Source of the DNA: Sulfitobacter sp. S190 | GTDB lineage: Bacteria > Pseudomonadota > Alphaproteobacteria > Rhodobacterales > Rhodobacteraceae | Reading direction: 5' to 3' | Length of the DNA stretch: 64,000 nt | Assembly: GCF_025141935.1 (NCBI RefSeq) | Contig: NZ_CP081125.1 | Location: 32,153 to 96,152, forward strand | Shown: piece by piece, positions 1 to 64,000 of the stretch | How the letters are laid out: each line of letters starts with the position of its first letter | Numbering within the stretch: the first letter of the stretch is position 1 | Notes under the pieces: generated by a model | Database searches by the model: none | Told to the model about the DNA's origin: nothing | Seen by the model: the letters and a program-made list of their open reading frames with translations, nothing else | Position numbers and translations under genes: made by a program

Positions 1-1
1 G

Positions 2-877
2 GAGAAAGACGCACAACTTCCCATCCCCGGCGACGACATTCTGAAGGACAGCATCATCCGGGAGACTTTCGAGACCCTCCTCGGGCAATTGCGCAATACC
101 GGTCTGGAGGCCGAGATCGAGCCACTCGCCCATGGGCTCGCCACGATCCTGCAGCGCCGCAAGGTCGTCCTTGGCAAAGAAGTCGATCGGACAGCCGACA
201 AGATCGGGGCGCTGGCAAAATGCCACGATGGATCCGAGATCGCAGAAACCGCTCTCGAAGAGGCGCAGGCGCGCTTCCTGCACCTTCGGGAGATCGTCGA
301 TGCAATTGAGGTGATGTCCGAGGCGGCCGCAGAGTGCTACGAGTTGGAGACCGGCAAAGGCTTTATCCCGGCTGCAGGCTCGCGGGCGAGCGTCCGCGCG
401 CAGGAGACTGGAGCCGTCTTCGAGGCCAAGCAACTCCTCGAGCAACATGACCGAGAAACTGCCGCCAAGTCGAAAGTCGAGGGTGTGCCGCTCATTGTCT
501 CAGGCGCCACCGACTGGACTGACATCGACGTCATCTTCCACACGCTCGACAAGGTTCGGGACCGCATCAAACAGACCCGCAATCAGGACATCTTCCTCTG
601 CCATAAGGGTGGCAAGCACGGGGCGGAAATAATCGCGGCTCGGTGGGCCCGGGCACGCGGAATTGCGCAAGCACGCTTCGATCCGCGCTGGTCCGCACAT
701 GGACGGGCGGCACCCTTCAAGTGCAACGACGAGATGCTCGACGACAAGTTCGCGGCAACGGGTGTTGTGCTCTTCGGCGGCAACGGGGTCGCGCTGAACC
801 TCGGGCAGAAGGCGGAGGCGAAAGGCCTGACGGTGATGCGGGTCGCAGACCCGGCCAAAGCACCGGCAGAGACGTGA
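2..877 (+). CDS. DUF2493 (SLOG/YspA-like) protein, 5' partial
   Basis: The reading frame is open from the first base of the window, so the true start lies upstream; the first candidate start inside it (TTG at 89) cuts an evidently continuous protein. The last ~120 residues carry the DUF2493 signature seen in plasmid proteins of alphaproteobacteria: a TLDKVR segment, a HKGGKHGAE loop, a WARARG segment and AAPFKCNDEML, followed by a VVLFGGNGVALNL nucleotide-binding-type strand and turn. The N-terminal ~130 residues are helical and uncharacterised. DUF2493 belongs to the SLOG/Rossmann-like superfamily thought to bind nucleotides or nucleotide-derived ligands; no enzymatic role is established. 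It sits just upstream of the mobilisation genes. Family assignment is confident, function is not. Confidence 0.8.
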   Translation, partial: EKDAQLPIPGDDILKDSIIRETFETLLGQLRNTGLEAEIEPLAHGLATILQRRKVVLGKEVDRTADKIGALAKCHDGSEIAETALEEAQARFLHLREIVDAIEVMSEAAAECYELETGKGFIPAAGSRASVRAQETGAVFEAKQLLEQHDRETAAKSKVEGVPLIVSGATDWTDIDVIFHTLDKVRDRIKQTRNQDIFLCHKGGKHGAEIIAARWARARGIAQARFDPRWSAHGRAAPFKCNDEMLDDKFAATGVVLFGGNGVALNLGQKAEAKGLTVMRVADPAKAPAET

Positions 878-884
878 AATTAGA

Positions 885-908
885 GGGTCGCCTTCGGGCG
901 GCCCTTTC
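885..908 (+). terminator. Rho-independent terminator after the DUF2493 gene
   Basis: Eight bases after the stop codon a stem GGGTCGCC (885-892), a TTCG tetraloop (893-896) and GGCGGCCC (897-904, one G-U pair) are followed by a short T run. The UUCG-type loop and position fit an intrinsic terminator. Confidence 0.7.
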
Positions 909-1164
909 GTCATTTCTCACGATGGGGGCTGAGACGTAACGGCTCGAGCGCGTCGCAAGGAACGAGGGGCTGCTGACAGTTCCAAACGCTCCAGTTTTGG
1001 TCTGCGCACTTTCGGTCACAAACGACGTCAACCAATCGAACGTCGGGCGGTCTTGCCAACACGAGCGCGTATTCGGTTGCGGCCAACCGAAGTCGTTTCG
1101 GTTCCACCAACAGACCTGCCCGTCAGCCTCAAGGGGGCCATCCACAAAAACAGTCAGGCTGTGC

Positions 1165-1285
1165 CTGCCGGTTTTTCCGGCAGAGATTTGGCAAGCCAAA
1201 TCTGGCCGCCCTTGACCCTGCCGGTCAGGCCCGTTTCCGAGGTTGCGCCCTCCCCCTCGCTTGCCGCCGAAAACGGTGTTTTCGG
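1165..1285. other. oriT: Candidate origin of transfer (oriT) with clustered inverted repeats
   Basis: The 745-base gap before the mobilisation genes holds three perfect dyads: CTGCCGG-N5-CCGGCAG (1165-1183), AGATTTGGC-AA-GCCAAATCT (1184-1203) and CCGAAAAC-N3-GTTTTCGG (1267-1285). Between the second and third lies TGCGCCCTCCCC (1244-1255), which from memory resembles the nick region of RSF1010-type (MOBQ) transfer origins. The location directly upstream of mobC and the relaxase gene is where an oriT is expected. No convincing coding sequence covers 878-1622. The nick site is an inference. Confidence 0.5.
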
Positions 1286-1545
1286 TCGGAAGCTCGGGCG
1301 GAGGACGTCCAGGTGGTGGCAGACGTGCGGGTTGTCTAAGACGGGTTGGAAAGACTTCTGCCGCTCTCCGACGGTGTGTCTTGCGCGCCGGAAGCCTTCA
1401 GGTGACCCGGCGCCATTTTGCGACGTGCAACGGACGCTTTCCTCAAGGTGAAGAGAATACCGAGAGCGGCTGCGAAACGGGCGGTTCGAGCGCACAGCAA
1501 GCGGTCCAGCAACGAAAAAATATCATAAGACCCGTAAGTATATGA

Positions 1546-1575
1546 TTGACACATTATTATACGAATGGCGATAGT
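1546..1575 (+). promoter_or_regulatory. Predicted sigma70 promoter of the mob operon
   Basis: A perfect -35 TTGACA (1546-1551) is followed after 18 bases by GATAGT (1570-1575). An ATCATA/TATGAT dyad (1522-1527/1541-1546) and an ATTGAC/GTCAAT dyad (1545-1550/1580-1585) overlap it, suggesting an operator, perhaps for autoregulation by the mob proteins. Confidence 0.45.
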
Positions 1576-1622
1576 GAGGGTCAATGGCGGAAGTTGGCAG
1601 GAAATAGGGGGTCTTTCTTCGC

Positions 1623-2204
1623 ATGGCGCGCAGCAAACGACTGACAGAGGCGGAGCGCATGGAGATCGTGCGCGAGGCGGCGGAGGGTGTGTCCAGCGCC
1701 GAGCTGGCTGCACGCTTTGGCGTGACGCCTCGGGCCGTCCAGTACACGCTGAAGGCGGATGCGGAGCGTCAGAGTGATACTGCGGTCGCCACCGCTGCCG
1801 TGAGCCTGAAAGTCACCCCTAAGGAGCTTGCGGCTTTCGATGAGGTGCTGGCGTCGGCAGGTATTGAAACCCGCTCCGAAGGCCTGCGCCGGCTCATGCA
1901 AGCGGCGGGTGGTGCCTTCGTGCCGGACACGCAACTGGCCGCCGAGATGGAGCGCTACAGGGCGTCCTTAAATGAGGTTGGCGGTAGCGTTGCGCAAATC
2001 GCCAAGCAGATGACGCGCGCCAATCGAAGCGGGCAGGGGGCGGGTCAAGAGTTCTCTGAGTTGCGCCTCGCACAGATGCGTGGGCTGGCGCGGTTCATCC
2101 TCGATGCGGCCGATGAGATTGACCTGCTTGTGCGGCGTCGCCGGGACGCGATGCAGCTGATGGCCGTCGAGGCCTTGCGGGAGTTTGCCCATGCCGCGGA
2201 GTGA
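1623..2204 (+). CDS. MobC-like relaxosome accessory protein
   Basis: This 193-residue protein has an N-terminal helix-turn-helix (residues ~7-45, with EAERMEIVREAAEGVSSAEL), then a ribbon-helix-helix-like segment (VSLKVTPKELAAFDEVL) and a MobC-type region (LNEVGGSVAQIAKQMTRANR), ending in a long helix. MobC-family proteins bind oriT and help the relaxase melt and nick it. The gene directly follows the predicted oriT and promoter and overlaps the relaxase gene, so the two are probably translationally coupled. The start at 1623 has only a weak purine-rich stretch (1606-1611) upstream. The extra N-terminal HTH is unlike the smallest MobC proteins and may add autoregulation. Confidence 0.75.
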   Translation: MARSKRLTEAERMEIVREAAEGVSSAELAARFGVTPRAVQYTLKADAERQSDTAVATAAVSLKVTPKELAAFDEVLASAGIETRSEGLRRLMQAAGGAFVPDTQLAAEMERYRASLNEVGGSVAQIAKQMTRANRSGQGAGQEFSELRLAQMRGLARFILDAADEIDLLVRRRRDAMQLMAVEALREFAHAAE

Positions 2205-4425
2205 TGCCGTTGACGCTGTCACCGGCGAGATCTTCCGGGAGGGCTGGAGCCGTATCCGCGGATCGATGCAGGGGCTGAATACAGCGAAGTACCGGCAGTT
2301 CATCCGGGCATCGAGTGGGCATCGCGCGGCGGTCTTCAAGGCAATCCGCGGTGGCGGTACACACACCAAGTCGCAGCTCTCGAACCAGCTGCATTACCTC
2401 ACCACCAAGTCTACCCATATCGTGGACTCGAGCGGGTTCCTGGATGGGAAGTCCAAGCTCGAGAGTGCAGAGATCAAGGACCTCACGGAGCGGTTTGCGA
2501 AGCGCTGGAGCGCGGGGTTCAAACCCAAGCTCGGTCAGACGACGCATCTGCTGATGTCCTTCCCCATTGGGACACGCGGGACGGATGTAAGAGACATCGC
2601 GACGGATGTGGCGGAGCGGTTTTTGCAGACCGACGATGGGCACTTTGACTACATCATCGCAGTCCATGAGGACCGGGATCATCCGCACGCCCATCTGGTG
2701 CTGAACCGCCGCTCCCAGGAGGGAGAGTTCTTCTATCTCGCGCGGGATCATAGGTTCAACTATGACGACTTCCGCCTCGCGATGGTGGAGGAGGCGGAGA
2801 AATACGGCGTCCGTCTCGAAGCCACGCGCCGCGTGGATCGCGGGGTCGTGCATTACCCGCCACGGACGGGCGAGGTCTATGCCGCGAAAGAGGAAGAGCG
2901 GGAGGTCATCGAACGGGACCGCGTCGGTGCCGACCTGATCCGAACCCTCGCCGAGATTGGCAACACGAAATCTATCTATCAGGCGCTGGCCGCCGAAGCC
3001 TCATCTGAGAAGCGCGCAGACGTGGCGGACGCGCTTTTCCGCGCGGGTGAGATGCTGGCGCGCGGCGGGCAGGTGGCCCAGGAAGGAGACATCTACATGG
3101 CCGAGGAGAACACATTCGACGAGCTCAGAAGCCGCTATGCCGAGAAGATTGAGCGCGTCCAGACCATGATCGCCGCGCGGCCCGATGCGGAGCGCCCCGC
3201 GCTCGAGAAAAGCCTGAACGAAATCCAGGCGCGGGTACAGCATATGCAACCCCTTGGGATCCGATCCCAGACGCTTACCGAGCGACCGTCAGAGGGCGGG
3301 GTTTACTCGGAAGCGAACATTGAAACCGCGCGTCTGGATCGCCTCGAGAGACCGGAGTTGCGGGCACAGGTGGATGCAGCACTGCGCGGAACCGGCATCA
3401 ATGCGAAGACGGTCATGGCGCGCTTGGAGACCGGGGCGCAGAACGCCGCCCTCGAGCGCCAGTGGATTGCCGATGATTTGAGCAAGGTGGCCGAAGAGAA
3501 CGGTCTGAACCTGGAGCGCCGCCGTGATATGGAACAGGCACGGGAGGTGCTGAACCGCGTCCACGTGGACCTCGGCACCACGCTCGAGCGGGCCGGGGTC
3601 CTGCGCGAGGATGGGGTGATCGAGGAAGACCGTGAACTCGATATCCATTTCGACCAGCGTCACGTCGAGGAAACGACGCGGGCGATCCGGGCGGAGATGC
3701 GAGCGGAGGGCATGAGCGAGGCGGAGCTCTCGCGCCAGAGTCTGAATATCGAAGATCGCGTCTTTGATCGGATCGAGGAAGGGCAGCAGGCGTATCTGAG
3801 AGATCGTCCCGAACTCCTGGCGCGGCCTACAGATGTGATCCGCCAGGATCAGGAGGGCGCACCGCGGATCAGAGATCGGGTCTTGGCCGGTCGCATGACT
3901 CGAGAGATCGAGGCGGCCCGTCAGGGCGCGCCAGCGGACCAGCCTTTGGCGGAGTCCGTTGCAAAAGACTTGAAAGCCCGCTACCCGGATATGCCCGATC
4001 ATGTGGCGCGCGGTCTCGGAGATACCTACGCGCAGGTCGATGAGGCGCTGCGGGCAGAACGAGAGCCGGCCCCCGTCGAGACCGAAGAATTGCGCCGCGT
4101 CATTGCCCATGAGCGCGACGGCAATCTGTCTTCACCTTTTGCCGATGCGGATCAGCGAGTGAGTTATCGTGCAGAAGTTGAACAGCTTCTGGACGACGAT
4201 CAGACAAAACGGCTACGCGCAGGGGACAGCGACGCGCTGAAGGACGTGGTCGAGGATCGGCTCGACCGGCTCTACGCGGCAAAGGCCTATCTGCAGTCCG
4301 ACGCAGCCACAGCGAACAGCGACGCAGCCCGGGCCGTGGTCGAAGAGATCGCCGAGCGCGAATACGAGGCGCAGTGGTTGAGCGAGACCCACGTGGAGCG
4401 CGAGAAGGGCCAGACCCATGGGTAG
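2191..4425 (+). CDS. VirD2-type conjugative relaxase
   Basis: The ~744-residue protein is expected to nick plasmid DNA at oriT and stay covalently bound to the 5' end during transfer. The three-histidine metal site of relaxases is visible as HEDRDHPHAH (about residues 159-168), preceded by the hydrophobic motif LLMSFPIGT. Tyr in QLHYLTTKS (~residue 69) is a candidate catalytic tyrosine. The C-terminal two thirds are highly charged and helical, as in other relaxases that carry the secretion signal there. I place the start at ATG 2191 because GGGAG lies 7-8 bases upstream; a TTG at 2185 is also in frame. It overlaps mobC by 14 bases and virD4 by 8 bases, forming one operon. Confidence 0.88.
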   Translation: MPRSDAVDAVTGEIFREGWSRIRGSMQGLNTAKYRQFIRASSGHRAAVFKAIRGGGTHTKSQLSNQLHYLTTKSTHIVDSSGFLDGKSKLESAEIKDLTERFAKRWSAGFKPKLGQTTHLLMSFPIGTRGTDVRDIATDVAERFLQTDDGHFDYIIAVHEDRDHPHAHLVLNRRSQEGEFFYLARDHRFNYDDFRLAMVEEAEKYGVRLEATRRVDRGVVHYPPRTGEVYAAKEEEREVIERDRVGADLIRTLAEIGNTKSIYQALAAEASSEKRADVADALFRAGEMLARGGQVAQEGDIYMAEENTFDELRSRYAEKIERVQTMIAARPDAERPALEKSLNEIQARVQHMQPLGIRSQTLTERPSEGGVYSEANIETARLDRLERPELRAQVDAALRGTGINAKTVMARLETGAQNAALERQWIADDLSKVAEENGLNLERRRDMEQAREVLNRVHVDLGTTLERAGVLREDGVIEEDRELDIHFDQRHVEETTRAIRAEMRAEGMSEAELSRQSLNIEDRVFDRIEEGQQAYLRDRPELLARPTDVIRQDQEGAPRIRDRVLAGRMTREIEAARQGAPADQPLAESVAKDLKARYPDMPDHVARGLGDTYAQVDEALRAEREPAPVETEELRRVIAHERDGNLSSPFADADQRVSYRAEVEQLLDDDQTKRLRAGDSDALKDVVEDRLDRLYAAKAYLQSDAATANSDAARAVVEEIAEREYEAQWLSETHVEREKGQTHG

Positions 4426-6439
4426 AGGGCGCATCGCGGTTGGCGTGGTTTTGGTCACGCTGGTGGCGATCGCGATGGGCTATGTCATCGCTTCTGCCGT
4501 GCTCACCTTCCGCGACCTTGGCTTCCAGGCCGATATCGATTTTGCCTATATCGCGCAGAACTACATTGCGATCCGTGAGGTGCGGCCGGAGGATTTCCGG
4601 TTGGTGAACTTCATCACGGGCGGGGCAGGGGTGGCGGGTCTCATGATCGCCATCGCGCTCTCGGGCTCGGCGCTCACGCGCTTCGGCCAAACCCATTGGC
4701 AGACCCGCCGTGAGATGAAGCGCAACGGATTCTTCGGGGCCCCCGGGACCGGGTTTATCATCGGCAAGCTCGGCAAACCCAAAGGCCGGGGACCGTTCCT
4801 CTGCTCCAAGGTTCTGCCCCACGCGCTGATCGTCGCCCCGACCGGTCGCGGCAAGACCACGGGTTTCGTGATCCCGAACCTGCTCACCTGGCAAGGATCG
4901 TCGGTGACGCTGGATGTGAAGGGCGAATGCTATGAGGCGACGGCGCGTCATCGCGCATCTCAGGGCGACGCGGTGTTCCGCTTCGCGCCAACGGATTGGG
5001 AGACCAAGCGCACCCATCGTTACAATCCGCTTCAGCGGATCTATGAGTTGGAAGACCCCGCGCGTCAGCAGATGGAGTTGCAGCTTTTGGCGACGCTGTT
5101 CCTGCAGAACGATAATGACCGCGTGCAGGGGCTCCTGAAGGGCGGGATCGATCTCTTTGTCGCGGCGGGGCTTCTGGCGTTCCAGCGCAGAAAACCCACC
5201 TTGGGAGAAATCTACCGGATCGCCGCTTCTGGCGGTAACAAGCAAAAAGAGTATCTTGCGCGCTCCCACGAGGTGGAGAACAAGGCCGCCAAACTGGTCT
5301 TCACGCGTCTGGCCTCTACGAACAACGACACGCTGACCTCCTATGTCTCGCTCCTGATGACCTCTGGTCTCGACCAATGGCAGAACCCCGCCATCGATGA
5401 GGCGACGGCAGTCTCGGACTTTGATTTCCGAGAAATCCGTAAGAAACCGATGAGCGTCTATCTGGTGGTCCAGCCGCTTATGGTGAAACCCCTCGCACCG
5501 CTCATCCGCTTGTTCTTCTCGGACCTCCTCTCAGCCATGCAGGAGAAGGAACCCGGTACCGATGAGCCCTGGCGCGTGATGATCATGCTCGACGAGTTCA
5601 ACCGGCTCGGAAAGATGCCTATCGTGGTTGAAAGCATCGAGACGCTCAGATCCTACCGTGGGCATCTGGCGGTGGTCACCCAGACCATCCCTGCCATCGA
5701 TGAGATCTACGGCGAAAACACGCGGCGCGCCCTGCAAGGCAATGCCGGCGTGAAGCTGTACCTGACACCCTCTGACGAAAAGACCATTGAGGAGCTCAGC
5801 AAGGCGGTTGGAAAGACAACAAAGACCGTGGTGACGCGCTCGCGCTCGATTGGCAAGAACCCCTTCGAAGGGCGCAGCCAGTCGATGCGGACAGAAGAGA
5901 CGTCGCTTCTGCCAGAGGATGAGGCGCGGCGGTTGCCCCTCGACGAGATCATCATGGTCATCGATGCGCAGATGCCGATCCGCGCGAAGCGTATCCAGTA
6001 TTTTGACGATCCGTACTTCATGAAAATCCATAACGAGCAGGTGGGTGAATTACCATTCCCACCGAAAGGTGGTGACGAAACAAGGGCACGTTCGGACAAC
6101 GGTGGCGATGCTTCTCAACGAGGGAGTGGCGATACGGGCCAGAGGATCAATCAGGCAGAGGAACCGCCCAAGAGAGTGCCTCCAAAACGTGAAGAGCGAC
6201 GCGCGGGACCGAGATCCAAGCGGAAGGTTGCCCGGGCCGTTCAGCAAGTTCAGGATGCGGATCAAGACCGCCAAATCGAAATGGACTTTACAGTCGCTGC
6301 GCAAAGTGAAGATGTCAGTCTGAAATCTGAGGATCGCGAAGACGTAGAAATTGTATTGTCTGACCTCGAAGCATTGGAAGCGGAACTTGGTTTTGAAGAG
6401 TTGTCCGAGGCGCAAGGTGATCGAGAGGTCATAGGCTAG
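4418..6439 (+). CDS. virD4: VirD4/TraG type IV coupling protein ATPase
   Basis: This 673-residue protein links the relaxosome to the secretion channel. Two membrane segments lie at residues ~7-30 and ~64-85, followed by a cytosolic P-loop ATPase with Walker A APTGRGKT (140-147) and Walker B MIMLDEFNRLGKM. The family segment LDVKGECYEATARHR is also present. The C-terminal ~120 residues are charged and low in complexity, probably a variable recruitment tail. The start codon overlaps the relaxase stop. The virB genes it must work with are not adjacent but begin 12 kb away on the opposite strand, across the metal-resistance block. Confidence 0.93.
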   Translation: MGRGRIAVGVVLVTLVAIAMGYVIASAVLTFRDLGFQADIDFAYIAQNYIAIREVRPEDFRLVNFITGGAGVAGLMIAIALSGSALTRFGQTHWQTRREMKRNGFFGAPGTGFIIGKLGKPKGRGPFLCSKVLPHALIVAPTGRGKTTGFVIPNLLTWQGSSVTLDVKGECYEATARHRASQGDAVFRFAPTDWETKRTHRYNPLQRIYELEDPARQQMELQLLATLFLQNDNDRVQGLLKGGIDLFVAAGLLAFQRRKPTLGEIYRIAASGGNKQKEYLARSHEVENKAAKLVFTRLASTNNDTLTSYVSLLMTSGLDQWQNPAIDEATAVSDFDFREIRKKPMSVYLVVQPLMVKPLAPLIRLFFSDLLSAMQEKEPGTDEPWRVMIMLDEFNRLGKMPIVVESIETLRSYRGHLAVVTQTIPAIDEIYGENTRRALQGNAGVKLYLTPSDEKTIEELSKAVGKTTKTVVTRSRSIGKNPFEGRSQSMRTEETSLLPEDEARRLPLDEIIMVIDAQMPIRAKRIQYFDDPYFMKIHNEQVGELPFPPKGGDETRARSDNGGDASQRGSGDTGQRINQAEEPPKRVPPKREERRAGPRSKRKVARAVQQVQDADQDRQIEMDFTVAAQSEDVSLKSEDREDVEIVLSDLEALEAELGFEELSEAQGDREVIG

Positions 6440-6861
6440 CTTTGGTCGAAAGCCGAACAGTTCCGAAGCGACGATCCAGTGTGCAGACATTGGTGACGCG
6501 CGCGGCGAAGGTGTCTGAAGAGCCCCAGACTCACCGATGCTGCGGGTGACACGAACGGCAGCTACAGTTGCCTAAGCCGACAATCGAGATCGTGAAGGAA
6601 TGCGCTATCCCCTCTCTGTCCGGTCGGTAGTAGACCCAGTTCTTGATCTACTTCTAGGTCTCAAACCCGGCCTGCGCGAGCTTTTGCATGAGCGCAGGCC
6701 ATTGTCGTTGCCGGATTAAGGCGGCAGAAACCTCGCAAAACCCGGGTTAGTTTCGCCTTGGGTTTTCGTCCCAACTAACTGACTGATCTCCCATGAGGCG
6801 GTGCGGATTGGCGGGATCGACCGTCTATGGCGCGTCTGTTCTGTCAGGGGGATATTATACA
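6440..6861. repeat. Intergenic gap with two large inverted repeats
   Basis: No credible gene is seen between virD4 and the mer genes. Two dyads stand out: GGCCTGCGC/GCGCAGGCC (6669-6677/6692-6700, 14-base loop) and GTTAGTT/AACTAAC (6746-6752/6773-6779) with an inner GGG/CCC pair. They lie at the junction between transfer genes and metal-resistance cargo and could be a terminator for convergent transcripts or the remnant of an insertion boundary. Neither has a clean T tract. Confidence 0.35.
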
Positions 6862-7086
6862 CTAACCGCAGCAGGAGTTTCCTTCCTGGATCGGCGGGCA
6901 GGCGATGGTGCCATAGGAGCAGTACACGCAACAGTCTCCGGGTTCCGGTTTCAGCACCGCTTTGCAAGACGCGCATTCATAGAACCACTGGCAGGCGTCG
7001 GTCGGCATGATTTCGTCGGCGGTATGACCGCATTTGGGACAGGTAATCGTGGATTGGAGGGTCACTTCGTTCGTCTGCGTCGCCAT
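6862..7086 (-). CDS. GDCCVxC-domain cysteine-rich protein (mer operon)
   Basis: A 74-residue cytosolic protein with CPKCGH, CQWFYECASC, GDCCVYC and a C-terminal SCCG, i.e. four cysteine pairs. The GDCCVYC stretch is the signature of a small family found next to merT/merF genes in metal-resistance operons. It probably binds Hg(II) or Zn(II) after uptake, but its biochemical role is not established. Its start overlaps the 3' end of merF by 25 bases, so it is the last gene of a three-gene coupled operon transcribed from 7651. Confidence 0.8.
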   Translation of the reverse strand: MATQTNEVTLQSTITCPKCGHTADEIMPTDACQWFYECASCKAVLKPEPGDCCVYCSYGTIACPPIQEGNSCCG

Positions 7087-7271
7087 AGTGCATATCCTGT
7101 CAGTATGAGAAATCCTGCCAAAATCGGAAGCAGCACATCATCCCGATAGACGTAGCCGAGCGCGCCGCTGATCCCGAGAAGCGAAAACAGCCACGGCAAA
7201 AAAGGTGTAAGGCAGCACACTGCTGCCAACCCGGCTCCGCCGAGGCCCACGGGCAGAAGCCGGCCCTTCAT
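7062..7271 (-). CDS. merF: MerF-type mercuric ion transporter
   Basis: A 69-residue membrane protein with two predicted transmembrane helices. The first contains VCCLTPFLPWL, which has the vicinal cysteine pair and proline typical of MerF, a carrier of Hg(II) from periplasm to cytosol. The reading frame extends further upstream, but ATG 7271 gives the family length and overlaps the merT stop as ATGA. It ends in RRRRTK, a cytosolic positive tail. Confidence 0.85.
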   Translation of the reverse strand: MKGRLLPVGLGGAGLAAVCCLTPFLPWLFSLLGISGALGYVYRDDVLLPILAGFLILTGYALWRRRRTK

Positions 7272-7651
7272 CGTGTTTGTCTCCACAGGGCAAACATCGT
7301 GCGTACCGCGTCTTCTTCCCAAAGGGGCGAACTGGCTGTGAGGGCGAAGGCAACCGTTGTGAAGCCCAATATGACGACCGTTGAGCGTTCGCGGCTGGCG
7401 CAGCTCCAACGCGTCCACAGCCGGAAACAGCCCCAGGCCAGAACCAACCCGACAATCACCAAAATCTCAATGCGATAGGCAACAAACGGACCGAGCATGG
7501 TGAGCCAGGTGCCGCCCAGGCCAATTATCGACAACCCAATGGGCAAGACACAGCAGGACGCACTGAGCAAAGCAAGAAATCCAGCACCGCCAATCAAAAG
7601 GCTGTTCGGTCCCTTGGCGCTGTCATGAAGTGTTTCGGTATTCGACATCAT
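7268..7651 (-). CDS. merT: MerT-family mercuric transport protein
   Basis: A 127-residue inner-membrane protein with SASCCVLPIGL in the first helix, the Hg(II)-binding vicinal cysteines of MerT. Helices are predicted at ~20-42, ~47-73 and ~88-106. MerT usually receives Hg(II) from periplasmic MerP and passes it to MerA; neither merP nor merA is seen here. Two ATGs lie in tandem (7651 and 7648). The predicted transcription start falls within one or two bases of the first ATG and no ribosome-binding site precedes it, so translation may be leaderless. Confidence 0.85.
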   Translation of the reverse strand: MMSNTETLHDSAKGPNSLLIGGAGFLALLSASCCVLPIGLSIIGLGGTWLTMLGPFVAYRIEILVIVGLVLAWGCFRLWTRWSCASRERSTVVILGFTTVAFALTASSPLWEEDAVRTMFALWRQTR

Positions 7652-7658
7652 GGTCGGT

Positions 7659-7689
7659 TATATGCATCCTGTAGTTACTACAGGAGCAA
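7659..7689 (-). promoter_or_regulatory. MerR-type operator/promoter of merT
   Basis: Read on the minus strand: -35 TTGCTC (7689-7684), a 19-base spacer, -10 CATATA (7664-7659). The spacer holds the dyad CCTGTAG-TTA-CTACAGG (7668-7684). A 19-base spacer with a central dyad is diagnostic of MerR-family activation by DNA untwisting. Confidence 0.8.
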
Positions 7690-7704
7690 GCGGAGAAAGA
7701 TCAC

Positions 7705-8100
7705 ATGGTTGCGATTGGTGAAGCATCCCGTTTGAGTGGCGTCTCGATAGAAGCGATCCGTTACTACGAGCGCGAGGGGATCATCTCGAAAGCGGGACGG
7801 ACGGCAGCTGGACGTCGAACATACTCAGACACCGAGATATCGGAGCTTCGCTTCATCAAACGCTGCCGCGACCTCGGGTTCTCGATCCACGATGCTGTTG
7901 CGCTGCGAAGCCTGGCTCATGAGCCAGCAGGCGCGTGTGAAACGGTAGAGCAGCTTGGACGCAAACATCTCTCGGAAGTTCAAGCCAAGCTGGCAGAGCT
8001 TCTGCAGCTAGAGAGTGCCTTAGTCGAGTTGGTCGCAAACTGCGAAAAAGGCCGCCGCGACTGCCCGATGCTCGACGCGCTCATGGGTCAAAATCCATAG
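7705..8100 (+). CDS. merR: MerR-family metal-responsive regulator (mer control)
   Basis: A 131-residue MerR protein: N-terminal winged helix (IGEASRLSGVSIEAIRYYEREG), a long dimerisation helix (~80-112), and a C-terminal metal loop. Cysteines at 78, 113 and 120 match the three-Cys arrangement of MerR (first-to-second spacing of 35 is identical), although the last interval is two residues shorter than in Tn501 MerR. It is divergent from merT across a MerR-type promoter, so control of merT-merF is well supported. Hg(II) is the likely ligand; Cd/Zn/Pb cannot be excluded. A GGAGAAAG ribosome-binding site precedes the ATG. Confidence 0.85.
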   Translation: MVAIGEASRLSGVSIEAIRYYEREGIISKAGRTAAGRRTYSDTEISELRFIKRCRDLGFSIHDAVALRSLAHEPAGACETVEQLGRKHLSEVQAKLAELLQLESALVELVANCEKGRRDCPMLDALMGQNP

Positions 8101-8124
8101 GTTCTTGTGAGAGAGTTTTGTCCG

Positions 8125-8979
8125 CTATCCTTGATTCTCTGCCAAGTCACTCCGCGCGTCGCGGATGATCATCCACGACGAATGCAGGAACAGCCCTGCA
8201 ATTGCGAAGGCCACAATTAGGTCGGGCCAGGCGCTTCCAAGCCATGCGACCAGTCCGGCGGCGATCACCACGGCGAGGTTGCCGATGGCGTCGTTGCGGG
8301 AGAACAGCCAGACCGCCCGCATGTTTGCGTCCCCCTTACGGTGTTTCAGGAGCGGCAGGACCGCAAGGATGTTCACGATCAACGCGCCCACTGCGAAGGC
8401 TCCCATCAACCCGGCTTCGGGCGTCGTCTGATTGAGAACGCGCCAAAGCGTGCTGCCCACAACGCCAAGGCCCAGAAACCCCAGAAACACGCCCTGGATC
8501 ATCGCCGACCGCGCCCGCCATATCAGGCTCCAGCCGATGGCGAGCAGACCCAGAAAGGTGATCGCGCCATCACCCAGAAAATCGAGCGCGTCCGCCTTCA
8601 AAGCCTGCGACCCGGACAGGAACCCGCCGAACATCTCGACCGCGCCGTAGCCGAGATTGAGCAGGACCACGATCCAGAGGGCGCGGCGATAACTCGGGTC
8701 CTTGTAGGCCGGATCGGAGGATGTGTCGCCGTCCTCGATCTTCTCAAAGCCGTAGCCGGTCGCATCGAGCGCGGGCCGCACCTTCGACAAGTCACCCTCC
8801 GCGATCCGCAATGTCATGACGTGGGTCGCGGCAGACACCTTCACATCGCTGGTCGCCACGCCCGCAGACCGGGCCGCGCGCTCGATCTCGGCGGCGTCCT
8901 TGGCGCAGTCCATGCCCTGCACCCGCATCCGGATCGGTGAGGATGCCGTAGGCAACGTGCTGTTCTCGGCCTGGCTCAT
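8125..8979 (-). CDS. Cation transporter with N-terminal heavy-metal (HMA-like) domain
   Basis: A 284-residue fusion. Residues ~15-80 resemble a heavy-metal-associated domain with the partly conserved motif GMDCAKDA in place of GMxCxxC. The rest is a CDF-like membrane domain with about six helices, ADALDFLGDGAI as the first metal site and SRNDAIGNL for the second. Such proteins export Zn/Cd/Co. GAGGA lies just before the ATG. It is divergent from an ArsR/CmtR-like gene with 63 bases between them, which probably holds the shared operator. The loss of the second Cys of CxxC suggests altered metal binding by the N-terminal domain. Confidence 0.82.
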   Translation of the reverse strand: MSQAENSTLPTASSPIRMRVQGMDCAKDAAEIERAARSAGVATSDVKVSAATHVMTLRIAEGDLSKVRPALDATGYGFEKIEDGDTSSDPAYKDPSYRRALWIVVLLNLGYGAVEMFGGFLSGSQALKADALDFLGDGAITFLGLLAIGWSLIWRARSAMIQGVFLGFLGLGVVGSTLWRVLNQTTPEAGLMGAFAVGALIVNILAVLPLLKHRKGDANMRAVWLFSRNDAIGNLAVVIAAGLVAWLGSAWPDLIVAFAIAGLFLHSSWMIIRDARSDLAENQG

Positions 8980-9042
8980 GTGCGATCCTCTTCGAGGTGG
9001 TAAGCGAAAGGGTTAGCCGCTGACGTATCAGTGGATAATGAT

Positions 9043-9393
9043 ATGATGACGAACGACGCGCAAGGCGATCTTTTGGCAGCCGACGCTTTGGAACTGCGGG
9101 CAAAGCTCTTCCGGGGTCTCGGCGATCCCAGCCGTCTGGCGATCCTTGATGCGCTGGTATCAGGCGAACGCAACGTGCAGGAAATTGTCGGACATACTGG
9201 GTTGGGTCAGCCGAACGTCTCGAACCATCTGCGCTGCCTTCTCGACTGCGGGCTGGTTAGCCGCCGCAGCGAAGGTCGGTTCGTTCGGTATCGGCTTGCT
9301 GACGGACGGATTGCCGGTCTCGTCAAAGATGCGGATCGGCTTCTTGCCGCGACAGCCACCGGACTCGACAACTGCAAGCGCTACACAGAGTAG
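9043..9393 (+). CDS. ArsR/SmtB-family repressor, CmtR-like Cd/Pb sensor
   Basis: A ~116-residue winged-helix repressor (FRGLGDPSRLAILDALVSGE; recognition helix GQPNVSNHLRCLLDCGLV). Counting from ATG 9043, cysteines at 65 and 69 in the recognition-helix region and at 111 near the C terminus copy the C-x3-C plus distant C arrangement of CmtR, a Cd(II)/Pb(II) sensor, rather than the CxC of ArsR. A GTG at 9031 is also in frame, but the ATG-ATG at 9043 is the likelier start. It probably represses the divergent HMA-CDF gene. An AT-rich near-palindromic stretch around 9022-9050 is a plausible operator. Confidence 0.82.
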   Translation: MMTNDAQGDLLAADALELRAKLFRGLGDPSRLAILDALVSGERNVQEIVGHTGLGQPNVSNHLRCLLDCGLVSRRSEGRFVRYRLADGRIAGLVKDADRLLAATATGLDNCKRYTE

Positions 9394-9397
9394 GTGT

Positions 9398-10333
9398 TCA
9401 TCCGTGCCGCTCCTCGCCATGCCCGCGCCCGCCGAACTCGGACGGCTCGTCGCAAGCGTGGCGCGCACATTCCAGCTCAAGCGTCGTGTGCTCGATGTCG
9501 AACCGGTCGGCGAGTGTCGTCTTGATCCTATCTTTCACTGAGTCGGCGTCGTTCCAGCGGCCCTCTGCGATGACGACATGCGCGTCTAGTGCCGCACGGT
9601 GTTCGTCCATCTGCCAGAAATGCGCGTGGTGTATGCCCGTCACGCCGTCGACACCGCGCACGGTCTCCAAAACCGCCTCCGTCTCGATCTCGGGCGGCGA
9701 GCCGAGCATCAGTATACGGATCACGGGTCCGATCTCCCGGAACGATTGCCACAGGATGTAGCCCGCGATCAGCACCGTCACGAGCGGGTCGATCAGCCGC
9801 CAGTCGTAGAGCAAGATCAGCGTCCCCGCGACAATCACCGCGACGGAGCCGAGCGCGTCGGCGACGTTGTGCAGGAACGCCGCGCGGATGTTCACGCTGG
9901 ATTTGGACATGGCGTAGGTCAGCGCCGCCGTCACCGCGTCCACAATCAGCGCGATCCCGGCGATGATGACGATCAGCCACCCCTCGACCGGCTGCGGATC
10001 GGCGAAGCGCATTGCAGCCTCGTAGAGCAGGTAAAGGCCGATCACGATCAGCGTGGTGTAGTTGATGAGCGCTGCAACGACCTCGACCCGACCGTAACCG
10101 AACGTCATGTCGGCATCGCGGGGTCGCCGCGCGATCTTCCGAGCCGCGAAGGCGATGATAAGCGAGATCGCATCGGAGAAGTTGTGCAGCGCGTCGGCGA
10201 TCAGGGCGAGTGAGCCGGAAACGATGCCGCCGACGATCTGAGCAACCGTCAGGCCCATATTGACTGCGATGGCGGCGAAGACCCGGCGATCGCCCGCTTC
10301 CGGATCGACGTGATGATGATGGCCGTGGCCCAT
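9398..10333 (-). CDS. CDF-family zinc/cadmium efflux pump (ZitB/CzcD type)
   Basis: A 311-residue inner-membrane antiporter of the cation diffusion facilitator family. Seen are a His-rich N terminus (GHGHHHH), six predicted membrane helices, metal site A residues in DALHNFSDA and HNVADALGS, and a cytosolic C-terminal domain with HHAHFWQMDEHRAALDAHV. It exports Zn(II), Cd(II) or Co(II) using the proton gradient. A GGAGCC ribosome-binding site precedes ATG 10333. It is divergent from a MerR-family gene across a promoter with a 19-base spacer, so it is probably induced by that regulator. Confidence 0.9.
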   Translation of the reverse strand: MGHGHHHHVDPEAGDRRVFAAIAVNMGLTVAQIVGGIVSGSLALIADALHNFSDAISLIIAFAARKIARRPRDADMTFGYGRVEVVAALINYTTLIVIGLYLLYEAAMRFADPQPVEGWLIVIIAGIALIVDAVTAALTYAMSKSSVNIRAAFLHNVADALGSVAVIVAGTLILLYDWRLIDPLVTVLIAGYILWQSFREIGPVIRILMLGSPPEIETEAVLETVRGVDGVTGIHHAHFWQMDEHRAALDAHVVIAEGRWNDADSVKDRIKTTLADRFDIEHTTLELECARHACDEPSEFGGRGHGEERHG

Positions 10334-10368
10334 GACGGCGGCTCCTTTCGATTCGTATCGTTACAGGG

Positions 10369-10399
10369 TAGATACGATCTACAGCGACTGTAGGTTCAA
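10369..10399 (-). promoter_or_regulatory. MerR-type operator/promoter of the CDF pump gene
   Basis: On the minus strand: -35 TTGAAC (10399-10394), a 19-base spacer carrying the dyad CTACAG-N3-CTGTAG (10379-10393), and -10 TATCTA (10374-10369). This predicts activation by the divergent MerR protein and leaves a ~29-base leader. Confidence 0.8.
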
Positions 10400-10407
10400 G
10401 GGGCGAC

Positions 10408-10857
10408 ATGAAAGAATATTCCATCGGGCAGATGTCGCGCCGGACGGGCGTGAAGGTCACCACGATCCGCTACTACGAAAGCCGGGGTCTGATCCCGTCG
10501 CCCGCGCGCACAACAGGCGGGCAGCGGCGATACGACGAAGCGGCGCTCGAACGGCTTGCCTTCCTGCGTCACGCGCGGGAACTGGGCTTTGGTCTCGATG
10601 ACATCTCCGATTTGATGGCATTGGCAGAAGCACCGTCAGAGGCCTGCGCCCCCGCCCATGAGATCGCGCGCAAGCAGCTCGCGGCGGTGGACCGGCGGCT
10701 GTCCATCCTCGCGCAGCTTCGCGAAGAGCTGGTGCGGATGGCTGACGCGGATGATCCGGGCCATGCCGGGAAGTGCCGCGTCATCGAGGTTCTGGGGGAT
10801 CACCGGCTCTGTATCGGTGCGCACGACCTGCCTGGCGAAACTTCTCAAATGTCATGA
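10408..10857 (+). CDS. MerR-family regulator, ZntR/CadR-like
   Basis: A 149-residue MerR protein with DNA-binding domain IGQMSRRTGVKVTTIRYYESRGL, a dimerisation helix and a C-terminal metal loop. Candidate ligands are Cys80, His119, Cys123, His132 and Cys135, a set resembling Zn/Cd/Pb sensors more than CueR or MerR. It is divergent from the CDF pump and is predicted to activate it. It is convergent with the Crp-like gene, with only one base between the stop codons. Confidence 0.85.
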   Translation: MKEYSIGQMSRRTGVKVTTIRYYESRGLIPSPARTTGGQRRYDEAALERLAFLRHARELGFGLDDISDLMALAEAPSEACAPAHEIARKQLAAVDRRLSILAQLREELVRMADADDPGHAGKCRVIEVLGDHRLCIGAHDLPGETSQMS

Positions 10858-10858
10858 G

Positions 10859-11386
10859 TTACCGTCGCCGCGCCAACTCGCGATAAAGCGCCGGTGGTGA
10901 CACGCCGATCTGTTCCGCGACCTTGATCCACTCGCCTTTCTCCGGCTCTCCGTGAAGGTCAAGCCAAGCGTCCAGCCTGTCGGAGACGCGCCGCAAACGC
11001 AGTATCTCGACGCGCGCGCGCTGTGTCTGGACTTCTCGGGCGTGGGTTTCGACGAGGCTCAGGGCCGCATTCGGTTGATCGCACAAAGCCGACAGAAAGT
11101 CGGCACGGAGTATGGTTGCCACCTCGGCACGCGTTCGCGCAACCGCATCGCAATGGTAGGTTTCAGCTAACAGGGACGCCTCGGCCAGCGCAGCGCCCGC
11201 CGTCGCGATATGTAAGGTAAGTGAGGTTCCGTCTTTCATCGGACGTTCCAGCGCGACCGCGCCTTTGCGGACCAGATACATGCGGCTGACCCGATCCTCC
11301 CGTCGGAACAGGGTCTCTCCTTGCTCAAGGGCACGCTGAGGCGCGTTGTCGAATATATGCTGCCAGCCGGACATGATAGAAATCAT
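10859..11386 (-). CDS. Crp/Fnr-family transcriptional regulator
   Basis: About 175 residues: an N-terminal cyclic-nucleotide-binding-like beta roll (RALEQGETLFRREDRVSRMYLVRKGAVALE), a central helix, and a compact C-terminal helix-turn-helix (GEWIKVAEQIGVSPPALYREL). The frame stays open further upstream but only the part from ATG 11386 (or ATG 11374, MSGWQHIF) matches the family. At ~175 residues it is shorter than usual Crp proteins (~220), with the shortening in the HTH wing. It is divergent from the copper-associated gene at 11437, which it may regulate. No Fnr-type cysteine cluster is visible at the N terminus. Confidence 0.8.
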   Translation of the reverse strand: MISIMSGWQHIFDNAPQRALEQGETLFRREDRVSRMYLVRKGAVALERPMKDGTSLTLHIATAGAALAEASLLAETYHCDAVARTRAEVATILRADFLSALCDQPNAALSLVETHAREVQTQRARVEILRLRRVSDRLDAWLDLHGEPEKGEWIKVAEQIGVSPPALYRELARRR

Positions 11387-11436
11387 ACGCGCTTTCAAGC
11401 GCATTCGGTAGGGTTTGATGGAGGCTCCAGCGAGGA

Positions 11437-12030
11437 ATGAGAATGCGAAGAAAGGTGATCTTAGCCGCAACGGCCATTTTGGGCGGCGCAGCCATTGCAT
11501 TGGCACAGACAGCAAACTCGGATCACGGTGAGCCGATGGATCATGCGGCGCATGGCCGGGAAGGCCACGCTGGCAGCTTGACATTAACCGAACCGAGTCA
11601 GGGCGCATTCGCGGCGCTCTCCGAAGTCGTGCGGGTGCTGGAAGCCGATCCGGACACGGATTGGTCTCGGGTCGATCTTGCGGGGCTACGGGCACATCTG
11701 GTCGATATGGATCGGCTCGTGTCGGATGCTGTTGTGACGGAAACGGACCTGCCGGACGGGTTGTTGATGATGGCGACTGGCGATGCGGAAACGATTGCCA
11801 CGCTGCGCCGCATGGTTCCGGCCCATGCCGCGCAACTTGCACGGGATGATCGCTGGACAGTGGACACGGCCGAAGTCGAAAACGGCGTCGAGCTGCGCGT
11901 TACCAGCGTTGATCCCGGCGTCGTTCCCCGGATCAAGGGATTGGGCTTCTTCGGCCTGATGGCGAGCCAGGATCATCATCGCGAACATCATCTGATGATG
12001 GCGCTTGGGGACGATGAGCACGCGCATTGA
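11437..12030 (+). CDS. Periplasmic His-rich protein of the copper cluster, unknown function
   Basis: About 197 residues. A signal peptide (residues ~1-23, ending ALAQ) is followed by a His/Met-rich linker (DHGEPMDHAAHGREGH), a helical central region and a tail with HHREHH and DEHAH. Metal binding in the periplasm is likely from these clusters and from the position before the copper genes. ATG 11443 may be the actual start because the AGGA at 11434-11437 is spaced properly for it and not for ATG 11437. I do not recognise a named domain. Confidence 0.7.
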   Translation: MRMRRKVILAATAILGGAAIALAQTANSDHGEPMDHAAHGREGHAGSLTLTEPSQGAFAALSEVVRVLEADPDTDWSRVDLAGLRAHLVDMDRLVSDAVVTETDLPDGLLMMATGDAETIATLRRMVPAHAAQLARDDRWTVDTAEVENGVELRVTSVDPGVVPRIKGLGFFGLMASQDHHREHHLMMALGDDEHAH

Positions 12031-12075
12031 CGCCCGCGACAGGATATATCGCGGCTTACGGCTTGCAAACATCCA

Positions 12076-12094
12076 CATACCCCATGTAGGTATG
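12076..12094 (+). promoter_or_regulatory. CsoR-type operator upstream of the copper operon
   Basis: The dyad CATACC-N7-GGTATG (12076-12094) lies just before the gene at 12099 and matches, at nearly every base, the palindrome at 16853-16873 beside csoR. It is predicted to be bound by CsoR without copper. Confidence 0.7.
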
Positions 12095-12098
12095 CGGT

Positions 12099-12416
12099 AT
12101 GGGTTTGATCCGGCTACTTCTTGTTGTCTTGGTTGCGCTGTCCGCGTCGATCTCCGGGGCGATGGATGCGGGCCATGCGGCTGTCGTGGAGCATAGTCAC
12201 GTTGCGATGGATGAAGTGGCCGACGATCAGCCGGTCTGCTGTTCGGAAAGCTCTGAGCGCTCCCAGACCTGCCATGCGCTTCCCGCGCTGCTTCCCGGTG
12301 CAGCAGGCCACCATAATGACGCCCCCGCGACCTGTGAGGATGTCTTCACCGCCGCAAGCCTGCTGCTGACGGGATTTGAGCCGTCCGGCCCTCTCGACCC
12401 GCCCCGCGCGGCGTGA
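12099..12416 (+). CDS. Small exported Cys/His protein, first gene of the copper operon
   Basis: A 105-residue protein with a clear signal peptide (MGLIRLLLVVLVALSASISG), then HSH, a CC pair (PVCCSES), two single cysteines and GHH. The composition suggests metal binding or redox-active cysteines in the periplasm. ATG 12099 begins five bases after the predicted CsoR operator, so the transcript leader must be very short or the start lies further in. No named domain recognised. It is followed within 100 bases by the DUF411 gene. Confidence 0.6.
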   Translation: MGLIRLLLVVLVALSASISGAMDAGHAAVVEHSHVAMDEVADDQPVCCSESSERSQTCHALPALLPGAAGHHNDAPATCEDVFTAASLLLTGFEPSGPLDPPRAA

Positions 12417-12506
12417 TGCCTGCCGCGTCCCCCGTGTCGCGGTCCCTTCGTTGCAATCACATCAGAACGGGCAGAGCCCGTGCGTATTCTGTCGAGAGGA
12501 AAAGAC

Positions 12507-13001
12507 ATGAAACCTATCAAGACACTACTCGCCTTCGCCCCAGCTGCAGCGCTTTCGTTTGGCATCGCCTCCTTTGGTGCAGTGGGCATGGCCCACGCGG
12601 ATGACCATTCCAGCATGGCCGATCATGGCACAATGCACGTGACCAAAAGCCCGACCTGCGGCTGTTGTGGTGCCTGGGTCGCCCTGGCCCGCGAGGAAGG
12701 CTACGACATCGAGGTCACGGACACCCGTGATGTCACCAGTGTGAAGCTGGACAACGATGTGCCCGGCACGATGTGGTCCTGCCATACCGCGATGATCGAC
12801 GGCTATGTGGTCGAAGGTCATGTGCCTTTCGCCGCCCTTACGAAACTGCTGGAAGAACGCCCCGAGATTGACGGGATCGCGGTTCCCGGAATGCCCGGCG
12901 GATCGCCCGGCATGGGCGATGATCCGACCGCGCGCTATGACGTTCTGGCCTTCGGTGGCGACGCCGGTGAAGGCGAGGTCTTCTACGAGGCCGGTCTGTG
13001 A
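12507..13001 (+). CDS. DUF411-family periplasmic metal-binding protein
   Basis: A 164-residue exported protein (signal peptide to ~AHA, residue 31). The mature part has TKSPTCGCCGAW, the DUF411 signature, followed by the conserved PGTMWSCHTAMIDGYVVEGHVP segment. DUF411 proteins are common in copper/silver resistance loci and are thought to bind copper. An upstream in-frame GTG (12480) exists, but GAGAGGAAAA places translation at ATG 12507. Its stop overlaps the GTG start of the next gene. Confidence 0.88.
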   Translation: MKPIKTLLAFAPAAALSFGIASFGAVGMAHADDHSSMADHGTMHVTKSPTCGCCGAWVALAREEGYDIEVTDTRDVTSVKLDNDVPGTMWSCHTAMIDGYVVEGHVPFAALTKLLEERPEIDGIAVPGMPGGSPGMGDDPTARYDVLAFGGDAGEGEVFYEAGL

Positions 13002-13462
13002 ACCGGACAATCGGGCTCGGTTTGGGGGCAGTGGTTCTTGCAGGAGCCGCTGCCCTCGCCTTCGGGTGGGGCGCCTCGGCACCGGCCCAGACCGTGCTGA
13101 TGCCGTCCGACCCGGACGTGGTGGCCCTTGGACAGACGATCTACGCCGAGAACTGCGCGTCTTGCCACGGTGCGAACCTCGAAGGTCAGCCGAACTGGCG
13201 GTCGCCCGGCCCGGATGGGCGGCTTCCCGCGCCGCCCCACGATGAGACCGGACATACGTGGCACCATAACGGCGACACGCTGTTCCGGCTGACCAAATAC
13301 GGCACCGGCGCTCTGATCGGCGATCCCGACTACGAATCCAACATGCCCATCTATGAGGGCGTTCTGACGGACGACGAGATCATCGCCGTCCTCAGCTACA
13401 TTAAATCGACATGGCCGCAGGCAATTCGCGAACGCCATGACGAAATGGAGAACAGACAATGA
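12998..13462 (+). CDS. Monohaem c-type cytochrome of the copper operon
   Basis: A 154-residue periplasmic cytochrome: N-terminal signal/anchor helix (residues ~5-30), haem motif CASCH (53-57), and a Met ligand candidate in ESNMPIYEG near residue 113. It starts with GTG inside the preceding TGA (GTGA), so it is coupled to the DUF411 gene, and it overlaps copC by four bases. It may carry electrons released by copper or thiol oxidation towards the respiratory chain. Confidence 0.87.
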   Translation: MNRTIGLGLGAVVLAGAAALAFGWGASAPAQTVLMPSDPDVVALGQTIYAENCASCHGANLEGQPNWRSPGPDGRLPAPPHDETGHTWHHNGDTLFRLTKYGTGALIGDPDYESNMPIYEGVLTDDEIIAVLSYIKSTWPQAIRERHDEMENRQ

Positions 13463-13803
13463 AGCAAATTATTCTGGCCCTTGCGGCCGCACTGGGGACC
13501 GCGACAGCCGCACTGGCCCATTCGAAAGCCGAAGACACGACCCCGGCGAACGGGGCAACCGTCGAAACGGTCGAGGCTATCGAACTGCGCTTCGATGATC
13601 CAATGCGTGTCACCGCCATTAGCCTAAGCGGTCCTGACGGAGAACTGGACGTCACCCGCGAAACCGGCCTCGATCCAGTGACGGAGTTTCGGGCCATGCC
13701 GCCCGAAGATGTGCCCGCCGGGGCCTACACCGTAGATTGGCGTGGGCTGTCTTCTGACGGCCATCCGATGCAGGGCAGCTTCGACTTCACAGTTGCGGAC
13801 TGA
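13459..13803 (+). CDS. copC: CopC-family periplasmic copper-binding protein
   Basis: A 114-residue protein with a signal peptide ending ALAHS. The mature N-terminal His and the HPMQGSFDF segment are the usual Cu(II)/Cu(I) ligands of the CopC beta barrel; TTPANGATVETVEAIELRFDDP is a typical CopC opening. Start and stop are tightly packed with neighbours (overlap with the cytochrome gene; three bases before copD), implying one copper-delivery operon. Confidence 0.92.
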   Translation: MKQIILALAAALGTATAALAHSKAEDTTPANGATVETVEAIELRFDDPMRVTAISLSGPDGELDVTRETGLDPVTEFRAMPPEDVPAGAYTVDWRGLSSDGHPMQGSFDFTVAD

Positions 13804-13806
13804 CCG

Positions 13807-14685
13807 TTGGACGGGCTGGCCCCTATAGACGGTTGGGCGCTTTTGGCAATCCTCGCGAAAGCTGCTGGATATGCAGCGGCGCTGGTTGCCATGGGCGGGC
13901 CGCTCTTCGTCGCGGTCTTTAGATTTGCGCCGGATGACGTGCTGCGCCTCGCGCGAAAGCTCGCTGTGATCGCGGCGCTGCTCGGTCTCGCCGTGCTGGC
14001 ACTGCGCTTCGGTATCCGGTCTGCCCGCATTTCGGGCATGGGCTTTGAGGGCGCGGTCGATCCCATAATGCTCGGTCTCGTCTGGGACAGCCCGCTCGGC
14101 ACGGCGGCGCTCTGGCGTGGGGCGGGTGAACTGCTGATCCTCGCTGTGCTGATCGAGGGGACCTTCGGCCTGACGGCAAGCCTTCTAGGCGCTTTGCTGG
14201 TGGCTGTATCCTACACGCTGGTGGGCCATTCGCTTGGTGATCCGCGCTGGCTTCTCGCGGCCCTCGTGGGTGTGCATCTGCTGGCTGCGGCCTTCTGGAT
14301 CGGCGCTCTGGCACCTTTGCATCGCGCGGCGGGCCTGACCGGCGGTGCGGCCCTGCTGCACCGCTTCGGCACGATTGCCAGCGGGACAGTGGCGATCCTC
14401 GTCCTCGTTGGCCTGACCTTTGCCTGGCTCATGATCGGCTCGTTCGGCGGCTTGTTCGGGACCGCCTATGGCTGGACGCTGATTGCCAAGATCATCGTCG
14501 TCACCGGGCTTTTGGGGCTGGCCGCAAAGAACAAGCTCCGGCTCGTGCCCGCTCTTGCTTCCGGCGATCCTTCGGCCTTCGCCAGGCTGCGCCGCTCGAT
14601 CCGTTTGGAAATCATCATCGTTGCCCTGATCCTGCTGGCGACGGCCACTTTGACCTCGATCACCACGCCCCCGGTGAACCTATGA
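13807..14685 (+). CDS. copD: CopD-family copper membrane transporter
   Basis: A 292-residue inner-membrane protein with about eight helices. CopD receives copper from CopC and moves it across the inner membrane. Conserved family features visible are the histidine-containing GHSLGDPRW and the LVGVHLLAAAFWIGALAPL helix. The start appears to be TTG 13807, three bases after copC; no ATG gives a full first helix. The stop overlaps the multicopper oxidase start as ATGA. Confidence 0.88.
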   Translation: MDGLAPIDGWALLAILAKAAGYAAALVAMGGPLFVAVFRFAPDDVLRLARKLAVIAALLGLAVLALRFGIRSARISGMGFEGAVDPIMLGLVWDSPLGTAALWRGAGELLILAVLIEGTFGLTASLLGALLVAVSYTLVGHSLGDPRWLLAALVGVHLLAAAFWIGALAPLHRAAGLTGGAALLHRFGTIASGTVAILVLVGLTFAWLMIGSFGGLFGTAYGWTLIAKIIVVTGLLGLAAKNKLRLVPALASGDPSAFARLRRSIRLEIIIVALILLATATLTSITTPPVNL

Positions 14686-16127
14686 CTGGAAAACCGAAAA
14701 TGACACATATCTCACGACGCCCGTTTCTGACTGGCGCTGCCGCTCTTGGCGGAACGGCCTTTCTCCCTCGAATGATATTGGCCGATGCTGTTTTGCCGGT
14801 CCTGCGGGCCGCACCGTCGACGGCGCAGCTTGCGCCTGCCGGATACCCAACCACGCCGGTCTGGGCCTACGCGACAAAGGGCGCGGGCATCATCCCCGGC
14901 CCGGAAATCCGCGTCGCCGCCGGTGATCGCGTCCGGCACCAGCTGATCAACGATCTGCCACAGCCGACTGCCGTTCACTGGCACGGTATCCGCATAGAAA
15001 ATGCGATGGATGGGGCTGCACCTTTGACGCAGGCTCCGGTGCCGCCGGGCGAGACGTTCGACTATGACTTCGTGGCCCCCGATCCCGGCACCTACTGGTA
15101 TCACTCCCACGACCGGGGTTTTGAACAGGTGGCGCGCGGGCTAGCCGGTCCCCTGATCGTGGAAGACCGGGAACCGTGGCTCGGCGAGCCGGGGGCCGCG
15201 ACACGCGAATTGACACTGGTTCTGGATGACTGGCTGCTCGATGCGGACGCTGCGATTGTCGAAGACAGGTGGGATGATCTTCATGCCGCTGCCCATGGCG
15301 GGCGGATGGGCAACACGGTCACAGTAAACGGCAACGCCTATCCCGATCTGGACATGCGACCGGGCGAGCGCGTGCGGTTGCGGATCATCAACACCGCGAC
15401 AGCGCGGGTCATGCCGCTGGCCCTTCCGGGCCTTGCACCTCGTGTTATTGCGCTGGATGGCCATCCCGTTCGGCCTCGCGAGGTTGAAACGATCCTGCTC
15501 GGACCGGCGCAGCGCATGGATGTGATCATCGACATGCCTCTGGACCCGGATGTCCAGACTGCACTGCTTCTCGATCCCGGCAGTGGGGAATGGGTCGATG
15601 TCGCGGCCTTCGTTGCGGCAGGTGAACCACTTGCACCTATTGGGGGTGAGGTGCGGCCGCTCCCCGCATGGAGCACCCTTCCGGCACCGGATTTGTCCGA
15701 CCCGCAGCGCGAGGTGCTGCTGATGGAAGGCGGGGCGATGCGCGCGATGCTCGAAACCCGATACCGGGGCGAGGTCATGGATTTTCGTAAGCTGGCCTCG
15801 AACGGCATGGTTTGGGCCTTCAACGGCGTGGCGCACGGGATGGACGCGCCGATGTTCCGCACTGCGTTGGGCCGGACGGTGCATTTGGAAATGACCAACC
15901 GCTCCGTGTTCCCGCACGCCATCCACCTGCACGGCCATCACTTCGAGGTTCTGACCCGCAGCGGTGCCCTGAACACGCCGGGCGACGTGCGCGATACCGT
16001 TCTGATCGGGGCGGACGAAACGCTGGAAATCGCGTTCGTCGCGGACAATCCGGGACAGTGGATGCTGCATTGTCACATGCTCTCGCATCAGGAAGCGGGC
16101 ATGATGGGCTGGTTCGAGGTTGCGTGA
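14682..16127 (+). CDS. Multicopper oxidase (CopA/CueO type), Tat-exported
   Basis: A 481-residue three-cupredoxin oxidase. A twin-arginine signal (SRRPFLTG) is followed by the copper ligand motifs HWHG (~99-102), HSH (~141-143), HAIHLHGHHF and HCHMLSHQEAGMM (type 1 Cys-His-Met). It probably oxidises Cu(I) to the less toxic Cu(II) in the periplasm. There is no long Met-rich insert as in CueO. ATG 14682 overlaps the copD stop; ATG 14700 would also preserve the Tat signal. The last gene of the run starts inside its stop codon. Confidence 0.92.
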   Translation: MTGKPKMTHISRRPFLTGAAALGGTAFLPRMILADAVLPVLRAAPSTAQLAPAGYPTTPVWAYATKGAGIIPGPEIRVAAGDRVRHQLINDLPQPTAVHWHGIRIENAMDGAAPLTQAPVPPGETFDYDFVAPDPGTYWYHSHDRGFEQVARGLAGPLIVEDREPWLGEPGAATRELTLVLDDWLLDADAAIVEDRWDDLHAAAHGGRMGNTVTVNGNAYPDLDMRPGERVRLRIINTATARVMPLALPGLAPRVIALDGHPVRPREVETILLGPAQRMDVIIDMPLDPDVQTALLLDPGSGEWVDVAAFVAAGEPLAPIGGEVRPLPAWSTLPAPDLSDPQREVLLMEGGAMRAMLETRYRGEVMDFRKLASNGMVWAFNGVAHGMDAPMFRTALGRTVHLEMTNRSVFPHAIHLHGHHFEVLTRSGALNTPGDVRDTVLIGADETLEIAFVADNPGQWMLHCHMLSHQEAGMMGWFEVA

Positions 16128-16528
16128 CGTTCTGGTTTCCCCTTCTGGCCGGGGTCGGTCTCGGCGGTGCAACGGTTGCGCTCATGGCAATCGGCGGCGT
16201 GATGCATCAGCGCGGCACCTGGGCCACTATCATGGTGGCCATCGCGTCCTTCTACGTGGTTTTCGCGATCCAGACCGGGGACACACTGGAAATCGTCGTT
16301 CATACCGGCCTTGCGGCGGGCTTTACGGCTCTGGCAATCATCGGCGCGCGCACCTCGTCCTGGATCCTGGCCGCTGCCCTGCTCGGACACGGGATATTCG
16401 ATGTGTTCGCCGGATCGGTCATTGCCAACCACGCGCCGGGGTGGTGGGGACCATTCTGCCTCGGGATCGACGTGGTGCTGGCACTGACGCTCGCCGCTAT
16501 GCTTTTGCGGGGGCGAACGCTCGATTGA
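16124..16528 (+). CDS. Small integral membrane protein of the copper operon
   Basis: A 134-residue protein of about four membrane helices, with GHGIFDVFAG and HAPGWW near the C terminus. It begins with GTG inside the TGA of the oxidase gene (GTGA), so it is the last translationally coupled gene of the copper operon. No family recognised with certainty; similar short membrane proteins without known function occur beside multicopper oxidases. It is convergent with csoR, six bases apart. Confidence 0.75.
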   Translation: MTFWFPLLAGVGLGGATVALMAIGGVMHQRGTWATIMVAIASFYVVFAIQTGDTLEIVVHTGLAAGFTALAIIGARTSSWILAAALLGHGIFDVFAGSVIANHAPGWWGPFCLGIDVVLALTLAAMLLRGRTLD

Positions 16529-16534
16529 GAACAG

Positions 16535-16807
16535 CTACCGCGAGGCTTTCTGTAAAAGCCCGATCAACTCGTCGAACTTGGCGCGCTGTTCTTCGGGATC
16601 GGCGCTCTCGATAGCCGCCTCGACACAGTGCTTGGCGTGGTTCTCCAGCACCAGCTTTTCGACCCCAAGCACCGCTGACCGGATTGCAGCCGTCTGTGCC
16701 AGGATGTCCATACAATAGCGGTCGCTCTCGATCATCTTGGCGACACCGCGCACCTGTCCTTCAAGCCGCGATAGGCGGTCCAGCGTCTTTTCCTTGTTGG
16801 CCTTCAT
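16535..16807 (-). CDS. csoR: CsoR copper-sensing repressor
   Basis: A 90-residue all-helical protein (LDRLSRLEGQVRGVAKMIE) with Cys32, His57 and Cys61, reproducing the C-H-C Cu(I) site spacing of CsoR (25 and 4 residues). This argues for Cu(I) rather than nickel, formaldehyde or persulfide sensing. The frame extends upstream but ATG 16807 gives the family length. It faces the DUF305 gene across the palindrome at 16853-16873 and so is probably autoregulated. Confidence 0.92.
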   Translation of the reverse strand: MKANKEKTLDRLSRLEGQVRGVAKMIESDRYCMDILAQTAAIRSAVLGVEKLVLENHAKHCVEAAIESADPEEQRAKFDELIGLLQKASR

Positions 16808-16852
16808 CCGGTGGCGCTCCCTTTTTTGGAACCTTTGGCTGACATTCTGGTT

Positions 16853-16873
16853 ATATACCCCATATGGGTATAT
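16853..16873. promoter_or_regulatory. CsoR operator between csoR and the DUF305 gene
   Basis: A perfect palindrome ATATACCC-CATAT-GGGTATAT in the divergent region. It overlaps the -10 area expected for the DUF305 gene and is closely matched by the site at 12076-12094, defining a two-site CsoR regulon. Confidence 0.8.
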
Positions 16874-16887
16874 TAAGGAGGCAGACA

Positions 16888-17439
16888 ATGGCTCATCGAG
16901 ACGACCTTACAATGGTTCCGGAAGACACGCATCAGGATAGCGAAGGCAGTAAAGGTAGCGGCTATGGCCGGTTCTTCGCGATGATCGGCACCTCGACAGT
17001 AGTCATGTATGGCCTGATGTACCTCAACACCTATGTCCTGGATCACGTCTTTTTTTCGCAGACGCGCATGTGGATGGCGCTCTACATGGGCGGAATGATG
17101 GCGATCATCATGCTCGCTTTCATGCTCGGCATGTATTCCAACCGGAAAACCAACATTGCGATCTTCGCTGGCGCAGCCATCGCCTTTGCCGCCGGTCTCT
17201 ACCTCGTCAGGTCGCAGGATACGGTGGGCGATGTCGCGTGGATGAAAGCGATGATCCCGCACCACTCCATCGCGATCCTGACGAGCGAGCGGGCGAACAT
17301 TTCCGACCCGCGCGTGCGCGAACTGGCCGATGCGATCATCGAGGCGCAGCGCGGCGAGATCGCCGAAATGCAGCACTACATCGCGGAGATCGAGGCCAAC
17401 GGGGATGCGCCCGCTGGCACGCCCCGCACCGAACCCTGA
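16888..17439 (+). CDS. DUF305-family membrane-anchored protein
   Basis: About 183 residues. Three membrane helices (roughly residues 27-100) are followed by a DUF305 domain containing DVAWMKAMIPHHSIAIL and an acidic helical tail. DUF305 proteins are ferritin-like helical proteins often found in copper loci; the HH and Met residues are candidate ligands. An upstream ATG (16864) lies inside the CsoR operator; the AAGGAGG before ATG 16888 marks the real start. It is followed by the glutaredoxin-MauE gene 17 bases on. Confidence 0.87.
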   Translation: MAHRDDLTMVPEDTHQDSEGSKGSGYGRFFAMIGTSTVVMYGLMYLNTYVLDHVFFSQTRMWMALYMGGMMAIIMLAFMLGMYSNRKTNIAIFAGAAIAFAAGLYLVRSQDTVGDVAWMKAMIPHHSIAILTSERANISDPRVRELADAIIEAQRGEIAEMQHYIAEIEANGDAPAGTPRTEP

Positions 17440-17456
17440 GACGAAGGAGGCACATC

Positions 17457-18245
17457 ATGCCAAAGGACACCCGCGACGTTGCTGACGTAACGACCGACCC
17501 CGCGACCGCCGCAACCGGAAAGACGGCCGTTCTTTACCGTATGGCGCTGCCGGACCATCTGTGTCCGGCGGGTCAAAAGGCGCGATGGCTGCTGAAGTCA
17601 AAGGGCTACGATGTCGATGATCGCCTGTTCCGCGAACGGCCCGAAGTTGATGCATTCAGGGAGAAATACGACGTTCCCACCACGCCGCAGGTGTGGATCG
17701 AAGGTGAACGTGTGGGCGGTTACGATGCCCTGCGCCAGACGCTTACCGATTACGACCCGGATGCGACAACCTATACTCCGGTGATCTATCTTTTCGCAGT
17801 CGCCGCCGCGACGGCGCTCGCGCTCTCCTTCGGATTTCTCGGCGCAATCTCGTGGCAGACGCTGGGTTGGTTCATCTCTGTGTCGATGATCCTGCTGGGG
17901 ATGCAGAAGCTGCGCGACATCGAGAGCTTTACGACGATGTTCCTGAACTACGACCTGCTCGCGCGGCAGTGGGTGCCCTACGCCTATATCTATCCGTGGG
18001 TCGAGACCGGGGCAGGTATCCTGATGACGGGTATGCTGCTGACCCCGCTTGCCGCCCCTGCGGCGCTCTTTATCGCCACGGTCGGTGCGGTCAGCGTGTT
18101 CAAGGCGGTCTACATCGACAAGCGGGAGCTGAAATGCGCCTGCGTAGGCGGCAACTCGAACGTGCCGCTCGGTTTTGTCAGCCTGACCGAAAACCTGATG
18201 ATGATGGGGATGGCCATTGTCATGTTGGTGTTGACGGTTGCTTAA
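17457..18245 (+). CDS. Glutaredoxin-MauE/DoxX-like membrane fusion protein
   Basis: A 262-residue fusion. Residues ~20-95 form a glutaredoxin-like domain (KTAVLYRMALPDHLCPAGQK, then VPTTPQVWIEGERVGGYDAL with the cis-Pro), keeping only one active-site-like Cys. Residues ~105-262 form a four-helix MauE/DoxX-like domain ending with KCACVGGNSNVPLGF. MauE-like proteins pass reducing equivalents across the inner membrane, so this may keep periplasmic copper proteins or thiols reduced. A GAAGGAGG site precedes ATG 17457. It is in the CsoR-controlled unit with the DUF305 gene. Confidence 0.82.
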   Translation: MPKDTRDVADVTTDPATAATGKTAVLYRMALPDHLCPAGQKARWLLKSKGYDVDDRLFRERPEVDAFREKYDVPTTPQVWIEGERVGGYDALRQTLTDYDPDATTYTPVIYLFAVAAATALALSFGFLGAISWQTLGWFISVSMILLGMQKLRDIESFTTMFLNYDLLARQWVPYAYIYPWVETGAGILMTGMLLTPLAAPAALFIATVGAVSVFKAVYIDKRELKCACVGGNSNVPLGFVSLTENLMMMGMAIVMLVLTVA

Positions 18246-18450
18246 TTTTGGTTGGCTGTAAAATATGTTGTCTCAAGAGGATGTCGCAACAAGCTGCGAA
18301 TGTTTGTTTGCAGTATAAGCGGACTTTCAAATCGTGGTGACGTAGGTCGGCTCTGTCCCGCATCTTACCCATCGAGTTACACTGCATCGAATGCTCGAAT
18401 CCGTACGGAAACCAGTCATTGCCATTGCACCAAGCTGGTCGTCGAAATAG

Positions 18451-18756
18451 CTAACTCTCCGGGATCCCATCTATATCCGGATGGTTTGGCAGGGGTGGAA
18501 CCATACACCAATGACTTGGCTCAACGGGTTCGTGTTCGAACCGGCCGGGTGCGGTCAGTCGCAGGGCATTGCTGAATATTTCAATGGACCAAGTCTCTTC
18601 ATGGTCATCCCAAATGAGCTTCCCAAAGTGGTCTGTTGTGACCTTTCCAGAGAGGTCCCGAATCCGAAAGTACCCAACGATCCTGTCGGTGTGCAGTTCC
18701 GCTTCGGTTGGTGGACGATCTTCGAACTTGATCCATGAGGTTGCGGGGTCCGTCAT
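18451..18756 (-). CDS. Hypothetical protein, last gene of the virB operon
   Basis: A 101-residue soluble protein without signal peptide or membrane helix (TDRIVGYFRIRDLSGKVTTD; WDDHEETWSIEIF). It starts three bases after the virB6 stop with a GGAG site inside the end of virB6, so it belongs to the same transcript. No family recognised. The 205 bases beyond it (18246-18450), up to the convergent copper cluster, hold no gene that I can support. Confidence 0.7.
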   Translation of the reverse strand: MTDPATSWIKFEDRPPTEAELHTDRIVGYFRIRDLSGKVTTDHFGKLIWDDHEETWSIEIFSNALRLTAPGRFEHEPVEPSHWCMVPPLPNHPDIDGIPES

Positions 18757-18758
18757 AC

Positions 18759-19835
18759 TTATCTCCGTCCCAATCTTCCCAATCGCGCCAGCTGCGCCAA
18801 CATCTGCGCTCCCGTGCCAGACCCCGCGGTTCCTCCCGGCGGCGAGACCTGGCTCATTCCGGGCCTGACCGGCATCTGCTGGACCCCGAACATCTGCCGC
18901 GCCCGCAAAGCGGCATATTCCGCGCCGCTCGCACCGCCGACCAAGTATCGATTGTAGGCTTGCTGACTGCCACCAAGGGCGCGGCTGAAGCTGTAGGCCC
19001 CACCGAGACCGCCGGACAGCGCCGGCATCATGATGTTGCCGGAGATCGCACGCACGATGAAGGGCGTGGCAATGATGAAGCCCTTGGCCATGAGGACCAT
19101 CATGAAGAACGGAATGAGGGCCCCGATGTTGGAGGCCCCTTCCGGGTCGCCCAACTCTCCGATCAACGCGGTGGAGACGCCTGTGATTGTGGCAAAGACA
19201 CCCGCAACCACGATGGGATAGAGCGCAAAAGAAACCAGCGCCGAGAGCCAACGCGCGAAATAGTCCTTGGTCACATCGAACAGCGTCAGGAAGATCATCA
19301 CTGGTGCGATCCCGATCAAAAGGGCAATCATTAATCGGGAAGCCACAAGAATGAAGGCAGCCAGCCCACCAAGGATCGATAGAAGCAAAACGCCGAGAAC
19401 ATCCAGCAGCGCGCCCGCCATCCATTGAAGTTCCGACCCGGCCGCGTTCAGGTAGTCGCCAAGTTCTGCGATCAGCCGGTCGAACTCTTCAGCAAATGTT
19501 CCTGAGGGTCCGGGCGTGCCGCCACCAACAGACGCAACCAATGATCCTGCAATACTATCGATCCCATTGAGGATGGCAGCGGAAAGCGCGTTGAACTGAA
19601 CCCAGTTGGTCGCGAATATACCAATAAGACCGACCTTCGCCGCAAGCCAGAACGCCGTTCGGCCATCCATGGCCCGGTACTGGTAGATCATGTTGATGAA
19701 GACGAGGATCACGACCAGGGTCGTCCCAAGCACCAGCATAGTTCCCACCGTCGCCGCCACCGCGCCAAACTGCGTTTCCGCGGCGGAGTCCAGATAGCTT
19801 TGGGAAGTTTCGACGAAGTAGGTGACAACACTCAT
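18759..19835 (-). CDS. virB6: VirB6/TrbL polytopic inner-membrane channel protein
   Basis: A 358-residue protein with about five to six membrane helices and an extended periplasmic loop near residues 95-135 (SVGGGTPGPSGTF). VirB6 forms part of the inner-membrane pore for DNA passage. The C terminus is Gly/Gln/Pro-rich (QVSPPGGTAGSGTGAQ), likely cytosolic. It is placed after virB11 in this operon rather than between virB5 and virB8 as in Agrobacterium. Confidence 0.88.
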   Translation of the reverse strand: MSVVTYFVETSQSYLDSAAETQFGAVAATVGTMLVLGTTLVVILVFINMIYQYRAMDGRTAFWLAAKVGLIGIFATNWVQFNALSAAILNGIDSIAGSLVASVGGGTPGPSGTFAEEFDRLIAELGDYLNAAGSELQWMAGALLDVLGVLLLSILGGLAAFILVASRLMIALLIGIAPVMIFLTLFDVTKDYFARWLSALVSFALYPIVVAGVFATITGVSTALIGELGDPEGASNIGALIPFFMMVLMAKGFIIATPFIVRAISGNIMMPALSGGLGGAYSFSRALGGSQQAYNRYLVGGASGAEYAALRARQMFGVQQMPVRPGMSQVSPPGGTAGSGTGAQMLAQLARLGRLGRR

Positions 19836-19847
19836 CTTATGGTCTCT

Positions 19848-20252
19848 CTACCAATTGCCCTCAGCTTCACAGATCGCCATGGCCTGCGGGCGCAATGCGT
19901 TCGCCTCGCGTCCGTAGGCGTCGGAGGCTTCCAGCATTTCCCACCGTTCGGAATTGGCAAAGCGCTCGAAGAACTCGGTCTCGGCATTGTCCCAAGGCGG
20001 GAACCGTATGGCGCAATTGCACTCCCCCGCCTCGACGATGCGGGCGAGGCTTTGTGCTCGGTAGATGTCCTGGACCAGCACGCGCTGATAAGCGTCGCGC
20101 ACGCCGATGTCCTGCATCCATTGCGGCTCTACCGGGCGGTCAGGGCAAATATCGGAGACGCTGTCCATTGAGGGCACGAGATTGCGTTCCGCTTGTGCAG
20201 GGTAGGCGGTAACAGCAATGAGCAGCGCGGAGAGGCCAAAGATCGACTTCAT
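19848..20252 (-). CDS. Exported T4SS-operon protein, unknown function
   Basis: A 134-residue protein with a signal peptide (MKSIFGLSALLIAVTAYPAQA) and four cysteines in the mature part (DICPDRP, GECNCAIRF, AICEAEGNW) that could form disulfides. It is packed between the DUF4177-like gene (ATGA overlap) and virB6, so probably a periplasmic accessory factor of the channel. I do not recognise a named family. Confidence 0.75.
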   Translation of the reverse strand: MKSIFGLSALLIAVTAYPAQAERNLVPSMDSVSDICPDRPVEPQWMQDIGVRDAYQRVLVQDIYRAQSLARIVEAGECNCAIRFPPWDNAETEFFERFANSERWEMLEASDAYGREANALRPQAMAICEAEGNW

Positions 20253-20452
20253 AGCGTTGAGCTTCCGTCGACTGGGCCCGCGACTGCACGTTTCAGGAAC
20301 GCTGTGTGACCGATATTGGCGAATTCCGATGTACTGACCGAGACGACCTCCCATCCCTGACTGCCGCGCAGGTTCAGGTCTTCCTGCATGTCGATGAGGC
20401 CGGTTTTGCGGGTCATTGGATAGGTTACGATCTGGTACTCGAAACGCATCAT
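20249..20452 (-). CDS. DUF4177-like small protein
   Basis: A 67-residue protein opening with MMRFEYQIVTYP and containing GSQGWEVVSVS, the short beta-rich pattern of DUF4177. It overlaps the virB11 stop and the start of the next gene by four bases each, so it is translated as part of the transfer operon. Its role in conjugation is unknown. Confidence 0.72.
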   Translation of the reverse strand: MMRFEYQIVTYPMTRKTGLIDMQEDLNLRGSQGWEVVSVSTSEFANIGHTAFLKRAVAGPVDGSSTL

Positions 20453-21438
20453 GCGGCAACTCCGTCATCTACTTCAGTCCCCGGCAGATAGAACTCGGTG
20501 ATCCCGCGCGCGCCGTCCTCGCGACCGGCCTGGATGATCACGTCGATCGAGCTTTCGATGTATTGGATCATGTCCTGATAGGTCATTGGGATCTCCGTCT
20601 TAAGCGCGGCGATAGCGAGGCGCTGGACTGCGAGTTGGGGGGTTTCGGCATGCAATGTGGTCATCGACCCGCCGTGGCCGGTGTTGATCGCCTCGAGGAA
20701 AGTCATGGCTTCTTTGCCACGGACCTCGCCTAGGATGATCCGGTCAGGCCGCATGCGCAGGGTCGCGGTCAGGAGGACATCGGCGGTCTGGAATTTGGCA
20801 TCCCGATTGGCGATTAGAGTGACCACATTGGGCTGCGCGGGCAGTATTTCAGCCGCCTCTTCGATGGTCACGATCCGCTCATCGTCGCCGACGTAAGAAA
20901 TGATTTTGCGCGCCGCGACGGTTTTGCCAGTGGAGGTGCCGCCAGAGACGATCATGTTGAGCTTGTTCTCGACGCAAAAGCGGACTGCAGCGTAGATGTC
21001 GCCCGATGCAACAACCTCCCGAAGGGCGCGGTTTTTCTCCTGACGGCGCTCCTCCAGCTTGCGCTCCTCACCGTAGAGGTAGCGCAACTCTATGGCGTCA
21101 AGCGGCAGGCTTGAGAAGAACCGCAGCGAGATCGACATGCCGTCGAGCACGGCGGGCGGTGTGATGACCTGTGCGCGGATCGGTCGATCCCGATAGGTTA
21201 TAGAGACAGAAACGATAGGTTTGTCCTTGCTCATCGTCGTGTCGGCGCTGGATGCGATTTGGTTTCCGAGGTCTTTGACTTCGGTGATGCTGAGACGCTG
21301 CTCCAATGCTTGCATGTAATGATCACCCTGGAATTCTCCCCAGCAGGAGCCATCGGGATTGATGCAAATCTCGATCACATCATCGCGGGACGCATCGGCC
21401 AGCTTGTCGAGGGAGGCTTGGAGATAGCTCAGGGTCAT
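20449..21438 (-). CDS. virB11: VirB11 traffic ATPase
   Basis: A 329-residue hexameric ATPase that powers pilus assembly and substrate transfer. Visible are Walker A GGTSTGKT (166-173), an Asp box (VTIEEAAEI), Walker B (MRPDRIILGEVRGKEA) and a His box (GHGGSMTTLHAE). It lies three bases downstream of virB10 and overlaps the DUF4177-like gene. Length and motif order are normal for the family. Confidence 0.94.
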   Translation of the reverse strand: MTLSYLQASLDKLADASRDDVIEICINPDGSCWGEFQGDHYMQALEQRLSITEVKDLGNQIASSADTTMSKDKPIVSVSITYRDRPIRAQVITPPAVLDGMSISLRFFSSLPLDAIELRYLYGEERKLEERRQEKNRALREVVASGDIYAAVRFCVENKLNMIVSGGTSTGKTVAARKIISYVGDDERIVTIEEAAEILPAQPNVVTLIANRDAKFQTADVLLTATLRMRPDRIILGEVRGKEAMTFLEAINTGHGGSMTTLHAETPQLAVQRLAIAALKTEIPMTYQDMIQYIESSIDVIIQAGREDGARGITEFYLPGTEVDDGVAA

Positions 21439-21441
21439 GGC

Positions 21442-22833
21442 TCAGAAGATCTCCAGATCGCGATCGACCATGACAGTGACGCGGACACCCTGGTCGACGT
21501 AGATGACCGGGCCGATGGAGAGGTATTCGCCGATGACGCTGTCCGTCGCGTCGGCAAGATCATCGCCGACGTCTTCGAGAATATCGGCGGCAGTTTCATC
21601 TTCGACCTCGCCGGCGGCCGCACTTGGGGCCGCGGAGATGATCGAGATGAGGGCAGCCGAGCCGAAGCGCTCATCGAACCGCGTATCGACGAACCCTGTG
21701 ACGCCGGACCGGCCAAGCTGATCACCACCGAAGGAACTGATCTGGATGGTCTGGTCGGTTGGAAGGATAATCCGATCCCAGGCGATGGTGACCCGGCGCT
21801 GCGCGATCTCCAGCCCGGAGCGATAGCGCCCTATCAGGCGTGAGCCGCGTGGGATCAGCAGTCGCGTGCCATCGTAGCTGTAGACGTCCTCAGAGATGAT
21901 CGCGCGAACTTGGCCGGGCAATGAAGAGTCGAGGGCCGTTTCCATGACGGCCTGGATCATCGTGCCTTGAATCACGGTGTTCGAGGGGTTGGCGATGACC
22001 TGCGCTTGAGTGACTTGCGCAGGCAGCGCGCCATTCAGCACAAAATCCGTCACGTCCCCGAAGGTCCGCTCCGTGAGTTCGGTCGCGCCCGGATTGGCGC
22101 CGCCCGCGCCTCCGAAGGCGATCACGGGTGAGGCGATGCGGCGCTCCTGGAAGGCGCGTTCCTCCTCCGCCCGTCGTTGCAGGTCGGCAAGTCGCCGTGC
22201 CTCTTCTTCCTGGCGCAGCCGTTCCTGTTCTCGGCGGAGCAACTCGTCTTCGGTTGGACCAAGGGGGGTCGGGGCAGGGGCAGTGGCCTCAAGACGGGCG
22301 AGGTCGAGGTCGATGCGCAATTGCTGTAATTCGCGGTCCCGGGCCGCGAGCTCGTCCTGGAATTGCTGTTGCGCGTTCTCCGAGGCGGCCTGTAGGGCGG
22401 CGATCTGTTCGGTGAGCGCGTCGATGGCCTCTGCTGCGGCGGTATCTTCTGCAACGACGGGCTCAGGCGCATTCCGCAGCTCTTCGATCTGCGCCTGGAG
22501 GGCTTCGAGCTGCGCTAGCAGTTCGGCGTTCGGCTCCGCAGGCTCCGGCGTGACGAGAACAATCTCAGGGTCTGGGGCAGGGGGCGGCACGAAGGGTTCA
22601 ATTTCGCCGAAGCCGTCACCCTCCGTCTGGAACACGTCGGGCGTGGCCGTCGGCAGTGCAACCTCTTCTTCGGGCTGAGACAGGACGTAGAGCATCACGC
22701 CACCAGCCGCGATCAGGCCAACAACGAGCAGCGCGAGAAGCGGAGAGCGCCGCTTCGGGGTGGAACCACGTCTGGACCCGCTCTGTTCAAGGGCGGCGAG
22801 GCGTTTCTCAAGATCGGCGTTGCTATCGCTCAT
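21442..22833 (-). CDS. virB10: VirB10 channel scaffold protein
   Basis: A 463-residue protein spanning the envelope. A cytosolic N terminus is followed by one membrane helix (~residues 29-49), a Pro/Glu-rich stretch, a long coiled coil (~95-225, rich in Ala, Gln and Arg) and the conserved TrbI/VirB10 barrel domain from ~260 (RLLIPRGSRLIGRYRSG, TRFDERFGSAALISI). The coiled coil is longer than in Agrobacterium VirB10. It overlaps virB9 by four bases. Confidence 0.93.
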   Translation of the reverse strand: MSDSNADLEKRLAALEQSGSRRGSTPKRRSPLLALLVVGLIAAGGVMLYVLSQPEEEVALPTATPDVFQTEGDGFGEIEPFVPPPAPDPEIVLVTPEPAEPNAELLAQLEALQAQIEELRNAPEPVVAEDTAAAEAIDALTEQIAALQAASENAQQQFQDELAARDRELQQLRIDLDLARLEATAPAPTPLGPTEDELLRREQERLRQEEEARRLADLQRRAEEERAFQERRIASPVIAFGGAGGANPGATELTERTFGDVTDFVLNGALPAQVTQAQVIANPSNTVIQGTMIQAVMETALDSSLPGQVRAIISEDVYSYDGTRLLIPRGSRLIGRYRSGLEIAQRRVTIAWDRIILPTDQTIQISSFGGDQLGRSGVTGFVDTRFDERFGSAALISIISAAPSAAAGEVEDETAADILEDVGDDLADATDSVIGEYLSIGPVIYVDQGVRVTVMVDRDLEIF

Positions 22834-23525
22834 GAGGACACACCTGTGGGCGGTGCGGCCTGGATGCAGACCACATCCTCACCAAGCCGCAGCACCCATT
22901 GGCCATGCACACCAGAGACCCGGATGACCCCATTTTCAACAGCCTGCGTATTCACTGTCCGTTCGCGCCCATTGGCGTATCGGAATATCGCCGGCACCGG
23001 CGCGTTCCGCGCGAACTCGAAATACGTGAACGTGCCGTCATCCCAAACCCGAGTTGGGGTAAATTCGAGCCGTTCACTGGCGCCGTAATTGTAGTTCGGC
23101 GCGGCCTGGGCGATGACGTTTGTGGGCTGTTGCTCATCCTCAGGATAGCGGAACTGGACCACATAGAAGGTCGGGGTCGAGGCCTCTGTGACGTTGAAAT
23201 AATAGCTCCGCCGATTTGTGTAGACGGTCACGTTGGTGTGCACGCCGCGGGCGAGCGGTTTGATTGCAAAGGCCTGTCCTCCAGGCACACCATCGATCTC
23301 GAAGCCCGCGGTATCGCCAGCGATGATCGAGCGAATGCTTTCACCTTCGCCAAACTCGATGGTCGTCACATGGGTGAGCGAGACGTTCAGCCGGTAGACC
23401 TGACCCTCCTGATACGTGGCGATCCGGACACGGCTGTCATTGGGTCCGCCACGCGGGATGTATTCGGCGAGGGCCAATGACGGTATAATCGCAAGACAGA
23501 CAATCGCAGCACTCAACAAATTCAC
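22830..23525 (-). CDS. virB9: VirB9 outer-membrane core complex protein
   Basis: A 231-residue exported protein (signal peptide to ALAEY). It shows the VirB9/CagX beta-rich domains: TIEFGEGESIRSIIAGDTAGFE in the N-terminal half and RVWDDGTFTYFEFARNAPVPAIF in the C-terminal half that meets VirB7 and VirB10. The start follows virB8 directly and the stop overlaps virB10. Confidence 0.92.
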   Translation of the reverse strand: MNLLSAAIVCLAIIPSLALAEYIPRGGPNDSRVRIATYQEGQVYRLNVSLTHVTTIEFGEGESIRSIIAGDTAGFEIDGVPGGQAFAIKPLARGVHTNVTVYTNRRSYYFNVTEASTPTFYVVQFRYPEDEQQPTNVIAQAAPNYNYGASERLEFTPTRVWDDGTFTYFEFARNAPVPAIFRYANGRERTVNTQAVENGVIRVSGVHGQWVLRLGEDVVCIQAAPPTGVSS

Positions 23526-24179
23526 TTAATTCTCCAATCTGTCTGAGCGGATGGCGTATTCGACGACGGTGAAGCCGAAGGGATTGGTCCAGACCTGATC
23601 GATGGAACGGCTTTCCTCGGGGCGGAACTCGAAGAGTAAGGTCGCAGTGAAGAGGCCTGTCTGGACGCCGTTGATAGAGGTCAAACGCTTGCGCAGCCGG
23701 ACTGTCGCGCGGTTGGTGCCGATCCGGTTGATGCTTAGAATTTCGACCTCGAGCCGGGCATTGGGTCCGTAAAGCGTCGGGGGGTACTCGGGATTGGCCG
23801 AAGTCCAAATCTGGCGCACAGAGGCTGCGGCCGCACCATCGGAGCGCTGTAAGACGCTCCGGATACGCACATCATTGTCGAGTTGGTTGTAAACCTCTCG
23901 GTCGATCACATAGCGGAAAACCTCCGCTTCAATGATTGCCTGGTTTTCGGTGACGGTGGTGGCCCCAATGGAAGCTTCGGGTAGAGCAAAACCGGTCTCT
24001 GGATCGTATGGCACGACAACGGGGGGTGGATCGACATCGAGGATCGCGACAGCGGCTGCGGCCAGACATCCGATGATGCCGAAGATGAGACCCATAAGCC
24101 CGAGACGCTGCCAGAGCCGTTCCCGTCTGAGTGCGCCGTAGACGAGCTCCTCTTCGATGATGACGGTTTCTTCGTCCAA
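23526..24179 (-). CDS. virB8: VirB8 inner-membrane assembly protein
   Basis: A 217-residue bitopic protein: cytosolic N terminus, one membrane helix (~residues 26-47) and a periplasmic NTF2-like domain (ATVTENQAIIEAEVFRYVIDRE, then the NPFGFTVVEYAIRSD end typical of VirB8). It nucleates assembly by contacting VirB9 and VirB10. It is immediately upstream of virB9 with no gap. Confidence 0.9.
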   Translation of the reverse strand: MDEETVIIEEELVYGALRRERLWQRLGLMGLIFGIIGCLAAAAVAILDVDPPPVVVPYDPETGFALPEASIGATTVTENQAIIEAEVFRYVIDREVYNQLDNDVRIRSVLQRSDGAAAASVRQIWTSANPEYPPTLYGPNARLEVEILSINRIGTNRATVRLRKRLTSINGVQTGLFTATLLFEFRPEESRSIDQVWTNPFGFTVVEYAIRSDRLEN

Positions 24180-24190
24180 CTGTGCAGCCC

Positions 24191-25018
24191 TTAGTCCGCT
24201 CGCAGATCAGGGAGGGTGAACTCCATGAAGCGCTGTTCCTCGGCGATAGCGGCCGCATCAATCACACCGCCGGTGCCATCCCCCACGGTCTGCACAGCTT
24301 CGAGCTGCCACATGGCGACGAGCGCGATAGCGAGTTCGGCCGTGACGCGGGTGTTGAGATCGACGCTTTCCTTGAGCTCATCCATATCGTCGATGAGCCC
24401 AACGAGCCGTTCGACGCGTTCCAGCGACTGCCCGGCATCGTCATAACTGTTCTGGGCGGCAGCAGAGACGAGCGCGCCGGTCGTGGCCTGCGTGGCAATC
24501 CGTTCCGCCCCGGGATTGCCGCTGCGCGCCATCTCCGCGAGCGTGTCGTCGTCGAACCCCAGATCGGCCAGAACCTGGTCCATCTGTGTTTCAATCTCGC
24601 TGGCACCGGAGCCGCTCAGGCCCGAAAAATCCCCGGTTCGGATGGCGCGGATTGTGGCCAAAATATCCCCGAACTCCTGGTCCAGTAGCCCGTTCAATTC
24701 CTCTTCCATTTCGGTCTGGATGATCTCCGGGAGCTCGGCGAGACGTGTGAGCGCCTCATAGGTCCGCTGCAACTCCGCGAGCTGTTCCGTGAGGGTGGCC
24801 AATTGTTCGCGGAGCTGCAGCAACTGCTCGTTTTGTAAAAGTTCGTCTTCGATCATCTGTCGAAGCTGCTGGATGTTCTGGGTGATGTTCTGTGTGTCGA
24901 CGACCGGCACGCCCTGAGCATGGGCCGGAGCTGGCGAAAGGGCGGGACTCAGAAAGGTGAGTGCTCCGATGAGTATGGGTGTGGGCAGCGCCGACGTGCG
25001 GAAGGGGTTCAATCTCAT
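24191..25018 (-). CDS. virB5: VirB5-like minor pilus protein
   Basis: A 275-residue exported protein (signal peptide ending AHAQ) that is mostly helical, opening with GVPVVDTQNITQNIQQLRQM, a typical VirB5/TraC start, followed by Gln/Leu-rich coiled coil to ~95. The C-terminal ~60 residues (ESVDLNTRVTAELAIALVAM and FMEFTLPDL) are echoed in the upstream transglycosylase gene product. VirB5 sits at the pilus tip and can contact the recipient. ATG 25018 overlaps the preceding stop. Confidence 0.85.
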   Translation of the reverse strand: MRLNPFRTSALPTPILIGALTFLSPALSPAPAHAQGVPVVDTQNITQNIQQLRQMIEDELLQNEQLLQLREQLATLTEQLAELQRTYEALTRLAELPEIIQTEMEEELNGLLDQEFGDILATIRAIRTGDFSGLSGSGASEIETQMDQVLADLGFDDDTLAEMARSGNPGAERIATQATTGALVSAAAQNSYDDAGQSLERVERLVGLIDDMDELKESVDLNTRVTAELAIALVAMWQLEAVQTVGDGTGGVIDAAAIAEEQRFMEFTLPDLRAD

Positions 25019-26172
25019 CAGTCCAGGTCCTCCAGTGTAAAGTCCATGAATTCCGCTTCGGCCATGCGAGCGGAGGCTTGGGCGAGTTGGGATGCCGTTA
25101 GCGGCTGTGTCCGTGCGGCTTGCAATCGGATCCGTGCGGCCATCAATCGGACCAGTTCGGCGCGGGCATAGGTGTTGAGCACCATGCTCTCCTGAATGTC
25201 CTCGGTCTCGCGAATGCGTCGCACGATGTCCTGGATGCGTAGGGCTGCTTGCCGGATCGCGGCGGGGGAATTGCTGCCGTAGAAAGCCGCGCCGTGACCT
25301 GTCAGGGAGAGATTGGCGTTGGCCAATAGCGCCGGGTCGATGGTGCCGAGGGCCTCGATACCGCCAATGCGGGCGAGGTAGAGATTGTAGCGTTCCGGGA
25401 TGACCTGAACGTAGTGCTGGGTTTCCGCGAAGGGCGGCACGCCGCCATATTCGATGACGCGACCCGGTCCGGCGTTATAGGCCGCCAGCGCGTTGATGAT
25501 GTTGCCGTCGAAGCTGTTGAGCTGTGCCGCAAGATAGCGCGCGCCACCTTCGACCTGCAGATACGGGCTATCATAGTATTCGGGGTTGATCCCGAGATCG
25601 GAGGCCGTGCCCGGCATGATTTGGGTGAGGCCGAATGCGCCGACGGGCGAGCGCGCGCCGATAGAAAAGCGGCTTTCCTGCCAAATGAGTGCTTGCAGAA
25701 GCGCGCGCCATTGCACGACGGACAGGCCCGCACGGCTGATCCCGGGCCGGCCATGAGTTTCCTGGGCCACCCGGATGATCAACTGCTCGATGTTCTCTCC
25801 CGCATCCCCGAACATTAACGCGCCGCCGGGGTTGGGATCGAGATTACCGGTGCCATAAACTGCTTCTGCGCTTCGCGCATCATCGCCGCTGCCGGACTCG
25901 AGCGTCGACACCATTGCGGGCAAGCCCTGTCCGCCGAAACTCGTCTGTGCATCGAGTATGCGCTGCAGGACTGCGAGCTGCTCTTGCTCGATTTCAGTGA
26001 GAAGTTCTTCGATGGCCAGCGTCTCGCGTTGGATGCCAAGATCAGTCTCGCGGTGGCGGGTTTCGACAAGATCGCGGGCTGTCAGACCAGAGTCGTTGGT
26101 AGGAACGCCCTGAGCGGCCGCCATACCGGGCAGCAGGCACAGCAAGAGGATATGAGGAATCCTAAACCTCAA
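25018..26172 (-). CDS. Lytic transglycosylase domain embedded in a VirB5-like protein
   Basis: A 384-residue exported protein. After the signal peptide it opens AQGVPTNDSGLTARDL with a coiled coil (~30-75) like the neighbouring VirB5. Residues ~125-270 are an SLT domain (catalytic Glu ~166 in WQESRFS; GAFGLTQIMPGTA; AYNAGPGRV). The end (ESMVLNTYARAEL; FMDFTLEDLD) matches the VirB5 C terminus. I start it at TTG 26172, which has GGAGG 7 bases upstream and a good signal peptide; the longer frame adds 36 residues overlapping the lipoprotein gene. It should cut peptidoglycan where the channel is built. Confidence 0.8.
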   Translation of the reverse strand: MRFRIPHILLLCLLPGMAAAQGVPTNDSGLTARDLVETRHRETDLGIQRETLAIEELLTEIEQEQLAVLQRILDAQTSFGGQGLPAMVSTLESGSGDDARSAEAVYGTGNLDPNPGGALMFGDAGENIEQLIIRVAQETHGRPGISRAGLSVVQWRALLQALIWQESRFSIGARSPVGAFGLTQIMPGTASDLGINPEYYDSPYLQVEGGARYLAAQLNSFDGNIINALAAYNAGPGRVIEYGGVPPFAETQHYVQVIPERYNLYLARIGGIEALGTIDPALLANANLSLTGHGAAFYGSNSPAAIRQAALRIQDIVRRIRETEDIQESMVLNTYARAELVRLMAARIRLQAARTQPLTASQLAQASARMAEAEFMDFTLEDLD

Positions 26173-26329
26173 CGTCGGCCTCCGGTGTCTCAAGTGGTTC
26201 AAAGATGCAGTTTGGTTCGATGGGCGCGACGGCTGCTCGAAAGGCGAAGCAGTTGACCGTGGGCTCACGATATTGCGCACAGGCGGTTAACAACCCCACT
26301 AGAGCAAACAAGACGAAAGTTCGGATCAT
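26162..26329 (-). CDS. virB7: VirB7-like small lipoprotein
   Basis: A 55-residue protein: MIRTFVLFALVGLLTACAQ carries a lipobox (LLTAC, lipidated Cys17), followed by a short mature part with two more cysteines (VNCFAF, PNCIFE). It overlaps the virB4 stop as ATGA and overlaps the next start. Size, lipobox and operon position fit VirB7, which anchors VirB9 in the outer membrane, sometimes by a disulfide. Sequence similarity to known VirB7 cannot be judged at this length. Confidence 0.75.
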   Translation of the reverse strand: MIRTFVLFALVGLLTACAQYREPTVNCFAFRAAVAPIEPNCIFEPLETPEADVEV

Positions 26330-28689
26330 GAAAGCCTCCAGAATTCGGGACGGTCACGGTAGTCGGTGCCGACAAGCGCCTCGCCTTTTTCCATCCCGCC
26401 GAGCATTGTGAGAAAGGGACCGAGGGCTGAGAGATCGGCGTCGACGACAACCGAGCCGGTGTCGTCGCGGATCAGGGCCAGACGGCTGTCGCTGCCGGTG
26501 TTCAGCAGAACATCAAGCTCTTTCTCGAAGAGGTTCAGCATCGCGTAATCCGAGGCATGGGCGCGGATGTTTGGCAGCAGGATCTGGGTGGGAACGGCTT
26601 CGACGATGGTCTTGCCCGTTCGCGTCCGTTCAAGCTGGCTTGCGTATTGGGTCATCATGACAGCGACGGTGTTCTGCTTTCGCGCCGTCACCAGCCAGTT
26701 GGAGAGGCGTTCGGCAAAATACGCGTTGTCGAGTGCCTTCCAGGCCTCGTCGATGACGATGATCGTCGGGCGGCGATCCTCGATTTCGCGCTCTACCCGG
26801 CGGAAGAGGTAGCTCAGAACCGCCATGCGTTCTTTTTCGGATTCTGAGTCCAGGATGCCCGTGAGATCGAAGCCCACCACATCGCCCTCGAGTGAAAAGG
26901 TGTCTTCGAGGCTTTGCCCGAAGATCCAGCCGTAGCGACCGTCTTCGGTCCATTCGAGCAGTCGCTGGTGCAGATCGCCATCGTCGTCGGTGGAGACGAA
27001 GAGGGAGGCGAAGTCCTTCCAGTTGCGCAGCTGCGGATTGGCCGCGCCCGCATTCTGGCGCACCACCTCCTGGATGCGGTTGTTCTGGGCGGGTGTCAGG
27101 GGTTTGTCAGAGCGATAGAGCAGGGATGCCAGCCAGTCCGAGAGCCACGCCATGCCGCGATCATCAGTCTCGGTCCAGAGCGGGTTGAGACCGGTTGCTT
27201 GTCCGGCTTTCACAGACGCATAGCGCCCGCCATTGGCGCGCACGGCCATCTCCATGCCGAGCCGGTAGTCGAAGACAAAGATGCGCGCTCCGACCCGACG
27301 GGCTTGGGTCATCAGAAAAGCCGAGAGGACGGATTTGCCGGACCCAGGGCGGCCGAGGATCAGCGTATGGCCCCCGGTCGGCTCTTTGTCTGGGGAACCT
27401 TGCTCGTGATAGGAGAACCGGTATGCACTTTGCTCGGGCGTCGGGAAGAGTGTTATCTCCTCGCCCCAAGGAAGCTGGTGTTTGTCTTTGCCGAGCTGCG
27501 TGCGATGCAGGGGCGCGAAATCCGCGAAGTTGCGGTTGGTCACAGCACTGGCCCGCACGCGTTTGGGCTGGTTGCCCGGATGCTGACTGAAGTAGTGGGT
27601 CTTGGCGGCCATGCGCTCGCCGATCATCTTCACGCCCTCGGCTGCGGCGGCATTGACGATCTCGGCCCCGAGGGTCTGCAATTCGTCGAGCGTGTCGCAA
27701 AACACGGTCACGACCATGTGGTGCTCGCCAAAGCTCTGGCGTTTTGCTTCAAGATCGTCGTGCGCGATGTCGAGGGCTTCGAGGAGCGACAGCGCGGCAT
27801 CTTGGGAGGCCTGCATCTGGCGCTTCTGCCGCTTGATCCGGCCCGCCATCAGGTTGGAATTGATCGGCGTGAAGGAGTGCGTGACGATCATGTCCACCGG
27901 CAGGTTCAACATGTCGAACATCGTGCAGGTGGTGGCCTCGGAATATTCGCCGATGGTGAAGCTTTTGCCGTAGCGGTGTCCCACCACGCCTTCGGTCAGC
28001 TCGAAATGCTCATCGAAGAAAGTGACGCGGGTATTGGCGACGTTGGTGGCGAGGAAGCCGTATCGGTTCGCCGGGTAGAGAGGCCGTTCCTGACCGGTGT
28101 TCAGAGCACCGAGAAACCCGACCAACTCGCCCGATTGTGCGGATAACAGCCGTGGTTTTAGGTCCGCCAGTCCAGAGGCGAATACGCCGACAGCTTCCTT
28201 CAGCCGACGGACCCGCTTCCGCGTCTCGGCCTTGAACCGCTCTGGATCGCTCCGATTGATAAAGCCCAGAAAGCTTTTCGGCGGCGGTCGATGGATGATT
28301 GTGAGTGTGAGCGTCTTGTCGCGCAGGCCGGACTGCCCAAGCTTCTCGCGCCATCTCTTATCAACCGCCGCCGCGAAGTGATCACCTGGGACGGGGAGGA
28401 GGTCCGGAGTGATCGCTTTCGAGACTTTGTGAACGTAGTAGCTGAACTCGGGCCCAAGCTGCGCTATGATCCGGGCGAAAAGCGCGGTCACCTTGTCGAG
28501 ATAGGCATCATCAGTCGTGTAGCTGTTCACGCCGCTGAGACGAACACACTGGAAGAGCTCGTTGACCCGCGTGCGTACCGTGTGCTCATCGACCAGGCTG
28601 ACATAGGGCAGCATATGCGCGAGGTGTTTCTCGCGGACATACCAGTCCGGCATGAGCGTGCGTTCATCCAACGTATCGTCACGGGGCAT
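26326..28689 (-). CDS. virB4: VirB4 ATPase
   Basis: A 787-residue ATPase that energises pilus biogenesis and substrate transfer. The N-terminal domain includes YVREKHLAHMLPYVSLVD; the ATPase half has Walker A LILGRPGSGKS near residue 440 and Walker B TIIVIDEAWKAL, then the MMTQYASQLERTRTG segment typical of VirB4. It overlaps virB3 by 11 bases and the lipoprotein gene by four. No membrane helix is evident, as in many VirB4 proteins. Confidence 0.94.
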   Translation of the reverse strand: MPRDDTLDERTLMPDWYVREKHLAHMLPYVSLVDEHTVRTRVNELFQCVRLSGVNSYTTDDAYLDKVTALFARIIAQLGPEFSYYVHKVSKAITPDLLPVPGDHFAAAVDKRWREKLGQSGLRDKTLTLTIIHRPPPKSFLGFINRSDPERFKAETRKRVRRLKEAVGVFASGLADLKPRLLSAQSGELVGFLGALNTGQERPLYPANRYGFLATNVANTRVTFFDEHFELTEGVVGHRYGKSFTIGEYSEATTCTMFDMLNLPVDMIVTHSFTPINSNLMAGRIKRQKRQMQASQDAALSLLEALDIAHDDLEAKRQSFGEHHMVVTVFCDTLDELQTLGAEIVNAAAAEGVKMIGERMAAKTHYFSQHPGNQPKRVRASAVTNRNFADFAPLHRTQLGKDKHQLPWGEEITLFPTPEQSAYRFSYHEQGSPDKEPTGGHTLILGRPGSGKSVLSAFLMTQARRVGARIFVFDYRLGMEMAVRANGGRYASVKAGQATGLNPLWTETDDRGMAWLSDWLASLLYRSDKPLTPAQNNRIQEVVRQNAGAANPQLRNWKDFASLFVSTDDDGDLHQRLLEWTEDGRYGWIFGQSLEDTFSLEGDVVGFDLTGILDSESEKERMAVLSYLFRRVEREIEDRRPTIIVIDEAWKALDNAYFAERLSNWLVTARKQNTVAVMMTQYASQLERTRTGKTIVEAVPTQILLPNIRAHASDYAMLNLFEKELDVLLNTGSDSRLALIRDDTGSVVVDADLSALGPFLTMLGGMEKGEALVGTDYRDRPEFWRLS

Positions 28690-28957
28690 AGCTGTCGCCT
28701 CGGTGAATGCTGCGATTCCGCGTCGGGGGCGTTTCCTGCAGCGCTGTCATCATCACGTCGATGAAGCGCGGGTCCCAATCGGCGGCTTTCCAAAGCACCG
28801 GATAGAGGATGGCTGCGACGCCGAGCACGGCGATGTGCTGGATCCACACGAAGAGCAGCACCGACCCGAAGAGCCAGACCATGGCATACATAATCGGCAG
28901 CCCGAGGAGCTTCGGCGGGCGGACGAGGCCGAGAAACAGTGGGGATCGTTCAGCCAT
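28679..28957 (-). CDS. virB3: VirB3 inner-membrane protein
   Basis: A 92-residue protein with the typical N terminus of VirB3 (LFLGLVRPPKLLGLPIMY) and two adjacent membrane helices (~17-35 and ~38-56). It acts with VirB4 in pilus assembly. It lies between virB2 and virB4, the canonical order. Confidence 0.88.
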   Translation of the reverse strand: MAERSPLFLGLVRPPKLLGLPIMYAMVWLFGSVLLFVWIQHIAVLGVAAILYPVLWKAADWDPRFIDVMMTALQETPPTRNRSIHRGDSYAP

Positions 28958-28969
28958 GCCGGGTCTCCC

Positions 28970-29257
28970 TCAGGCGCCAAAGACAGCGGCGACGATTGTG
29001 GGTGCGGCGGCAACGCCTGCGATACCCACCAGCACCCACAGGGCTTGCCGCAGATCGATGATGTTGAAGAACCAGCTCAGGAAGACGCCAAGCACGGCGA
29101 GGGTCGCGATCACGACGCCAAGCGGGCCGGTGAGGGCATCCACGATACCCTGCAACAGACTTTGGATCGGGGAGAGATCGATACTTTGGGCAAGCGCGGG
29201 CTCAGCCGCGAGTGCGAAGAGAGAGACAAATAAGATAAGGAAATGCGTCGGCTTCAT
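28970..29257 (-). CDS. virB2: VirB2 major pilin
   Basis: A 95-residue prepilin: signal peptide cleaved after EPALAQ (~residue 24), then a mature part of ~71 residues with two hydrophobic helices separated by a short polar loop (FFNIIDLRQ), as in VirB2/TrbC pilins. The start is ATG 29257, overlapping the virB1 stop (ATGA); the frame continues upstream but that part is the virB1 coding sequence in another frame. Confidence 0.9.
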   Translation of the reverse strand: MKPTHFLILFVSLFALAAEPALAQSIDLSPIQSLLQGIVDALTGPLGVVIATLAVLGVFLSWFFNIIDLRQALWVLVGIAGVAAAPTIVAAVFGA

Positions 29258-29928
29258 GGGGTCGCTCCTTCCAGCCGGTTGAAGACGGCCAGCACACGCC
29301 GGACGTGGTTTTGGGTTTCGGGAAAAGGAGGGAGGCCGTCGTATCGCCGTACGGCGTCGGGGCCAGCATTGTAGGCGGCTAAGGCGAGGCGCACGTCGCC
29401 GAACTCCATGAGCAACAGTGCGAGGTAGCGCGCGGAACCATCGAGGTTTTGTGGCCAATCGTTGGGGTCTACGCCAAGCTCGGTTGCCGTTGCGGGCATG
29501 AGTTGTCCCAAGCCAATCGCCCCGGCAGAGGAGACTGCGCTTGGATCATAAGCACTCTCTATCTCGATATTGGCCCGATAGAGGTTCAGCCAATCGGTAA
29601 CCGAGATATCCGCAGCGCGCAGCCCCGGATGACCAGCATAGCGCAGTCCTGTGTCTTCAATGGCGGCGAGGATTTCGGGGCGGGGAGCGATCGCTCTCGG
29701 TGCCACGGCAGCAACGCGAACCTCTTCGCCGTCCGCCACGTCTTCTCCGAAGATGATCAGACCGGTCTCGGCAGAACCTTGACCAATTCCGTCATTGTAG
29801 TTGCGTGCAAAACGCTCTTGCGCCTGTGACGGACGAAGGGATCCGTCCTCCTCCATCACCAGCACCATCTGTGCCGCTGCAGGAGAAACCAGACATGAGA
29901 AGAGAAGGGCGTTAAGTCCGGCTTGCAG
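29254..29928 (-). CDS. virB1: VirB1-like lytic transglycosylase
   Basis: About 224 residues. An SLT domain in the C-terminal two thirds has the catalytic Glu in EIESAYDPS, then GAIGLGQLMPATATE and AYNAGPDAVRRYDGLPPFPETQNHVRRV. A signal peptide (LNALLFSCLVSPAAAQ) needs a non-ATG start; CTG 29928 is the best placed, overlapping the preceding gene, but the start is uncertain. This is the second transglycosylase of the operon, the other being fused to VirB5-like parts. Confidence 0.83.
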   Translation of the reverse strand: MQAGLNALLFSCLVSPAAAQMVLVMEEDGSLRPSQAQERFARNYNDGIGQGSAETGLIIFGEDVADGEEVRVAAVAPRAIAPRPEILAAIEDTGLRYAGHPGLRAADISVTDWLNLYRANIEIESAYDPSAVSSAGAIGLGQLMPATATELGVDPNDWPQNLDGSARYLALLLMEFGDVRLALAAYNAGPDAVRRYDGLPPFPETQNHVRRVLAVFNRLEGATP

Positions 29929-30280
29929 CCAATTCTTCGCTCGAGAGCTTGAGCTCCGTCCGCTTACCTTCCTCGAGCGGGATGTCGACATGGGAGAAGC
30001 CGATCCCTTGCAGGAAGGAGATAACGCCTGTGACCGTTTTGATCTCGCGGATCTTGATGTCGTTCCGAGATGTGCGTGTGCGCGCGGTGACCAAGAGCTT
30101 CTCGAGCCCTTCATCGCTAACTGCGCGCATAATCCAGACCCCGTGCCAGTTGGGGCCCTTCTTGTAGGCTGCTTCCTTGCAGACAACTTCCACGCGATAG
30201 CCTTCGGCGACCAGATCGCGGAATCTGGGTTCAGTGACCACATTCGGTGCTTCTTGTTCTAGGTCCATCACCCGGATCAT
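29912..30280 (-). CDS. Hypothetical protein, first gene of the virB operon
   Basis: A 122-residue soluble protein without signal peptide (VAEGYRVEVVCKEAAYKKGP; VTGVISFLQGIGFSHVDIP). AGGGAGAAT precedes ATG 30280. It overlaps virB1 by 17 bases and appears to open the transfer operon, which suggests a regulatory or accessory role, but no family is recognised. The 130 bases upstream (30281-30410) should hold the operon promoter and the divergent start at 30411; I see an AT-rich stretch at 30340-30365 but no clear boxes. Confidence 0.7.
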   Translation of the reverse strand: MIRVMDLEQEAPNVVTEPRFRDLVAEGYRVEVVCKEAAYKKGPNWHGVWIMRAVSDEGLEKLLVTARTRTSRNDIKIREIKTVTGVISFLQGIGFSHVDIPLEEGKRTELKLSSEELAASRT

Positions 30281-30410
30281 ATTCTCCCTAAAGGCGAAGA
30301 CCAGGGTATCAGGAGTTGATGCCCAAGCCTACGATGCTATATAAATGACCGCAAGATATTATTTTGTCGTTGCGGCTGTACTCTGGTCGCGCACCCATTA
30401 GGCACGCGCC

Positions 30411-30731
30411 ATGGATTCTATCAAGGTTTTATGGGGGCCAAAGAACCTCCGGTTGTGCTGCCTGCCAGGGTGCCAGGCTATAGCTTTGTCGTTGTTTTTT
30501 GGCAGCCATGCTGCAGCTGAAACCTGCCTTGCCCCTCAGCGTCCATTCGTTCCGAGCGACCCCCAAGCGGCACGGGAATACGCGGACATCATTCGGTTGG
30601 ACTTCGAGAGCTACATTGGCGATATCCAGAATTACTTTCGTTGCCTGGACGACGAGCGTGCGCGCGCTTTTGAGGAGGCGCGCGAAGTCAGCCAAGAGTA
30701 TGGTAGGTTCTTGGCAGCTACTGCGGAGTAG
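30411..30731 (+). CDS. Small exported protein divergent from the virB operon
   Basis: A 106-residue protein with an N-terminal hydrophobic segment (ALSLFFGSHAAAE) suggesting a signal peptide, then a helical mature part with two cysteines (ETCLAPQRPFVPSD; NYFRCLDDERARAF) that could pair. No named family recognised; its position suggests a link with the transfer genes. Confidence 0.65.
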   Translation: MDSIKVLWGPKNLRLCCLPGCQAIALSLFFGSHAAAETCLAPQRPFVPSDPQAAREYADIIRLDFESYIGDIQNYFRCLDDERARAFEEAREVSQEYGRFLAATAE

Positions 30732-30888
30732 AGTCCTGCTCATAATGTCCTATCTTCTCTTTGAAGCACACCATCACTGGTCGGGTTAAGCACCAACGCC
30801 ATCGCGCTCTGATTCCGACGATACTCCCATTTTGGGGTTAATCCTATATCGGGAGTAGCTGGTCCTGTCGAGAGGGCGGACAGGGCAG

Positions 30889-31140
30889 TTGGCAGGAACA
30901 CTTCATACAGAGGCTTATAGGGACGTTGTGCGATTTCTGATCGAGCTTCGGGCTCGAGCAGGACTGTCTCAAGCAGATCTCGCAAAGCGGTTGGCGAAGC
31001 CGCCTTCGTTCGTCGGGAAATACGAGACCTGTGAGCGGCGGCTCGACGTCATCGAGTTCTTGGTTTTACTGCGCATACTGAACTCAAGTTTCGAGGAGTT
31101 CCAGCGAGAGACCAAGGTTCGGGTTCCAAATTCGCTGTGA
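30889..31140 (+). CDS. XRE-family helix-turn-helix regulator
   Basis: An 83-residue protein that is almost entirely a Cro/CI-type HTH: RAGLSQADLAKRLAKPPSFVGKYE, followed by ERRLDVIEFLVLLRIL. It starts with TTG 30889 unless an internal start is used. Stand-alone XRE proteins of this size are usual on plasmids and may control the neighbouring transfer genes. No toxin partner is visible next to it. Confidence 0.8.
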   Translation: MAGTLHTEAYRDVVRFLIELRARAGLSQADLAKRLAKPPSFVGKYETCERRLDVIEFLVLLRILNSSFEEFQRETKVRVPNSL

Positions 31141-31160
31141 GGTTGCGCATCGTGCGTGGC

Positions 31161-31607
31161 CTACCCCGAATTCGTCGTTTTATCATAATTTTCTCGAGCT
31201 TGAAGAATGACCAAGCGATTCTCATCCGCCCATGTCGCGAGTGGCACCAACTGCTCAACCAGAGATCGCCCAAGATCGGTCAACTCATAATCAACCCGAG
31301 GCGGAATTATAGGCGTGACATCGCGGGTTGCGAATCCGTCGCGCTCTAATTTCCGAAGCGTTTGTGTGAGCATTCGTTGCGACACATCTGGGACAAGACG
31401 CTTAATTTCAGAAAACCGTTTTCGACCCGATTTTAGGCCCGCCAGAATGAGGATCGTCCATTTGTCACCGATGTCTTTCAAAACATGGCGTACCGGGCAG
31501 ATTTCGGGATCGTAATCACCCTTGTACGAGCCATCGAGAAAATCTTCTGGCCACCTTCTAAAGGTTACTTTTTGGGAACTTGGTTCTGAATTAGTGCCGT
31601 CTTCCAT
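31161..31607 (-). CDS. HxlR-family transcriptional regulator
   Basis: A 148-residue winged-helix protein with the HxlR core CPVRHVLKDIGDKWTILIL, SQRMLTQTLRKLERDGF and YELTDLGRSLVEQL. The Cys of CPVRHVL is the conserved redox/electrophile-sensing position in several HxlR proteins. It has an extended N terminus of ~38 residues. It is divergent from the reductase-RidA operon and likely controls it in response to a reactive electrophile or aldehyde. Confidence 0.88.
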   Translation of the reverse strand: MEDGTNSEPSSQKVTFRRWPEDFLDGSYKGDYDPEICPVRHVLKDIGDKWTILILAGLKSGRKRFSEIKRLVPDVSQRMLTQTLRKLERDGFATRDVTPIIPPRVDYELTDLGRSLVEQLVPLATWADENRLVILQARENYDKTTNSG

Positions 31608-31631
31608 CGTTTCCCTCTCGTTTGTAGACCA

Positions 31632-31656
31632 GATCTCAAAGAGTAACTCGATCTCA
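31632..31656. promoter_or_regulatory. Direct repeat GATCTCA, candidate HxlR operator
   Basis: Two copies of GATCTCA (31632-31638 and 31650-31656), 18 bases apart, lie between hxlR and the reductase gene, with a TCTCA/TGAGA dyad next to the second copy (31652-31664). Position fits a shared operator for the divergent genes. Confidence 0.4.
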
Positions 31657-31680
31657 TTCTGAGAGCAAAGGAAAGTCGAT

Positions 31681-32703
31681 ATGAAAGCTGCAGTCATAAC
31701 AGGGTTTGGAACACCATCAGTGTTTCAAACAACCAATGTCTCGCGCCCAGTTCCAAAAGCCCACGAACTTCTGGTCCGTATAGAAGCGGCAGGGATCAAC
31801 CGGCTTGATCATTACATCAGAGAGGGCGGCGTCAACCCCGATCTCACGTTTCCCCATATCCTTGGGTCGGATGCGGTTGGTGTCGTAGAAGACGCAGGCA
31901 ACGATGTGACAGGCTTCTCTGTAGGTGAACGCGTTATTCCGATGCCTGGTTACCCGACAAACCCAACAGATGACGGCGCCGATGTCCTAGCGGTATCTCC
32001 ATCATATGCAATCCGAGGGTTAGCAGAAAATGGTACTTATGCCGAATACATGACTGTCCCAGCCCGCTGGACACTGAAGGCGCCCGAAGGAATATCTGCA
32101 GTCGATTTGGCAACTCTGCCAATGGCTCTGGTTACCGCTGTGCGTGCAGTCAAGGTCGTTGGCGGTGTCAAGAAGAACGACACCGTTCTTGTTCAAGCAG
32201 GCGCATCGGGGACTGGGTCCTTTATGGTTCAAGTTGCCAAAGCACTTGGCGCAAAAGTTGCGGCGACCGTCCGGTCGGAGGAAAAACGTGCTTTTGTCAC
32301 AGGGCTTGGCGCAGACCTCGTCGTCAACATGAAAGAGGACACGCTGAACACCGTACGAGAATGGTCCGGCGGTGGAGTAGATGTCGTGATCGACAATCTG
32401 GGTGGCGAAAGTTTGGCACGATCAGTCGAGATGAGCCGCCCTTTGGGTTTGACTGTTCTCATGGGGAACGTACTGGGGCTTGAATCCGTCCTTCCTGTAC
32501 GAAGCGTCTTCTTTCCGCAGAGGCGGATCGCGGGAACGCTAATGGGTGGTGTAGACGACCTTGAATGGGGGCTGGGACAGGTCCAAACCGGAACAGTCAA
32601 GCCAACTCTCGACCGGACGTATTCGCTGGATGAGGCAGAAGCCGCCCATATCCGGCTGGCGGCGGGAGACGCAGTCGGCAATATCGTGTTTGAAGTGAGT
32701 TGA
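31681..32703 (+). CDS. Zinc-type alcohol dehydrogenase/quinone oxidoreductase (MDR family)
   Basis: A 340-residue medium-chain reductase: MKAAVITGFGTPSVFQ start, catalytic-domain segment ILGSDAVGVVEDAGNDVTGF, and a Rossmann fold with AGASGTGSFMVQVAKALGAKV for NADPH. The structural-zinc cysteines are absent, so it is closer to quinone oxidoreductases (reduction of enones or quinones) than to zinc alcohol dehydrogenases. AAAGGAAAG precedes the ATG. It is followed after three bases by the RidA-like gene, and is divergent from hxlR. Confidence 0.88.
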   Translation: MKAAVITGFGTPSVFQTTNVSRPVPKAHELLVRIEAAGINRLDHYIREGGVNPDLTFPHILGSDAVGVVEDAGNDVTGFSVGERVIPMPGYPTNPTDDGADVLAVSPSYAIRGLAENGTYAEYMTVPARWTLKAPEGISAVDLATLPMALVTAVRAVKVVGGVKKNDTVLVQAGASGTGSFMVQVAKALGAKVAATVRSEEKRAFVTGLGADLVVNMKEDTLNTVREWSGGGVDVVIDNLGGESLARSVEMSRPLGLTVLMGNVLGLESVLPVRSVFFPQRRIAGTLMGGVDDLEWGLGQVQTGTVKPTLDRTYSLDEAEAAHIRLAAGDAVGNIVFEVS

Positions 32704-32706
32704 CCC

Positions 32707-33138
32707 ATGAATGGCATTAACCTCCCCGAACCACCTCCCCCTGCGGGAAAGTATGCACCGGTGATAGTTCGGAGCGGATTCGGTTTTGTTTCGGGTCAAT
32801 TTCCAATTTCGGATGGTAAGCTGGTGTTCAACGGTCAGGTCGGAAAAGACCTGAGCGTTGAACAGGGTCGTCAGGCTTGCAGGATTGCGGCCCTAAACGT
32901 GCTTGCTCAAATTGCGACCGTGACGTGTTCATTCACAAACTTCGAGGGGCTGCTGCGGCTTGATGGCTATATCGCGAGCAGCGATGATTTCTTTGACCAG
33001 CCTGGTATTCTGGATGTGGCCTCGCATTTATTCACGGAAGTTCTTGGGGAGAGCGGCAACCACGCTCGAACTGCGTTTGCCGTGCCACGGCTGCCATTGA
33101 ACGCGCCAATCGAACTTTGCGTCACCTTTACCGCCTAA
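32707..33138 (+). CDS. RidA/YjgF-family protein
   Basis: A 143-residue protein with the YjgF/RidA fold pattern (FVSGQFPISDG; ALNVLAQIATVTCSF; GNHARTAFAVPRLPLNAPIEL). The Arg of HARTAFAV is the residue that binds the enamine/imine carboxylate in active family members. It forms an operon with the upstream reductase and may deaminate a reactive imine or enamine intermediate. The 229 bases after it contain no gene that I can support. Confidence 0.85.
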   Translation: MNGINLPEPPPPAGKYAPVIVRSGFGFVSGQFPISDGKLVFNGQVGKDLSVEQGRQACRIAALNVLAQIATVTCSFTNFEGLLRLDGYIASSDDFFDQPGILDVASHLFTEVLGESGNHARTAFAVPRLPLNAPIELCVTFTA

Positions 33139-33367
33139 CTGATTGTGCGTTTTCGTCCCGGAATTGATCTAGATTTGTAGGGGAACGTCCAATGTTGAGC
33201 GAACAGATTCAAAGCGACAGAAAGATAACTGAGATCGTGGACGCTATAGTGACCGGAGGTGTGGCTAGAGCCCGGGAAACGCACGAACCACCTCTTACGG
33301 GTGATTTTCTGGTCTGCCCAGCCAATCCTAGGGAAAGAGGCGCAAATCTTGCTTCGATCAGTGTCCC

Positions 33368-34345
33368 ATGCTGAGAGTTTCAGAAGGCGCGCCTTCACAC
33401 GCAACCCGAATATCGCAATCGGCTTTGGATTTACCATTTGTTCGAGACAGGCTGACCTTGGGGCTCTTGTTTCCAATCGAAAGCTATGCTGGCGATATGC
33501 CAATGATGATCGGTCAAGAAATTCTCGCTCAGCGGGCAGAAGCGCTGGGTTTTACCGCACTCTGGTTTCGCGATGTTCCACTTAGAGTGCCGAGTTTTGG
33601 CGACATGGGCCAAGTGTATGATCCGTTCGTCTATATGGCTTGGATGGCAGCGCACACGTCGAGAATCACTTTGGGAACTGCAGCCAGTATCCTGCCATTG
33701 CGACATCCACTTCACACCGCAAAGATGGCGGCCTCCCTTGACCAATTGTCGAAAGGTCGGATTTTGCTGGGAGTGGCAAGTGGGGACCGAGCCCAGGAGT
33801 ATCCCGCCTTCCGTCAGGATATCGAAACACGCGGCGAAGCCTTTCAGGAAAGTTTTAAAATCATTCGGGACGTTCTAGGTGGGTCGTTTCCTTCCTTCCA
33901 TAGTGAATTTTTCGGGACGATGAGTGGCACATCGGATTTGCTTCCCAAGCCGGCACAGCCCGAATTGCCCCTGTTGGTTGTAGGTGGCGCACAGCAGGAT
34001 CTTGGGTGGATCGCGCAACACTCCCGCGCATGGGTTATGTACCCCAGACCCATAACAGAACAGAAACAAGTCGTTCATGCTTGGCAAACGGCGCTCCGGA
34101 AGGCAGATGGAGTTGAGAAACCATTTGCCCAGTCGCTATATATCGATCTGTCGGAAGATCCGAATTCTCCGCCAACATCCATCCACCTCGGATTCAGATC
34201 GGGTCGAAACTACTTGCTAGGGCATTTGAATGAGTTGCGCAGCATCGGTGTGTCTCACGTGCTGTTGAACTTAAAATATGGGGAACGACCTGCAGCGGAT
34301 GTCGTCGAAGAATTGGGTGCTTTTGTAATCCCGCAACTGATTTGA
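33368..34345 (+). CDS. LLM-class (bacterial luciferase-like) flavin oxidoreductase
   Basis: A 325-residue TIM-barrel flavoprotein: RLTLGLLFPIESYAGD, ALGFTALWFRDVPL, TSRITLGTAASILPLRHPLHTAKMAASLDQLSKGR and LLVVGGAQQDLGW are typical LLM-class segments. Members use reduced FMN/F420 in monooxygenation or reduction; the substrate is unknown. It is followed 43 bases later by a truncated haemoglobin gene. The N-terminal ~20 residues before RDRLTLG are variable, so the exact start is uncertain. Confidence 0.85.
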   Translation: MLRVSEGAPSHATRISQSALDLPFVRDRLTLGLLFPIESYAGDMPMMIGQEILAQRAEALGFTALWFRDVPLRVPSFGDMGQVYDPFVYMAWMAAHTSRITLGTAASILPLRHPLHTAKMAASLDQLSKGRILLGVASGDRAQEYPAFRQDIETRGEAFQESFKIIRDVLGGSFPSFHSEFFGTMSGTSDLLPKPAQPELPLLVVGGAQQDLGWIAQHSRAWVMYPRPITEQKQVVHAWQTALRKADGVEKPFAQSLYIDLSEDPNSPPTSIHLGFRSGRNYLLGHLNELRSIGVSHVLLNLKYGERPAADVVEELGAFVIPQLI

Positions 34346-34388
34346 CTGCGCGCTCTGACTTGTGGTTGGACGAAAGAGAGACTTAGCC

Positions 34389-34790
34389 ATGCAAAACGAT
34401 GAAGTACAACTTGCCCGCGGTGATATCGAACGGATTGTCACAACGTTCTATTCGAGAGTACGTACCCATAGTGAACTTGGACCGGTGTTTGACGTGCACG
34501 TCGCGGATTGGCCTGCTCATGAGGAGAAAATTGCTCGGTTCTGGGCTAACGCAATATTAAAGGAGCGCAAGTATTCGGGCAATCCGATGAAGGTTCACGC
34601 CTCCGCTGGCAATGTGCGGCCGGAACACTTCAAAATGTGGCTCGACCTCTTCGATGAGGTACTGGATGAGGAGTTGTCGAATTCGATGTCTTCGGCTTGG
34701 TCACGTCTGGCTCATCGCATTGGACAGGGTCTTGTATACGGGCTGCAACTTCAACAGACTTCCGACCAGGGCGATCCCCCGCAACTATGA
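34389..34790 (+). CDS. Group III truncated haemoglobin
   Basis: A 133-residue globin: IERIVTTFYSRVRTHSELGPVFD in helices A-B, KIARFWANAILKERKYSGNPMKVHA and RPEHFKMWLDLFDEVL with the proximal His candidate. Group III (trHbP) proteins bind O2/NO and are linked to nitrosative stress. ATG 34389 is chosen because the upstream extension lacks similarity. It is adjacent to another haem protein gene (35045-35281). Confidence 0.9.
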   Translation: MQNDEVQLARGDIERIVTTFYSRVRTHSELGPVFDVHVADWPAHEEKIARFWANAILKERKYSGNPMKVHASAGNVRPEHFKMWLDLFDEVLDEELSNSMSSAWSRLAHRIGQGLVYGLQLQQTSDQGDPPQL

Positions 34791-34822
34791 ATAGGCATCC
34801 GCCACCAAGAGTAATTTGCGAA

Positions 34823-35002
34823 CTAGCTGTTCGCCACAATGATCCACGCAATTACAAGAGCGACGATCAGATAGACCAGTGTATTGATCATCCAGCGAAT
34901 GAGACCGGCATCTGCTTCTGGGTCAATGCCCAAACGCTCGCAAAACTTTGTGCCGGGCCAAAGAACTAAGTTGGCGACACTGAATCTCGTGTTCTTTTTC
35001 AT
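34823..35002 (-). CDS. 59-residue single-helix membrane protein
   Basis: A small open frame from ATG 35002 to TAG: a basic N terminus (MKKNTRFSVANLVLWPG), an acidic linker (ERLGIDPEADAGLIRW) and one strong C-terminal membrane helix (TLVYLIVALVIAWIIVANS). The sequence is too protein-like to be chance: charge pattern, helix and clean codons. Its position between two haem protein genes suggests a partner or anchor for one of them. No family recognised. Confidence 0.65.
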   Translation of the reverse strand: MKKNTRFSVANLVLWPGTKFCERLGIDPEADAGLIRWMINTLVYLIVALVIAWIIVANS

Positions 35003-35044
35003 GATTGTTTATCCACTGGCTTAAATTACTATTCGGCGTGAAAC

Positions 35045-35281
35045 CTAGTCCGGGTTTTTTGGGCGCCAGTACTCATTCGCAGCTGCAACCGTTTGAAAAT
35101 TCGTTGCTACCACATGGGACGCAAGTGTCAGGCTGTCGGCGCTCTCGGCATAATCTGAACGAAGACGTTCGCGAGTATCTGCATCGGGCTGGGTGACTTT
35201 CACGGCCATGCGGGACAATTTGACCGCGAGTTGAAAGCCATCTTCTGGCGTGTCGGTTTTGAGCGTGGGCAACCATGTCAT
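35045..35281 (-). CDS. Hexameric tyrosine-coordinated haem protein (HTHP)
   Basis: A 78-residue protein starting MTWLPTLKTDTPEDGFQLAV, with KLSRMAVKVTQPDA and SHVVATNFQTVAAANEYW. From memory this closely matches HTHP of marine roseobacters, a hexamer of two-helix subunits whose haem iron is bound by tyrosine and which has peroxidase/catalase activity. Tyr44 is the expected ligand. It lies near a truncated haemoglobin gene, giving a haem-based oxidative/nitrosative defence group. Confidence 0.85.
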   Translation of the reverse strand: MTWLPTLKTDTPEDGFQLAVKLSRMAVKVTQPDADTRERLRSDYAESADSLTLASHVVATNFQTVAAANEYWRPKNPD

Positions 35282-35388
35282 TCGTTAGTCCTTTTCTGCA
35301 ATGGCGTGAGGCGCACTTGGTTTGACGAGCGCGACTGAAGCATCATGTGTTGTGTCGGGATATTTGGCGAAGAGCGACCGGATCACGG

Positions 35389-35808
35389 TCACTCTTTACT
35401 GTCGAGCGCATCCAGTTCTTCTGGCGTAAAAAGACGAGATCTTGCGAGAAAGCGGCGTTCTCGTCCGTTGTCCAGGCTGAACATACCTCCGCGCCCTGGC
35501 ACGACGTCCAGGATCAATTGAGTATGTTTCCAGACTTCGAATTGCGGTCCCGATATCCAAACTTCGGCTTTTTCGACTTCTCCGAGCTTCACATCGGTTT
35601 GCCCGATAAGAAAGTCGTCCTTCGGGTAGCACATCGGAGAAGAGCCGTCACAACACCCGCCCGACTGGTGGAAGAGGATGTCACCGTGATCTGATTTGAT
35701 ATCCGCGATCAGAGCCCGGGCGGCGTCAGTTGCCACAACTCTGGCCAACTGCCCATCGGCCGAAATCGGACCCTCGTCAGAGACGCATGAAATTCGGGAG
35801 TTTTGCAT
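35389..35808 (-). CDS. DUF779-family protein (aldehyde dehydrogenase partner)
   Basis: A 139-residue protein with the DUF779 core: GDILFHQSGGCCDGSSPMC, GQTDVKLGEVEKAEVWISGPQFEVWKHTQLILDV and GMFSLDNGRERRFLARSRLF. The CCDGS cysteines suggest metal or thiol chemistry. DUF779 genes almost always follow acetaldehyde-type aldehyde dehydrogenase genes, as here. ATG 35808 is preceded by AAGGAGCAG. A strong hairpin separates it from the dehydrogenase gene. Confidence 0.88.
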   Translation of the reverse strand: MQNSRISCVSDEGPISADGQLARVVATDAARALIADIKSDHGDILFHQSGGCCDGSSPMCYPKDDFLIGQTDVKLGEVEKAEVWISGPQFEVWKHTQLILDVVPGRGGMFSLDNGRERRFLARSRLFTPEELDALDSKE

Positions 35809-35835
35809 GAAATCTGCTCCTTGAGACCTTAGGAT

Positions 35836-35867
35836 GCGCGGAGTCAAACTGACTCCGCGCCTTTTTT
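35836..35867 (+). terminator. Strong hairpin with T tract, oriented against its neighbours
   Basis: A perfect 11-base stem GCGCGGAGTCA/TGACTCCGCGC (35836-35846, 35850-35860) with an AAC loop is followed on the plus strand by TTTTTT (35862-35867). It would terminate plus-strand transcripts, yet both flanking genes are on the minus strand. On that strand it is a hairpin without U tail between aldehyde dehydrogenase and DUF779 genes. Confidence 0.7.
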
Positions 35868-35879
35868 GCATGACCGGTA

Positions 35880-37403
35880 TTAGAAGAACCCGAGTTTGTT
35901 CGGGTTGTAGCTGACCAGCATGTTCTTGGTCTGTTGGTAGTGGTTCAGCATCATCTTGTGGTTCTCGCGACCGATGCCGGATTGCTTGTAACCACCGAAT
36001 GCTGCATGCGCTGGGTAGAGGTGGTAGCAGTTAGTCCAGACCCGGCCCGCTTTGATGCCACGGCCGAAGCGATAGCAGATATTGGCTTCGCGCGACCATA
36101 CACCTGCCCCAAGTCCGTAGAGCGTATCGTTGGCAATCTCGAGCGCCTCGTCCTCATCCTTAAAGGTCGTCACCGAAACTACGGGCCCGAAAATCTCTTC
36201 TTGAAAGACCCGCATTTTGTTGTGGCCCTTCAGAATTGTCGGCTTGACATAGTATCCGCCTGCACAATCCCCGGGAAGGCTGGCGGCCTCGCCTCCAGTC
36301 AGCACTTCGGCGCCTTCCTGTTTTCCGATATCGAAATAGCTGAGGATCTTCTCTTGCTGCTCCGAGGAGCACTGTGCACCCATCATCGTGTCGCCGTTCC
36401 GGGGATCGGCTTGGATAATGGCCTCTGTCCTCGCTATGGCCCGCTCCATGAACTGATCATAGATGCTTTCGTGGACGAGGGCGCGCGAGGGGCAAGTGCA
36501 GACCTCTCCTTGGTTGAGCGCGAACATCACGAACCCCTCAATCGCCTTGTCGAAAAAGGCATCATCCTCCTGAACCACATCAGGGAAGAAGATGTTTGGA
36601 CTCTTGCCGCCGAGTTCCAACGTCACCGGAATGATGTTCTCGGTGGCGTATTGCATGATCAATCGCCCGGTCGTGGTTTCGCCGGTAAACGCGACCTTTG
36701 CAATCCTGTCTGAACTTGCCAGCGGTTTTCCAGCTTCGAGACCAAAACCGCTCACGATGTTGAGCACGCCTGGCGGTAGCAAGTCACCGATCAGTTCGGC
36801 GAAAACCAGAATGGTTGCCGGCGTTTGTTCTGCAGGTTTCAGGACAACACAGTTTCCGGCCGCGAGGGCGGGTGCCAGTTTCCATGCCGCCATGAGCAGC
36901 GGGAAGTTCCAAGGGATGATCTGGCCCACGACACCGAGCGGCTCGTGAAAGTGATAGGCCACTGTATCATCATCAATTTCGCCCATCGTGCCTTCCTGAG
37001 CGCGGATCGCTCCGGCAAAGTAGCGAAAATGATCGATGGCAAGCGGCAGATCGGCGGCACGCGTCTCGCGGATAGCCTTCCCATTGTCCCAGCATTCGCA
37101 GATGGCCAGCAATTCGAGGTTGTCTTCCATCACTTGCGCGATCTTCATCAACGCGTTTGCGCGATCGGTGGTGCTGGTGCGAGCCCATCCATCTTTGGCC
37201 GCATGTGCAGCGTCGAGCGCCGCTTCGACATCATCCTTATCAGAGCGGGCGATCTCACCGATCGCCATTCCCGTAACAGGGCTGATGTTTTCAAAATACC
37301 GGCCGGCCTTGGGTGGCCTAAACTCACCGCCGATAAAATTGTCATAGCGTTTGGCAAATGGTGACACATGCGTGCCTGCATCAATAAGCGTCATATCGTT
37401 CAT
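35880..37403 (-). CDS. NAD-dependent aldehyde dehydrogenase (AcoD/ExaC type)
   Basis: A 507-residue enzyme oxidising acetaldehyde-like aldehydes to acids. Seen are [23 protein letters not shown], the NAD-binding/active-site region [20 protein letters not shown], catalytic Glu in [12 protein letters not shown], and catalytic Cys in [11 protein letters not shown]. The C-terminal [13 protein letters not shown] is typical. ATG 37403 follows AGGAGGAG. It is the first gene of a pair with DUF779. A TGTCTC-N6-GGGACA dyad lies ~110 bases upstream and is likely the site of the GAF/Fis regulator encoded at 39559. Confidence 0.93.
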
Positions 37404-37513
37404 GATTGTCTCCTCCTGAAGGCCAGCGCCTTTTCCTGGGCGCATTGGTAGGAAGGATCTTCACTTCGGTGCCGCCGCAAGTCATTGCACGCAGTGAACA
37501 GACTTGCGTGAAC

Positions 37514-37531
37514 TGTCTCAGCATCGGGACA
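37514..37531. promoter_or_regulatory. TGTCTC-N6-GGGACA dyad upstream of the aldehyde dehydrogenase gene
   Basis: An inverted repeat (37514-37519 and 37526-37531) about 110 bases before ATG 37403 on the minus strand. The same architecture, TGTCCC-N6-GAGACA, recurs at 40526-40543. From memory AcoR-type Fis regulators bind dyads of this kind. Confidence 0.6.
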
Positions 37532-37697
37532 GATGGACCGCTTTTTTGCTCGATGCTTACGCAACTCTGGCGTCCAAACGCGCTGAGCAACAAGAACCAC
37601 TAGGAGAAAGCAGCATGTGTGATTCTGATTAAATATTATGCAAACTTTCCTATGAAATCACGTAAACAGTTGATATGTAGATATTAAAAATTGGTGC

Positions 37698-37726
37698 AAA
37701 AGATTTGTCTGGCCGTATGATCTTTT
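37698..37726 (+). promoter_or_regulatory. AAAAGAT-N15-ATCTTTT dyad, candidate NsrR-type operator
   Basis: Perfect 7-base arms (37698-37704 and 37720-37726) in the AT-rich region before the Rrf2 gene. NsrR sites are AT-rich dyads with an AAGAT core, so autoregulation is plausible. The gap 37404-37754 otherwise holds the dyad at 37514 and AT-rich DNA, but no gene. Confidence 0.45.
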
Positions 37727-37754
37727 AATCAGTATCTCATACTCGGATTTAATC

Positions 37755-38204
37755 GTGAAGCTCACCTTCCATGCCGACTACGCCATTCGCGTCTTGCTCT
37801 TTCTGAGAGCTGTCCCTGGACGAAGGGGCACGACAACGCAGATCGCCAAGGCGCACAACATCTCACGGGCCCATCTCGAAAAGGTCGTGCAAAGGATGGT
37901 GACCGCAGGGTTTGTCGAAACATCACGTGGCCGGGGAGGCGGCGTTCGACTGACCCGTGATCCTGATACGATCACAATCGGTGCGATAATCCGGGCTATG
38001 GAAGACGACCTGGCGATCGTGGAATGCCTTGGCCACGCTCGCTTCTGCCGCGTTGCAGGGGTCTGCGGTGCCAGAAACGTCTTTTCTGACGCAATGGATG
38101 CGTATTTCGCAGTGCTCGACAACGCGAGCCTGGAAGACATTGCCCGAAACCAAGCGGGTCTGAGAGGCGCGCTTCAGATCGTGGGAGGACGTGCTCAGGC
38201 ATAA
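37755..38204 (+). CDS. Rrf2-family iron-sulfur regulator, NsrR-like
   Basis: A 149-residue winged-helix protein: MKLTFHADYAIRVLLFLRAV, recognition helix HNISRAHLEKVVQRMVTAGF, wing GRGGGVRLTRDPDTI. Cysteines 91, 98 and 104 lie in the loop where NsrR/IscR bind an Fe-S cluster, with spacing close to NsrR (C-x6-C-x5-C). It starts with GTG. NsrR senses nitric oxide, which fits the truncated haemoglobin nearby. Targets beyond itself are not certain. Confidence 0.85.
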   Translation: MKLTFHADYAIRVLLFLRAVPGRRGTTTQIAKAHNISRAHLEKVVQRMVTAGFVETSRGRGGGVRLTRDPDTITIGAIIRAMEDDLAIVECLGHARFCRVAGVCGARNVFSDAMDAYFAVLDNASLEDIARNQAGLRGALQIVGGRAQA

Positions 38205-38254
38205 ACTCACACCAGAAAACACAGCCAGTCTGACGTGTCATTCGGGGAGGAGTG

Positions 38255-39559
38255 ATGGCGATCGATTTTGAAATGACCAGCCAACAGCGCAAATTGAAGT
38301 ACGACATGCGGGAGTTCGCCCACGAAGTTGTCGCGCCTTGTGCAGAGCGGGGCGATGCAAGCCCGGATCCGCAAGACGCTTTTTTGGCCATGAAACCAGC
38401 GTTCGAGAGCGCCCACAAACTTGGGCTGCCGACGAGCTTTCTTCCAAAAAAATACGGCGGTGGCGGTCTAAAGAATGTCGATTTCCTGATAGCTGCCGAA
38501 GAGTTGTGCGCTGTCGATCCCGGTTTTGCGACGACTGTGCTGGTGAACGGTTTGGCCCTGATGCCACTGACCTGGTATGGGTCGGAGGCGCAATGTGAGA
38601 GATGGATTGGCCAGGCGACAAAGAGCGGTAAGTCGGATTATCTCGCCGGTTGGGTTGTTAGCGAAAGGGGCGGAACTGCAAATTTCGACCATCCGAGCCC
38701 GAATGCAGGTATTCAGCTTGTCGCGGACTTTGATGCAGCTAATGAAGAGTACGTTCTGAACGGCGAAAAGCACTGGCCATGCAACTCGGGAGGGTGGGAC
38801 CTCAAGGGCGCGGACACGAACCTATGTGTCGTAAGGACGGATCGTACCAAGGGTGGCAAAGGTGGTCTTAGCGCTCTGCTTGTGGATCGCGGCACAGCAG
38901 GCATCACTTATGAGGTCATTGACAAGGTTGGTCATCGAACCTGCCAGAACGTCACGATGACGTTCAAGAATGCGCGTGTTCCTCTCGAAAACCTGTTGGC
39001 CGAAGGCGACGGTGATCTCTTGATCAACAGGAACTTCACTTGGTCCGGTCCTGTCGCAAGCATAGCGTCTGTCGGAGTGGCCCGCGCCGCCTTCGAGTTT
39101 GCCCTTAACTGGTCCAAGACCTTCACGGGCGGCGGTTCAACCCCGATCATCAATCATCAGGGCGTAGGCAACCTCTTGGCAGAGATCGCAGGCAAGATCG
39201 AAGCTGCGCGATACATGAGTTGGAAGGCCGCACACTACATGGACAAGTACGATAGCGAAGGCCAGGCTCTTGGGGGTATGAGCAAGACGTTTAGCGGAGA
39301 GCTTATGCAGCAGGTCGTGTTCGACTGTATGCGTGTTGTTGGCGTAAACGCCGTCGACAAGAAGTTTCCGATGGAACGCTATTACCGGGAGGCGTTGATA
39401 TTCCCGCTCTATGATGCCGGGAACTTGGCCATGCAGCGCCGCAAGGTTTGGGGTGTAATGGCGGATGTGGCCTACACACATGACATTTACGCCGACTGCG
39501 ATCCCATTGAGTTCAAAAAGTCAATGGAAGGCTTCGGCTTGGGGAACAGGTCGAGCTAA
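38255..39559 (+). CDS. Acyl-CoA-dehydrogenase-like flavoprotein, paralogue 1
   Basis: A ~434-residue protein with the ACAD fold: N-terminal helical domain (TSQQRKLKYDMREFAHEVVAP), middle beta domain (VSERGGTANFDHPSP; HWPCNSGGWDLKGADTNL) and C-terminal helical domain. Where ACADs usually carry the catalytic Glu in a YEGT-type motif, this has IFPLYDAGNLAMQRRK. GGGGAGGA precedes ATG 38255; a GTG at 38252 is also in frame. Its stop overlaps the regulator gene start (TAATG). It is clearly paralogous to the protein at 40689. Electrons would pass to ETF. The substrate is unknown. Confidence 0.82.
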   Translation: MAIDFEMTSQQRKLKYDMREFAHEVVAPCAERGDASPDPQDAFLAMKPAFESAHKLGLPTSFLPKKYGGGGLKNVDFLIAAEELCAVDPGFATTVLVNGLALMPLTWYGSEAQCERWIGQATKSGKSDYLAGWVVSERGGTANFDHPSPNAGIQLVADFDAANEEYVLNGEKHWPCNSGGWDLKGADTNLCVVRTDRTKGGKGGLSALLVDRGTAGITYEVIDKVGHRTCQNVTMTFKNARVPLENLLAEGDGDLLINRNFTWSGPVASIASVGVARAAFEFALNWSKTFTGGGSTPIINHQGVGNLLAEIAGKIEAARYMSWKAAHYMDKYDSEGQALGGMSKTFSGELMQQVVFDCMRVVGVNAVDKKFPMERYYREALIFPLYDAGNLAMQRRKVWGVMADVAYTHDIYADCDPIEFKKSMEGFGLGNRSS

Positions 39560-40518
39560 TGGACGCGGTTACCAGTCATATCGAGCGCGTTTTTTCGGTC
39601 TCCGGTTCCAACTCAGCCGCAGCGACATCCCGCCTCCATGCTTCATGGCGCCGTTCAATGACTGTTCATGGCCTTGATCCTTCTGCGAACCGGGGTCCGG
39701 TCCGGTTAGGCGGAACCGACTTGAACATGATCCGAGCAGAAAACGAATTGCTTTCTGCCGCTTCAGCGCGACGCCTCGATCACTTGTTCTCCTTGGTTGG
39801 CAGTTCTGGTTGCGGCGTGTTCCTCACTGATCGCAAGGGTGTTGTGCTGGATCAAAGGTGCAGAGACGCCGACGAATTCGTTTTTCGGAGCTGGGGCCTT
39901 TCGCCAGGTGCTGTTTGGAGTGAAGCGAGTGAAGGAACAAATGGTATCGGGACATGCCTTGCGGAAGAACGCCGGGTAACCGTGCATCGCGACGAACACT
40001 TCTACCCGCGTAATACGACGATGAGTTGTATTGACGCGCCTATCTTTGGCTCAGATGGCTGCATAGCGGCAGCATTGGACGTTTCATCTGCCCGTGTTGA
40101 TCAGACGGCCACAGCGAACCGATTGATCTCAGACGCAGTCGCTACAACCGCCGCCCAAATAGAGGCCGACATCTTTCGAGCAAGTTTTCCAAGTGCACGT
40201 ATTGTGGTGGCAGACGCGGTATCACCTAGTATGGCCGGGCTCTTGGCACTGGATCAGGACGACATAATCGTTGGAGCAACCCGAGTTGCTCGCCATCATC
40301 TAGGTTTTGATTTGACCGGTGATCTTAAACCATGTCCCGCCGTTGATGTGCTCGGTCGACAAGACAGTTTCCGCGGGTTCGATAGGGCAGAGCGAGCAGC
40401 ACTTCTTCGTGCTTTGGCCAGGTCTGGCGGTAACACGACAGCTGCAGCGCGGGCTTTGGGTATCGGTCGCGCAACGTTCTATCGACGGATGAATCGCCTC
40501 GGTTTGGGCGAAAAGTAA
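39559..40518 (+). CDS. AcoR-like regulator: GAF domain plus Fis HTH, no AAA+ domain
   Basis: A 319-residue protein. The N-terminal part (residues ~25-200) matches the sensor half of AcoR-type activators, with WRRSMTVHGLDPSA, a GAF-like domain (GVFLTDRKGVVLDQRCRDAD) and SEASEGTNGIGTCLAEERRVTVHRDEHF. The C terminus is a Fis-type HTH (NTTAAARALGIGRATFYRRM). The sigma54-interacting AAA+ domain is absent, so it should act on sigma70 promoters. It is coupled to the first ACAD-like gene and lies eight bases before a TGTCCC-N6-GAGACA dyad. Confidence 0.85.
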   Translation: MDAVTSHIERVFSVSGSNSAAATSRLHASWRRSMTVHGLDPSANRGPVRLGGTDLNMIRAENELLSAASARRLDHLFSLVGSSGCGVFLTDRKGVVLDQRCRDADEFVFRSWGLSPGAVWSEASEGTNGIGTCLAEERRVTVHRDEHFYPRNTTMSCIDAPIFGSDGCIAAALDVSSARVDQTATANRLISDAVATTAAQIEADIFRASFPSARIVVADAVSPSMAGLLALDQDDIIVGATRVARHHLGFDLTGDLKPCPAVDVLGRQDSFRGFDRAERAALLRALARSGGNTTAAARALGIGRATFYRRMNRLGLGEK

Positions 40519-40525
40519 ACCGACC

Positions 40526-40543
40526 TGTCCCACTACTGAGACA
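40526..40543. promoter_or_regulatory. TGTCCC-N6-GAGACA dyad upstream of the second ACAD-like gene
   Basis: The dyad (40526-40531/40538-40543) lies between the regulator and the second ACAD-like gene. It has the same arm sequence and spacing as the site at 37514-37531, so the two promoters probably share the regulator. Confidence 0.6.
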
Positions 40544-40688
40544 GGTGGAAGACTTTGGTGGCTCCAGCGCAATGACTTACGCCTAGCCGGTCTCCGATAA
40601 TAGATGAATCGCCGTCCTGGGTGGAGGTTGCTTCGAAAACTGTCGAAGCAAGCCAGAGGCAGCGGTGAACAGCCACAGGGAGGATACC

Positions 40689-42005
40689 ATGGCAATTGAT
40701 TTTACTCTGACGTCGGAACAGAAAGACGTTCAAAGAACAGCGCGCGATTTCGCACAAAACACACTGAAGCCGATCGCAGAAAAGGCCGATCGGCACAAGG
40801 ATGCACAGGAGTGCTTCCTAGCGTCTAAACCTGCCTACGAAGAAGCATACAAGCTGGGATTTGCAACCGGTTTTCTACCATCGAAGTACGGCGGCGCAGA
40901 TATCGATCTAGCAACCTTCGTTATCGCAGCCGAAGAAATCTGTACAGCCGATCCGGGGTTTGCGGCAACACTGCTCGTCAACGGGCTGGCACTCATGCCG
41001 ATTGTCTGGTTTGGGTCGGAAGCCCAAGCCGAAAAGTGGGTTCTTCCGGCGACGCAGGATCCCAAGTGCGAATACCTCGCCGGCTACGCGGTTAGCGAGC
41101 CTGGCGGTACGGCGAACTACGATCACCCGGGCCCTCATCCGGCCGGTGTCTCAGTTACTGCCAAGCTCGACAAAGCGAACGGCGAATATGTGATCAACGG
41201 AACCAAGTACTGGCCGACGAACTCGGGCGGATGGGATCTCAAAGGCGCAAACGTCAACATGGTGACCGTTCGCGTCGACAGTTCCAAGGGGGGCGCCGAA
41301 GGTGGGCTCGCTGGTATGATCGTGCCGCGTGGTACACCCGGAATGACTTTCAAGGCACCTATCGAGTCCGTTGGACATAGGCTCGATCAGAACAACTGGA
41401 TCGAATTCGAGAATTGCCGCGTGCCGGTGGAGAATGCATTTGCCGTCGGCGAGGGCGATTCAATTATTTCAAAGGCATTTACTTGGTCGGGTCCGATCGC
41501 GGGGATCGCTTCGGTCGGTGTCGCCAGAGCGGCCTATGAATGGACCCTAGAATGGGCGAAGAATTACACCGGCGGCGGCAGTGTGCCCATCATCGAGCAT
41601 CAAAGCGTTGGCTATATGCTGACCGAGATCGCGATGAACATCGAAGCCGCGCGCTACATGTGTTGGAAGTCGGCGCACTATCTCGACAACTGCGGTCTTG
41701 AGGGGCACGGCGGTACTGGTGCGATGGCGAAGATTTTTGCAGGCGAGTTGATGATGAAAACCGTCTGGAAATGCATGCAGGTCGTGGGTGTGAACTCGCT
41801 TGATCTGAACAACCCGCTTGAAAAGTACATGCGCGAGGCATTGGTATTCCCGCTCTACGATGCGGGCAACATGGGTATGCAGCGCCGGAAGTTGTGGGGT
41901 GTAATGGCCGACAAGGATTTCAATCCGCGCGCCTATACTGACAACGAGGCAATTCCGTTCAAACGGTCGATGCAGGGGTACGGAACGGTTCCGTCAAGGG
42001 GTTAG
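40689..42005 (+). CDS. Acyl-CoA-dehydrogenase-like flavoprotein, paralogue 2
   Basis: A 438-residue protein clearly homologous to the product at 38255 (shared MAIDF start, DPGFAATLLVNGLALMP, YWPTNSGGWDLKGAN, TWSGPIAGIASVGVARAAYEW and FPLYDAGNMGMQRRKLWGVMAD). The ACAD catalytic-Glu region again reads YDAGN instead of YEGT. GGGAGGAT precedes ATG 40689. Conservation of this divergent motif in both copies points to a specific substrate class rather than decay. It is followed by ferredoxin and ETF genes on the same strand. Confidence 0.84.
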   Translation: MAIDFTLTSEQKDVQRTARDFAQNTLKPIAEKADRHKDAQECFLASKPAYEEAYKLGFATGFLPSKYGGADIDLATFVIAAEEICTADPGFAATLLVNGLALMPIVWFGSEAQAEKWVLPATQDPKCEYLAGYAVSEPGGTANYDHPGPHPAGVSVTAKLDKANGEYVINGTKYWPTNSGGWDLKGANVNMVTVRVDSSKGGAEGGLAGMIVPRGTPGMTFKAPIESVGHRLDQNNWIEFENCRVPVENAFAVGEGDSIISKAFTWSGPIAGIASVGVARAAYEWTLEWAKNYTGGGSVPIIEHQSVGYMLTEIAMNIEAARYMCWKSAHYLDNCGLEGHGGTGAMAKIFAGELMMKTVWKCMQVVGVNSLDLNNPLEKYMREALVFPLYDAGNMGMQRRKLWGVMADKDFNPRAYTDNEAIPFKRSMQGYGTVPSRG

Positions 42006-42176
42006 TCTCGATCTAGATGAGCTCCCACGCCTCCCTGCGGAGCCTTCAATGCAGCACCTCGCCGCTGTTCTCGTCCGTTGTCTGAAAGGGCAATGGGCGG
42101 GCCCACACAACATCGATTGCGCATAAGAAATAAAAAATCTGAACGCGCATCAAAGTACGAAGTAAAGGCTTTATCC

Positions 42177-42467
42177 ATGTCCGAGCCCAACACTACAAAA
42201 AAGAAAACCCGAGTCGACGAAAAAACGCTTCTCGTCTGCGTCAACAAGAGGCTTGCCTGCGGTGAGAGGGGGGGGTCCTCGCTTGCTAACTGTCTTGAAC
42301 AGATGGCAAGCGACCGTCCGGCCAGTGGGGTAAAGGTCAGGCGGGTCGTTTGCCTTGGAAAGTGCGACAATGGCCCCAATGTCCACCGTTACGGCGGTCC
42401 CGTCTATCACCGCGTCGAAACGCAGAAACTGCCCGAAATCTTCGAAGAGGCGGCCGGCCAAAGTTAG
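42177..42467 (+). CDS. Thioredoxin-like [2Fe-2S] ferredoxin
   Basis: A 96-residue protein with four cluster cysteines in the thioredoxin-like ferredoxin pattern: LLVCVNKRLACGERGGSS, then VVCLGKCDNGPN. The N terminus is lysine-rich (TTKKKTRVDEKT). An upstream extension is open but lacks the domain; ATG 42177 is preferred. It probably carries electrons for the neighbouring flavoprotein/ETF system or serves cluster maturation. Confidence 0.8.
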   Translation: MSEPNTTKKKTRVDEKTLLVCVNKRLACGERGGSSLANCLEQMASDRPASGVKVRRVVCLGKCDNGPNVHRYGGPVYHRVETQKLPEIFEEAAGQS

Positions 42468-42536
42468 CCAGTGCCGAATGTTCAGGCGCCGCCGAAGTCC
42501 ACCCCAAGAAGCAACTTAAATGAAGGTAAGCTGACC

Positions 42537-43295
42537 GTGAAGGTTTTGATTCCGATAAAACGCGTAATTGATTATAACGTGAAGGTTCGCGTGAAACCGG
42601 ACGGTTCCGGGGTTGATCTCGCCAACGTGAAAATGTCGATGAACCCGTTCGACGAAATCGCCGTGGAAGAGGCTATTCGCCTTAAGGAAGCGGGCAAAGC
42701 GGACGAAGTGATCGCAGTATCCATCGGCGTCAAGCAAAGCCAGGAAACCCTGCGCACCGCTCTGGCGATGGGCGCAGACCGCGCCATTTTGGTTTTGGCC
42801 GCCGACGACGTTCACACCGATATCGAGCCTTTGGCCGTTGCCAAAATCCTCAGGGCTATTGTGGATGAAGAGCAGCCCGGCATCGTTCTGGCGGGCAAGC
42901 AAGCCATCGACAACGACATGAACGCCACCGGTCAGATGCTCAGCGCCCTGCTGGATTGGTCGCAAGGCACCTTCGCCTCTGGTCTGGACATTGACGGCGA
43001 CAGCGCGCTGGTCACCCGCGAAGTGGATGGCGGTTTGCAGACGATTAAAGTGAAGATGCCCGCTATCATCACCGTTGATCTGCGCCTAAACGAGCCGCGT
43101 TATGCGTCGCTGCCCAACATCATGAAGGCCAAGAAAAAGCCTTTGGACGAAAAAACTGCTGCCGATTACGGCGTCGATATCACCCCGCGTCTTGAGGTTG
43201 TAAAAACCGACGAACCCAAAGCCCGCAATGCTGGCGAAATCTTAGGCTCGGTTGACGAGCTGGTCTCGAAACTCAAAGAAGCGGGGGCTGTATAA
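42537..43295 (+). CDS. etfB: Electron transfer flavoprotein subunit beta
   Basis: A 252-residue protein starting at GTG 42537 ([18 protein letters not shown]), with [27 protein letters not shown], the AMP-binding region [23 protein letters not shown] and [18 protein letters not shown]. It pairs with EtfA to carry electrons from dehydrogenases to ETF-quinone oxidoreductase. Its TAA overlaps the etfA ATG (TAATG). Confidence 0.95.
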
Positions 43296-44224
43296 TGGCT
43301 GTTCTACTTATCGCAGAAATCACCGACGGCGAACTGGCGATGGACGCAACCGCCAAGGCGGTCACCGCGGCCAAACAACTGGGCGATGTGACGGTTCTGG
43401 CGGCTGGTGCAACCGCAGCGGCGGCTGGCGAAGCGGCTTCCAAAATCGACGGCGTGAGCAAAGTGCTCGTGGCCGAAGATGTAACGCTGGGTCACCGCCT
43501 TGCGGAACCCACAGCGGCGCTGATCGTGTCACTGGCTGGCGATTACGAACATATCGTCGCCCCCGCTACCACCGATGCTAAAAACGTGCTGCCCCGCGTG
43601 GCTGCGTTGTTGGACGTGATGGTGATCTCGGATGCGTCTGGCGTTGTGGATGGCAACACGTTCGAGCGTCCAATCTATGCAGGTAACGCGGTGCAAACCG
43701 TAAAATCGACCGACGCAAAGAAGGTTGTGACATTCCGCACCTCGACATTCGATACGGCCGGTGAGGGCGGATCGGCCCCGGTTGAATCGATATCCGCAGC
43801 GGACAATCCCGGCCTCAGCGAATGGGTCGAGGATAAAGTGGCAGAAAGTGATCGCCCTGAACTGACGTCAGCTGGCGTCGTGGTCTCTGGCGGGCGCGGA
43901 GTCGGCTCGGAAGACGACTTCAGGCTGATCGAAAAACTGGCTGACAAGCTCGGCGCCGCCGTGGGCGCATCCCGTGCCGCTGTCGATTCTGGTTACGCAC
44001 CCAATGACTGGCAAATAGGTCAAACTGGAAAAGTGGTTGCACCAGACCTTTATATCGCAGTGGGAATCTCCGGTGCTATTCAGCATCTTGCCGGAATGAA
44101 GGACAGCAAGATCATCGTTGCGATCAACAAGGACGAAGAAGCGCCGATCTTCCAGGTTGCCGATTTCGGGTTGGTAGCGGACTTATTTGACGCGGTTCCT
44201 GAATTGGTCGAAAAAATAGGATAA
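43295..44224 (+). CDS. etfA: Electron transfer flavoprotein subunit alpha
   Basis: A 309-residue subunit with the FAD-binding C-terminal signature: [70 protein letters not shown] and [27 protein letters not shown] complete chromosomal etfBA pair is also expected in any host, so this is probably a dedicated copy for the adjacent ACAD-like enzymes. The next 285 bases carry only a weak TTTTCGG/CCGAAAA dyad (44328-44356). Confidence 0.95.
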
Positions 44225-44509
44225 ACTAGGCATGTTGTCAGCTGCTGATGTACACGAACCTACTCTATAGGCTCGCTAACCTCGTGGAATTGAGAACTGC
44301 CCTAGGAAGGTTTGAGTTGCAGTTCCATTTTCGGCAAAACGCCTAAAAACCGAAAAGAAATTAACATAAGCAAGATTATCGGCCTTTGGTTCTCCCGGCG
44401 CGCAGAGGCCAGCCCACAAAAAATCACCCTACCCCTCAACTGAGCAGTACGGACGACAGGCGATGACGAAAACAAAGCTCAAAATGGGAGCCCGGAGCAC
44501 AGAAGTCTG

Positions 44510-44755
44510 GTGATCGACGACAAGGACGAAGGTGTTCAGGTTGCTCGCCTACTCTCGGAGCAAGGCGGCCGTGTCGTCGGATTGGTACACCTGTGGAACA
44601 CGGCGGAGCTTTCGATCCTGTGGCTTGACGAAGCCCACGAAGCCGAGGTGATTGATCCTCCCTTGCGACCCGAGATCTTTGAGAGCGCACGGGCTGTAAA
44701 TGCGGATGCTGTGTTTGAATACCTGGAGGTGCTCTCGAAAGGATCGCGGCGGTAA
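44510..44755 (+). CDS. Short hypothetical protein
   Basis: An 81-residue open frame from GTG 44510, containing DDKDEGVQVARLLSEQGGRVVGLVHLWN and a charged C-terminal helix. No family recognised and no good ribosome-binding site. The frame is open upstream without an ATG, so it could be the 3' remnant of a longer gene. Confidence 0.4.
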   Translation: MIDDKDEGVQVARLLSEQGGRVVGLVHLWNTAELSILWLDEAHEAEVIDPPLRPEIFESARAVNADAVFEYLEVLSKGSRR

Positions 44756-44844
44756 GCAGACTGACAAACGTGCAAGCTTACACTGTGGGGGGCCTCCGAT
44801 AATATACAAAAAGTGACAACAGTATATTATCGATGTAGCCTTGG

Positions 44845-45627
44845 GTGAAACTCAACGTCCCAGGGAGTACCCACGTGGTTAAATTGGTCAAACGCATCGC
44901 AGCTATCGCGCTGCTTGGTTCCTTGATGTCAGTCGGGTTCCCGGACAGGCTCCGTGCTCAGACGTATCCGATCGATTGCGCGATCCTCCTTTGTCTCTCT
45001 GGCGGATGGCCCGCATCCGTCCCCTGCTCCCAAGCGCGTGCCGAGTTCATCCGTCGCATCACGCCTTGGCCGGTTGAGCCACCTCTACAGATCTGGCGCT
45101 GTCCGATGGCGGCGTCGTATACGCCGGGAGCGGGTCGAAGCCCGGCCGTTCGTCTCTACGACATCATGATCCAAGTGGATGAGGCCCCCCTGCCCTACTC
45201 TTCTCCTCTTCCACAGGCATCCCTATGGGGCAGTGTCGCGTCGGCCGTTGTTCGAGGTGGCGCAACACCACCGGGTTCTCTGCCCGAAGGCTTCCAGCTG
45301 CAGCTCGTTCAAGATCGCGCCGACATCGATATCAGTGGGCCAGAATTCAATTTCGTCCGCTCCATCCGAGTCTACGACGTACGCTATGCGAGGCAGCGAG
45401 AATCGGGCCGGGACGGTGACTGCAACAGGACGGCGGTGGTTTCGCTTGGCACCTATGGAACGCAGGGTGACTTCTCGTGGGCTCGCTCGTCGCCGAGTGC
45501 CCTGCCCGCGGCACACGTTGGTCTCGAACGTTGGGGTGATCACTGCCCCAGCATCTCGCATCGCTCTGTGTTCGTGGATTGGCGCGACTATGATGGCAAC
45601 TATGGGTTTGAGCAGGTGAACTACTGA
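44845..45627 (+). CDS. Exported hypothetical protein typical of alphaproteobacterial plasmids
   Basis: About 260 residues. A signal peptide (IAAIALLGSLMSVGFPDRLRAQ) is followed by YPIDCAILLCLSGGWPASVPC, ARAEFIRRITPWPVEPPLQIW and paired cysteines (CNRTAVVS; DHCPSIS). I recall similar proteins, with the same CAILLCL...RITPWPVEPP core, near conjugation genes on roseobacter plasmids, without known function. The start is GTG 44845, or GTG 44875. Confidence 0.7.
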   Translation: MKLNVPGSTHVVKLVKRIAAIALLGSLMSVGFPDRLRAQTYPIDCAILLCLSGGWPASVPCSQARAEFIRRITPWPVEPPLQIWRCPMAASYTPGAGRSPAVRLYDIMIQVDEAPLPYSSPLPQASLWGSVASAVVRGGATPPGSLPEGFQLQLVQDRADIDISGPEFNFVRSIRVYDVRYARQRESGRDGDCNRTAVVSLGTYGTQGDFSWARSSPSALPAAHVGLERWGDHCPSISHRSVFVDWRDYDGNYGFEQVNY

Positions 45628-45672
45628 TTGACCCCCCTACCCCACTGAAACCTAGGCACCGACGAGATCTAG

Positions 45673-45888
45673 GTGCCACCTCTGGCCGACAACTGCAGGT
45701 GGCCCTTCGAACTTAGCGCGGCGAAGGTCTGCAAGGATCCCGGAGCCGACGCGGCGCACAGATACTTGGCCCTCCTCTTCATGGCTGCAGAGCACGACCC
45801 CCTCCAAAGCATTCTGGCGCTCAGAGACGCCATCGTCACCCGCGCGTTACATGCACGATCTACTACACGACCGCGAATAGCCGAGTGA
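45673..45888 (+). CDS. Possible small hypothetical protein
   Basis: A 71-residue frame from GTG 45673 (MPPLADNCRWPFELSAAKVC; ALLFMAAEHDPLQSILALRD). The composition is protein-like but there is no ribosome-binding site or recognised family. Listed with low confidence. Confidence 0.3.
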   Translation: MPPLADNCRWPFELSAAKVCKDPGADAAHRYLALLFMAAEHDPLQSILALRDAIVTRALHARSTTRPRIAE

Positions 45889-45918
45889 TTTGCTCGTGTA
45901 TACTCAAGGATGATCAAC

Positions 45919-46899
45919 ATGAAACGCGCCCTAATCGCTGCCGCCGCAGCGCTTTCCCTCGCCGCACCGGCCCTGGCCCAAGATGTGTCAGGTCGCCTGG
46001 TGGTTTATACGTCACAGCCCGACGCCGACGCACAGCGCACCGTCGATGCGTTCAACGCCGCCTACCCGGAGGTCGAGGTCGACTGGATCCGCGCTGGCAC
46101 CACCGAGGTCATGGCCCGCCTCGAAGCGGAGTTTGCCGCTGGCGCCCCGCAGCCCGACGTGCTGCTGATCGCGGATATGGTCACGATGGAAGGCCTTGAG
46201 GCCGAGGGCCGACTGCTGGCCTACCCCGAGGCCGATGTGTCCGCGTATGACCCGGCGATCATGGACGCCGAAGGGTTCTACTTCTCGACCAAGCTGATCA
46301 CCACCGGCATCATCTACAACACCGCCGCCCCCTTCGTACCGTCCTCTTGGGCGGACTTCCTGCGCCCTGAGGCAGAGGGCCAAATCGCCATGCCGTCGCC
46401 GCTGACCTCTGGTGCCGCGACGATCCACATGGCTGCGCTGACCTCCCATCCCGACCTTGGTTGGGCCTACTACGAGGGCCTTGCCGGGCAGGGCACGAAC
46501 CCCCAGGGTGGCAATGGCGGCGTCTACCGCGCGGTCGCGGGCGGCGAGCAGATGTTTGGCATGGTCGTTGACTTCCTGCCGATCCGTGAGATCCCGAACG
46601 GTGCGCCCGTCGGCTTCGTCTTTCCCGAGGAAGGCGTATCAGCCGTGACTGAGCCGGTTGCGATCCTCTCGACGGCTCGAAACGTGCCCGCTGCACAGGC
46701 CTTCGTCGATTTCCTGATCTCGCCCGAAGGTCAGCAACTGGCCGCCGACATGGGCTATCTGCCAGCCCATCCCGCGATCACGCCGCCGGAGGGCTTCCCG
46801 GCACTCGACGAGATCCAGCTGCTTGAGTTCGATCCGGCCAAGGCGCTTGAAAACGCCAATGACAACCGGTTGCGCTTCACCGAAATCTTCGGGGGCTGA
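45919..46899 (+). CDS. ABC transporter substrate-binding protein, Fe(III) type
   Basis: A 326-residue periplasmic protein: signal peptide ending ALAQ, then GRLVVYTSQPDADAQRTVDAFNAAYPEVEV, PDVLLIADMVTMEGLEAEGRL and the C-terminal AQAFVDFLISPEGQQLAADMGYLP of the FbpA/AfuA-type family 1 binding proteins. AAGGA at 45906-45910 fits ATG 45919. Fe(III) is the usual ligand, but related proteins bind phosphonate or sugars. It heads a two-gene unit with the permease. Confidence 0.88.
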   Translation: MKRALIAAAAALSLAAPALAQDVSGRLVVYTSQPDADAQRTVDAFNAAYPEVEVDWIRAGTTEVMARLEAEFAAGAPQPDVLLIADMVTMEGLEAEGRLLAYPEADVSAYDPAIMDAEGFYFSTKLITTGIIYNTAAPFVPSSWADFLRPEAEGQIAMPSPLTSGAATIHMAALTSHPDLGWAYYEGLAGQGTNPQGGNGGVYRAVAGGEQMFGMVVDFLPIREIPNGAPVGFVFPEEGVSAVTEPVAILSTARNVPAAQAFVDFLISPEGQQLAADMGYLPAHPAITPPEGFPALDEIQLLEFDPAKALENANDNRLRFTEIFGG

Positions 46900-46917
46900 C
46901 CCCTGCGCAAGCTTTTG

Positions 46918-48618
46918 ATGACAAGTACCGGGGGTGGCGCGGGACTAACCCTCGCCGCCCTCATTCTGTTTGCCGGGGCCCTAATGGTCCTGCCGCTGGC
47001 GCAGTTGCTCAGCGCGGGGCTGATGGCTGATGGCACGCTGTCGCTTGCCCCAATGCGCGACGCGCTGGACAGTAGGTCCGTCCCGCGCGCGCTTTGGAAC
47101 TCGCTTGAAAGCGCCGCGATCTCGGCAGCCCTATCCCTCGTGGCGGGGACCGTGATTGCCCTGCTCATCGGGCTGACGGACCTGCGCGGCAAGGCGGTGC
47201 TGACCTTCCTCGTCCTGATCCCGATGATGATCCCGCCCCATGTGACGGCGATTGCCTGGACCCAGGCGATGGGCCCGTCCTCGCCGCTGCTCGGCACGCT
47301 TGGACTGGCCCCGCCCCCAGGCTCACCGCATCCGCTTTACGGGCGGGGTGGCGTAATCCTGTTGCTTGCGGTTCAGCACATGCCGCTGGTCTTCCTCGTG
47401 ATCTTGGCTGCACTCCGGACATTGCCGCGTGAGATGGCCGAGGCGGCGCGGATCTCGGGCGCAGGCCCACGGCGTCTGCTGTTCCGGGTCATCCTGCCGC
47501 TTCTGCGCCCCAACCTGCTGGCCGCCTACGCGCTCGCCTTCGTCTCCGCGCTCGGGAATTTCGGCATCCCGGCGCTGCTTGGCATTCCGGGGCGCTACAC
47601 GACGCTTCCGGTTCTGATCTGGCAACGGCTGTCGAGCTTCGGCCCGTCGATGTTAGCCGATGTCGCCGTGCTCTCAGCGCTCATGGCGTTGATCGCCGTG
47701 ACGGTGGTTGTCCTCCAGATGGCGCTGGCCGCCCGGGCGCGGGCCGCGCTGATCGGGCCGCCACAGCCGCCGCTGCACATGTCGCTCGGGCGCGCCCGCC
47801 CGCTGGCCGAAGGGGCGATGGGGCTGCTGGTGCTCCTGACGCTCGGCCTGCCGGTCACAGCGCTATTTGGCACAGCGCTTGTGATCACCTATGGCCTTCC
47901 CCTGACGGCCGAGACCCTCACGCTCGCCAATTTCGAGGAGGTGCTGCTGCGCCAGTCGGTCACCGCGCGGGCTTTCCTCAACTCAACCTTGGCCGCGGGA
48001 ACGGCTGCCCTGATCCTCGCTCTATTGGCCGCGATCCTGGCGCACTTTCTGGCCGGGCCGCGTGGCATGGCGCGGCGCGCGGGCCTCGGGATCTCGACCC
48101 TGGCCGAAACGACCTATGCGATCCCCGGCATCGTCATCTCGATCGCCTTCATCCTGACCTTCCTGCGCCCGCTGCCGATCCTCGGCGTCTCGATCTACAA
48201 CACGCTTCTGATCATTATCCTCGCCTATCTTTGCGCCTTCTTCGCGGTGGCCTTGAAACCCGCGACGGCGGCAAGCCTACAGCTCGATCCCGCGCTGGAT
48301 GAGGCCGCACAGGTGGCCGGAGCGGGGTGGGGCATGCGGATGCGGCGGATCTTCCTGCCGCTCTTGGCACCGGCTGCGGCCTCGGGCGCGATCCTTGTTT
48401 TCCTGACCGCCTATAACGAGATCACGGTCTCGGCCCTGCTGTGGTCTAGTGGGACGGAAACGATCGGCATTGTGATCTATAATCTCGAGCATGGCGGCTA
48501 CACCACGACCGCCGCCGCGATGGCAGCGGTGACCGTGATCGCGACGGTTGCCTTGATGGGGCTCCTCGATTTGCTCGGGCGGCGACTGCCACCCGGGGTC
48601 GTGCCCTGGCGGATCTGA
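46918..48618 (+). CDS. ABC transporter permease, FbpB-type (two fused domains)
   Basis: A 567-residue permease with about twelve helices and two EAA loops: EMAEAARISGAGPRRLLFRVILPLLRP and DEAAQVAGAGWGMRMRRIFLPLLAP. Two tandem BinPDT_2 domains in one chain are typical of FbpB. It begins 18 bases after the substrate-binding gene. The ATPase gene needed for function is the next gene but on the opposite strand, ending four bases away. Confidence 0.9.
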   Translation: MTSTGGGAGLTLAALILFAGALMVLPLAQLLSAGLMADGTLSLAPMRDALDSRSVPRALWNSLESAAISAALSLVAGTVIALLIGLTDLRGKAVLTFLVLIPMMIPPHVTAIAWTQAMGPSSPLLGTLGLAPPPGSPHPLYGRGGVILLLAVQHMPLVFLVILAALRTLPREMAEAARISGAGPRRLLFRVILPLLRPNLLAAYALAFVSALGNFGIPALLGIPGRYTTLPVLIWQRLSSFGPSMLADVAVLSALMALIAVTVVVLQMALAARARAALIGPPQPPLHMSLGRARPLAEGAMGLLVLLTLGLPVTALFGTALVITYGLPLTAETLTLANFEEVLLRQSVTARAFLNSTLAAGTAALILALLAAILAHFLAGPRGMARRAGLGISTLAETTYAIPGIVISIAFILTFLRPLPILGVSIYNTLLIIILAYLCAFFAVALKPATAASLQLDPALDEAAQVAGAGWGMRMRRIFLPLLAPAAASGAILVFLTAYNEITVSALLWSSGTETIGIVIYNLEHGGYTTTAAAMAAVTVIATVALMGLLDLLGRRLPPGVVPWRI

Positions 48619-48622
48619 CGGC

Positions 48623-49660
48623 TCAGCCCTCCGGCAACAGCCAGCCGCCGTTGATCCGGAGGGACAGTCCCTCACCGGCCCGAACCAGGGTCTGTGAATG
48701 GATAAGAAACGGTTCATCAAGGCCCGGAACCACGACCCGCGCTTCCCAATGGCCGCCGCGGTAGAGCGCCGAGGTGACATGGCCCGTGAGGACGCCGACC
48801 TCATCCTGCCCTACGATGGTAATATCCGCCGGACGGAACATGGCCTGTCGTGTGCCTTCGGCTCCCCCTGTTCCCGCCAACTCCACAACATGGTCCGCAA
48901 GGGCGGTGCGCCCGTCACGAAACGCGACCGACTGCACCGCGCCCTGCCCGATGAAGCGCGCCACCTGGGCTGAGTTGGGACATGCGTAGATCTCGTCCGG
49001 CGGGCCAACCTGCAGAAACCGGCCATCCGCCATGACCGCCATCCGGTCGGCGACCGCCATCGCCTCGCGCTGGTCATGGGTGATGTAAAGCGTGGTGGCC
49101 CCGGAGGAGCGGTGAAAGGCAACGAGTTCCTCTTCCATCGTCTGCCGCAAATGTGGATCAAGATTGGCGAGCGGCTCATCCATCAGGATCGTCCGTGCCC
49201 CCTGTGCGAGGCAGCGGGCGAGCGCCACGCGCTGCCTCTGCCCCCCGGACAGGTCAGCGGGCCTGCGGGTGGCGTAGTCCTCCAACGCAACAGTGGCGAG
49301 GTGGCGATCCGCGTGTCGGGCTGCCTCCGCGCGGCTCATTCCCGTGGCTTCCGCCGGGAAGGCCACGTTTACACGTACGTCGAGATGCGGCCAGAGTGCG
49401 TAGGATTGGAACACGAAGCCGACCCCGCGCGCCTCAGGAGTGATGTGATGGTCTGGCGCGCTGACAGTGATGCCGCCAAGCGCGATCGTCCCGGCATCCG
49501 TCTTCTCAAGGCCCGCGATCAGTCGGAGCAGGGTTGACTTGCCGCAGCCCGATGCCCCGACAATGGCAAAAAACTCCCCAGTTGCGATATCCACGGTGAT
49601 CCCGTCCACCGCAGCCTTGGCGGCAAATGATTTTCGCACGTCGCGCAAGGCGATGGACAT
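48623..49660 (-). CDS. ABC transporter ATP-binding protein, FbpC/PotA type
   Basis: A 345-residue ATPase: Walker A GASGCGKST, Q-loop FVFQSYALWP, signature LSGGQRQRVALARCLA, Walker B TILMDEPLANLDP, His-loop YITHDQREAMAVADR, and a C-terminal TOBE-like domain. ATG 49660 is the likelier start (MSIALRDVRKSF). It is convergent with the permease gene, so the transporter is made from two opposing transcripts that meet at 48618-48623. Confidence 0.92.
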   Translation of the reverse strand: MSIALRDVRKSFAAKAAVDGITVDIATGEFFAIVGASGCGKSTLLRLIAGLEKTDAGTIALGGITVSAPDHHITPEARGVGFVFQSYALWPHLDVRVNVAFPAEATGMSRAEAARHADRHLATVALEDYATRRPADLSGGQRQRVALARCLAQGARTILMDEPLANLDPHLRQTMEEELVAFHRSSGATTLYITHDQREAMAVADRMAVMADGRFLQVGPPDEIYACPNSAQVARFIGQGAVQSVAFRDGRTALADHVVELAGTGGAEGTRQAMFRPADITIVGQDEVGVLTGHVTSALYRGGHWEARVVVPGLDEPFLIHSQTLVRAGEGLSLRINGGWLLPEG

Positions 49661-50433
49661 GACTGGACGGCCTCCCAATTCTTTGGTGCGCCTTTAGGTG
49701 GCGGAGATGTCGAACACGTGACAGGAGCAAACCAAGGACCGCTGATCCGCCTTCACCAGACCTTGGCTGAGAAACCCACCGAGAGGTAGGCGCGTGGGGT
49801 CACGTTTCCCACACTAGTAAAGTGCGAAACCAAGTTCTACTTCGTCACGCTATCCAGCCTTCAAGAATGCTGTGTGGCAATGTTTGAAGTCGACGAGCGG
49901 GTTGTGCACCGTTCTTGTTCGCTGGCGGTAAAGTCTATCCAAGGTACCTTGATCGACCCTTTTGAGTCCTAAAACAATTGTTGGCGACAATTCTGGTCCT
50001 GACACAGGCAGGGGTTGCTGAAGTTGCACTCCCCTGCCCCACCACTGTCCTTCCCTCGTTCACGGCGAAGCCATCTAGAGGGCGGCTTGGACTGAATCTG
50101 CGTGATGGAGCCTGATGCACTTCATCTGATCGCGCGCCGATATCGTTGGCCGATGCGTTCAAGCGGACTCCGACGAGCGGTTCAAGGATTACCTACTCTG
50201 TTGGCCTCTGAAGTTGTAGACCGCCCTCCCAAACCTCGCAGCGCCCTGCCCTCGCTAGTCTCTGGAAGTGAATCTTGAACGCGTTCAAGAAGCGCAGATG
50301 TGAGGTGGGATGCTCCCAAACAAGCGCCTCAAGTCGCCTATGCGTGTGGTATCTTTATCTTTCCGTCGGAATAATGCTACTATCAAGCGAGAATCGAGTC
50401 GAACTCGGAATCAACCGATGTCGGGACAATATC
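49661..50433. other. Region upstream of repA, no gene seen
   Basis: About 770 bases without a convincing gene. It holds a perfect 12-base palindrome CAAGGTACCTTG (49939-49950), the parS-like palindrome at 50273-50290, a CGAGT/ACTCG dyad (50395-50407) and a predicted repA promoter (TTATCT 50355-50360, 17 bases, TACTAT 50378-50383). This is the expected place for RepA/RepB control of the operon. Confidence 0.5.
50273..50290. promoter_or_regulatory. parS: parS-like centromere palindrome, site 1
   Basis: A perfect 18-base palindrome TCTTGAACGCGTTCAAGA, 143 bases before repA. A second copy with one base changed is inside repB (52522-52539). RepB/ParB proteins of RepABC plasmids bind 16-18-base palindromes near the operon. 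Confidence 0.75.
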
Positions 50434-51789
50434 ATGAGCGGTAACCTTGAACAGTTTTTGACAGACCTGTCGCGCGGGCTTGAGCGCACGATGGTCGCCG
50501 TCAACAAAGAACTGACACTACGCCAGCGGATTAAGCGGACTTGGTCAATGCGCCAGTGCTCCCGCTTTCTGAATGTCAGCATCCAATACCTTACGAAGTT
50601 CGCCAACGCGAACGACGACTTCCCGGCGGGTGAATACGTGGGACGCGAGCGCGTCTTCACCCTGGCGGAATTGATGCACATGCGCGCTCTTCTGGCAGCG
50701 TCCGCGAAACGACCCTACGACTACTTGGCCTGGCGAAAGCCGGACGATCCACTTCCAGTCATTTCTTTCGCTAGCCAGAAAGGTGGCACCGCCAAGAGTT
50801 TGAGTGCGGCCCATTTTGCCCAGTATCTTAGCTTGCACTACGGCATGCGTGTCGGAGTTATGGATGCCGACCCCCAAAGCACCATCACGCTCTACTTCGT
50901 AGGCGGCGAGGGGCTTCCGCAAATGCCTGACGAGAACACGGCCTCCATGGTGGATTTTGCCGGTCTTTTTCAATCCGACGAAGCGCCGTTCACGGACCAT
51001 GACGCGGATACACTCGATAGCTTTCTGTTGAAGACCTCTTGGCCAGGGCTCCGCCTTCTACCAGCCCATGGTGAAACGTCTGAAGGTGAAATTCAAATTG
51101 CCCGATTGGTTCGCGAAGCGCCGCCTGGAAAGAGTTTCTACCGGTATCTTCGTGATGCAATCGATCGGTGGAAGGGAGGACATCCGCCCCAGACCGCACC
51201 CAACGAATTGGTTCAGGACGGTAAGGTCGACGTCGAAAAGTTGGATGTTGCTCTGAATGAGACGCTGGATTGCATCATTATCGACTATCAGCCCGCGTTG
51301 ACACTGTTCCAACTGAACAACGTGATTGCCTCTTCATCGCTCGTCATTCCTCAGACAATGAAAGGATTTGATATCGCGACGCTCTCGACTTTCGTCACCG
51401 GCCTGCTCGGTATGCTGCAGCACATCCTTGCGCACGAGCGGATCGAGATAGGTTCAGGTGCGAATATGCTGCTTCCAACCATAGTGCAGCGTTCTAACGC
51501 TCAGGACCTGAACCACATCGGTAACATGTTGGAGCATTGCCCCACTGAAATCCTGCCCGTGTTCTATTTGCGATCCGACGCGATTTCCAACGCATCGGAC
51601 GTCTATCAGTCCGTCTATGAGTACGAGCCGGACACTCCGGGCAAACGCAAGGGCATCAATCGATTCATTGCGAATGCGGATGCGGTCAACGACGCAATCA
51701 TTAGCCGTCTTTGGCCTGGGTTGGAGCGCGGCTATGCCAACGCCTGGATGGATGACTTCTATGACGACGACGGGGAGGACGCAGCATGA
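50434..51789 (+). CDS. repA: RepA, ParA-type partition ATPase of the repABC cassette
   Basis: A 451-residue partition ATPase. The N-terminal ~100 residues hold a MerR-like helix-turn-helix (RQCSRFLNVSIQYLTKFANA); the ATPase begins at PVISFASQKGGTAKS (deviant Walker A KGGTAKS ~116-122) and has DADPQSTITLYF and DCIIIDYQPALTL. The frame is open further upstream (TTG 50275 inside the palindrome), but ATG 50434 matches the family start MSGNLEQFLTDLSRGLE. It overlaps repB by four bases. RepA also represses the operon. Confidence 0.9.
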   Translation: MSGNLEQFLTDLSRGLERTMVAVNKELTLRQRIKRTWSMRQCSRFLNVSIQYLTKFANANDDFPAGEYVGRERVFTLAELMHMRALLAASAKRPYDYLAWRKPDDPLPVISFASQKGGTAKSLSAAHFAQYLSLHYGMRVGVMDADPQSTITLYFVGGEGLPQMPDENTASMVDFAGLFQSDEAPFTDHDADTLDSFLLKTSWPGLRLLPAHGETSEGEIQIARLVREAPPGKSFYRYLRDAIDRWKGGHPPQTAPNELVQDGKVDVEKLDVALNETLDCIIIDYQPALTLFQLNNVIASSSLVIPQTMKGFDIATLSTFVTGLLGMLQHILAHERIEIGSGANMLLPTIVQRSNAQDLNHIGNMLEHCPTEILPVFYLRSDAISNASDVYQSVYEYEPDTPGKRKGINRFIANADAVNDAIISRLWPGLERGYANAWMDDFYDDDGEDAA

Positions 51790-52802
51790 AACGGAGTATC
51801 CCACGTTCTTTGGTCTCAAAGGCCATCAGCCAGTCAACAGAAGACAAACAACTGCCTGATGAAAGTGGGGCGAGCGTTACTTCTGAGGCAGTACCTAAGC
51901 CCTTCAAGGGGGCCGGAAGCGCATGGAAAGCCGGAGCGCTGGCACAGTCACAGGCTGCTGTAGAGCAGAGCAGGGAGCAGCTAGCTGCGGATATTCTGAA
52001 TGGTCGGCATGAACTTACCTTGAGCCCCAGCCAGGTGAGCGATCTACTTGGTTCCGACCGTCGTGAAGACTGGATGGAACAAGAGGCCTTTAAGACGCTC
52101 ATCGAGAGTATCGAGGCGAATGGGCAAGATACTCCCATACTTGTTTGGCCTGAAGACCCGAACTGGATCCCTGACCCTCTTGATCCGACAGGCGTGGACA
52201 ATGTGCCGTTCATCTTACTTACCGGACGGCGACGGCACGCTGCGGCTGTGCAGCTTGACCGGAAGCTTCGAGCGATCCTCGCTCCTCCTGAATTGCGTTC
52301 AGCGCACAACGCCCAATTTGAGATGCTATTTGTACGCTTCAGAGAGAACGAAGCTCGCGAAAATCTCGGTGCTTTCGAGCGCCTGTTGTCCATCGGCGAG
52401 ATGTACAACGCTTTGCAGGATGCGGGAGAAAAGCTGACCGCAGTTGCATTTGCTGCACGCATTGGTGTTCACGAGAGTATAGTGTCCCGCGCACGCGCAG
52501 TTTTTGCGTCGAAAGACGAAATCTTGAACACGTTCAAGAATGCGTATGAGCTGAGTTTTCGGGACCTTCAGGCGGCTCTGGCTAGCCTTGAGTCCAAACC
52601 GAAAGCGTCTGCTAGAAAGGCAGCTACCAAGCTCACGGCAAAACGCAAGGTGGGCAATCGCAACCTAACGCTGACATCGGCGAACGGGAGTCTCTCGGTC
52701 AAGGCGTCGGGTGTGCCGATCAGTAAGGTTCAACTCGAGGAGCTGAGCGACCTGATCGCGGAGTACTTGAACAAGAACAAGGAGGAGCCGTCAAAGGAGT
52801 GA
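51786..52802 (+). CDS. repB: RepB, ParB-type centromere-binding protein
   Basis: A 338-residue protein: flexible N terminus (MKRSIPRSLVSKAI), ParB/Srx-like domain (FKTLIESIEANGQDTPILVWP; PFILLTGRRRHAAAVQLDRKL, RENEARENLGAFERLLSIGEM) and an HTH (TAVAFAARIGVHESIVSRARAVFA). A lysine-rich C terminus follows. It overlaps repA (ATGA). The gene itself contains the second parS-like site. RepB should bind those sites and load RepA for partition. Confidence 0.92.
   Translation: MKRSIPRSLVSKAISQSTEDKQLPDESGASVTSEAVPKPFKGAGSAWKAGALAQSQAAVEQSREQLAADILNGRHELTLSPSQVSDLLGSDRREDWMEQEAFKTLIESIEANGQDTPILVWPEDPNWIPDPLDPTGVDNVPFILLTGRRRHAAAVQLDRKLRAILAPPELRSAHNAQFEMLFVRFRENEARENLGAFERLLSIGEMYNALQDAGEKLTAVAFAARIGVHESIVSRARAVFASKDEILNTFKNAYELSFRDLQAALASLESKPKASARKAATKLTAKRKVGNRNLTLTSANGSLSVKASGVPISKVQLEELSDLIAEYLNKNKEEPSKE
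52522..52539. promoter_or_regulatory. parS: parS-like palindrome, site 2 (inside repB)
   Basis: TCTTGAACA-CGTTCAAGA matches site 1 at 17 of 18 bases, the single difference being at the centre. It lies in codons for EILNTFKN of RepB, so the sequence is kept despite coding constraint. Confidence 0.7.
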
Positions 52803-52867
52803 TCCCTTGAAAGGCATCTCTGTATTGAGGCAACGAGCAAGAGGACGAACAAGTGACCTAAAGGCAA

Positions 52868-52918
52868 AAGAAAAGCCCCCAAGCTGAGGGCCTGAGAGCT
52901 GATCTTATCGGTTTGGTC
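52868..52918 (-). ncRNA. ctRNA: antisense RNA controlling repC
   Basis: Between repB and repC the minus strand carries a perfect promoter and, ~50 bases on, an intrinsic terminator: stem GCCCTC/GGGGGC (52891-52886, 52880-52875; one G-U) with AGCTT loop and a TTTT run (52874-52871). The short transcript would be antisense to the repC leader, as in other RepABC plasmids, where it sets copy number and incompatibility. The ends are predicted to within a few bases. Confidence 0.85.
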
Positions 52919-52924
52919 GCCATC

Positions 52925-52953
52925 AAGATAAGTCTCTCATGAATCTCTGTCAA
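52925..52953 (-). promoter_or_regulatory. Promoter of the ctRNA
   Basis: On the minus strand TTGACA (52953-52948), a 17-base spacer and TATCTT (52930-52925): an almost consensus sigma70 promoter, as expected for a strong constitutive antisense RNA. Confidence 0.85.
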
Positions 52954-53017
52954 CGATGAACGCTTCTGAGCGAACGGGTTTCTTTTGCCTCTAAAAAACC
53001 GGAGGTGAAATACAGGC

Positions 53018-54307
53018 ATGACACAGACAGGTTGGCGCAAGCCGACACCGGGTCTTGGCGTAGCAGAACAGCTCGCTCAAGCCGGTGAACGGAAATCTAT
53101 ACCCAAACACGAGGCGTTCGTCGCCGTGAAGCGCGTCGGCGCCTATATCGGGCTGAAGGCCAGCGATCTGATGCTGCTCGACACGCTGGGGGCATTCACA
53201 CAGCCCCAGGATTGGGAAGAGCGCAGGCGGCCGATCGTCTGGGCGTCCAACGCTTACCTTATGGAGCAGACGGGCTTTTCCCTCTCAGCCCTTAAGCGCC
53301 ACGCACGGCGCCTGGCCGAAGTTGGCGTGATCGCGTTCAAAGACAGCCCCAATGGCAAACGCTGGGGCAGACGAAACCCGGACGGTCACATCATCGAGGC
53401 CTATGGCTTCGATCTGTCACCCATGGCGGCCCGTGTCGAGGAGTTCACCGAGCTCTACGGGCACATCCAGGCCGAGCGGGCGCTCTGTCAGCGCCTGAAG
53501 CGTCAGATCACCGTAGCGCGCCGGATGATCCGCGCGCGGATCGAGGCGGCGCTTCAGGCCGACCTCAGCGGCGCATGGGCGCGGTATCTGGAGCGCTTCG
53601 AAGGCCTCCTGAGCCGTCTTCCGCGGGCCAATGCGGCCTCCGAGACGCTCGAGCAAATCCTCAGCTGGTTCACTGAGCTGCAGCAGCGAGTCGAGCAGGC
53701 CTATCTCAAGGCAGTTCGCGCGGATGAAGTCGTGGAGAACCCGGCAACAACAGAGGTACAAGTCACCGAGAAGATTCAAGAAATGAACCCCAAGGAGGTC
53801 ATTTCCGAACCTCATATACTAATTACAAAACAACTAGATCCTGTAATTAGTAGTTGCTCAGAAAAAGAGCAAGCGGCGGGCGTGGCACCCGAAAGACCGA
53901 CCGTGGTGCCAGTGGAGAGGCCGGAACAGAAAGAGCAGGGAACTGAGGCGACAAAACTGGCCCGAGGCGTGGCTGTGGATGTGGCGACCGTCATGCAAGC
54001 CTGTCCGGAATTCGCGTTTTGGGCGCGGAACATGGGTGGATACCTGAGGGATTGGGGTGATTTGTACCGGATTGCCGGCGATCTCAAGAAGATCATTGGA
54101 ATCTCGGACCACGCCTGGCTGGCGGCCCAGGAGGCGATGGGCAAACAGATGGCCGCGGCAGCCATGGCGCTGGTCTTCGACAAGCACGCCAAGGGCGAGA
54201 TCGCCTCAGCGGGTGGCTATCTGCGCGGCATGACGGAGAAAGCCGGGGCAGGGGAGCTGCATCTGGAACGGAGTTTCTATGGCAGGCTCAGCGGACAGGC
54301 GGCGTAA
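53018..54307 (+). CDS. repC: RepC replication initiator
   Basis: A 429-residue initiator: RKSIPKHEAFVAVKRVGAYIGLKASDLMLLDTLGAF, RRPIVWASNAYLMEQTGFSLSALKRHARRLAEVGVI (winged-helix DNA-binding half) and the conserved C-terminal AFWARNMGGYLRDWGDLYRIAGDLKKIIGIS. RepC binds the origin located inside its own gene, where a sharply AT-rich stretch is present here (53810-53860). The length is normal for the family. The antisense RNA upstream is expected to control it. Confidence 0.95.
   Translation: MTQTGWRKPTPGLGVAEQLAQAGERKSIPKHEAFVAVKRVGAYIGLKASDLMLLDTLGAFTQPQDWEERRRPIVWASNAYLMEQTGFSLSALKRHARRLAEVGVIAFKDSPNGKRWGRRNPDGHIIEAYGFDLSPMAARVEEFTELYGHIQAERALCQRLKRQITVARRMIRARIEAALQADLSGAWARYLERFEGLLSRLPRANAASETLEQILSWFTELQQRVEQAYLKAVRADEVVENPATTEVQVTEKIQEMNPKEVISEPHILITKQLDPVISSCSEKEQAAGVAPERPTVVPVERPEQKEQGTEATKLARGVAVDVATVMQACPEFAFWARNMGGYLRDWGDLYRIAGDLKKIIGISDHAWLAAQEAMGKQMAAAAMALVFDKHAKGEIASAGGYLRGMTEKAGAGELHLERSFYGRLSGQAA
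53810..53860. other. oriV: AT-rich repeat inside repC, candidate replication origin (oriV)
   Basis: Within GC-rich repC, 53810-53860 is distinctly AT-rich and contains the dyad ACTAATTACA/TGTAATTAGT (53818-53827, 53842-53851) and CAACTA/TAGTTG (53831-53836, 53851-53856). In RepABC plasmids the origin lies in an AT-rich segment in the middle of repC, so this is the best candidate. Confidence 0.6.
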
Positions 54308-54319
54308 TGGCGCTGGCGA

Positions 54320-55450
54320 TCAGAGACCCGCGGCCTTGGTCAGGTTCACCCGGAACCGGTCCCTTCGGCGCTGGTAGCGGCGGGTCATCTCAGCCGAGGC
54401 ATGCCCGAGGTGCTTCTGAACGTAGCGCTCGTCGACTTCAGCTGAGCTGGCGAGACCGGCGCGCAGCGAATGACCGGAGAAGAGCGCCAGGCGGTCTTTT
54501 TCAGGCAGTTCGGAGCGGATGCCCGCGTCCAGGACCGTGCGCTTGATGAGCCGCGCGACATGCTTGTCGTTCAGCCTCGTCTCAGATGCGCGCTTGCCGT
54601 CCCGCGAGGTGCCAACAAAGACCGGACCGAAGTCGATTTTCGCGAAGTGCAGCCATTGCTCGAGCGCATGCACAGGGCAGGTGGAGTCGGACGATCCGCG
54701 GCCGATCTCGACCTCGCGCCAGCCGGTCTTGGCATTCAGCGTGAGCACCGCACCATCGTCGAGGATCTCAACCCAGCCGCCGCTATCGGGCGTATCGTCT
54801 TTCCCGACATCCAAGCTGACGATTTCCGAGCGACGGAGACCGCCGGCATAGCCCAGAAGCAGGATCGCCCGGTCACGCAACCCACGCAGATCGAAGGGCA
54901 GGGTGGCCACCATCGCCAGGATGTCTTCCGGCAGGATCGCTTCCTTCTGCACCGGGGGTCGCGCGTGCTTTCGTTTGATGCCGGCGAGCACGGTCGAGAT
55001 GTGGCGGTTCTTCCGATCGAGGGTGAAGCCACGCTGCGTCGCGTTCCAGGCCAGGCCGGAAAGCCGACGGTCAATGGTACTCACAGAGAGGGCAGGGGAC
55101 CCGTTCGACGGCGCGGCCAGATCGGTCAGATAGAGGCCGATCATCTCGGGCGAGGGGGGCAGAGGGTCCGTGCCCCTCAACCTGCACCAGCGAGCGAAGT
55201 GCTTCCAGTCCGCAGCGTAGGCCTTGTTGGTGTTCTCGGCGGTGGAAGCTTTGGCATAGTCACGGGCCGTGTCGACTAAGCGATCGAGCGTGCCGGATCC
55301 GGCGACGTGGGCGGGCAGGGCGATGCCTGGCTCTTCCGGAGGCACGCTCTCGTCGTGCTCATCAATGTTCGGCGCGTCATGGGACGCTGAGCTCGTAATC
55401 TCAGCCTCAAGGGCTGATTTGGTACCGTTATTTATGAGATTCCGCGCCAT
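54320..55450 (-). CDS. Tyrosine site-specific recombinase
   Basis: A 376-residue integrase: an N-terminal SAM-like DNA-binding domain (SGTLDRLVDTARDYAKASTAENTNKAYAADWKHFARWCRLRG) and a catalytic domain with Arg in GGLRRSEIVSL, HSLRAGLAS (HxxR), GHAS (His) and the nucleophilic Tyr in RRYQRRRDRF. An N-terminal extension of ~45 residues is acidic. It may resolve plasmid multimers or integrate the element. It is convergent with repC and divergent from the DUF1403 gene across an inverted repeat. Confidence 0.9.
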   Translation of the reverse strand: MARNLINNGTKSALEAEITSSASHDAPNIDEHDESVPPEEPGIALPAHVAGSGTLDRLVDTARDYAKASTAENTNKAYAADWKHFARWCRLRGTDPLPPSPEMIGLYLTDLAAPSNGSPALSVSTIDRRLSGLAWNATQRGFTLDRKNRHISTVLAGIKRKHARPPVQKEAILPEDILAMVATLPFDLRGLRDRAILLLGYAGGLRRSEIVSLDVGKDDTPDSGGWVEILDDGAVLTLNAKTGWREVEIGRGSSDSTCPVHALEQWLHFAKIDFGPVFVGTSRDGKRASETRLNDKHVARLIKRTVLDAGIRSELPEKDRLALFSGHSLRAGLASSAEVDERYVQKHLGHASAEMTRRYQRRRDRFRVNLTKAAGL

Positions 55451-55470
55451 CTTCGCAGCCTATCTCTTAT

Positions 55471-55497
55471 TGTCCGATAAGGCAACCTTATTGGACA
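55471..55497. repeat. Inverted repeat TGTCCGATAAGG-N3-CCTTATTGGACA
   Basis: Twelve-base arms with one mismatch (55471-55482, 55486-55497) in the region between the recombinase and DUF1403 genes. CTTATTG also recurs as a direct repeat (55466-55472, 55487-55493). It could be the recombinase core site or its operator. Confidence 0.5.
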
Positions 55498-55574
55498 TAG
55501 CAGACACCCGCAGGGTGGGGCGGTTACCACCGTATATTGTGGACGAAAGCGCCGTGGCGAGGTAGTCTTGTGGC

Positions 55575-56453
55575 ATGGCATACGCCGCTGACAGCTTCGA
55601 CACACTACCCCGGATGCCGACCTGGGTCACCTCGGCGCGGCCCGAAGCCCCTGAAGATGTGGCGTTTTTGTCGGGGGCTGCCCTGAACCATCTGCATCTT
55701 GTGTTGCGCCGGGCCGACGTCCCCCAGACCTTGCTCCGGGCGCGGCTGGCATTGCGCGCCGCGGAGGCCTGCGTGACGCACCAGGGACGCCCGGAACTGG
55801 CGGCTGAATTGCGGGATGCAGTGGCATTCCTACAGCCGGGTGACAGTCCGGGTCCCGCTGGCGAAATCTATCTGTCATGGCGGCGAGCCGTCGAGCGCCC
55901 GGTCTCGGTGAAAGGGCTACATCGCGCGCTACCAAATCTCGATCCGAGCCAGATTGCCGCCTGGCTGGACACAGGGCAGGGGACGCCGGTCGCGCGGGCT
56001 GCGGCCGTGTGTCATGCCATGATCGAGGAGCGTCCACGAGACCACACCTCGTCACTGCTGCTCGCAAATGTGGCATTAGCACAAGCGCTCGGGTGGAGTC
56101 ATGTCGTGCCGCTGCTGGCGATCGGTCTGAAGCGTGGCGAAGTGCGGAATGCCGGCGACGACCTGCATCTGGCGTGTCATCGGGCGATCGTGACGGCAGC
56201 GACCGAGGCAACACGGGAGGGCGCTGATTTGGCCCGCTGCGCCGCGCGCTTGAAAGAGGTCGCGCCGAAGCTCCGGGCAAGGGGATCCGATGAGGCTGTC
56301 GCGCTGTTCCTGGACCGGGACGCGGTCGCGCCGGCGGCACTGACATCGCTGCGGTCCGATCGCGCGGCACGCCGGTTCTGTGATCGACTGGTGGAGCTCG
56401 GCGCCGTGCGCGAGCTGACCGGGCGCGACACGTTCCGGCTCTATGGGTTATGA
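55575..56453 (+). CDS. DUF1403-family protein
   Basis: A 292-residue alpha-helical protein. MPTWVTSARPEAPEDVAFLSGAALNHLHLVLR, LRARLALRAAEACVTHQGRPE and VARAAAVCHAMIEERPRDHTS match my memory of DUF1403, found in alphaproteobacteria and often on plasmids, with no known function. It overlaps nothing but lies 64 bases before the scpB-like gene, suggesting an operon. Confidence 0.78.
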   Translation: MAYAADSFDTLPRMPTWVTSARPEAPEDVAFLSGAALNHLHLVLRRADVPQTLLRARLALRAAEACVTHQGRPELAAELRDAVAFLQPGDSPGPAGEIYLSWRRAVERPVSVKGLHRALPNLDPSQIAAWLDTGQGTPVARAAAVCHAMIEERPRDHTSSLLLANVALAQALGWSHVVPLLAIGLKRGEVRNAGDDLHLACHRAIVTAATEATREGADLARCAARLKEVAPKLRARGSDEAVALFLDRDAVAPAALTSLRSDRAARRFCDRLVELGAVRELTGRDTFRLYGL

Positions 56454-56517
56454 GCATGGCCAGCAAAAGTGGGTACCGGTTTCGCGGTTCGGCCATGCGA
56501 CCAACGAGAGGCCTGTG

Positions 56518-57132
56518 ATGGCGAAGGACCACGCAGACCAGGCGCTAGACCGGGAGCTGGACGAGCTACCCGCGGACCTGCGATGGCGCGAATGGATGCG
56601 CCGGATTGAAGCTGTGCTTTTTGCTTCCGCGTCACCCGTGCCGCGCGAGGACCTCGCTCGGGTGGTGGGGCAGGGGGCCTCGATCGATCTGTTGATCGAC
56701 GATCTGATGGCAGACCTTGAAGGACGTTCCTTTGAAGTGGCCAAGGTGGCCGGTGGTTGGATGCTGCGGACGCGGCCGGCCTATGCGGCGGCGATCCGGA
56801 CCGCGGCGGATGTCAGCGATCAGGATCTCAATCTGCGCGAATACGATGTGGCCGTTCTGGCCGCCATTGCCTATCACCAGCCGGTCACGCGGGACGGTCT
56901 CAAGGATATCTTCGGCAAGGAGATAAGCCGCGATCTGATCGGCCGCTTGCATGCCCACGGTCTCATCGGCACGGGACCACGATCCCCGCGGCGCGGCGCA
57001 CCCTACACCTATGTGACAACCGAGCAGTTCCTAGTCGCTTTTGATCTAGAGTCGCTCCAGGACTTGCCGGACCGGGAGCAGCTCGAGGATGCGGGGCTTG
57101 CAGGTGAAGGACCACAAGTCGCTTTCGGCTAG
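56518..57132 (+). CDS. scpB: ScpB-like condensin/segregation subunit
   Basis: About 204 residues with the ScpB double winged-helix pattern: WRRIEAVLFASASPVPREDLARVVG, FEVAKVAGGWMLRTRPAYAAAI, DLNLREYDVAVLAAIAYHQPVTRDGLKDIFGKEISRDLIGRL and RRGAPYTYVTTEQFLVAF. ScpB normally works with SMC and ScpA, which are not seen here. An upstream in-frame ATG (56443) lies within the DUF1403 gene; ATG 56518 is preferred. A copy carried on a plasmid beside partition genes may help segregation. Confidence 0.82.
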   Translation: MAKDHADQALDRELDELPADLRWREWMRRIEAVLFASASPVPREDLARVVGQGASIDLLIDDLMADLEGRSFEVAKVAGGWMLRTRPAYAAAIRTAADVSDQDLNLREYDVAVLAAIAYHQPVTRDGLKDIFGKEISRDLIGRLHAHGLIGTGPRSPRRGAPYTYVTTEQFLVAFDLESLQDLPDREQLEDAGLAGEGPQVAFG

Positions 57133-57249
57133 TCTGTTGTCGGTGTTGTTGGGTGCAAAGGCTCTGTGTGAGCACTGTTTTCCTCATATGCTTTCGAGTC
57201 TTGCCGGTTTCTGTTGCCGATGCCTGACGCGAATTCGGTCGTTCTGCTT

Positions 57250-57458
57250 ATCGTTTCATTCGCCGTGCAACGATTCATGTGGCGTGACAGAAATAGTCGC
57301 AATTTCAATATGATAATCGTTTCGGCCATTTCACGAAGTCGGCTTTTGCTTCCTAACCCAAGAATCGTTTCAAAATCCGTGAAGCGAAAACTTGCATCGA
57401 GGAAAAATGTATGTGTATCAATATTCTAATCGTTTCAAACTTGCGGAATATCGTTTCA
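57250..57458 (+). repeat. Five ATCGTTTC(A/G) direct repeats upstream of the Fic gene
   Basis: Copies at 57250-57258, 57316-57324 (last base G), 57364-57372, 57429-57437 and 57450-57458, all in the same orientation, fill the AT-rich 325-base gap between scpB and the Fic gene. The last copy ends on the A of the start codon. The regular motif suggests an operator array, perhaps for the HTH domain of the Fic protein itself. Confidence 0.7.
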
Positions 57459-58744
57459 TGGCCTTGTCGGATCAAGACGTTCTCGAATTTGTCGGCGAGA
57501 ACCCGGGTGCCGGACGCGATGCCATCCGGAGGGGCGTTGCAAGGGATGTGAGCGAAACCACTATATGGCGTCTCTTGAAGCGCATGGTGGAGGAAGGTCG
57601 CCTCGAGGTATCTGGCAAGGGCAGGGCGACGGGATACAGGATCGCCGGGGGTGCGGTCGTCCGGGCGCATTTGTCGACGCCGTACAACAGGCGAGCACCG
57701 GTGTCCTATCGACCGGAGTTTCTCGACGCGTACGTCCCGGAAAAGACATGGTACCTGTCTGCATCAGACCGCAAAAGGCTGTTGGAGGCCGGTCGCCCAC
57801 AGGGAGGCGCAATTCCAGCCGGAACATACGCACGTCGGATCCTTGAACAGCTTCTGGTCGATCTCAGTTGGGCGTCGTCCAGGATGGAGGGGAACACCTA
57901 CGACATTCTGCAGACTGAGCGACTGATCAGGTTTGGCGAAGAAGCTGCGGGGAAGGATCGAAAAGAAGCCCTGATGATCCTCAACCACAAGGAAGCTATC
58001 CAGTATGTCGTCCACAATCTCGATGAGATCGGGCTTCGGCGTCCGGATCTGTTCGCGATCCATGCGCTGCTCTCAGACGGTCTTTTGGCGGACCCGGCCA
58101 TGTCGGGCCGGTTGCGTGCGATGCCGGTCGGGATCTCGCACTCGAGCTATCGACCGCTCGATGATGCGGTCACGATCGCAGAGGAATTCGACATCCTGCT
58201 GCACAAGGCTGCGCAGATCACCGATCCGTTCGAGCAGTCCTTCTTCCTCTTGGTGCACATCCCGTATCTCCAGGCTTTTGCCGACGTCAACAAGCGGACT
58301 TCACGCGTGGCCTCGAACATCCCACTTCTGAAATCGGATCTTGCGCCGATGTCTTTCACGACGATGGAGGACAGCGATTACATCGACGGGCTCATCGGGG
58401 TCTACGAACTGAACAACGTCTCGTTGCTGCGCGATGTCTACATAGACGCGTATCTGGCTTCCGCCGAAAAGTACCGAATTCTCCGCGCTGAGGTGGAGAG
58501 CCCGGAAAAAGCGGCTTTGGCCTATCGGGAGTTTGTTCGCTCAGCCGTCCGGCGCTGTGTTCTCGAATTCAAGGAGTTCCGAAACGATGCGGTGAATGAG
58601 ATGGCTTTGGCTGCTGGCGTGCCCGATGCTGATCGAGCGGATGTCGTCGCATACGTCCGTGAGCAGATCGCAGGGCTCCATGAAGGCAACGTAATCCGCT
58701 ATCGGCTGAAACCAGATGATCTGGAAGGAATGAACCTAAGCTAG
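57458..58744 (+). CDS. Fic-family protein with N-terminal winged helix, degenerate active site
   Basis: A ~428-residue protein: winged-helix DNA-binding region (residues 1-62, VSETTIWRLLKRMVEEGRLEVSG), an inhibitory-type motif SSRMEGN (S140-E144-G145) and a Fic core. Where active Fic proteins have HPFxDGNGRxxR, this has QAFADVNKRTSR (272-283), so the catalytic His is Gln while the nucleotide-binding residues remain. A longer frame from TTG 57392 exists, but ATG 57458 is preferred. It is upstream of the Shango-like genes and may act as their regulator instead of as an AMP transferase. Confidence 0.82.
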   Translation: MALSDQDVLEFVGENPGAGRDAIRRGVARDVSETTIWRLLKRMVEEGRLEVSGKGRATGYRIAGGAVVRAHLSTPYNRRAPVSYRPEFLDAYVPEKTWYLSASDRKRLLEAGRPQGGAIPAGTYARRILEQLLVDLSWASSRMEGNTYDILQTERLIRFGEEAAGKDRKEALMILNHKEAIQYVVHNLDEIGLRRPDLFAIHALLSDGLLADPAMSGRLRAMPVGISHSSYRPLDDAVTIAEEFDILLHKAAQITDPFEQSFFLLVHIPYLQAFADVNKRTSRVASNIPLLKSDLAPMSFTTMEDSDYIDGLIGVYELNNVSLLRDVYIDAYLASAEKYRILRAEVESPEKAALAYREFVRSAVRRCVLEFKEFRNDAVNEMALAAGVPDADRADVVAYVREQIAGLHEGNVIRYRLKPDDLEGMNLS

Positions 58745-58795
58745 ATCGTCGATCAAACTGGACCGAGGAACTTCAACGCATCAATAGCGCATTCA

Positions 58796-58821
58796 ATCAT
58801 TGCGATAGTCGTTGCAATGAT
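58796..58821. promoter_or_regulatory. Inverted repeat ATCATTGC-N10-GCAATGAT before the defence genes
   Basis: Perfect 8-base arms (58796-58803, 58814-58821), 40 bases before the TerB-domain gene. It contains GTCGTTGCA, similar to the ATCGTTTCA repeats before the Fic gene. A candidate operator for the locus. Confidence 0.45.
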
Positions 58822-58860
58822 GGGCATCCAAAATAGTGTAGTGCGGAGAGGGTTCTGTTA

Positions 58861-61404
58861 ATGTCTTCAATATTCAAGTTTTTTCGAATTACATTCTTCC
58901 TCGTTCTGTATTTCTTTTTGTGCGTGGTCGTGGTGACCACAATGCTTCAGGATTGGCCGGACGGCGGCCAGATGCTGTTTGCGTTCGGTGTTCCTGTCAT
59001 TCTCGTGTGGTGGCAGGAAAAACGGAGATCGCGGAAAGTCGCTGCACAAGCGCAAGCCAAGGGAAGTTCCGAAAACCGAACATACCGATCTGAGCCGAAA
59101 GTCCGGCCAAGTGCCAATGACAAACGTATCGAGCGTGAGCGCGGACGAACTCGCGAAGCCAATGTTTCCAAAGCATCGGCTGCGACTAAAGCCTATTCCC
59201 CACCGAAGCAGGACTACGCCGAGATCGTTCGCGCTGGAAAGTCTGCTGCGCCCGCTCTTGCGGCAGCCGCTGAAAGAAAAAAATCTGGACGAGTTGCATC
59301 GAGCAGGTTGTCCCGAACAAAGAAGAGTGGATGGGTCCCGTCTACCGAAACTGCCAGCGTGGCCGGCCGCAACATCGGCGGGATGGTCTATGTCGGTACA
59401 CCTCCCTTGCTGAACTCCTACGGGTATCGCGACAAATGCCGGGCCTATATCGATCCGTCCCTTTCGGTCGCACGCTCAGGCACGGACAAGGCTGGCGATG
59501 GCATGCCGTATTGGCCTGGATACTCGGATATTTCACCTCAGTGCCGGGCGACCTACCTCGACTGGTTGGCCAGCGGGCGAAACGATGCCTCCTATAACCC
59601 CGGCTACATGTTCCTTTATTTCTATGGGCTGGAGCGTCGCTTCTTCGTCGATCAGTCAAATGTAGATGCCAATGATATCGTACAAGAAGTTCGGCGGCTC
59701 CAGTCGCTTTACTCTGACAACCACTCCGTCAGGCGCTATTTGGGTGAGTTCCTCGACATTGCGATGCTTGCTGAAACCGACCTCGACGCTATCGAGCCGA
59801 TTTTTGAGAAGCAGGGCTGGGAATTGCCGTTCTCACTCAAATACGCAATCGGAGCTCGGATCGACAAAGGTGCAAACCTGACGGCTGACTGGCTGCTAAG
59901 TTGGTTCATATGCCATCCCGAAGGCAATCTGAGAACTCCCGCGACGCGGTGCCGTGACGAGTTCATCGCCCTATTCCGCATGCGATTTGATCAACGATTT
60001 CCGGACGGACTTAAAGTTACCAAGCCTAGGAAGAAGCTCACGGCGTCCTATCGGGCCGCTTCCAGCGAGTTTCAGGGGTCCGCCAACCCAACCGTGGATG
60101 GCAAGCCTGTCCCGGATATTTCCGGCCTGCGCAAACCGATCGAGATTGCCCGGGAGCTGGCTGATGAGGTGATGAACGATCTCGACAAGCTCAGTCGCTT
60201 CCTGGGCCGAAATCCTGATGGCCGCGGAAGCGTTGAAGCGCATGCCTTGATGCCCACTGAACTTTGGGAGGCCTTCCCATCCGAGGAAATGGACCGCTTG
60301 AAATCCTGGGCAAGCGATATCGTCGATCGAGGGGGATTGGTGCCGCTTAAGGAGCTGATCGGACGTCTGGAGGGAGAAACGAACGAGAAAATCGGGAAAC
60401 GGCAGATGACAGGAGCGGCCGACGCGCTCGCGCGCCTCGGTTTTGGTCTCGCACCTGACCCTCGGTTTGCACTCCGATCACCCAAAGCGGAAGAGCCCGT
60501 TGTGCTGTTTAGCCTGGGTGAACCCATCGAAAGACTGGAGGAAGTTTCCGACAGCTATCGAAGCGCCTTGATGGAATTGGCACTTGGATCGTTCGTCGCC
60601 CATGCGGATGGTCGCATCGCGGAGCCTGAACGCAGGGCGCTGGAAGGTCAGGTTTCTGACGCGGCCCTCAGCAATCAGGAACTCCGCAGGCTGCGCGCAA
60701 ACCTTGAATGGTTCCTGGCTGTGCCGCCGGACATGACGCTTCTGCGGCGCAAATTGAAAGATGTGGGCCAAGACAGCCAGGCCGCTTTGCGCGCAGCACT
60801 GGTTAGTGCAGCACATGCTGATGGAATTATTCACTCCGACGAAGTCGCAAGCATCGAGAAAATCTACAAGGCTTTGGGCCTCGATCCTGCGCTAGCATAC
60901 TCGGACCTGCATGCTGGTGAAGTTGCGGATGGTCCTCGCGCTGTTCGTGCCTCGCAACCGGGTCGTCCGGGTGAAGCGATACCCCATCTTGAAAAAGCCA
61001 ACGGACCCAAACTCGACGCGTCGCGGATCGCAGCAATCCGTTCGGACACTGAGCGGGTGTCGTCTGTCCTGGGCCAGATTTTCGATGTCGAAGAAGAAGA
61101 AAGCGGTGTTTCCGGACCTGCCTACCAAAGTCAGCTGGCAGGGCTGGACCCAAAACACGACGCCCTTGTCCTTGAACTGGTAACTCGGGAGCATTGGTCT
61201 GAAACCGAGTTCGAGACGATCTGCGCCTCGCACGGCTTGATGGCGTCTGGGGCTTTGGAAGTCGTGAACGAATGGGCTTTTGAGATCTATGATGAAGCGC
61301 TTCTTGACGAGTATGATGGATATGACGTGTCTCCGAAGATTGCGGAGGCAGTAAAAGAAAAGATGAGTGCGGATGGCAGGGATGTCGAAGTTGAAACCAC
61401 GTGA
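58861..61404 (+). CDS. sngA: TerB-domain protein, Shango-like component A
   Basis: An 847-residue protein. Two membrane helices (~8-28, ~36-52) and a basic, disordered linker (53-150) precede the TerB_N domain (~155-260: GMVYVGTPPLLNSYGYRDKCRAY, then YFYGLERRFFVDQ). A central helical region follows, then a TerB (TerB-like) helical domain ~575-690 (LGSFVAHADGRIAEPERRALE; AAHADGIIHSDEVASIEKIY) and a TerB_C-like end. The gene order TerB, ATPase, helicase matches Shango, an anti-phage system. The N-terminal membrane anchor suggests the complex sits at the membrane. Its stop overlaps the next gene. Confidence 0.85.
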   Translation: MSSIFKFFRITFFLVLYFFLCVVVVTTMLQDWPDGGQMLFAFGVPVILVWWQEKRRSRKVAAQAQAKGSSENRTYRSEPKVRPSANDKRIERERGRTREANVSKASAATKAYSPPKQDYAEIVRAGKSAAPALAAAAERKKSGRVASSRLSRTKKSGWVPSTETASVAGRNIGGMVYVGTPPLLNSYGYRDKCRAYIDPSLSVARSGTDKAGDGMPYWPGYSDISPQCRATYLDWLASGRNDASYNPGYMFLYFYGLERRFFVDQSNVDANDIVQEVRRLQSLYSDNHSVRRYLGEFLDIAMLAETDLDAIEPIFEKQGWELPFSLKYAIGARIDKGANLTADWLLSWFICHPEGNLRTPATRCRDEFIALFRMRFDQRFPDGLKVTKPRKKLTASYRAASSEFQGSANPTVDGKPVPDISGLRKPIEIARELADEVMNDLDKLSRFLGRNPDGRGSVEAHALMPTELWEAFPSEEMDRLKSWASDIVDRGGLVPLKELIGRLEGETNEKIGKRQMTGAADALARLGFGLAPDPRFALRSPKAEEPVVLFSLGEPIERLEEVSDSYRSALMELALGSFVAHADGRIAEPERRALEGQVSDAALSNQELRRLRANLEWFLAVPPDMTLLRRKLKDVGQDSQAALRAALVSAAHADGIIHSDEVASIEKIYKALGLDPALAYSDLHAGEVADGPRAVRASQPGRPGEAIPHLEKANGPKLDASRIAAIRSDTERVSSVLGQIFDVEEEESGVSGPAYQSQLAGLDPKHDALVLELVTREHWSETEFETICASHGLMASGALEVVNEWAFEIYDEALLDEYDGYDVSPKIAEAVKEKMSADGRDVEVETT

Positions 61405-62689
61405 ACGCGATGCAATTGTACAGGCCCTTCGAGCCGGGGTCGTGCCCAAGCTCGGTTTGCGCCATATCCAGGTCGGCCGCGTCCGGGAGATTGAAGAGCT
61501 CGTCAAGGACATGGACCGGATATCCGATGGCGGATCGGCAATCCGATTCATCATCGGGGAATACGGATCGGGCAAGACATTCTTCATGAACCTGATCCGC
61601 CTCGTCGCCTTGGAGAAAGGCCTGGTCGTCATGTTCGCGGATCTGGCGCCGGATCGCCGCATTCACGCGACCGGCGGGCAAGCCCGAAGGCTTTATGCAG
61701 AGATGGCCCGAAATCTGTCGACGCGGACAAAGCCAGACGGCGGGGCATTGGCCAGCGTGGTGGAGAGGTTTGTCAGCCAGGCTCACCGAGATGCCGAAGA
61801 ACGGGATTTGCCAACAGGGTCTATCATTCGTGAACGCCTTGGCCACTTTGAAGAGCTTACCGGGGGGTTTGAGTTCGCTGAAGTCATCCGTCGATATTGG
61901 GAAGGCCATGAGACCGGCGACGACGAGTTGAAATCCGCGGCCCTGAGGTGGCTGCGCGGTGAATTCGCGACACGCACCGACGCGCGCAAGGCGCTTGGTG
62001 TGCGAACGATCATCGACGACGCCAGTGTCTATGACCATCTGAAGCTGATGTCGGCATTCGTGTGCGAGGCCGGCTACAAAGGATTGCTGGTCGGCCTCGA
62101 CGAGATGGTGAATCTCTACAAGCTCACCTCGTCGCAAGCGCGCAATGCAAACTACGAACAGATCCTCCGGATTCTGAATGATGTGTTGCAAGGTAGTGCC
62201 GAGAACCTCGGATTTCTAATGGGCGGGACCCCGGAGTTTCTGATGAACACCCGTCGAGGGCTATACAGTTACGAAGCCCTTCAATCGCGTTTGGCCGAGA
62301 ACACCTTCGCGCGAGACGGATTGATCGACCTTTCAGGACCGGTTGTCCGGCTGGCCAGTCTGACCCCTGAAGACCTCTTCGTTCTTTTGGCCAATGTCCG
62401 GCGGATCATGCAGGAAGATGCCGGAGCTTTACCGGACGACGCGCTCGAGGCCTTCATGGCGCATTGCTCGGACCGGATCGGTGAAGCTTACTTTCGCACC
62501 CCGCGCAATACGGTGACGGCCTTCGTGAACCTGCTTTCCGTGCTTGAGCAAAACCCCGGTATCGAGTGGAGCGATCTGATCGAACAGATTGAAGTCTCCG
62601 AAGACCTCGGCGAAGACATGACCGAGGTAGACGAGTCGACTGGCGCCCAAGACCCCGGTGACGATGACCTGATCAGCTTCAAGCTCTGA
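61382..62689 (+). CDS. sngB: P-loop ATPase (DUF2791/BrxD-like), Shango-like component B
   Basis: A ~435-residue AAA-type ATPase with Walker A GEYGSGKT (59-66) and Walker B LLVGLDEM, opening RERDAIVQALRAGVVPKLGLRHIQVGR, typical of the family that includes BrxD. The acidic tail (DDDLISFKL) is short. GTG 61367 and ATG 61373 are alternative starts; ATG 61382 gives the family N terminus and overlaps the upstream gene by 23 bases. It is predicted to load or drive the helicase on phage DNA. Confidence 0.86.
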   Translation: MSKLKPRERDAIVQALRAGVVPKLGLRHIQVGRVREIEELVKDMDRISDGGSAIRFIIGEYGSGKTFFMNLIRLVALEKGLVVMFADLAPDRRIHATGGQARRLYAEMARNLSTRTKPDGGALASVVERFVSQAHRDAEERDLPTGSIIRERLGHFEELTGGFEFAEVIRRYWEGHETGDDELKSAALRWLRGEFATRTDARKALGVRTIIDDASVYDHLKLMSAFVCEAGYKGLLVGLDEMVNLYKLTSSQARNANYEQILRILNDVLQGSAENLGFLMGGTPEFLMNTRRGLYSYEALQSRLAENTFARDGLIDLSGPVVRLASLTPEDLFVLLANVRRIMQEDAGALPDDALEAFMAHCSDRIGEAYFRTPRNTVTAFVNLLSVLEQNPGIEWSDLIEQIEVSEDLGEDMTEVDESTGAQDPGDDDLISFKL

Positions 62690-62694
62690 CGCCG

Positions 62695-64000
62695 ATGAGC
62701 AGTGCGTTCGACAAACTGGCGAGGCCTGTGCAGAAATGGATTCGCCAGAAAGGATGGCGCGAACTTCGCGACATCCAGGCGCGATCCATCCGGACGATCT
62801 GCGAAACCAATGCCGATTTGATCGCTGCGGCTTCCACGGCGGGCGGAAAGACTGAGGCGGCGTTTCTGCCATTGATTTCACAGGTGCTTGACGAGCCGTC
62901 GGGCGGCACCGGCTTCGACCTGCTCTACATCGGTCCGCTGAAAGCTCTGATCACGGACCAGGCCATGCGGCTGGAGGACATCTGCCAAGAAGCAGAGCTT
63001 CCGGTTGTTCCCTGGCACGGGGATGTCTCGCAATCGATCAAGACGCGCGCGTTGAAATCTCCAAAAGGGATTCTTCTGATAACCCCAGAGTCCCTTGAGG
63101 CGCTTTTTATTCGTCGCGGTTTGGAAATTGCCCGCTTGTTTGGGGCCACGCGGGCGGTCGTGATCGACGAACTGCACACAGTTCTGGATAGCGAACGTGG
63201 TGTCCAGCTTCGTTCACTGCTCACAAGGCTCGAGCTCGCGATAAAGCGCCCAATCCGTCGGATAGGTCTGTCAGCGACACTGGGCGACATGGACCTCGCC
63301 AAGGCCTATCTTCGTCCTGATGCCGCAAACGTTGTCGAGCTGATCGAAGCAGATAGCGGCGAGGCTGAATTGAGGCTCCAGCTTCGCGGCTACCTCTCCG
63401 GCGATGAAGATGAAAACAGCCCGTCCACAACGGACGCAATTGCAGCCCATCTGTTCAAGCATCTTCGAGGCAGCGACAACCTGGTCTTCGCCGGAGCACG
63501 ACAATGGGTCGAGATTTATGCGGATCGATTGCGGGAGCTTTGCGAACGGGAAGGCCTGCCGCAGGAATTTTATCCCCATCACGCGAGCCTCTCCCGCGAA
63601 CACCGTGATTTCGTCGAGCGCCGTCTAAAGGACGCCGCAATACCGACAACTGCCGTCTGTACGTCGACGCTCGAACTTGGAATCGACATCGGTGATGTGA
63701 CCTGTGTAGCCCAAATCGGCGCACCATTCAGCGTCGCGGCTTTGCGGCAACGGCTCGGGCGATCAGGCCGGCGAGAAGGACAACCGGCCATTCTCAGGCA
63801 GTACGCTGTCGAAGCCAAGTTGACGCCGGAGAGCAGTTTCGTGGATCGCCTTCGCCTCGGCTTGATCAGGTCCATCGCGATGATAGACCTGCTGTTGGAA
63901 GGCTGGTGCGAACCGCCAAAACCTCAGGCGCTTCATCTCTCGACGCTCGTCCATCAGATACTGTCGGTCATCGCGCAGCGCGGCGGTGCGTCTGCAAGTG
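62695..64000 (+). CDS. sngC: Lhr/BrxHI-like superfamily 2 helicase, Shango-like component C, 3' partial
   Basis: The gene starts with ATG 62695, five bases after the ATPase stop, and runs off the window at 64000 after ~435 codons. Visible helicase motifs in order are Q motif (RDIQARS), Walker A ASTAGGKT (46-53), DELH box (VVIDELHTV), SAT (GLSATLGD), motif V (TSTLELGIDIGDV) and motif VI QRLGRSGRR. The helicase core is complete; the missing C-terminal part is the Lhr-type accessory region. Confidence 0.9.
   Translation, partial: MSSAFDKLARPVQKWIRQKGWRELRDIQARSIRTICETNADLIAAASTAGGKTEAAFLPLISQVLDEPSGGTGFDLLYIGPLKALITDQAMRLEDICQEAELPVVPWHGDVSQSIKTRALKSPKGILLITPESLEALFIRRGLEIARLFGATRAVVIDELHTVLDSERGVQLRSLLTRLELAIKRPIRRIGLSATLGDMDLAKAYLRPDAANVVELIEADSGEAELRLQLRGYLSGDEDENSPSTTDAIAAHLFKHLRGSDNLVFAGARQWVEIYADRLRELCEREGLPQEFYPHHASLSREHRDFVERRLKDAAIPTTAVCTSTLELGIDIGDVTCVAQIGAPFSVAALRQRLGRSGRREGQPAILRQYAVEAKLTPESSFVDRLRLGLIRSIAMIDLLLEGWCEPPKPQALHLSTLVHQILSVIAQRGGASAS

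Follow-up and report, generated by a model that had tools for sequence, protein, structure and literature searches.

The locus at 58861–64000 of a 64,000-nucleotide stretch of plasmid DNA (hereafter the window) raises two connected questions: whether its three genes constitute the anti-phage system Shango, and whether the membrane anchor suggested by the N-terminus of its TerB protein is peculiar to this copy or usual in the family. Shango comprises a TerB protein, an ATPase, and a DEAD/DEAH helicase encoded in three genes, and the system of Pseudomonas aeruginosa PA14 protects against phages, as described in the excerpts available from its report (PMC10250203). The mechanism by which it stops them is listed as unknown in the accessible part of a 2026 review (PMC12926258). 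A widespread anchor on SngA narrows this question, as it indicates where the complex should work and makes a testable prediction. The portions available of the Shango literature searched, with the 2022 discovery paper and a 2012 review of Ter systems lying outside its scope, make no mention of such an anchor, and a description may already be in print.

Identity and layout of the locus

All three genes were matched by the PADLOC models for Shango, with E-values of 2.1e-101 for SngA, 3.2e-176 for SngB, and 4e-194 for SngC, the last over positions 3–435 of a 720-position profile, upholding the identification proposed in a first-pass annotation. By these sequence models, the locus is confirmed as a known Shango anti-phage system, and as an ordinary member of it, on a plasmid carrying conjugation genes. 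The Pfam domains of SngA are TerB_N (residues 160–361, E 3.2e-66), TerB (573–677, 4.7e-9), and TerB_C (713–831, 1.2e-22), and the PADLOC match to this protein starts at residue 117. SngB matched BrxC_BrxD (PF10923, E 2.3e-152) in Pfam and BrxD (1.8e-46) in PADLOC; its start was placed at the ATG at 61382, as in an annotated relative (L114), with an in-frame GTG at 61367. For SngC, DEAD and Helicase_C domains were returned by Pfam and BrxHI (1.1e-91) by PADLOC, and the translation shows the motifs STAGGKT, DELH, SAT, and QRLGRSGRR. The nearest solved chain of an intact SngC relative is 5v9x, which we take to be an Lhr-type DNA helicase.

The genes follow one another on one strand in the order sngA-sngB-sngC, as in relatives, sngA and sngB overlapping by 23 nt and sngB and sngC being separated by 5 nt (Table 1). 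This arrangement, together with the Pfam domains, agrees with the earlier description of three coupled genes for a TerB protein, a BrxD-like ATPase, and an Lhr-like helicase. Pfam found no nuclease or other killing domain in SngA or SngB, nor in SngC as far as residue 435.

Table 1. Features of the window, with positions counted from its first base.
Feature	Position	Strand	Description	Evidence
relaxase	2185–4425	+		Pfam
VirD4/TraG	4418–6439	+		Pfam
TrbI/VirB10 type	21442–22833	-		Pfam
VirB4	26326–28689	-		Pfam
repA	50275–51789	+		Pfam AAA_31/CbiA
repB	51786–52802	+		Position and nucleotide match to annotated ParB/RepB genes; no Pfam match
repC	53018–54307	+		Pfam RP-C
tyrosine recombinase	54320–55450	-		Pfam, synteny
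DUF1403 gene	55575–56453	+		Pfam, synteny
ScpB gene	56512–57132	+		Pfam, synteny
Fic-family gene	57458–58744	+		Pfam Fic E 2.7e-6; PADLOC PDC-S04 5.8e-10, SoFic 8.2e-7
sngA	58861–61404	+	847 aa, TerB_N/TerB/TerB_C with N-terminal predicted membrane anchor	PADLOC, Pfam
predicted SngA membrane hairpin	58864–59064	+	Helices at residues 2–28 and 34–68	AlphaFold2, hydropathy
SngA basic linker, residues 55–152	59023–59316	+	26 K+R against 9 D+E	Hydropathy/charge, AlphaFold2
sngB	61382–62689	+	BrxC/BrxD-family P-loop ATPase	PADLOC SngB, BrxD; Pfam PF10923
sngC, first 435 codons	62695–64000	+	Lhr/BrxHI-like SF2 helicase core	PADLOC SngC, BrxHI

The N-terminal anchor of SngA

SngA appears to be tied to the cell membrane by its predicted N-terminal helices, although hydropathy and a modelled fold stop short of proof that they insert. 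Both helices are present in the AlphaFold2 model, which was built on a 71-sequence alignment and has a mean pLDDT of 81.3, with ten-residue means of 90–97 over residues 1–60 and 69 over residues 61–70. The most hydrophobic 17-residue windows lie at residues 10–26 (2.8, strong) and 35–51 (1.52, marginal), a stricter membrane-helix screen calls the first helix only, and residues 67–83 of SngB, presumably a soluble segment, reach the same value of 1.52 as the second. From the first-pass prediction of two membrane helices followed by a basic linker of about 100 residues, the first helix and the linker, largely low-confidence in the AlphaFold2 model, are retained, while hydropathy gives the second helix marginal support.

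Of 79 related loci from genomes, 76 have a hydrophobic stretch ahead of the SngA core, as read from the open frame before the core, the true start of which may differ. Among the exceptions, L033 holds the N-terminal part in another frame and L065 has about 120 bases of contig before its SngA match, with the frame closed there; L068, contrary to the 76, has no hydrophobic segment before the core. At the protein level, the segment was found in 99 of 120 alpha-type homologues (the best 120 of 1064 matches to the window SngA) and, for the enterobacterial type, in 113 of the 120 best among 632 matches to the Pantoea SngA, all 240 proteins being counted; many of the 28 without it, though not all, are partial or late-starting. 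In genomes drawn from the phylum, the segment is present at nine of the 11 further loci whose N-terminal side is unbroken, again as read from an open frame whose true start may differ, the two without it being L097 and one genome represented by both L105 and L108; this count leaves aside the window's own locus (L094) and three that are cut at the 5' end (L101, L104, L106).

A predicted membrane anchor is, on these counts, usual among SngA relatives, and its form varies. Gamma-type proteins align with the window SngA at 25–31% identity, and those of Klebsiella, Salmonella, and Pantoea have one N-terminal helix followed by a run of K/R, while two helices are found in Burkholderia and Sphingobium; no N-terminal hydrophobic segment was seen in the Moraxella SngA. 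The conservation of the helices, named in the first-pass annotation as an outcome that would support it, is thereby borne out in the loci and in the best enterobacterial-type homologues alike, and relatives without helices and starting after residue 60 were encountered as single exceptions, not as a class. One homologue (P0061) has a LysM domain ahead of a single helix, an arrangement that would put a peptidoglycan binder in the periplasm.

Of 42 alpha-type SngA proteins, 35 carry a net charge of at least +3 behind the last helix and seven fall short of it; of the gamma-type proteins, 24 of 25 reach this value. As charges are mostly positive-inside, the TerB domains would end up in the cytoplasm whether the anchor is a hairpin (N-in, C-in) or a single helix (N-out, C-in), and this shared outcome of anchors differing in form suggests that membrane location matters for Shango. 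The N-terminus could instead be a packing element or the product of a wrong start call, with SngA being cytoplasmic, as might be argued from the late start of the PADLOC match, the marginal hydropathy of the second helix, and the few relatives devoid of any hydrophobic segment. We regard this as highly improbable, given the strong score of the first helix, the mostly positive-inside charges, and the fact that alpha- and gamma-type proteins carry their anchors, which lack evident sequence similarity, at the same terminus.

Plasmid context and the state of sngC

The first-pass description of a conjugative RepABC plasmid is supported by a Pfam scan of nine proteins, which identifies genes for RepC, a relaxase, a VirD4 coupling protein, VirB4, and TrbI/VirB10. 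The proximity of Shango to the rep genes likewise holds, repABC occupying 50275–54307 and sngA starting at 58861. The loci nearest to this one point to a member of the Rhodobacterales as the probable host. Several related plasmids share a layout in which repABC or repBC, as far as covered, is followed by an opposing recombinase, DUF1403, ScpB, and a variable part; sngABC comes next, then a second variable part and DUF736 with relaxase genes. The left half of this layout recurs in pP88_c, where it includes a Fic gene, and in Paracoccus p4. Sulfitobacter D7 departs from this layout: about 19 kb, occupied by unrelated metabolic genes, separates repC from Shango. Upstream of sngA in the 79 loci, for which at most about 8 kb each was surveyed and less than 3 kb in 13, DUF1403 or ScpB was found in 19 and a repC match in 16, eight at 65–70% identity and eight at 27–34%.

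On four plasmids carrying no Shango at the corresponding position (L109–L112), the slot after repC, recombinase, DUF1403, and ScpB is filled with other, mostly defence-like cargo, comprising type I restriction genes, an AAA and UvrD pair, an ATPase with an S8 peptidase, and a large ATPase; the slot may therefore be a plasmid defence hotspot. DUF1403 is not mentioned among the literature matches listed. Plasmid carriage of Shango is common, with an SngA-like match in 678 of 72,556 plasmid records (450 from Klebsiella and 144 from Salmonella). SngA was present in 13 of 398 genomes drawn from the phylum and in 17 of 394 genomes of the family of the source genome, the window's own being included in both figures.

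The Fic-family gene ends 116 nt upstream of sngA. In 12 of the 79 relatives it starts 1399–1400 nt before sngA, and its product is 94–97% identical, against 78–95% for SngA; with this fixed spacing and higher conservation, it may belong to the system as an optional fourth component.

The window corresponds to bases 32153–96152 of its contig (C6), which ends at base 96,152, inside sngC. Matches between C6 and its relatives cross from the last base to the first with 0 bases lost or gained, and the contig is thus circular, with sngC resuming at base 1. The sequence past 64000, expected in the first-pass annotation to complete the helicase, was thus located at the start of C6 (about C6:1–860), but it is twice out of frame, running in two further frames. 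Compared with the intact SngC of Ruegeria THAF33 (723 aa), residues 437–454, 454–611, and 607–721 match three different frames, so that sngC as assembled yields a product of 464 aa versus about 723 aa in the intact form. The frame changes lie approximately 50–100 and 500–550 bases from the linearisation point.

Over the part of the plasmid that matches open reading frames of 82 related loci, no C6 gene other than sngC needs more than one frame, bar a single match of 56% identity at 88207, which falls within another gene. Among the 70 loci with an sngC match, nine others having none, the gene keeps a single frame over at least 90% of its extent in 68; the remaining two fall short of a whole gene, the match in L057 ending 128 bases before the contig end and that in L077 beginning at residue 82. 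This count was used for sngC alone, as some apparently broken SngA and SngB entries reflect short alignments or overrun of the stop codon. The two sngC pieces after the breaks gave dN/dS values of 0.05 and 0.33 against L054 and of 0.05–0.15 against L084 and L030, constraint being weakest in the last piece (0.33, L054). Genome completeness is 99.98%.

Assembly errors gather around the point at which a circular contig is opened, and both breaks lie within about 550 bases of it. The singular multi-frame state of sngC among the compared C6 genes, the high completeness, which argues against an assembly rich in indels throughout, and the single frame retained by nearly all sngC-bearing relatives would fit a decaying Shango remnant, in which two true frame changes cost sngC its last third and protection is gone. 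The pieces after the breaks, though, look selected as coding, so that any break would be recent, and they adjoin an error-prone region; we consider decay a real possibility that falls somewhat short of an even chance. The position next to the contig ends, the selection on all sngC pieces, and the single frames of the other compared genes are in turn what would be expected if the frame changes were assembly errors and the system were whole, even though the base-exact join with relatives speaks for a clean assembly there and the last piece is less constrained against L054. The chances of this second explanation are about evenly balanced, and between true loss and an error at the contig join we lean slightly towards error. 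With sngC frame-broken as assembled, the Shango copy of this plasmid may not work.

A different irregularity was noted in one genome (L100), where one open frame (1908 aa) takes in SngA together with parts of SngB and SngC, as though the operon had been fused by deletions. Past the contig join, C6 1615–9910 forms a dense defence island with four ThsB-type TIR genes (1615–2253, 2217–2768, 5351–5866, and 8771–9910), one adjoining an Nmad2 gene and another overlapping an SLOG LD_cluster3 gene (8169–8822), and with a MazG_C and UDG pair (3025–4856). It is followed by a gene for a 1017-aa protein (11551–14604), for which neither Pfam nor PADLOC gave a match at E 0.001, and by a gene (14935–15975) whose putative product resembles, by eye, selenophosphate synthase.

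Proposed function and comparison with known systems

We consider it likely that this Shango is cargo near the rep genes in which a membrane-tethered SngA recruits an SngB/SngC motor to the site of DNA entry. The N-terminal helices of SngA would hold it in the inner membrane, and the flexible basic linker would carry TerB_N, TerB, and TerB_C in the cytoplasm. SngA would recruit SngB, the ATPase, and SngC, the helicase, which together correspond by homology to the BrxD–BrxHI pair of BREX. An ATP-driven DNA-processing machine would thereby be kept at the membrane, the site of phage DNA entry. Family identity, the hydrophobic N-terminus, its wide conservation, and the predicted topology were computed; we infer that the three proteins form a complex, that DNA is its target, and that it acts at DNA entry.

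A broader proposition, whose probability we place just below the even mark, is that Shango at large is a membrane-assembled DNA machine with a near-obligate tether, the anchor of which has been swapped in evolution between a two-helix hairpin, a single helix, and LysM plus a helix, while the SngA body stays cytoplasmic. Its BrxD/BrxHI-type motor would act where phage or plasmid DNA enters, and in Rhodobacterales it would travel as rep-proximal cargo. Given its recurrence in a rep-proximal defence slot of transferable Rhodobacterales plasmids, the system may also police competing plasmids. Whereas the locus itself belongs to a known system, the widespread anchor is the general point worth keeping.

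TerB was named for tellurite resistance, and a Ter-type stress role was reportedly proposed in a 2012 review; on this basis, the module could serve an envelope or metal stress response, phage defence being secondary. The homologous three-gene locus, however, protects against phages, and defence genes are numerous among the neighbours of this locus and of its relatives, which makes a primary stress role exceedingly improbable.

The BREX type 2 gene set includes BrxD, BrxHI, and a PglX/PglZ core. SngB matched BrxD and SngC matched BrxHI, both more weakly than the respective Sng models, and PADLOC gave no match to PglX or PglZ among the 14 neighbouring proteins scanned. Zorya, in the partial descriptions available, is said to resemble Shango in combining a membrane part with a helicase, but no motor-like channel subunits or nuclease domain were found by Pfam in the Shango proteins of this locus. 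A helicase tree, in the excerpts available, places SngC with BrxHI, DruE, and DpdJ (PMC12278908).

The three-gene set is the same as in the Shango of PA14 and Escherichia coli, from which this copy differs by its location on a RepABC plasmid and by its frame-broken sngC as assembled; its anchor has two predicted helices, against one in the SngA of Klebsiella, Salmonella, and Pantoea. Shango occupies the same slot in Ruegeria THAF33 pTHAF33_c, Phaeobacter inhibens pP88_c, and Paracoccus SCSIO 75233 p4, and a plasmid-borne Shango has been published for Sulfitobacter faviae, according to the available part of the article (PMC10221251). In these four, the helicase genes are annotated as whole, at about 723–726 aa, unlike sngC here, and the other cargo genes of their plasmids differ from those of the present one.
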